Of a stretch of DNA of 21,273 nucleotides, positions 1 through 21,273 are shown piece after piece. Made by a program: the position numbers and the translations under genes. The DNA comes from a virus. The notes below the pieces were generated by a model that was not told the origin of the DNA, did no database searches, and saw only the letters and a list, made by a program, of their open reading frames with translations. Position 1 is the stretch's first letter. Each line of letters opens with the position of its first letter. The stretch lies in IMG/VR virus record IMGVR_UViG_3300031857_001639, positions 1 through 21,273 of that record; one strand, given 5' to 3'.

Positions 1-801
1 ATCAACCACATCACGGCCATCGGCTGTTTTTTCGCCTGACATGATGCCTGGGTGATACAGAATTACAGACGGGAAAAAGCCATTATCAATGTTGTTTTCG
101 TGAAACTCACCTATTTGCCCATCGCAATAAATCCAACTTAAACCAGCAGCCCATACCGGAGATGGGTAAAATGGTTCGCCAGGCTTGTATTGCTTGGTGT
201 AAAACAATTGTCCATTGTACGAGCCTGTTCCGCGTTGTTTAATATCTTCAACCGCTTGGCGCGCTTTGATTACGTCAAACAATTCAATTTCAATAGGTTT
301 GTATTCCTTTTTGGTGTACTGCTCCCAATCTTGTGATATCCATGCGGTGCGCACGTCAAACGTGGTTTCATCGTAATTGCCCAAGCGAATGGTACTAAAA
401 TCAACATGCACGATGCCGCTGCCGTTAAATGAGCGCATAGCAATATTGCCATTGCTGTTAAACCGGCATTGAAAAGCAAACCCGCCAAACATGGCGTAGT
501 CGTAAATGATTTTTTGCATGAACTCATGCGTGAGCAGGTAATATTGAATCTCACGCGAAAATGGCGTGTCTTGGCTCACTTTTATGCCGTTGCCAAAAAT
601 ATACGATGCAAATGTTTTTACACAGCTTGCGCCATAGCTTGAACGATTAATTGCCCTCAGTATCTCTTGCGGGTAATTATTTTTTGCCCCGTAGTTGATT
701 ATTTTGCGCTGCTTATTGTTTACAGCCGTAAGCGGTTCAGGCGCTTTAGCTTGGATGAGGTAAATCCCCTTTTGCAATTCAGTTATGTTGGCATTTTGCA
801 T
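1..801 (-). CDS. Phage portal protein (C-terminus cut off by window edge)
   Basis: The frame is open from ATG at 801 to the window edge, giving 267 residues without a stop. The N-terminus resembles portal proteins of Bacteroidota phages: an early segment around residues 36-46 (INYGAKNNYPQEIL), then SYIFGNGI at about residues 67-74, followed by a mixed alpha/beta body. Portals form the dodecameric ring at the packaging vertex through which DNA passes, and they contact terminase and the head-tail connector. The assignment rests on recognised family resemblance, not on a catalytic motif. A TATATTTG box lies 5 nt upstream of the ATG (807-814) and a 7-bp inverted repeat covers the start codon. The gene is divergent from the metallophosphoesterase gene and lies about 18 kb from the terminase genes, which is unusual. 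A head-morphogenesis gene may follow outside the window. Confidence 0.72.
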   Translation of the reverse strand, partial: MQNANITELQKGIYLIQAKAPEPLTAVNNKQRKIINYGAKNNYPQEILRAINRSSYGASCVKTFASYIFGNGIKVSQDTPFSREIQYYLLTHEFMQKIIYDYAMFGGFAFQCRFNSNGNIAMRSFNGSGIVHVDFSTIRLGNYDETTFDVRTAWISQDWEQYTKKEYKPIEIELFDVIKARQAVEDIKQRGTGSYNGQLFYTKQYKPGEPFYPSPVWAAGLSWIYCDGQIGEFHENNIDNGFFPSVILYHPGIMSGEKTADGRDVVD

Positions 802-810
802 CAATGCAAA
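795..810. repeat. Palindrome over the portal start codon (operator candidate)
   Basis: TTTGCAT-CA-ATGCAAA is a perfect 7-bp inverted repeat with a 2-nt spacer. It contains the portal ATG (801-799) and reaches into the -7 box (807-814). A protein bound here would block both transcription and start-codon access, so an operator is possible. Part of the symmetry follows automatically from having a TTTG box close to an ATG, so evidence for function is weak. Confidence 0.3.
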
Positions 811-835
811 TATACATTACCCATTATTACCCAAA
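807..835 (-). promoter_or_regulatory. Bacteroidota-type promoter for the portal gene
   Basis: Read on the minus strand, TTTG (835-832) is followed after 17 nt by TATATTTG (814-807), matching the Bacteroidota -33/-7 pattern (TTTG or TTG ... TAnnTTTG). Only 5 nt separate the box from the ATG at 801, so a start point a few bases beyond the -7 box would make the transcript leaderless or nearly so. Confidence 0.45.
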
Positions 836-874
836 TATGCAAATAATTTGTAAGCACTTGCAAAATAAAAAGTT

Positions 875-902
875 TTTGTTTTTTAAAACTTTCTTATATT
901 TG
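875..902 (+). promoter_or_regulatory. Promoter for the metallophosphoesterase gene
   Basis: TTTG (875-878) and TATATTTG (895-902) are separated by 16 nt, slightly short of the usual spacing. The ATG follows 25 nt after the box, so this transcript would have a short normal leader, unlike most other promoters in the window. It is divergent from the portal promoter; the region between the two starts (802-927) is AT-rich and holds nothing else recognised. Confidence 0.42.
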
Positions 903-927
903 TAGCAATAATTATAAAATATTAATC

Positions 928-1944
928 ATGGGAAAACAATTATCTAAGCGAGATTTGGCGCGTCAAATATTGCTTGAAAACTATCAAATTACCGAAAACA
1001 GAACCCTTGCAAAGCTATTGTTTGCCAAATACAATGCCGTGTTTAAGGATATAGAGGAAGCAAGAAGTTCAATTCGGGCTGTTCAGGGATTAAGCGGGAA
1101 AAGGGTTAGAAACACAAGCGCAAATGCAATAATTACATTTAAAGAAAGGCTTGATGAAGCGCGCAAGCAGTTCCCCGTTGAACATCGTGATAATTTCAAA
1201 GTTGAGCCATACGTATTTGCTAAAGCGAATAAAAAGGCACTTGTTATTTCTGACATACACATAGGACATCAAGATGACGCGGCTATTGATATTGCGTTTG
1301 AAGAAGGCGATAAGTTTGGCATCGATACCATAATTATCAATGGTGACTTAATGGATTTCCCACGTTTAGGCAAGTGGTTAGTAAAGCCATCGGCTATGAC
1401 CGTGCATGATGAACTTCAGGAAACAGAAAACTTTTTAAATATGCTCAGAAAGGTTTTTCCAAAACAAACCATTGTGTACCACACTGGCAATCATGATGCT
1501 CGTTGGAATAACTATATAATTCGCAACGCTGCTGATTTGTTTAATTTGGGATTTATGGAACTCCCCGAAGTATTGAAACTGCGTGAAAAAAGCATAGAGT
1601 TTGTACCCGATACGCATTGGATGGAATTTGGGCATCTTATGGTTGCGCACGGCCATCACATCGTAAAAGGCATATTTGCACCGGTATCACCTGCTCGTGG
1701 CGTACAAATGAAAACATTTCAGTCAACTATTATAGGCCACTTGCACAAATCATCCGAGCATCTTTGGACAAATATGCAAGGCAAACAATATGGTACATGG
1801 AGTACCGGTTGCTTATCTGATTTAAAACCGGAATACAATCCCCAAGTAGGGCAATGTAACCTTGGTTTCGCATTGGTTGAAAAAGAGCAATCAGGTGATT
1901 TTGAAGTGCATAACAAAAAAATCATTCAAGGCAAAGTTAGGTGA
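928..1944 (+). CDS. Calcineurin-like metallophosphoesterase with N-terminal helical domain
   Basis: This 338-residue protein has the full metal-ligand set of the calcineurin-like phosphoesterase superfamily: D109-x-H111 (SDIHIGH), GD at 139-140 (NGDLMD), GNHDAR at 187-192, H241-G-H243 and G270-H-x-H273. The substrate is unknown: members of the superfamily include nucleases (Mre11/SbcD), phosphodiesterases and protein phosphatases. Residues 1 to about 65 form a separate helical domain (RTLAKLLFAKY and EEARSSIRAVQG segments) that resembles N-termini of phage and prophage members of this group and may bind nucleic acid. It is one of only two genes on the plus strand, with its own promoter, between the portal and the sugar cassette. 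I expect a cytosolic enzyme of phage DNA or nucleotide metabolism; that role is inferred. Confidence 0.85.
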   Translation: MGKQLSKRDLARQILLENYQITENRTLAKLLFAKYNAVFKDIEEARSSIRAVQGLSGKRVRNTSANAIITFKERLDEARKQFPVEHRDNFKVEPYVFAKANKKALVISDIHIGHQDDAAIDIAFEEGDKFGIDTIIINGDLMDFPRLGKWLVKPSAMTVHDELQETENFLNMLRKVFPKQTIVYHTGNHDARWNNYIIRNAADLFNLGFMELPEVLKLREKSIEFVPDTHWMEFGHLMVAHGHHIVKGIFAPVSPARGVQMKTFQSTIIGHLHKSSEHLWTNMQGKQYGTWSTGCLSDLKPEYNPQVGQCNLGFALVEKEQSGDFEVHNKKIIQGKVR

Positions 1945-1955
1945 GCCAAATTGCT

Positions 1956-1963
1956 TAAATTTG
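1956..1963 (+). promoter_or_regulatory. -7 type box before the 84-residue gene
   Basis: TAAATTTG lies 3 nt before the ATG at 1967. No convincing TTTG is seen 16-20 nt upstream. It fits the recurring box-then-ATG pattern of this genome and may drive a leaderless transcript of the small downstream gene. Confidence 0.3.
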
Positions 1964-1966
1964 TGT

Positions 1967-2221
1967 ATGTCGGGATCGAAAACCAAAGCAAAGCAAATTG
2001 AAGAAATGGAGGCCCCTGTGTTGCATTTGGAAGAAATGCGCGCATGGGCTTCTTTACTTAACGAACTGATGATTTCTCAGGTAATTGATGAAAGCAAGAG
2101 TACATTTGGTGGTGAGCCTGTAATGAAAAATCTATTTGACGAAGGCGAAACATACAGGCTAAAAGGAAAGCTATTTCATTTGCTTGCCTGGATTGATAAA
2201 GACACAAGCCTTACAGGTTAA
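1967..2221 (+). CDS. Hypothetical protein, 84 aa
   Basis: I do not recognise a family. The protein is small, acidic to neutral and mostly helical by composition, with no cysteine, no membrane segment and no signal peptide. The frame is open further upstream (to 1862), but that stretch overlaps the metallophosphoesterase gene. The ATG at 1967 begins just after that gene's stop and directly follows a TAAATTTG box, so it is the likelier start. The last 11 nt overlap the end of the convergent glycosyltransferase gene, leaving no room for a terminator between the two opposing units. It probably forms a two-gene block with the phosphoesterase. Confidence 0.6.
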   Translation: MSGSKTKAKQIEEMEAPVLHLEEMRAWASLLNELMISQVIDESKSTFGGEPVMKNLFDEGETYRLKGKLFHLLAWIDKDTSLTG

Positions 2222-2972
2222 TGCTAAACACATTAGGGCATTCAATCAAACGCTTCTCATGCCCGAAATAATCCAATACACAGCCTTCTTCAGCATTGAA
2301 CCATTGCTGCACATGGTCGTCTAATCGGCTGTTAAAGTTTTGCCGTGCAGATGAGTTTTCCAACTTGCGCCTGATGTTGTTGCGCACAAATGAAAAGTGG
2401 TGCATTTCAATTTCTGACCTGCTAAATGGCAAAAACTTAGTCGTGTGCATCCTGCGGGTTGGATCAGAATAAACCGGATAATGGTCAATCATGGCGTGCG
2501 ATTTATCAATGCGATGAAACAACGGCACATAATACTCCTCCGGAGGCCACAGCTTTAATGTAGGCCGTTTGTAATACGTTTGCATTTTGCAGGCTGAACC
2601 GTCAAAATCTGACGCAATAAAACGCTCATAGCAGGTTTGGTACTGGTCTGTATGATAGTACTCATCGCAATCCATGTGAGCCATTACGGTGCAGCCGTTT
2701 TTCTTACAATAATCAGCGCCTATTTGCCGCTTGGCCTTTTCCTTTTTAATCGGGATGCTGCCATTTGTTTCAACAACCGCAATTTCATCAATTAAGCCCA
2801 GTTCACAAAGGCGCAAACATTCTGAATACCCACCGGTATAAAATTGGCCGTGATTCGAGGTTGTTTGAACCACGGCCACAATGTAATCAGCAATGGGACG
2901 CACGCACATGATGGAGCCGTCAAGCAGTTCTTCACCGTCAAAAACATTGTATGCAATACCAAGTTTGTGCAT
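2211..2972 (-). CDS. Glycosyltransferase-like protein (GT-A fold)
   Basis: This 253-residue protein is the last gene of the sugar cassette. The pattern fits a GT2-type nucleotide-sugar transferase: a beta strand at about residues 30-38 (YIVAVVQTT), a second at 63-69 (EIAVVET), and the acidic metal-binding motif D101-C-D103 (AHMDCDEYY). It has no signal peptide or membrane segment, so it should act in the cytosol. The ATG at 2972 overlaps the stop of the preceding gene (TAATG), as is usual in this operon; an in-frame ATG at 2978 would add two residues. Donor and acceptor are unknown. Its 3' end overlaps the convergent gene by 11 nt. Confidence 0.7.
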   Translation of the reverse strand: MHKLGIAYNVFDGEELLDGSIMCVRPIADYIVAVVQTTSNHGQFYTGGYSECLRLCELGLIDEIAVVETNGSIPIKKEKAKRQIGADYCKKNGCTVMAHMDCDEYYHTDQYQTCYERFIASDFDGSACKMQTYYKRPTLKLWPPEEYYVPLFHRIDKSHAMIDHYPVYSDPTRRMHTTKFLPFSRSEIEMHHFSFVRNNIRRKLENSSARQNFNSRLDDHVQQWFNAEEGCVLDYFGHEKRLIECPNVFSINL

Positions 2973-3190
2973 TACCATTTATTTTTTGGGCATTCCTCAT
3001 CCATTGCCCTGTGCTTGGCAGGAAGATAGCACCCACACCCGCCATTGCGCAGTTTGCAATATTTGCTTTTGCCAAATTCGCTTACAGGGCAGGCATCACA
3101 AATCCCCTTGCGTTGCTTTGCCACATCTTCAACCAACTCTTTTGTGAACAGCAAATTGGTAAAACCTTCAGCTATTGATTTTAGATTCAT
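2972..3190 (-). CDS. Cysteine-rich small protein, putative Zn-binding
   Basis: This 72-residue protein has six cysteines: C31 and C34 (ICDACP), C45, C52 and C54 (GGCGCYL), and C67 (EECPKNKW). The pairing suggests a zinc or other metal site, and the closing CP..KW reminds me of small proteins in other Bacteroidota phages. I cannot name a function. It sits between the methyltransferase and the last glycosyltransferase with 4-nt and 3-nt start-stop overlaps, so it is co-translated with the cassette and may be an accessory or scaffold for it. Confidence 0.62.
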   Translation of the reverse strand: MNLKSIAEGFTNLLFTKELVEDVAKQRKGICDACPVSEFGKSKYCKLRNGGCGCYLPAKHRAMDEECPKNKW

Positions 3191-3822
3191 GCAGGCAATA
3201 TTACAATTACGCCACGTTTTGCACCGGTTGCCTGGCTGTTGTACTCCACGCGGTATTTACCCGCGCCATATATCGCTTCAATACCGTCTTTGATGTAATC
3301 CCATTCATATACGATTGAGCCGTATGTATCAAATCCAAGTTCAGCATTGCCAAGTACTTTAAAATCATGTATCGCAATAACAGGCTTAAATCCGTATTCT
3401 TTAATCAGTGCCAGCTCATCAAGCAGCGGGTTGTACTCGCCCCAATGCGCATCCAAAAAAAATAACGTGTTGGGCTTTTTACCTTGCTTTGGCCGTGCTT
3501 CAAAAATGGCTTTTAATACTTCAGCAGAATTGCCAAAGTGCATGTTTACATTTTCAACTCCGGCAAGTGTTTCTTTTGCTGCGGCAAAGTTCTCAGCATT
3601 AATTTCAATGGTGTCAACCTTTGCAGCCATGTTAGCAAAGTGCCGCGTAGTTGCGCCCCTGAAAGTGCCGGTTTCAACAATCCAAGTAATTTTGTTTTCT
3701 GTGGTGATTTTTTCAAACCATTCCTTGAGGAAGGTGTCGCCCTCAAAGCCAAGCGCATTTTGCGCCAAGTATTGTTTATTGTTCATAAGATAAAATTGTT
3801 TCAGTTTTGTAAGTAGGCCCAT
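3187..3822 (-). CDS. SAM-dependent methyltransferase (class I, Methyltransf_24-like)
   Basis: This 211-residue protein has a Rossmann-type motif I at residues 49-56 (VETGTFRG), the acidic residue closing strand 2 at E73 (DTIEIN), a GNSAEVL segment at 98-104, and LDAHW (123-127) plus HDF (152-154) typical of methyltransferases found with sugar and secondary-metabolite genes. It probably methylates a sugar or the glycan acceptor made by the neighbouring glycosyltransferases, using S-adenosylmethionine in the cytosol; the acceptor is inferred from context. The start is ATG at 3822, which overlaps the previous gene's TGA (TGATG); a GTG one codon earlier is less likely. Confidence 0.78.
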   Translation of the reverse strand: MGLLTKLKQFYLMNNKQYLAQNALGFEGDTFLKEWFEKITTENKITWIVETGTFRGATTRHFANMAAKVDTIEINAENFAAAKETLAGVENVNMHFGNSAEVLKAIFEARPKQGKKPNTLFFLDAHWGEYNPLLDELALIKEYGFKPVIAIHDFKVLGNAELGFDTYGSIVYEWDYIKDGIEAIYGAGKYRVEYNSQATGAKRGVIVILPA

Positions 3823-4496
3823 CACATTCCTTTCATTTTAAAAATGGTTGTATCGGTAACAGGCCAATCTTGCCCAACGTAGCACAAATGCTCAGTAGGC
3901 TCATGTAATATGGGGTTGCTTATTTCAGTATGCACGGCAAGTGATAGGCATGTTTGGTCTTGCCGGTGAAACAAAAAACGCGAGTCTTTGCTGCCCCATC
4001 CGTGATGACGAGGACCGTTAAATATGCCATCTTTTGCTGATTGTAAAAACAATTCGCACACCGCTTCTGCGTCTAAATTGGACAAATCAAGTCCAAAAAC
4101 GCAACTCCAAATCTCAGGTAAATGCTCTGCCGTGTTGCGGCTTATGTTAAAGTATTCCAATGCCTTGTCATTACTTGTTTGCGCGCAGTTGTAGCCCGAT
4201 TTTATAAAGTAATAGCCATCGCGCTCAATAATGTCAAAGATAGGCTGTATGTCTTTTATAGCCCATATTGAACAATCCAACCAAAGGATGCGTGTTGCGC
4301 CTTGGTGAATGGCCGTGTAAATCTCTGCCGCCTTTACCGTGTACGGGCAGGAGTGCAAAAAGTACGGGTTGGTGTCAAGGTTTGTTTTGCTAAATGACAA
4401 TTCAAAACCTTTCATGCCTTGCAATGATTCACGCAGGCGTTTTTGCCCATCTGCATACCAACCGTTGCCAGTATAACCGTTAATTACTACATTCAT
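3822..4496 (-). CDS. Glycosyltransferase-like protein (nucleotide-diphospho-sugar transferase type)
   Basis: This 224-residue protein has the layout of a GT-A-like sugar transferase: an N-terminal strand VVINGY, then a strand ending in an acidic motif at residues 69-78 (RILWLDCSIW), and a later HRQDQTCLSL segment resembling the catalytic-base region of such enzymes. A D-x-S motif stands in place of a canonical DxD, so activity is less certain than for its neighbours. No membrane segment or signal is seen. Its ATG overlaps the stop of the upstream gene by 4 nt. The tail of the protein (VGQDWPV) has no clear match I can name. Confidence 0.6.
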   Translation of the reverse strand: MNVVINGYTGNGWYADGQKRLRESLQGMKGFELSFSKTNLDTNPYFLHSCPYTVKAAEIYTAIHQGATRILWLDCSIWAIKDIQPIFDIIERDGYYFIKSGYNCAQTSNDKALEYFNISRNTAEHLPEIWSCVFGLDLSNLDAEAVCELFLQSAKDGIFNGPRHHGWGSKDSRFLFHRQDQTCLSLAVHTEISNPILHEPTEHLCYVGQDWPVTDTTIFKMKGM

Positions 4497-5074
4497 TTGG
4501 CTGCTGTTTTATGTGAATCGTGTTGGTACAGGTGCAAAACGTGCGGAATGTGATGGCTTGTTTCGCACAAATCATTTATTGCTTGTGAAAATGGCTCATC
4601 TTCGCCCCAATTTGAATCTCCGAATAAGCAATTTTTGGCAATTTCTGTAAGGTAAACATTGCAATGCCATGCGGGCCGCTCAGTAATGCCATTTGAATTA
4701 AACGCTTGCAACTCGCCTTTGTGCTTAAAATGTACAATGCTATGCGCGGTGTTTATGCGCGCAAGCTGATTGAAGGTGATCAAATCAACATTGGTGTCAT
4801 GTATCGCGTTGCAAATCTCGTACACGTAATTGGCGGTCACATAGTCATCATCATCCAACATAGTGCAGTATTTGGCGTTTGCTTTTAAAGCCAAGTTTAC
4901 CAATTCCTGGCGCTTTTGTCCAATGCTTAACTGCTTATTGTCAATTAATGTAATTATTTTTACCTGCTCAGGCCGTTCATATTCAGATATTTGGCGCTGC
5001 AACTCGTCAAATATTAATTTCAGCTGTTCAATTCTTTCAGGAATAGACGGTATAAGTATAGCTAATGTTTTCAT
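4493..5074 (-). CDS. Glycosyltransferase family 2-like protein
   Basis: This 193-residue GT-A domain has an N-terminal strand (LAILIPSIPER), a D46-N-K-Q-x-S-I-G-x-K-R segment, and the metal-binding acidic motif D74-D-D-D77 (TMLDDDDYV). A later GEDEPFSQAI segment resembles the ED catalytic-base motif of GT2 enzymes. It aligns without gaps to the next gene upstream through residue 77, so the two are tandem paralogues. It is cytosolic, with no membrane anchor. The ATG overlaps the upstream stop (AAATGA). Sugar donor and acceptor are unknown. Confidence 0.8.
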   Translation of the reverse strand: MKTLAILIPSIPERIEQLKLIFDELQRQISEYERPEQVKIITLIDNKQLSIGQKRQELVNLALKANAKYCTMLDDDDYVTANYVYEICNAIHDTNVDLITFNQLARINTAHSIVHFKHKGELQAFNSNGITERPAWHCNVYLTEIAKNCLFGDSNWGEDEPFSQAINDLCETSHHIPHVLHLYQHDSHKTAAK

Positions 5075-5673
5075 TTAGTAAACCCGTATTTTTTATTGTG
5101 TGGTATATGTGTGGTGTACCTATAGTGAAACATGGGCTTATTGATAAACACCTCATCCTTGCACAGCAAGGTCACTTTATCGCTATACTCTTTATCCTCA
5201 CCAAAACGTTTATCAAGAAAGCCTACCAATTTTGCAATGTAAGACTTGACCGGATTGAAATGCGTTACGTTACGCACATAGTCATATCCTGCATAGTTAT
5301 CTTTCCAGTCAGGAAATTGCAGGCTGTGGCAGCACATTTGAGGTTGCCGGCCATTGGTGGTCATGCGTATAAGCATACCAATACAATCAGGCTTTGTTTC
5401 TAATGCGGCCACCACTTCAGCCACATAATACGCCTCCGGCCAATCGTCATCATCAAAGAATACAACGTACTCACCTGCGGCCATGTCAAGCAGCTTTTGC
5501 CTTTTTGCGCCAATAGTCATTTGCTTATTGTCGCTAATGCTGCACACCTCCACAATGTCTTGATACTTGTTAATCTCAATTTGGCGGTTAAACTCCTGAA
5601 CCAATTGATTAAACTGCTGCTGACGTTCCAGCACCGTTGCTATCAGTATCGATAGTTTTTTGTTTGAGTTCAT
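5071..5673 (-). CDS. Glycosyltransferase family 2-like protein, paralogue of its neighbour
   Basis: The 200-residue form begins at ATG 5673. Its first residues (KLSILIATVLERQQQ) line up with the start of the downstream paralogue, which supports this start over a 27-residue longer one at 5754. It has DNKQMTIGAKRQ at residues 48-59, the acidic motif D74-D-D-D77 (FFDDDDWPE), and GEDKEYSDKV later, equivalent to the catalytic-base region of GT2 enzymes. With this start the gene overlaps the preceding 75-codon gene by 65 nt, the longest overlap in the cassette. Confidence 0.8.
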   Translation of the reverse strand: MNSNKKLSILIATVLERQQQFNQLVQEFNRQIEINKYQDIVEVCSISDNKQMTIGAKRQKLLDMAAGEYVVFFDDDDWPEAYYVAEVVAALETKPDCIGMLIRMTTNGRQPQMCCHSLQFPDWKDNYAGYDYVRNVTHFNPVKSYIAKLVGFLDKRFGEDKEYSDKVTLLCKDEVFINKPMFHYRYTTHIPHNKKYGFTK

Positions 5674-5836
5674 CGTATTTCTGTTTGTAAAAGGTGATGA
5701 TGTTTTGCGCAATTTCTGATTGTGGGTCTGCTGCAATGGAAAGCAAATGGCCAACCATTATACGGTTTTGCTCGCTTGCTTTTTCAAATGCTTTCTTCCA
5801 CTTGTTGCGTTCTGTTTTAAATGCTTTGCCGCTCAT
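5609..5836 (-). CDS. Hypothetical small helical protein, 75 aa
   Basis: Its ATG overlaps the upstream stop (ATATGA), the same coupling used throughout this unit, which argues that it is real. Residues 5-60 are charged and helix-forming (FKTERNKWKKAFEKA; FYKQKYDELKQKT), suggesting a short coiled coil. The last dozen residues (TDSNGAGTSAAV) are low complexity. The 3' third overlaps the following glycosyltransferase gene by 65 nt in another frame. No function can be assigned; it may be a partner of the adjacent transferases. Confidence 0.5.
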   Translation of the reverse strand: MSGKAFKTERNKWKKAFEKASEQNRIMVGHLLSIAADPQSEIAQNIITFYKQKYDELKQKTIDTDSNGAGTSAAV

Positions 5837-6537
5837 ATTTGTTTCAGTTTACTTTTTACCCAATTAATAGTGCCTTGGTCTTGTATTTTGCCAACCGGAT
5901 TATCGATATCAAACCCGCGCTTCCAATAATCCAAAAAAACGCGTTCGCCTTCGTTCCATGTTGCATCAGCCCGTTGGCTTACGCTATCTTTTTTTATGCC
6001 ATCAGCCTGCGAATAGTGCTTATGCCTAAAGTGCAAATTGCTCACAATCTTGCGGCCTAATAAATCAGCCACGCAGGTCATGTGCGTGTCGCAAAACATG
6101 TGCTTGTACATGGGCGGGTAAATGTAGCCAAAGCGGTTATAATACTCCCTATCCATTATTGGCAGCGTAATTATCCACCCTTGCGTGCCGTCTTGCGTTT
6201 TTAGAATCCAATCTTTGCAGTCGCCTACCTCAGCAGCAATAAGTTCATCCCAATGTACGGCAGGCTCAAAATCATCGCTAATGCAAATAAGCACTTTGCC
6301 CTTTGCCACGCCTGCCGCATTGTTTACCGCTTGCACCGTTGATGATGGCACAGGATTGATAAATACCTGATTGGATGCAAACAAGCGCATGTATTCATGC
6401 AATTGCGGGTCATCTGCGTCAATGCTCAAAATATACTCATACGTGTGCAGGCTACTAATGTTTGACATCCACTTTTGGTATGTCTTGTACGCCAAATGAG
6501 CTCGGCCACGGCTGGGATGTATTACGCTAAATTTCAT
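5833..6537 (-). CDS. Glycosyltransferase-like protein (GT-A fold)
   Basis: This 234-residue protein starts with a typical GT-A opening (FSVIHPSRGRAHLAYKTYQKW), followed by a strand ending in D40-A-D-D43 (LSIDADDP) and S87-D-D-F90 (ICISDDFEP), the likely metal/nucleotide-sugar site. NNAAGVAKGKVL (72-83) matches the N-x-A-x-x-x-A-x-G helix region seen in GT2 enzymes. The start is ATG at 6537, overlapping the previous stop as TAATG; a TTG two codons earlier is less likely. It is soluble. The role is inferred as sugar transfer to a phage-encoded or host acceptor. Confidence 0.75.
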   Translation of the reverse strand: MKFSVIHPSRGRAHLAYKTYQKWMSNISSLHTYEYILSIDADDPQLHEYMRLFASNQVFINPVPSSTVQAVNNAAGVAKGKVLICISDDFEPAVHWDELIAAEVGDCKDWILKTQDGTQGWIITLPIMDREYYNRFGYIYPPMYKHMFCDTHMTCVADLLGRKIVSNLHFRHKHYSQADGIKKDSVSQRADATWNEGERVFLDYWKRGFDIDNPVGKIQDQGTINWVKSKLKQI

Positions 6538-7220
6538 TAGCAAAGGTTTTTTATTTTCTGTGGATGAAAGGCTAAATACGTGCTGAATATACGCTCAGCA
6601 ATAAAGGCGTGCATAGTGTAATAAGGTTTGCCAATGCTGCGCATTAGTTGCGCTTCTGTATTATGGTTGGTATTGCCAACCCTGTACGGCATACGCTTGT
6701 TTAACTCATCCTGCAAATCCTGATGGGTTTCCAATACGTTCACGCATGGAAGCAGCCAATTGTCAACAAAATCTTTATACACGCTTAATTTGGTCACATG
6801 CGCGTTTTGATACACCACCGGAGTGCGCGGTATGGTGCGCAGGTTAAAATGAAAGCCAATGCGCTTAAACATTTCCTCTGCCATCATAATTATCCCATTG
6901 TGCCATACTTCGCCCTTTTGCCAAATGTTTGGATGCGTAAGCGCTGAAAAAAAGGTGTAGACATCATGCTTATATTCATCCTGCTCAATGCGCAGGCGCA
7001 AGTTGCTGATGCTAATTGGCACTTTCATTTCGAATTTCCATGAAAGCACGCCAAGGTAATCGCAGGCAAAGTCATTGGAAGCAAACAAATCGCAAATAGT
7101 ACGGCTTTCTAATGTAGGGTATGGCTCAAACCGCTTGCTGTTATCAATGCCAATACACCCAGGATGCAGCTTTGCCTTTGTTTCAGGTGAATAGTAAATT
7201 TGATACAGGTCTGTTTTCAT
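6537..7220 (-). CDS. Glycosyltransferase-like / polysaccharide-type protein, 227 aa
   Basis: The opening (LYQIYYSPETKA), the aromatic segment CDYLGVLSWKFEMK (about residues 53-66) and the closing MHAFIAERIFSTYLAF recall uncharacterised proteins of capsule and glycan clusters, where a similar F-x-A-E-R-x-x-S-x-x-L end is shared with DUF4422-type transferases. I see no clear DxD motif, so catalytic activity is uncertain. It is soluble. It overlaps the small upstream gene by 4 nt (ATGA) and the next gene by 1 nt (TAATG), placing it second in the cassette. Confidence 0.5.
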   Translation of the reverse strand: MKTDLYQIYYSPETKAKLHPGCIGIDNSKRFEPYPTLESRTICDLFASNDFACDYLGVLSWKFEMKVPISISNLRLRIEQDEYKHDVYTFFSALTHPNIWQKGEVWHNGIIMMAEEMFKRIGFHFNLRTIPRTPVVYQNAHVTKLSVYKDFVDNWLLPCVNVLETHQDLQDELNKRMPYRVGNTNHNTEAQLMRSIGKPYYTMHAFIAERIFSTYLAFHPQKIKNLC

Positions 7221-7393
7221 GAAATTTTAGCCAACCAATCATACGCCTTGTTAAACCTGCAACCGCAACTCTTTGGAATGCCTGCCTTACTTGCTTGGGC
7301 AAGGTCAAATAATTGCTTCCATAACGGATTGTTGCGCGGCATAGCACGGCCACCGGCAGCATCTATTTGTGTTTTCAGTTCTTGCGGGGTCAT
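7217..7393 (-). CDS. Hypothetical protein, 58 aa, first gene of the sugar cassette
   Basis: A short open frame (MTPQELKTQIDAAGG start) runs from ATG 7393 to a TGA that overlaps the next ATG by 4 nt, the coupling typical of this operon. Two cysteines (KSCGCRFNKAYDWL) lie near the C-terminus. The spacing resembles small C-x-C proteins of other Bacteroidota phages, but I cannot name a function. A well-formed promoter ends 4 nt before the ATG, which supports both the start and the idea that the cassette is transcribed separately from the capsid genes. Confidence 0.6.
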   Translation of the reverse strand: MTPQELKTQIDAAGGRAMPRNNPLWKQLFDLAQASKAGIPKSCGCRFNKAYDWLAKIS

Positions 7394-7397
7394 GTGC

Positions 7398-7429
7398 CAA
7401 AATTAATATGTAGTTTTTAAAAATACAAA
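7398..7429 (-). promoter_or_regulatory. Promoter of the glycosyltransferase cassette
   Basis: On the minus strand, TTTG (7429-7426), 20 nt, then TAATTTTG (7405-7398) match the Bacteroidota consensus in both boxes and spacing. It sits just downstream of the terminator for the capsid/tail-tube unit. The ATG is 4 nt beyond the box, predicting a leaderless message. Confidence 0.6.
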
Positions 7430-7441
7430 CAAATTTTTGCA

Positions 7442-7473
7442 CAAAAAAGAAAAGCCCCACATTCCTGCGGGGC
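7442..7473 (-). terminator. Rho-independent terminator after the tail tube gene
   Basis: On the minus strand GCCCC (7473-7469), a 10-nt loop and GGGGC (7458-7454) form a GC-rich stem, followed by TTTTCTTTTTT (7453-7443). It lies about 35 nt beyond the stop of the tail tube gene and separates the virion genes from the sugar cassette. Confidence 0.8.
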
Positions 7474-7509
7474 ATTTTCCAAACCTAACAATATGAAAAC
7501 AGAACCTCT

Positions 7510-8082
7510 TTACAATAATGATTCAAGGTAATTCAAAGTGTCCTCATAGTTACCGTTTTTCAGCAATTGCGGGGCAAGGCCGTCAACGTTACCTGTGAAG
7601 GTAAAGGTGTAGCCAGCAGCATCGCCAGGTGCTGTACCGGTAGTTTGTGTGGCAGCAGTTAATTCAACACCATCGCCTTGGCCTAACAACCAAAAGCGGT
7701 TATTAAAGTCACGTGCAACAATGTAGAAATTGCCACCAATAAGGCCATCAATATCCAATCTGCTTTGCGCATCTGACTGAATAAATGAACCCGTGAGCGT
7801 TTGAGTGTAGTATTTATAGCCACCGTCCGTTACAACAAGCTCATGCGTAATTGCTCCGCTCTGCTTTTTAGTGCAGAACTTATAAGCATTTGCGTATGCG
7901 CTAATTGCAAGTCCGGTAACATAAAAAGGCGCTACACCAGTATAGTAGATTCCATTAATGCCTAATGTTGAATCCACGTCATCGTAATTGATGACGTAGA
8001 TTTCATTAAACAATCCTGACTTTCCACGGATATCGTTGCACGATGCGCAATCCAATCCGGCTGTAATTTTACAAGCTGCCAT
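7510..8082 (-). CDS. Major tail tube protein
   Basis: This 190-residue protein starts MAACKITAGLDCASC and is rich in beta strands. The C-terminal half (FYIVARDFNNRFWLLGQGDG, then GYTFTFTGNVDGLAP) is the pattern I associate with tail tube proteins of Bacteroidota siphophages. Such proteins polymerise as hexameric rings around the tape measure to form the tail tube. It directly follows the capsid gene and ends before a strong terminator, as expected for a highly expressed structural gene. It is the only gene here with a perfect AGGAGG, 8 nt before its ATG. An alternative is another head-tail or decoration protein. Confidence 0.65.
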   Translation of the reverse strand: MAACKITAGLDCASCNDIRGKSGLFNEIYVINYDDVDSTLGINGIYYTGVAPFYVTGLAISAYANAYKFCTKKQSGAITHELVVTDGGYKYYTQTLTGSFIQSDAQSRLDIDGLIGGNFYIVARDFNNRFWLLGQGDGVELTAATQTTGTAPGDAAGYTFTFTGNVDGLAPQLLKNGNYEDTLNYLESLL

Positions 8083-8090
8083 ATTGTTTA

Positions 8091-8096
8091 CCTCCT
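8091..8096 (-). promoter_or_regulatory. Strong Shine-Dalgarno sequence
   Basis: AGGAGG lies 8 nt before the ATG of the tail tube gene. No other start in the window has such a sequence; the rest rely on overlap coupling, AT-rich leaders or leaderless starts. Bacteroidota genes rarely use Shine-Dalgarno sites, so this stands out. Confidence 0.7.
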
Positions 8097-8101
8097 ATTG
8101 A

Positions 8102-9082
8102 TTAGTAAGCCAACACGGTCAATTCATCGTACATGTACTGAGTTCCAATTTTGAACTCACCATCAATGTAAGTCAATTTGTCTTTGCGCTCGTAGTACAT
8201 CTCAAAGCTGTTGGTGTCGCTGATAGCATCAGTTCCCAAGTACAGGTTTGATTTAGCGGTGTAAATCGCGCGGTTAGGGAATGACAGGTTGTAGTGGCTA
8301 ATAGCGTTGCTCCATTCAGTTGCTTTGTACACCGGAATGCCACGGAAGTAAACCTGACGTGATCCGTTTTCAAGCATCTGCCATGACATATCACCACAGC
8401 AAGCATCTTCACGAAGCGCGAGGTAGTTGTAGTACAGGTCGCGGGTAAGTTTGAAATACTTCTCATTGTCAGCAACCTGATCTAACAAATCGCTTGCGTT
8501 TTCGTGCATTTCACGCAGAACGGTTAATGATTGACCAGCTGTTAAAGTATTGCTTTGGAAAGTGTAAGCACGTTGTACGCCATAAGCTGATACACCATTA
8601 ATCAGTTTCTTCCACAATCCATCGCAGGTAGCCAATGTAGCGTTGTTACTTTGTGTGTCGCCAAACCAAAGGATTGTGTAAACGTCACGGGCAAGTGCTT
8701 CAGACACTTTGCGCTCAATGTATGTAGCAACTTCAGTTCCGGTAAGGTCATAAATAGCGTTGCCGGTTTTCAGCCATTCTTCCATGAAGGTATCGGCCAA
8801 GTTTTTAGCGCATTGCTCCAGGTTGATTTTAGCGTCACATACCTCAAGGAATTTATCGGTTAAGTCGATAACATCACCGGCAGTTGTGCGACCGCAGCCT
8901 GAAGATGCACGCACGATGTCGCGCAGGTTGGTATCAAGTACTACTTGACGCTTAGATTTAACGCCCAGCATAACTTCCACTTCAGAAGTGATGGACGGGA
9001 TAAGGAATGCGGGTTTGATAAATACATCATTCGCCTGTTGTCCTTCCCAAGCAACGTTGTCAAAGTTTAAAATGTTTGCCAT
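8102..9082 (-). CDS. Major capsid protein (HK97-fold type)
   Basis: This 326-residue protein comes right after the protease/scaffold gene, the usual position of the major capsid protein. Its C-terminal part (YFRGIPVYKATEWSNAIS; RAIYTAKSNLYLGTD; FEMYYERKDKL; FKIGTQYMYDELTVLAY) has the P-domain/A-domain pattern of HK97-type capsids known from Bacteroidota phages. It has cysteines in its N-terminal third (SSGCGRTT, LEVCDAK, LEQCAKN) and a CC pair near the middle. Start ATG 9082 gives MANILNFDNVAWEG. Such proteins assemble into the icosahedral prohead with scaffold and portal. No promoter box is seen, so it is probably co-transcribed with the protease. Confidence 0.78.
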   Translation of the reverse strand: MANILNFDNVAWEGQQANDVFIKPAFLIPSITSEVEVMLGVKSKRQVVLDTNLRDIVRASSGCGRTTAGDVIDLTDKFLEVCDAKINLEQCAKNLADTFMEEWLKTGNAIYDLTGTEVATYIERKVSEALARDVYTILWFGDTQSNNATLATCDGLWKKLINGVSAYGVQRAYTFQSNTLTAGQSLTVLREMHENASDLLDQVADNEKYFKLTRDLYYNYLALREDACCGDMSWQMLENGSRQVYFRGIPVYKATEWSNAISHYNLSFPNRAIYTAKSNLYLGTDAISDTNSFEMYYERKDKLTYIDGEFKIGTQYMYDELTVLAY

Positions 9083-9104
9083 GTCTTTATTTGTGATTAA
9101 ATGT

Positions 9105-9662
9105 TTATGCTACGAAATTCTTTTTGATGTTATCGGCAAGTGAATCCCATGCTGATGGGCTTGCTTTTGTTTTGCTTTTTGCCTCATTTGATACAGCGGC
9201 AGTTGCTTTAACCTTCACCGGCTCACCAAGAGCAAGTGTTTTAAGGTTTTCAACCTCAGTAACCAATGTGTTCAATGCTTCCTGATGCTTGTTTTGCATT
9301 TCAGCAATTTGAGCATTCATGGTTTCAATCTGATTTTTCAATTGCTCATTCTCAGCAGTCAAAGTGGCTAATTGCTCATCAGTTGACGCTGTTGGTTCAA
9401 GCACACGCACAACTGTGCCATCAGGTCCAACGGTAATCATTTTGTCATCTTCAAGCATGTGATCGCCTTCAGGAGCAGGTACGGTCATGGCCTCATCGGT
9501 GTAAACCTTTTTACCTTCTTCTACAAGTTCACCTTCAAAGTACAGGATTGTTTCGGCATCTTTCAGTTTCATCATGCCGTTGGTTGGGTTGGCAAATTCT
9601 GCCTTGATTTTTGCTAACAGGCCATCAATGGCCGAAAGCACTTTGTTATCTTTTTGCTTCAT
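9105..9662 (-). other. Possible internally initiated scaffold protein (185 aa)
   Basis: In-frame ATG at 9662 (M184 of the protease fusion) is preceded by an AT-rich stretch, and translation from it would give only the linker and coiled-coil part. Lambda makes its scaffold Nu3 in this way from inside the protease gene C, as do several other phages. Here the idea rests on position and domain boundary alone; no start-specific signal is visible. Confidence 0.35.
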
Positions 9663-10211
9663 TTTTATGGAATTTAATTTATCGTAAATTGCAGCGATTT
9701 TGAGCGATTCAGTTACTGAATCAGCAAAGCCATAGGCAACGGCCTCATCAGCGGTAAACCAAGTCTCAGCAGCCATCTTTTCGCGTATCTCATCCTCAGG
9801 CTTACCTGTTTTGATAACGTAGGCTGATATAAGTTGGCTCTCAATCTTTTCAAGGATATCAGCAGCTTGCTTCATTTTGGCTGCATCACCACCGGCTTCC
9901 ATTGATGGATTGTGAATCATAAATTGGCTGTTGCGCGCCATGTGTATTTCATTAGCGGCCAATGCGATAAGCGTGGCAATAGATGCGCACACGCCTTCAA
10001 CTTTGGCTGTAACGGTAAGGCCGGAATCTTTTAACAGGTTGTAAATGGCAAAGCCCTCAAATACTGAACCGCCTGGGCTATTGATATGCAGCACAATAGA
10101 ATCAGCCGATACCTTGCGAGCATCAGCAATTTCAGCAATCATTTGTTTTGAGGAATAGCCCCAAAACGAATCGATTGGCTCATAGATGTAAATGTGGTGT
10201 TCTTTACCCAT
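9105..10211 (-). CDS. ClpP-type prohead protease fused to scaffold
   Basis: Residues 1 to about 175 are an S14 (ClpP-like) serine peptidase domain: INSPGGSVFEG (43-53), the nucleophile motif with S77 (GVCASIA), H100 (FMIHNPS), and ETWFTADEAVAYGFAD (149-164) around the third active-site region, where glutamate E149 takes the place of the usual aspartate. Residues 184-275 are a linker region (NGMMKLKDAE, PAPEGDHMLEDDK), and 278-325 form a coiled coil, the likely scaffold. The protease would remove the scaffold after prohead assembly. The start is ATG 10211 (MGKEHH); an upstream in-frame TTG at 10235 lies upstream of the -7 box. M184 (9662) could act as an internal start producing scaffold alone. 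Confidence 0.85.
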   Translation of the reverse strand: MGKEHHIYIYEPIDSFWGYSSKQMIAEIADARKVSADSIVLHINSPGGSVFEGFAIYNLLKDSGLTVTAKVEGVCASIATLIALAANEIHMARNSQFMIHNPSMEAGGDAAKMKQAADILEKIESQLISAYVIKTGKPEDEIREKMAAETWFTADEAVAYGFADSVTESLKIAAIYDKLNSIKMKQKDNKVLSAIDGLLAKIKAEFANPTNGMMKLKDAETILYFEGELVEEGKKVYTDEAMTVPAPEGDHMLEDDKMITVGPDGTVVRVLEPTASTDEQLATLTAENEQLKNQIETMNAQIAEMQNKHQEALNTLVTEVENLKTLALGEPVKVKATAAVSNEAKSKTKASPSAWDSLADNIKKNFVA

Positions 10212-10219
10212 ATTGCCTA

Positions 10220-10227
10220 CAAATTTA
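10220..10227 (-). promoter_or_regulatory. -7 type box before the protease gene
   Basis: TAAATTTG lies 8 nt before the ATG at 10211, in the 52-nt gap after the upstream gene. No good TTTG is found 16-20 nt upstream. A 12-bp palindrome, ATTGCAAGCAAT (10229-10240), lies directly upstream. It may start a separate head-gene transcript. Confidence 0.3.
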
Positions 10228-10263
10228 CATTGCAAGCAATTGGCGTAATATGCCGAAAATTTG

Positions 10264-10539
10264 TTACTTACCTTTTACGATGTAGTGAATTTGCCGTGGC
10301 TCCTTGCCAAACTTATCAGCTAAAATAGGCACAACGCCATCAGGTATTTTTTGATAACACTCGTGGCAAAAACCGCCACGCGCATCGCATAGGTCATTGA
10401 ACTCTTTGCGTATCACATAGCGCTCCATGTTTGACATGTTAAGCACGCCACGGTCATTTAGCAAGTTAAGGATTTCAATAGGTGTTTTGTTTTCAATCTC
10501 AGCCAAAAACAGGCTTTCAAAGGTTTGTACTATTTTCAT
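10264..10539 (-). CDS. Small Cys-containing protein with HTH-like end
   Basis: This 91-residue protein has cysteines C51, C58 and C61 (LCDARGGFCHECYQK) that may bind a metal, followed at residues 65-88 by PDGVVPILADKFGKEPRQIHYIV, which has the shape of a homeodomain-like helix-turn-helix (small residue at the turn, hydrophobic spacing). It is coupled to the tape measure gene by a 4-nt ATGA overlap and precedes the head-gene promoter box. A DNA-binding regulator of head genes is possible but unproven; I recognise no named family. Confidence 0.55.
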   Translation of the reverse strand: MKIVQTFESLFLAEIENKTPIEILNLLNDRGVLNMSNMERYVIRKEFNDLCDARGGFCHECYQKIPDGVVPILADKFGKEPRQIHYIVKGK

Positions 10540-12776
10540 AAGGTTGCTTGTCGGTCAATTACAGATACGCGTGTTTGCACGTCATTTATTTCAGACACGC
10601 GCACAACTGGGCGCATTTGGCTTATTGCTTTTGCCAGGTTGCTGCTTTGCAGGGATGAAGATATTTCATTGCGTATGCCCGTTTGCACAAAGCCACCATC
10701 AGCAAAGCCCACCAATCCCATTGATGGGTTGCCGCGTCTCATTGGCTCAATAACTTTGGAAACAAAATCAGATACAAATGGATTTTCAAGTGTTTGGTGA
10801 GGTATAACATACTCGCGCTTGTGGTAAATGTATGGCTTTGGCCCGATAGCATTTGAGCGCTCATGCGGGTCGCCATCACCGGTGTAACCGCCATCATAAA
10901 ATTGGCGAGGTGCAGAATTTAATATCGCAGTTGCACGGGCAATATTTGCAAGAATAGTAGCTGATAATGTTGCTATCTTTATTGGAATACTTAAACCACC
11001 ACTCGCAATAACATCAGCGCCTTGGGTTGATGCTCTTGTTGCGCTTGAAATAGCAGCAGCAGTATCAACTGCAATTTGGAATACAGCAATCCCCTTTTGC
11101 AATTCAGCATTCTTTTCACTATTTAATGCAATTGACTGAGCCAATCCAGTCAATTCTTCAGCAAGCCCAAATGCCGCCTGCAATTCAGCGTCCCTTATCT
11201 TTTTCTTTTCTTCTTCTTCTTCTTTTGCAGCATCTATTTTCTCATCGGCAATTTGATTTTCAAGTTTAACCGTGCTTTCTCCGTAATCTTTTTGAAGTAC
11301 AAGTTGGCTATCAAGCGAATCAGTTTGCAATGAATTAATTTTCTCATTGTATTCCTGCTCAGATATTTCGCCATTTAAAAATGCGTTCTTTGCGATAAGC
11401 TCTTGTTCTGCATAATAATTTTCAAGGTTAGTAAGGCTATCTTCATACTCTTTATTGCGCGTTTCTGTTATCTTCTTTGCATCCGCTTCGGCTTGCTTTT
11501 GCCGTTCTTCTTCGGCCTTGCGTATGTTTTCCGATAACTTCGCGTAAAAGTCTGCATCATCTTTTAGCTGCTTTTCTTTCTCAGCCTTATTTTTTGCAAT
11601 ATCCTCTTGTCTTTTTTTTGCCGCGGCATCCCTTGCTGCCTGTTCAGATTCAATCAACTGATTAATACGGCCCTGTATGCGCTCTTGTAGCGCAAGGCTT
11701 TCACGTTCTAAGTTTAGCCTGTTTACAGTTGCTTCTGCTGCTTTGTTTTCAAGTTCATCTGTGGTTTGTCCTCTATCCTGCGCGCGCCTCAATTGCTGTT
11801 GCGACAATAGTTCCTCTGTTTTTGCAACTTGTAACCTTGTATTAAAATTATCCTTTTCAATTTTGCCTGCACGTTGCAATAAATCAATGCGCTCTTGTTC
11901 TGATTTTGATCTATCTTTTGCCTGAGCAAGTAAAACATCTACTTGTTTTGCGGCTTCCGCATTTCTTATTGTAAGAGTACGTTGCACATCATCTAACCTT
12001 TGCTGAAATTCAACAAACCTTTGCCCCTCTTTAAATGCTGCACTTATAGATGATGATAGCCCAGTAAAACTATTTTTTATCGCATCTATACCGCCTGAAA
12101 TATTGCCTGATAAAATTTGTGCTAATCCACCACCAAATTGTCCAACCCTGCTTATGAGTTCAGAAAAAACAGCATTTATACCCCCAAGCGCCCGCTCTAC
12201 TGGATCAAGTACATCATTAAAGCTGCCAAATATGTCAGCAAGTTTACCAATTGCGGCAATAGCAATAATCAAAGGCCCACCAGCAAACAAACTTACAGCG
12301 CTTGACAATCCATTTACAGCACCGCCAAATGTTTGCGAGTTTGCTAATGCTTCCTTTAAGGAATCGGCATAGTTACCTACATTTCTGCGGGTGTCACCAA
12401 TCGCTTTTTCTTGCGCCTTTAATTGGTCAGATAACGTCTTGATGCGGGAGGTTTGCTCAGCCGTTGGCTTTGCAATCTTTATGTATTCAGCAGTAAGCCG
12501 CGCAAGTTCAGCACGGTTGGCTGCAATACTGCCCGTTTCAGCCTGTATTTGCTTGTTGACGTTATCAATATCTTTTGTCGTTTGCCGGTACGCACTTTGC
12601 AAATCTCTGATGGCAGCGGCATTGGCCTCAAATTGCACGCGCCCCTCTTGCGTGGATGTATCAAGGTCTTTTTGTCTTCCCTTTAACTCATCAATTGTTT
12701 TGCGTAGTTCAGCCGCTTGACGGGTAAGGTCACCCGTTTCAATTACGACATTATAGATTATTGTTTCGTCTGCCAT
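10536..12776 (-). CDS. Tail tape measure protein
   Basis: At 746 residues this is the longest protein in the window. Residues 15-130 are a long charged coiled coil (TRQAAELRKTIDELKGRQKD), followed by RRNVGNYADSLKEAL, a segment I have seen in Bacteroidota tape measures. A hydrophobic, glycine-rich stretch is at about 150-185 (GPLIIAIAAIGKLA), then a second very long coiled coil (about 250-520, many KAEKEKQLKDD-type runs), a further hydrophobic part (about 560-620) and a low-complexity Gly-rich end. This is the expected make-up of a protein that spans the tail lumen, sets tail length and helps deliver DNA. A TAATG overlap couples it to the lipoprotein gene. Confidence 0.88.
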   Translation of the reverse strand: MADETIIYNVVIETGDLTRQAAELRKTIDELKGRQKDLDTSTQEGRVQFEANAAAIRDLQSAYRQTTKDIDNVNKQIQAETGSIAANRAELARLTAEYIKIAKPTAEQTSRIKTLSDQLKAQEKAIGDTRRNVGNYADSLKEALANSQTFGGAVNGLSSAVSLFAGGPLIIAIAAIGKLADIFGSFNDVLDPVERALGGINAVFSELISRVGQFGGGLAQILSGNISGGIDAIKNSFTGLSSSISAAFKEGQRFVEFQQRLDDVQRTLTIRNAEAAKQVDVLLAQAKDRSKSEQERIDLLQRAGKIEKDNFNTRLQVAKTEELLSQQQLRRAQDRGQTTDELENKAAEATVNRLNLERESLALQERIQGRINQLIESEQAARDAAAKKRQEDIAKNKAEKEKQLKDDADFYAKLSENIRKAEEERQKQAEADAKKITETRNKEYEDSLTNLENYYAEQELIAKNAFLNGEISEQEYNEKINSLQTDSLDSQLVLQKDYGESTVKLENQIADEKIDAAKEEEEEKKKIRDAELQAAFGLAEELTGLAQSIALNSEKNAELQKGIAVFQIAVDTAAAISSATRASTQGADVIASGGLSIPIKIATLSATILANIARATAILNSAPRQFYDGGYTGDGDPHERSNAIGPKPYIYHKREYVIPHQTLENPFVSDFVSKVIEPMRRGNPSMGLVGFADGGFVQTGIRNEISSSLQSSNLAKAISQMRPVVRVSEINDVQTRVSVIDRQATL

Positions 12777-13180
12777 TATTTATAAAACACCCCTGGTGGG
12801 ATGACGGTATAAAGTGTGTCGTTTTTAATGTAGTGCGGGCCTGATACAAACTTTGGCTGTGCAATGTCGTTAGTTGTAAAAAAGATGCTATCATTGCGCA
12901 ACTCGTGCTGTATTGTATCGTGGTACTCGCGGTTGTTTACATATGTGTAATGCCTTACATGGTACGTGCGGTGCAAGGCCATTGTGCCATCAATGCGTAC
13001 AATACCGCTGCGTGGCGGTTGCAGAGATGTGAAGTAATGAAATTTCCAATAAGTAGGTGAATCCGCATCAATTGGGATGATAATGGTTTTTTGAGGTGCG
13101 TCAATGCCTTCATCCTTTTGGCAGGATGTAATCGCCATGCTAACGAGCAACGCGAATAAGCTCAACTTCAGTGCTTTCAT
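12776..13180 (-). CDS. Lipoprotein with surface-export-type signal, in the tail operon
   Basis: The 134-residue protein starts with a signal peptide (MKALKLSLFALLVSMA) ending in a lipobox, ITSC, with the lipidated cysteine at C20. The next residues, QKDEG, match the Bacteroidota lipoprotein export signal (C-x-K-(D/E)2) that sends lipoproteins to the outer leaflet of the outer membrane. The mature part is beta-rich with many aromatics (YWKFHYFTSL, HVRHYTYVNN). The first 41 nt overlap the end of the upstream baseplate gene, so the signal peptide is encoded over another reading frame. Phage lipoproteins can block receptors against superinfection (T5 Llp, phi80 Cor); that role is inferred here. 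A spanin role is less likely given its length and beta-rich body. Confidence 0.8.
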   Translation of the reverse strand: MKALKLSLFALLVSMAITSCQKDEGIDAPQKTIIIPIDADSPTYWKFHYFTSLQPPRSGIVRIDGTMALHRTYHVRHYTYVNNREYHDTIQHELRNDSIFFTTNDIAQPKFVSGPHYIKNDTLYTVIPPGVFYK

Positions 13181-15191
13181 TTGAATTGGGGTTAAATTGT
13201 TTTATATTGTTGATTATAAAGTACGCACGAAAGTAATCAACATAAACGTATTTTGCAATATCCAATTGTGCAATATCCTGATTATTAAGTGCAAAACGTG
13301 CAGTTACCATGCGGAAATTGTCAATATTTGTCAATTCCTGATTGTAATAGGTTTCAATTAATCCTTTCCCGTTCCATGTGCTTAATGGCTCATTTGCCGG
13401 CATATCAAAGGTTAAGTTTACATCCCAAGTATTAATATCCGCATCATCGTAAATCTTTTTTACCATGTAGGTCATGGGAATAGTTGTTTGCGTAACAGGG
13501 GTGGTTTTTATCTTGATGCTTTGCCGTGTACCATCAGATAGCAAAGATACATCCTGCATGCCTTGGTAAATGAGAATCATTGGGCCGCATGAGTAATTGG
13601 CCTGCGTTTGGTCTTGCCCTTTCTCCCATACGTTAGGGATAATAATGTAGTCAGAAAACTGCGTGCCTGGCACAAGTGAGGCCGTATCGTATGAACGTCC
13701 ATTGTACACAATGCGGAATTTAGAACTCACTACTTCCTCAGCATCGCCATATTTTGTTTTAAGGTTGTATGAGCCATCGCCAAATAAAGTGCCGTTGCTC
13801 CATTGCTCATTGTATTGCAGCAAGCGTCTATCGTTATCAGGCTGCGTCCATGCAAAGTTCCATGTGCTTGGAATATCATCTCCGGTGTATGCAATTACGG
13901 GGCTTTCGCTTAAATCCAGCTTATTACTCCAATCCACAAAATCGCGCCCAAAAAAATCATTGTACGTGTTCATTGTGAGCGTGCGCGTTACGGGATTGTA
14001 TTGCACCACCATATTGAACAACTGCGCTATTTCTTTTATAAACTCAATTTGTTTCCAACGTGGCAAGCAATACGATAGCTGTACGGTTGATTGGCTATAC
14101 ACCACATCTTGCGGTGTAATATTCAACTTTAAATCTCTTATAACAATATATCCAGTAAAAAATCCGCCATCAAAGTTTACCGTGGCGCGTAGCTTCCAAT
14201 TATTTAATAAGTTGACGGTAACATTTATTTGATAAAATTGAGCAATACTTACATCTTCAATACCTCCGCCTTCCACATCGTACCAATTGATGCCGCCATC
14301 GTCTGAGTATTCAAGTTGAACACGCGGGATAGAATCACTTATGCCATACCCAACAACAACAAATGTTAGTCTTATGTCAGCTGTTTTCCCTTCGTTACTT
14401 GTGTAAATGTAATTCACGTTGTCCCATTCATTTAATGGATCGCTCACTTCGTTATTCGCCCAAAGCACAAACGCTCCAGTACCAAAATAGGTTGTATTTG
14501 TATTTCTTGTTGCTTCCACTCTGCGCTCATCTACCCATGCGGGGCTATGAACCATATCTCCGTTGCCAAACGCCACAATTAAACCTTTGTGGATAGGGTT
14601 ATTAAAAAACCGCGTATCAAGCGTAACACCTGCATCATTGCACATGGCGCGCAGTATTTTTTCTACCTTAACAGCGGGCTTCAGTTCTGAGTGAATAGTA
14701 GATGTTGTGCCTGCTGCACGCAACCGGAATAAGCCGTAATCAATCAGCGGGTAAATGTAATCGTAATTGTTTGACCACGTGGCAAACACGTCTGTATCGT
14801 TGTAGGTATGGTCAAGGTCTGACAAGTCAATATCTGACATCATCAACTCGCCAAATATCTCTTTTAGGGCAGCCACGTTTTCAATCATCACAAATTCAAT
14901 ATCGTTATCTGTTGCAGATAGGATATAGGCCATGCCCTCAAAAATTACAGCGCTATCCGATAATGCGTAAACGTGATGGCCTTTGTTTTTGTCAAATGAG
15001 GTAAACGCATTGATGTCTCCGGCCAAGCCAAATGCGGAATCATTGTTTTTTGTGCGCGGGATGGTAACGGTGGTACTTTTGCCGCCTTTAACCTTTCCTA
15101 CCTCGCGGATGTCTTTAAGTGAATACGTAAAAGCTACATCCACATCCTCTGCGCCATCAAGTTCAATATTGTTTACAAATATCTGAATCAT
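13140..15191 (-). CDS. Large tail/baseplate protein (distal-tail type)
   Basis: This 683-residue protein has an N-terminus (FTYSLKDIREVGKVKGGKS, then TVTIPRTKNNDSAFG, residues 22-55) that matches the opening of distal-tail/baseplate proteins of Bacteroidota phages, where a similar S-x-T-x-x-x-P-x-T-K-x-N motif occurs. The rest is beta-rich with many Tyr and Trp. A segment at about 385-400 (CLPRWKQIEFIKEIAQLFNM) resembles the helix of baseplate hub domains. It probably caps the tail tube or forms the hub for receptor-binding parts. It is coupled to the previous gene by ATGA and overlaps the lipoprotein signal peptide by 41 nt. It lies upstream of the tape measure gene, the reverse of the usual order. 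Confidence 0.55.
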   Translation of the reverse strand: MIQIFVNNIELDGAEDVDVAFTYSLKDIREVGKVKGGKSTTVTIPRTKNNDSAFGLAGDINAFTSFDKNKGHHVYALSDSAVIFEGMAYILSATDNDIEFVMIENVAALKEIFGELMMSDIDLSDLDHTYNDTDVFATWSNNYDYIYPLIDYGLFRLRAAGTTSTIHSELKPAVKVEKILRAMCNDAGVTLDTRFFNNPIHKGLIVAFGNGDMVHSPAWVDERRVEATRNTNTTYFGTGAFVLWANNEVSDPLNEWDNVNYIYTSNEGKTADIRLTFVVVGYGISDSIPRVQLEYSDDGGINWYDVEGGGIEDVSIAQFYQINVTVNLLNNWKLRATVNFDGGFFTGYIVIRDLKLNITPQDVVYSQSTVQLSYCLPRWKQIEFIKEIAQLFNMVVQYNPVTRTLTMNTYNDFFGRDFVDWSNKLDLSESPVIAYTGDDIPSTWNFAWTQPDNDRRLLQYNEQWSNGTLFGDGSYNLKTKYGDAEEVVSSKFRIVYNGRSYDTASLVPGTQFSDYIIIPNVWEKGQDQTQANYSCGPMILIYQGMQDVSLLSDGTRQSIKIKTTPVTQTTIPMTYMVKKIYDDADINTWDVNLTFDMPANEPLSTWNGKGLIETYYNQELTNIDNFRMVTARFALNNQDIAQLDIAKYVYVDYFRAYFIINNIKQFNPNSNESTEVELIRVAR

Positions 15192-17047
15192 CGTGTTTGG
15201 CTGATTATATCGTACGCGTAAATGGCATCCAATACAAGGCTGTATCTTTTATCCCCGTCTTTGCGTATGTCAATGCTATCGTTTTCAATTTGCACCGGCA
15301 AAAAGTAGTTTACCCCGTCAACGGTTTGCTCCAGGTAAACATCAATGCTTGTCATCAATTCATTGGCAAGCCATGTGTTGATGTCTTTATTCATTGTTTC
15401 ATTGCGCAAGGTTATCCGCTTGCGCCCAATGTTGCGCAGGTTGGCGTATTGCCTGTTGCTTGGTTCAAACCTGCCCGCTACCAAAGCATATTTGATTGGC
15501 CGTTGGCGGTCAACTTCAATGCCGTGAGTTGCGCGGCCGGTAAAGTAGAACGATGAGTACCCGCCTTTGTTGTTCAGCCAAACCAACTTGTAGTACTTAT
15601 CTGTGCATTCGCAGTTTTGCTCAACTGAAAAACAAACGGGCTGTGAATCTTCGGTGATTGTACTGTGAACGTGTAGGTTTGACAATCTGAACTCATTGGC
15701 CACATTGTTGTTGTCGTAATATGTGGCTTGCAAGCGCAATGTTGGACCATTTGCGGTGAGTGTAAATGTATGCGTACCTGCTGTACTGATGGTGTGCGTA
15801 CTTGTGCCATTGCCACCGGCATCAATAGTTATCACTCCTGATGGCTGATTATTTGTGAATGCCAAAGTAATGCGAAACTCGTACTCAATGCCATTGGCAA
15901 GTACGTTTCTATCCATGTAGCCATTAACTGATAAGGTAGGCAACGGGATGGTATTTTGGTTAAACAGCGCGCCTTGGCTGCCAAACACAATATTCACCCC
16001 GTTATCCTGCAATGACCAGGAGCCAAGCTGTTTTAAGTTATCGTGAAACTGATACTCAGGCAATGATGCGGTAACGCATATTTTGGCTGCATTGGCGTTA
16101 AGCGTAAATGTTTCATTTGATATTTCAACAAGGTTCTGCCCAAGTTCCACATCTTCATATTCAATCTCAGAAGTGGTGATTAAATTGCCACCACCTCCAT
16201 ATTGTTCTACATTGAATACAATGCTGTGATTAGTTTGCAGGTTATCGGCATTAAAATACAGCCAATATTTTCTATCTGCGCAATAAGGCACGCCATCAGG
16301 CTGATTGGTAAGCAATCTCACCGTGCCATTGTCAATACCAAATACGTATTCAGATTGTTTATATGGATCGCCAATGTTCTCATCGTATTGCTCAGTTGAA
16401 TTTACGGCCACTTTATCGTTGGTGTCATAATAGCTGCTGTCTGTATCGGTTTCCCAATCCTGCGCCACGTATTGCGTAATGCCTGCAACGCCACGTACAT
16501 ATTCCTCACGGTACTCAATGTAAAACGATTTGAACGCATCAGGGCAGTGCTGTACTGAGCCATTGCGCAAATCGGGCAAGTTTGATGTAATGTAGTTGCG
16601 CAGCACGGTTGAGACGTCAAACGTAAAAATAATATCCGTGCCGTCATCAACGGGCTTGGTGGTTATTGTGCCAATATCGGTAAACACGTTGTCAATCTCA
16701 GCCCATACGCGCACGCTTGCATTGTACTGAAACGCATACCAATATCCCGATGTGCAATTTTGCCCTGCTGTGGCATTTACGTCAATGATTGTTTGTGCTG
16801 AACCTGGGCAACTAATCACGCGGTACGCACCGGAGAAGTCAGAATTAATATAAACATAATCACCTGAGCGCATTCCGTGCGCTGTTGACCATGTGATTGT
16901 CAAAAAACCGTTGGTTTCGCCAATGACTGCCGGTGTAAGCACGTTACCTATACGGTAGCCCGTGGCAAAGCTGCTCTTAAATTTGTAAATTATTGGCGCG
17001 TAAACCGATGACCACCGGTTAGGCTGCTGTACTCGTGCGATTGCCAT
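15188..17047 (-). CDS. Large tail protein with carbohydrate-binding-like module
   Basis: This 619-residue protein is nearly all beta by composition. Residues 370-460 (NGIEYEFRITLAFTN; STAGTHTFTLTANGPTLRLQ; FRLSNLHVHS) have the strand pattern of jelly-roll carbohydrate-binding or galactose-binding-like modules. The C-terminal part holds C-x-C pairs (NCECTDKYYKLVWLNNKGGY) and a domain with RKRITLRNE. Together with the following gene it likely forms the tail tip or side fibre, and the sugar-binding-like module would suit adsorption to host glycans. The functional call is an inference. The start ATG 17047 overlaps the upstream gene by 29 nt. No catalytic motif of a depolymerase is seen. Confidence 0.5.
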   Translation of the reverse strand: MAIARVQQPNRWSSVYAPIIYKFKSSFATGYRIGNVLTPAVIGETNGFLTITWSTAHGMRSGDYVYINSDFSGAYRVISCPGSAQTIIDVNATAGQNCTSGYWYAFQYNASVRVWAEIDNVFTDIGTITTKPVDDGTDIIFTFDVSTVLRNYITSNLPDLRNGSVQHCPDAFKSFYIEYREEYVRGVAGITQYVAQDWETDTDSSYYDTNDKVAVNSTEQYDENIGDPYKQSEYVFGIDNGTVRLLTNQPDGVPYCADRKYWLYFNADNLQTNHSIVFNVEQYGGGGNLITTSEIEYEDVELGQNLVEISNETFTLNANAAKICVTASLPEYQFHDNLKQLGSWSLQDNGVNIVFGSQGALFNQNTIPLPTLSVNGYMDRNVLANGIEYEFRITLAFTNNQPSGVITIDAGGNGTSTHTISTAGTHTFTLTANGPTLRLQATYYDNNNVANEFRLSNLHVHSTITEDSQPVCFSVEQNCECTDKYYKLVWLNNKGGYSSFYFTGRATHGIEVDRQRPIKYALVAGRFEPSNRQYANLRNIGRKRITLRNETMNKDINTWLANELMTSIDVYLEQTVDGVNYFLPVQIENDSIDIRKDGDKRYSLVLDAIYAYDIISQTR

Positions 17048-17534
17048 TTAGATTTAGTCTTTGTTTAACTACTTCAAATACTGATTGATTGATGTTTTGC
17101 CGTATTTCGTTGGTTGTACGCTCGCGGATGGCTTCAAGGTATTCTTTGCCTTCGCTGTTGTTACCATAAAACCCCTTTTGATGCACCTTGCGCCAAATAA
17201 GATAGGCTTGTTCATCGGCATTCATAGCCTTGCGCCCTTTTTTGCTTTCCTTATACCAAGTCCCAACGCCTTTATCGCGCGCCCATTTCTTTGCATCTTC
17301 ACGGGTAAATGAACCATTGCCCGTGCCGCGTGTTGGCCCGCGTCCTTTATCGGTAAAAAATATACCTGGGTTGCCGTAAACCACCATTTTTACAGCGGCA
17401 TCCGTTGAAGTTATCTCGTACCGCAATGAACGGGATGATTCACCGGAGGCATTGATGTTAAGCGATTCCATTGCCTGCTGTACCTCAGCGATAAATTGCT
17501 GCGCAATCCGTTCAAGTTCCTGTTCAATTTGCAT
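17019..17534 (-). CDS. HK97 gp10-like head-tail/tail completion protein (putative)
   Basis: This 171-residue protein starts with a charged helix (IEQELERIAQQFIAEVQQAM), followed by SLRYEIT and GIFFTDKGRGPTRGTG, the R-S-L...Y-x-x-x-x-G-x-G pattern of the HK97 gp10-like family, whose members take part in connecting head and tail. A Lys/Arg-rich segment lies at about 83-107 (DAKKWARDKG, KKGRKAMN). It lies between another small structural protein and the tail tip genes, which fits. Overlaps of 11 nt and 29 nt couple it to its neighbours. Confidence 0.55.
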   Translation of the reverse strand: MQIEQELERIAQQFIAEVQQAMESLNINASGESSRSLRYEITSTDAAVKMVVYGNPGIFFTDKGRGPTRGTGNGSFTREDAKKWARDKGVGTWYKESKKGRKAMNADEQAYLIWRKVHQKGFYGNNSEGKEYLEAIRERTTNEIRQNINQSVFEVVKQRLNLNGNRTSTAA

Positions 17535-17979
17535 AAGGCAAGCAGCAGTAGTCTATATCCGGTGTAAGTTGTAAGGTAAATTGATACTCCCAGCCAATGT
17601 TTACGTCATCCTGCACTTTGAACAATTGACGCTTGGTAATTGACGTGGATATGGTATATTCATCAGACGCATCCATGAGCGTGTAAACAAAGCCATCGGC
17701 AATTGTTTTAGTCATGTTGTACAGATTGTCCACATCATCAAAATCTTTTGCTAATTCAGTTGACGTAACAAAGCGCAAGGTTATTGGCCAATTCTCATAT
17801 CGTTGTTGCTGGCTATTGGTTTGCGGGTCAGTAACGGTAAGCGGCAATACCCACCACACAAGCGGGTAGTTTTTGTCGCTCTTGTTCATTTCGTTTAACG
17901 TGCCATAGCCAAATGAAAGACTCCCTTGATATTGGCTTGCAATGGTTTGAAATGCTGATTTGATTGACTTGTACGACAT
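17524..17979 (-). CDS. Putative tail completion/minor structural protein, 151 aa
   Basis: I do not firmly recognise this protein. The sequence (NYPLVWWVLPLTVTDP; WPITLRFVTSTELAKDFDDVDNLY; ISTSITKRQLFKVQDD; WEYQFTLQLT) has an alternating strand-helix layout reminiscent of tail terminator proteins, and the position just before an HK97 gp10-like gene supports such a role. The start chosen is ATG 17979 (MSYKSIKS), because a -7 box lies only 6 nt upstream; an in-frame start at 18006 would place the box inside the gene. It begins a new transcription unit that appears to run to the tape measure gene and beyond. Confidence 0.45.
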   Translation of the reverse strand: MSYKSIKSAFQTIASQYQGSLSFGYGTLNEMNKSDKNYPLVWWVLPLTVTDPQTNSQQQRYENWPITLRFVTSTELAKDFDDVDNLYNMTKTIADGFVYTLMDASDEYTISTSITKRQLFKVQDDVNIGWEYQFTLQLTPDIDYCCLPYAN

Positions 17980-17981
17980 TG

Positions 17982-18007
17982 AGTGCAAATATACAATTTT
18001 TTGCACT
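17982..18007. repeat. Inverted repeat around the -7 box of the tail unit
   Basis: AGTGCAAA (17982-17989) and TTTGCACT (18000-18007) are perfect 8-bp inverted arms with a 10-nt spacer. The left arm overlaps the TATATTTG box. A second small repeat, TTGCA-CTTA-TGCAA, overlaps the right arm (18001-18014). It could be an operator for the tail unit or a hairpin in read-through RNA. Confidence 0.4.
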
Positions 18008-18014
18008 TATGCAA
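17986..18014 (-). promoter_or_regulatory. Promoter of the tail unit
   Basis: On the minus strand TTG (18014-18012), 18 nt, then TATATTTG (17993-17986) fit the Bacteroidota pattern. The ATG at 17979 is 6 nt beyond the box. The element lies just after the stop of the upstream gene at 18020. Confidence 0.5.
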
Positions 18015-18019
18015 GTAAA

Positions 18020-18798
18020 TTATTTGTGCTTGCGCTCAACTATTCGCTTGTACGCTTTTTTGTAATCATTTAGGCTTTTTTCGTAAAGTAAAAACGAATA
18101 GACCTCATAAACCGATAGCTTTGCAACCGCATCCATCCGCAATATATCGCCACCGGCAAGGCTGTGATAGGTAGCGTAAAAGCCAAACGGAGCAAGGTTA
18201 TTAATTCCTGCCGCTTCCTCATCCACATCAGGCTCGCTGTGTAAGCCCTCAAACTGAGATTCAACCCTTTCAAATTCCGCAAAAAAAAATTGAACAGCTG
18301 CAAGGCGGTCACGCAGTCAAGTTGCATGAACAATTCTGCGCGCTCATCAATCTTAGTGTGGTCGTACTCCTCACCAACTGGACGCAGGAAATGCGCCAAG
18401 GTGCGCGGCAATATCGCCAATGGATCGGATTCCACGTAGTTCTTCAGTTCAAATTGCTGCCAATCTTTGTAGCATCCAATAGGCGCGTTACCCATATCAG
18501 CATAATAAGTCCAGGTTTGCCCCTTGAACAGAATGGAGCGGGCAAGGTCATCTTGTGTAAATGCTGACTTGTCTTTGATGAAAGCGCAAAGGTTGGCAAT
18601 TTGCTCAAATGATTCCAGCGATACGCGCTCAATTGTTTTGGCATCCAGATTAAGCAGGATGGCGTAAATGTCAAATACATCAGCTTTGTCGCCAAGTTGG
18701 ATAATTCTGTAGTATTGCAGGAAGCTCACATCGCGCCATGAGGTTGGGATGCTTACCGCTATTTTGCTGTTTCCGTGTTTTAGGTTTGCTTTAATCAT
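18020..18798 (-). CDS. Putative tail assembly chaperone made by -1 frameshift
   Basis: The frame starting at ATG 18798 encodes IAVSIPTSWRDVSFLQYYR, an opening shared with uncharacterised Bacteroidota phage proteins, and runs 172 codons to a T9 run at 18289-18281. In frame zero it would continue with unconvincing sequence to a stop at 18070 (242 aa). One base back, the reading continues as FAEFERVESQFEGLHSEPD..., then FYATYHSLAGGDILRMDAV and a helical, Lys-rich end, stopping at 18020 (259 aa), which looks like genuine protein. Tail assembly chaperones of many tailed phages are made as such -1 fusions; here that role is inferred, as the gene lies after terminase and far from the tape measure. 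A missing T in the assembly (T10) is the main alternative. TTG at 18807 is a less likely start. Confidence 0.6.
18281..18291 (-). promoter_or_regulatory. Slippery site T-TTT-TTT for -1 frameshift
   Basis: On the minus strand AAT-TTT-TTT-TTG in frame zero contains the heptamer T-TTT-TTT in the correct phase for -1 slippage. After slipping, the next codons are TTT and GCG, entering the longer conserved-looking frame. No strong stem follows within 10 nt; only a weak 4-bp hairpin (CTCA/TGAG) is seen about 20 nt downstream. RNA-polymerase slippage on T9 is another possible mechanism. Confidence 0.5.
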
Positions 18799-18809
18799 TT
18801 GCTGCAAAT
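18797..18809. repeat. Palindrome over the start codon of the frameshift gene
   Basis: ATTTGC-T-GCAAAT is a perfect 6-bp inverted repeat with a single-base centre. It overlaps both the ATG (18798-18796) and the -7 box (18805-18812). It resembles the portal palindrome in half-site (TTTGC/GCAAA) but not in spacing. Confidence 0.3.
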
Positions 18810-18834
18810 TTATACGATTGTTTCAAATATCAAA
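18805..18834 (-). promoter_or_regulatory. Promoter inside the end of the terminase gene
   Basis: TTTG (18834-18831), 18 nt, then TAAATTTG (18812-18805) match both Bacteroidota boxes. The -33 TTTG overlaps the TTT-TGA end of the terminase large subunit gene. The ATG at 18798 is 6 nt beyond the -7 box. Confidence 0.55.
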
Positions 18835-20137
18835 AACCTTTGCTGACAAAACTACCAACATACCCGCTTCGTTTGTAGTCAAAATACTTGCGCATCATGA
18901 GCGCATCACGGTAATCCGGTGATCGCCCAATGTTTTGCTTTACCATTTCTTTGGGCAGTATGCGCAACTTTCCGTCCTTATCGGTTTGGTAACTTCGTAG
19001 CTGTTCAAGCTCCTCTTTTATTAACTCCACATCAGCAGGCGCAACCTCGCAGGTAATGGATAGCTTGTGCGTGTTTATAGCTTCAGCAAGGCCGTAGCAG
19101 CATTGCGCTTGTAGGTTGTAGTAGTTATCATCACCAAACGGTTTGGAGTTGTTTAGAAAACCATTAATGCGCGCCATATCAACCAAACCGCCACCAACGC
19201 CATCCTCATCCGCAATACATTGGCTTGCTGGTATGCTGTATTTAGTGCGCAACGCGGTGATTACTTGGTTTAACTCCGTTAGCTTGCTAAGGTCAAAGGT
19301 ATGTATTTCAATAACTGACCAACCACGCCACACCATTATAACGGCCTTGTCAGAACCCATACGCGCCACGTCTGCGGTTAGGTAATGTTTGTCGGTGTTA
19401 TCCGGAATGTTAGTGAAAATATCGCAAATAGCATCGTAATCGCACAGCGCATCCGGAGAATCATCGTATTCCCAATTGCCAAACAGAAGGCGTTCCTTTT
19501 TTGCCTTGTCTTTGGTATTCATGAGGTTTTCAATGTAGTCTTTTGTGAGGTACGGGTTATCCTGCACAAATGCCTGGATAAACTTAATGTGGCTTGGCAG
19601 CCTATTTTCACGGTGTGGCTTGTAAACCTCAGAATAAAGCCAATTCTTTTTTGGGTTGCACGTAACAAACAGCTTGCTGATTAGGCCATACTCAGCATTC
19701 ATGTGGCGGCCGGTACGTGTTTTAAGCACCTCGTATGCACCAAAGTTGGTTTCCCCTCCTTCCTCAATCCATCCTCCGGTATATTCAGTTGAACCAAAAC
19801 GTTCATAAAGCGGATCGGATGGCATGTAACGGATATCAAGCAGGTCAATTTGTGAATGCCCAACGGTGAGAAAGTTGTATTTGCTGTTCATTTTGTAAGG
19901 CACGCCCAATGAACTGGCAACCTTGGCAAATGTGACCAACGTGGACTGCGTGATGCGCTTCAGTTCCTCACGGGCAATAAACCAACGGCTGTTTGGGTAA
20001 GCTATGCAAACCGTGATAAGCCAAAAGCAGCCAAGGTAAGATTTGCCACCTCCGGCCGCGCCACCGTAGAATATTTCCTTTGTGTTGTTATCGGTGAGGT
20101 ATTTATACGCTTCAATCTGCTTTGCCGTCCCCTGCAT
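18830..20137 (-). CDS. terL: Terminase large subunit
   Basis: This 435-residue ATPase-nuclease drives DNA packaging. It has Walker A at 25-33 (GGAAGGGKS) after FYGG, an arginine-containing segment WFIAREELKRI (52-62), Walker B at about 119-126 (YTGGWIEE) and an SKLFVTCNP motif consistent with the coupling motif. The C-terminal RNase-H-like nuclease shows TADVARMGSDKAVIMV (first acidic residue), CIADEDGVGGGLVD (second) and SPDYRDALMM with D408/D411 (third). All key residues seem present, so it should be functional. It overlaps the small subunit gene by 26 nt. In tailed phages it docks on the portal, whose gene here is at the far end of the window. Confidence 0.95.
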   Translation of the reverse strand: MQGTAKQIEAYKYLTDNNTKEIFYGGAAGGGKSYLGCFWLITVCIAYPNSRWFIAREELKRITQSTLVTFAKVASSLGVPYKMNSKYNFLTVGHSQIDLLDIRYMPSDPLYERFGSTEYTGGWIEEGGETNFGAYEVLKTRTGRHMNAEYGLISKLFVTCNPKKNWLYSEVYKPHRENRLPSHIKFIQAFVQDNPYLTKDYIENLMNTKDKAKKERLLFGNWEYDDSPDALCDYDAICDIFTNIPDNTDKHYLTADVARMGSDKAVIMVWRGWSVIEIHTFDLSKLTELNQVITALRTKYSIPASQCIADEDGVGGGLVDMARINGFLNNSKPFGDDNYYNLQAQCCYGLAEAINTHKLSITCEVAPADVELIKEELEQLRSYQTDKDGKLRILPKEMVKQNIGRSPDYRDALMMRKYFDYKRSGYVGSFVSKGF

Positions 20138-20549
20138 CTTTGTTTACAAAGTTGGAAACAATGCTTGACAAGTCAATGGGTTTTATCGCTTCGCCATCGC
20201 TGGTGATGTCAATGCGCTCGCTATACTTCTTTGGCTTTAACTTGGCCGCCAAAAACTTACGGCTGTCAATGCGAAGCCTATCCCGTTGCACGGCATTGGA
20301 GCCATTGATTCCCTTATTGTCGTTTTCGATATTGTCTGCTATTTCAAGGATTTCATCGGCCAATAAATCAGCCTGTTGCTCTCGCGCGTGCGCGTATTTG
20401 TTAGCAAGTTCAGCATCATTCTTAATCCACTCATAAAACTGAACTGAGCTTATATCGTGTTTTTTGCAAATAGCCTGAAGGCCACGTGGTGATGTGGCAA
20501 TGGCTTTACAAATGCTATCAAACAACTCCGCTGTAAACTTAGCCTTCAT
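20112..20549 (-). CDS. terS: Terminase small subunit (Sf6 gp1-like)
   Basis: This 145-residue protein has an N-terminal helix-turn-helix (SPRGLQAICKKHDISSVQFYEWI, about residues 20-42) and then the conserved block LADEILEIADNIENDN...VQRDRLRIDSRKFLAAKLKPKKY. This block is typical of Sf6-type small terminase subunits, which bind the pac/cos site and hand DNA to the large subunit. It overlaps terL by 26 nt and the preceding 60-codon gene by 11 nt, so it is translationally coupled on both sides. Confidence 0.88.
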   Translation of the reverse strand: MKAKFTAELFDSICKAIATSPRGLQAICKKHDISSVQFYEWIKNDAELANKYAHAREQQADLLADEILEIADNIENDNKGINGSNAVQRDRLRIDSRKFLAAKLKPKKYSERIDITSDGEAIKPIDLSSIVSNFVNKDAGDGKAD

Positions 20550-20721
20550 CTTGTTGATTCTTTAACTGATTCAAAATAGCCTGATTGTTTTCAATCTGCG
20601 TTTGGCAAATGGCGTACCTTTGGCTTTCATCAGGATATTCAGTTACCATTCTGTCATCAGACATACAACGGCTGATAAATTGGTCGTCATCCTCACTTGG
20701 ACGCGGATAAGGTATTGGCAT
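20539..20721 (-). CDS. Conserved small phage protein with RCMSDD motif, 60 aa
   Basis: The sequence MPIPYPRPSEDDDQFISRCM followed by SDDRMVTEYPDESQRYAICQ is a short conserved phage motif that I have seen as a small protein or as an end-segment of phage head or protease proteins, with invariant-looking R18-C19-M20, D22, D23, P30, Q34-R35 and C39. Function is unknown. Residues 40-60 are a short Gln/Asn-rich helix. Two conserved cysteines may bind a metal. It lies directly before the terminase genes, overlapping by 29 nt and 11 nt. Confidence 0.7.
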   Translation of the reverse strand: MPIPYPRPSEDDDQFISRCMSDDRMVTEYPDESQRYAICQTQIENNQAILNQLKNQQDEG

Positions 20722-20926
20722 TTTTCTTAGCTATTAAAAGTTGTTCAAATTCGTCAAGCGCTTTTTGTGGATCTATGTAGCTGTTTGTGCAGATGTCGCC
20801 ATGCTTACACCTAAACATGGCATTGCCTTCAATGCGCGATACCGTTGCCGATACTTCGCTGGGCTTTATTTTGCTAACCTTGTGCGCCACAATGCAAGCG
20901 TTATCGTAAAACTCCATTATGCTCAT
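20693..20926 (-). CDS. Hypothetical protein, 77 aa
   Basis: The start at ATG 20926 (MSIMEFYDNACIVAHKVSK) overlaps the previous stop (ATGA), so I prefer it to a 10-codon longer form. The centre holds FRCKHGDICTNSY, with two cysteines and a histidine that could bind a metal, and the C-terminal third is helical (PQKALDEFEQLLIAKK). No family recognised. It is the second gene of the terminase unit. Confidence 0.55.
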   Translation of the reverse strand: MSIMEFYDNACIVAHKVSKIKPSEVSATVSRIEGNAMFRCKHGDICTNSYIDPQKALDEFEQLLIAKKNANTLSASK

Positions 20927-21147
20927 TTTCTTCCTTTCTCTTTTAGGATTAACCATTTCTTAAACTCAATGCGCGTATCTGTATCAAGCCATTGCCTGAG
21001 CGCCTTATCTCCAACCGTGTCAATATGCGATTGGCACATGGCGCAAAATGCAACCGGCTGTATTGCTTCAGGCGTTTTGCTTGTGTAAGCCCATGTGAGG
21101 CAAAGCATAAACACGCTAATTAATATGGTAAAGTTGCTGTTTTTCAT
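20923..21147 (-). CDS. Small membrane-anchored or secreted protein with CxxC, 74 aa
   Basis: Residues 7-21 (TILISVFMLCLTWAY) are a hydrophobic segment after a short positive end, so the protein is an inner-membrane anchor or has a signal peptide. The rest would lie in the periplasm and contains C35-A-M-C38 (VAFCAMCQSH), which may be redox-active or metal-binding; it is not a CxxCH haem site. The C-terminal part is charged (KKWLILKEKGRK). Holin, spanin and host-envelope roles are open. It is the first gene of the terminase unit, with a near-consensus promoter directly upstream. Confidence 0.55.
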   Translation of the reverse strand: MKNSNFTILISVFMLCLTWAYTSKTPEAIQPVAFCAMCQSHIDTVGDKALRQWLDTDTRIEFKKWLILKEKGRK

Positions 21148-21151
21148 GTGT

Positions 21152-21182
21152 CAAATTTAAGCATTTGTTTTCAAATTTCAAA
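21152..21182 (-). promoter_or_regulatory. Near-consensus promoter of the terminase unit
   Basis: TTTG (21182-21179), 19 nt, then TAAATTTG (21159-21152) match the Bacteroidota -33/-7 elements in sequence and spacing. The ATG is 4 nt beyond the box, predicting a leaderless late transcript. The -33 TTTG overlaps the TTT-TGA end of the upstream gene. Confidence 0.65.
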
Positions 21183-21273
21183 ACGGAAGATCATCAAGTA
21201 TTGTTACTTCGCAAGGCACAGCGCTTTTGCGAAGTTTGATTACACCAAGTTTTGTTGGGCCGTACATTACGCA
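21178..21273 (-). CDS. C-terminal fragment ending in an SSB-like acidic tip
   Basis: The frame is open from the window edge to a stop at 21178, giving 31 residues (VMYGPTKLGVIKLRKS... EVTILDDLPF). The last residues DDLPF match the conserved C-terminal tip of bacterial and phage single-stranded DNA-binding proteins, which recruits other replication proteins. The part before the tip does not look like the usual Gly/Pro/Gln-rich SSB linker, so another protein with a mimicking tip, or chance, remains possible. The stop context TTT-TGA doubles as the -33 element of the next promoter. Confidence 0.45.
   Translation of the reverse strand, partial: CVMYGPTKLGVIKLRKSAVPCEVTILDDLPF

Follow-up and report, generated by a model that had tools for sequence, protein, structure and literature searches.

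Frameshifting in the genes for phage tail chaperones is textbook ribosomal recoding. In the tail modules of phage lambda (gpG/gpGT) and phage HK97 (gp13/gp14), two overlapping ORFs are joined by a -1 shift, and a short form is made together with a C-terminally extended one. For dnaX, the shift is made by the ribosome in Escherichia coli and by the polymerase in Thermus. The slippage sites of Thermus dnaX and of IS elements are nine-base A/T tracts (A9/T9) within coding sequence, with a conserved shifted-frame product. In Shigella mxiE, two overlapping ORFs are joined by an extra non-templated U at a U run, which gives a longer product (PMC1088944), a direct precedent for the mechanism proposed below. 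The gene analyzed here shares the two overlapping ORFs joined by a -1 shift in a tail module, the nine-base tract with a conserved shifted-frame product, and, probably, the extra U.

Two further described cases are located, as this gene is, after the gene for the terminase large subunit (TerL). Gp3 of Elizabethkingia phage TCUEAP1 (QGZ15838.1; phrog_28240) has a C-terminal domain (C-domain) homologous to the one described below, with 37.5% identity. In the Nonlabens phages P12024L (gp40+gp41) and P12024S (gp38+gp39), the layout after TerL, a run of nine T (T9), and a C-domain in the -1 frame are all present. In open-access papers, no report was found of this gene family or of a phage tail chaperone made by transcriptional slippage; subscription papers and preprints were outside this search.

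Organization of the Two-Frame Gene

The window analyzed here (21,273 bp) corresponds to an entire IMG/VR contig. A T9 run (U9 in the mRNA) is located on the minus strand at positions 18289-18281, within the codons CTG TTC AAT TTT TTT TTG CGG. The frame-0 ORF (18070..18795, minus strand) is open from ATG 18795, or possibly from TTG 18807, and its stop ends at 18070; it encodes a 171-aa N-terminal domain (N-domain) up to the run and a 70-codon frame-0 tail. The -1-frame ORF (18020..18283, minus strand) is open from the run onward, with a stop ending at 18020, and encodes the C-domain, modeled by AF2 as a set of helices (mean pLDDT 74). Counted from the ATG, the unshifted product has 242 aa, and the predicted trans-frame (fused) product (18020..18795, minus strand) has 259 aa. 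Across the joint, the fused product aligns with single-frame homologues.

In alignments, the N-domain is homologous to proteins of L035, L086, L091, L127, and other loci; a family search with the frame-0 protein of the window gave no match. The -1-frame part matches phrog_28240 (E 1e-4) and gp3 of phage TCUEAP1 (E 1e-7), as well as many homologues. Because the C-domain homology is found in the -1 frame, the true C-terminus of the gene lies in that frame. Thus, the proposal of the earlier note that two frames are joined at T9, with a -1-frame C-domain reaching 18020, is confirmed by the ORFs and by the homology to phrog_28240 and TCUEAP1 gp3. The same note had also argued from the exact phase of the heptamer T_TTT_TTT (18289-18283). 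This argument has no weight, since a heptamer in phase is present in every T9, regardless of register.

In all other genes of the window, about 0.11 sense-strand runs of at least nine T were expected by chance (synonymous shuffling), and none was observed. The length of the run, for which a choice between T9 and T10 had been left to resequencing, is the same in a second IMG/VR assembly (L002), which is identical to the window across 9,308 nt, T9 included.

Distribution of the T9 Joint

In total, 69 two-frame homologous loci were found. They encode 61 distinct proteins, which group into 49 clusters at 95% identity and 13 at 40%. Exactly nine T are present at the joint, in the same place, in all 69 loci. 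The first tally required at least nine T; other scans accepted T runs of at least 6-7 and A runs of at least 7-8, and T9 was nonetheless found at every two-frame joint. The residues flanking the run differ among these loci, and the joint is repeated in homologues with less than 20% protein identity. The run is read in two codon registers, [C/G]TT TTT TTT TNN and NNT TTT TTT TTR, with the first T at codon position 2 or 3, respectively.

Relatives of TerL led to the single-frame homologues L034, L012, and L013, as well as to L035, the protein of which is ~20% identical to that of the window and the layout of which is the same, with T9 in the corresponding position. When L035 and alignments of joined proteins were used as queries, further viral contigs, an Alistipes MAG, and many Bacteroidales genomes were found; in one Bacteroidales family, copies were found in 28 of 101 genomes. 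Without any search for T runs, fold similarity to the N-domain model led to a protein of 175 aa in Nonlabens phage P12024S. In both P12024L and P12024S, the gene directly after TerL encodes 175 aa, contains T9, and is followed in the -1 frame by the C-domain, which is annotated as a separate gene. All relatives of this gene in other viral contigs also have T9. No T9 was found in the inspected genes of Flavobacterium phage 6H, a fold match, or of Polaribacter phage P12002L.

One copy with intact T9 (L200:10746-11476, at ~2.93 Mb of G526:C1) is located amid chromosomal genes, with a SusC-like gene downstream and no phage neighbors, as if a remnant had been kept intact.

Codon-Level Conservation of the Run

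The constraint on the run was visible in a single Bacteroidales clade, for which 31 distinct genes were compared. Here, synonymous difference is 0.00 at all four T9 codons, compared with 0.44-0.66 just upstream of the run and 0.47-0.59 just after it; normal values are reached already at the codon next to the run. The first Phe codon of the -1 frame (the third Phe codon) is TTT in 31/31 genes, and TTC at this place would spare the heptamer T_TTT_TTT. Elsewhere in the two-frame genes, TTC accounts for 298 of 860 Phe codons (35%). Under selection for the 7-nt heptamer alone, exactly nine T would be expected in ~13% of lineages, by a simple base-composition null that does not account for common ancestry or for constraint from the amino acids. 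The protein itself dictates part of the run: two Phe codons are needed by either mechanism of slippage, and hydrophobic residues near the joint favor T at second codon positions. Downstream of the run, the -1-frame C-domain is under purifying selection, and the shifted-frame extension is conserved among homologues, as seen from alignments and codon-position rates.

Since homopolymers are hypermutable and prone to error, and since T10 in a single frame is present in one relative, the break might reflect a sequencing or assembly error, a pseudogene, or a phase-variable tract in its off state. This explanation is highly improbable. The identical T9 is present in the second assembly, in two isolated phage genomes, and inside a single contig of 4.3 Mb; a phase-variable tract would show mixed lengths instead of exactly T9 in 69/69 loci; and purifying selection on the -1-frame C-domain speaks against a pseudogene. 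Assembly error and pseudogene were therefore rejected on the second assembly, the isolate phages, and the 69 loci, and phase variation on the uniform run length of the two-frame loci, the single T10 being in a single-frame gene. Alignment of homologues, which the earlier note had named as the check for a conserved break and run, strongly supports a programmed -1 joint, kept in 69 of 69 two-frame loci. Judged from these comparisons of sequence, the T9 joint is, with strong support, a programmed frame switch predicted to give two protein forms.

Single-Frame Relatives

Single-frame homologues without a T run were found in L034, L012, L013, TCUEAP1, L112, and others. A single-frame relative with in-frame T10 (L129), in which the fused frame is written in the DNA, is the sole run-bearing exception reported beside L169, which has T7; the genome that carries L129 also has a paralogue in two frames. 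Two copies are present in one genome, G869 (L209:9368-10123 and L210:9897-10664); one of them has T10 in a single fused frame and the other has T9 in two frames. In the protein tree, single-frame and T9 members are interleaved, with five changes between the two states; the placement of the deep branches, that of the window among them, is poor.

These relatives manage without a switch, which counts against programmed slippage. It had been stated beforehand that homologues with a single intact frame and no run would refute the proposed site. Such homologues do exist, yet they sit among T9 relatives, and the conservation of the joint stands.

Two side observations concern these loci. Both L209 and L210 are elements in which an integrase-like gene accompanies the tail genes and no terminase is located directly upstream. 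In L169 (G1180), the T7 run, at about position 1973, reads CTT TTT TTC and is perhaps a worn remnant of T9.

Mechanism of the Frame Switch

The following mechanism is proposed. Most transcripts of the T9 gene would contain U9 and would be translated into the N-domain with the frame-0 tail. In a fraction of transcripts, RNA polymerase would slip on T9 and add one extra U (U10), and these would give the N-domain joined to the -1-frame C-domain. That the slip occurs in transcription (U9 to U10) and not on the ribosome is probable. Transcriptional slippage is favored, on indirect grounds, because nine T, not seven, are conserved; because no excess of nested RNA structure was detected near the run; because A9/T9 runs are avoided in the genes of one host genome; and because, in E. 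coli, T runs make RNA polymerase slip and U_UUU_UUU shifts ribosomes poorly.

The avoidance was observed in G526, a host genome carrying such a gene. In the genes of this one genome, no A runs of at least nine were found versus ~22 expected, and two T runs of at least nine versus 7.6 expected. Avoidance of such tracts in genes marks slippage-prone lengths in bacteria (Baranov et al., 2005; PMC1088944). Slippage by E. coli RNA polymerase occurs on tracts of seven T or longer and is biased to poly(T) (PMC6260861), and U_UUU_UUU is weakly shifty for E. coli ribosomes (PMC5009743). Thus, the features of slippage sites seen here are a T tract of about nine within the gene (69/69), a conserved shifted-frame extension, and avoidance of such tracts in the genes of one host genome.

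The alternative is programmed -1 ribosomal frameshifting at T_TTT_TTT, in which two Phe-tRNAs would slip back by one base on an unedited U9 message. This is the usual route for phage tail assembly chaperones (PMC5009743). The shift is -1 in all homologues, and the in-phase heptamer is found in every two-frame member, although any T9 provides it automatically. Several results speak against this route. Nine T are conserved, and the extra ones are kept where a change would not harm the heptamer, so that conservation covers positions outside the heptamer and is not confined to the heptamer and stimulators. In ten lineages, nested folds within 60-80 nt on the 5' and 3' sides of the run were no better than those of shuffled sequences. 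Additionally, U_UUU_UUU is a poor shifter in E. coli (PMC5009743). Ribosomal frameshifting is accordingly considered rather unlikely, and the original attribution of the shift to the ribosome gives way to RNA polymerase as the more likely agent, since a run length of nine is conserved.

The Overlap Downstream of the Run

Every member of the Bacteroidales clade has a frame-0 tail of at least 70 codons, and in 29 of 37 the tail ends after exactly 70 codons. In the -1 frame, synonymous change falls from 0.54 upstream of the run to 0.27 within the overlap and rises again to 0.49 past the frame-0 stop; the drop and the recovery have Mann-Whitney values of 3e-14 and 2e-4, respectively, for columns that are not fully independent. 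In several members of the gene group, the +1-frame tails are short (0-3 codons); stops should arise frequently in that frame. Frame-0 identity is 0.625 versus 0.613 in a null built from the observed synonymous changes, which is no excess, and openness of the frame alone is not decisive. These sequence patterns are no more than suggestive of a use of both overlap frames in this clade. The halved synonymous change over the overlap was seen in L114-L117 and L125-L158, as possible dual coding.

A broader proposal would be that, in Bacteroidota phages, slippage of RNA polymerase on the invariant T9, and not the ribosome, sets the ratio of short to long chaperone, and that in one Bacteroidales clade the 70-codon overlap is useful in both frames, giving functional tails that differ. 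In this combined form, it is speculative and should be regarded as doubtful.

Genomic Context and Predicted Function

The gene for TerL (18830..20137, minus strand; Pfam Terminase_6N 2e-9, PHROG 2 6e-25) is located directly upstream of the frameshift gene. It is preceded by a probable small terminase subunit gene (20112..20549, minus strand), assigned by its position and by relatedness to the gene that precedes TerL in L097. The next gene after the frameshift gene in complete modules, herein referred to as gene Y (17524..17979, minus strand), possibly encodes a tail terminator; its relative in L035 weakly matches the PHROG 78 tail terminator (E 0.09). It is followed by a gene for a putative HK97 gp10-like or tail completion-like protein (17019..17534, minus strand), assigned by eye and by order, for which a significant family match was not found in Pfam or PHROG. 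Two large tail proteins are encoded next on the minus strand, a Dit-like one by order (15188..17047; homologue in L091) and a hub-like one by order (13140..15191; homologues in L086 and L110); both functions are predicted. The tail tape measure protein (10536..12776, minus strand) matches PHROG 167, tail length tape measure (2e-8).

Family searches recognize TerL, the protease, and the tape measure protein around the frameshift gene. Gene Y, the gp10-like gene, and the two large tail genes (~5 kb) separate the frameshift gene from the tape measure gene, and the tube-like gene is located after the MCP gene. The frameshift gene heads a block of tail-type genes reaching the tape measure gene in the window, in Alistipes, and in the two elements without a terminase directly upstream (L209 and L210). 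Its place beside the terminase, which had been taken as an oddity, is the usual position within this gene group.

The gene order of the window (1-20549, minus strand) is unusual for a siphophage: tail genes through the tape measure gene precede the protease, capsid, tube-like, and portal genes. An arrangement resembling this one was found in L206 (Alistipes). Between the tube-like and portal genes, a series of proteins (2211-7220, minus strand) appears by eye to be glycosyltransferase-like, with related enzymes.

The N-domain was modeled by AF2 from 13 sequences with pLDDT 85. When this model was compared with 281 chains (VIA-align 2), the only match at Z of at least 2 was the HK97 tail assembly chaperone 2ob9, a weak one (Z 3.4, 78 residues, rmsd 3.8). 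Among the named viral fold matches of the N-domain are chaperones for tail assembly and for the tape measure; all of these matches are weak. With Foldseek, nothing was found in PDB at E of 0.001 or lower, and a PDB sequence search gave no match. No chaperone family of Pfam, NCBIfam, or PHROG was matched by either domain.

The protein is probably a tail assembly chaperone. A fixed ratio of short to long forms would most likely serve tail assembly, as with gpG/gpGT in phage lambda; the N-domain would bind the tape measure protein, and the long form would recruit the tail tube protein. Of the traits of chaperone genes, a second ORF joined to the first by a shift near the end of the latter is present, and a location between the tail tube and tape measure genes, immediately ahead of the tape measure gene, is absent, the gene being found directly after TerL instead. 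The designation as a probable tail chaperone in the earlier note is therefore plausible on the weak fold likeness to HK97 gp13, the weak named fold matches, and its place as the first of the tail genes; the family match and the chaperone position are lacking. For these two reasons, the gene is read as gpG/gpGT-like without placement in that family, and a function like that of gpG/gpGT is plausible.

Alternatively, the recoding may be real and the protein not a tail chaperone, acting for example in head-tail joining or as a packaging partner of the terminase. The position directly after TerL, with ~5 kb between the gene and that for the tape measure protein, and the missing chaperone family match would suit such a role. 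The modules of L209 and L210 argue otherwise: the same tail-type genes continue there up to the tape measure gene with no terminase directly upstream. Among the solved structures aligned, a tail assembly chaperone alone reached a Z of at least 2, and the named viral fold matches, although weak, include chaperones of both tail assembly and the tape measure. A role outside tail assembly is thus thought unlikely. The full explanation, a programmed two-frame gene expressed by transcriptional slippage in a chaperone-like ratio of short to long products, is somewhat favored as a whole.

Comparison With Known Systems

The frameshift gene, like gpG/gpGT of lambda and gp13/gp14 of HK97, belongs to a tail module, and its N-domain is weakly similar in fold to HK97 gp13. 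Unlike in lambda, its site is a T homopolymer conserved as nine, its mechanism is probably transcriptional, and the gene stands after TerL as the first of the tail module and is not located directly before the tape measure gene; a sequence relation to gpG/gpGT is not detectable. MxiE is a virulence regulator of one bacterial lineage, whereas the gene described here belongs to a phage structural module and is conserved across very distant Bacteroidota phages. IS elements and Thermus dnaX differ in genes and hosts: IS elements make transposase, and slippage in dnaX leads to a shorter product.

Compared with the gene of the window, TCUEAP1 gp3 has one reading frame, no T run, and a shorter N-terminal part. 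The pairs of P12024L and P12024S are annotated as two hypothetical proteins each, and their sequences, found via fold similarity, are remotely similar to the window protein. The T9 joint explains such pairs of hypothetical proteins after TerL, and gene callers likely split the T9 gene in genomes of this kind. As an isolated phage, Nonlabens phage P12024L makes a direct test of the mechanism possible. The deep conservation of the T9 joint suggests that phages of Bacteroidota obtain the same two-product output through transcriptional slippage, in parallel to dnaX of E. coli and Thermus.
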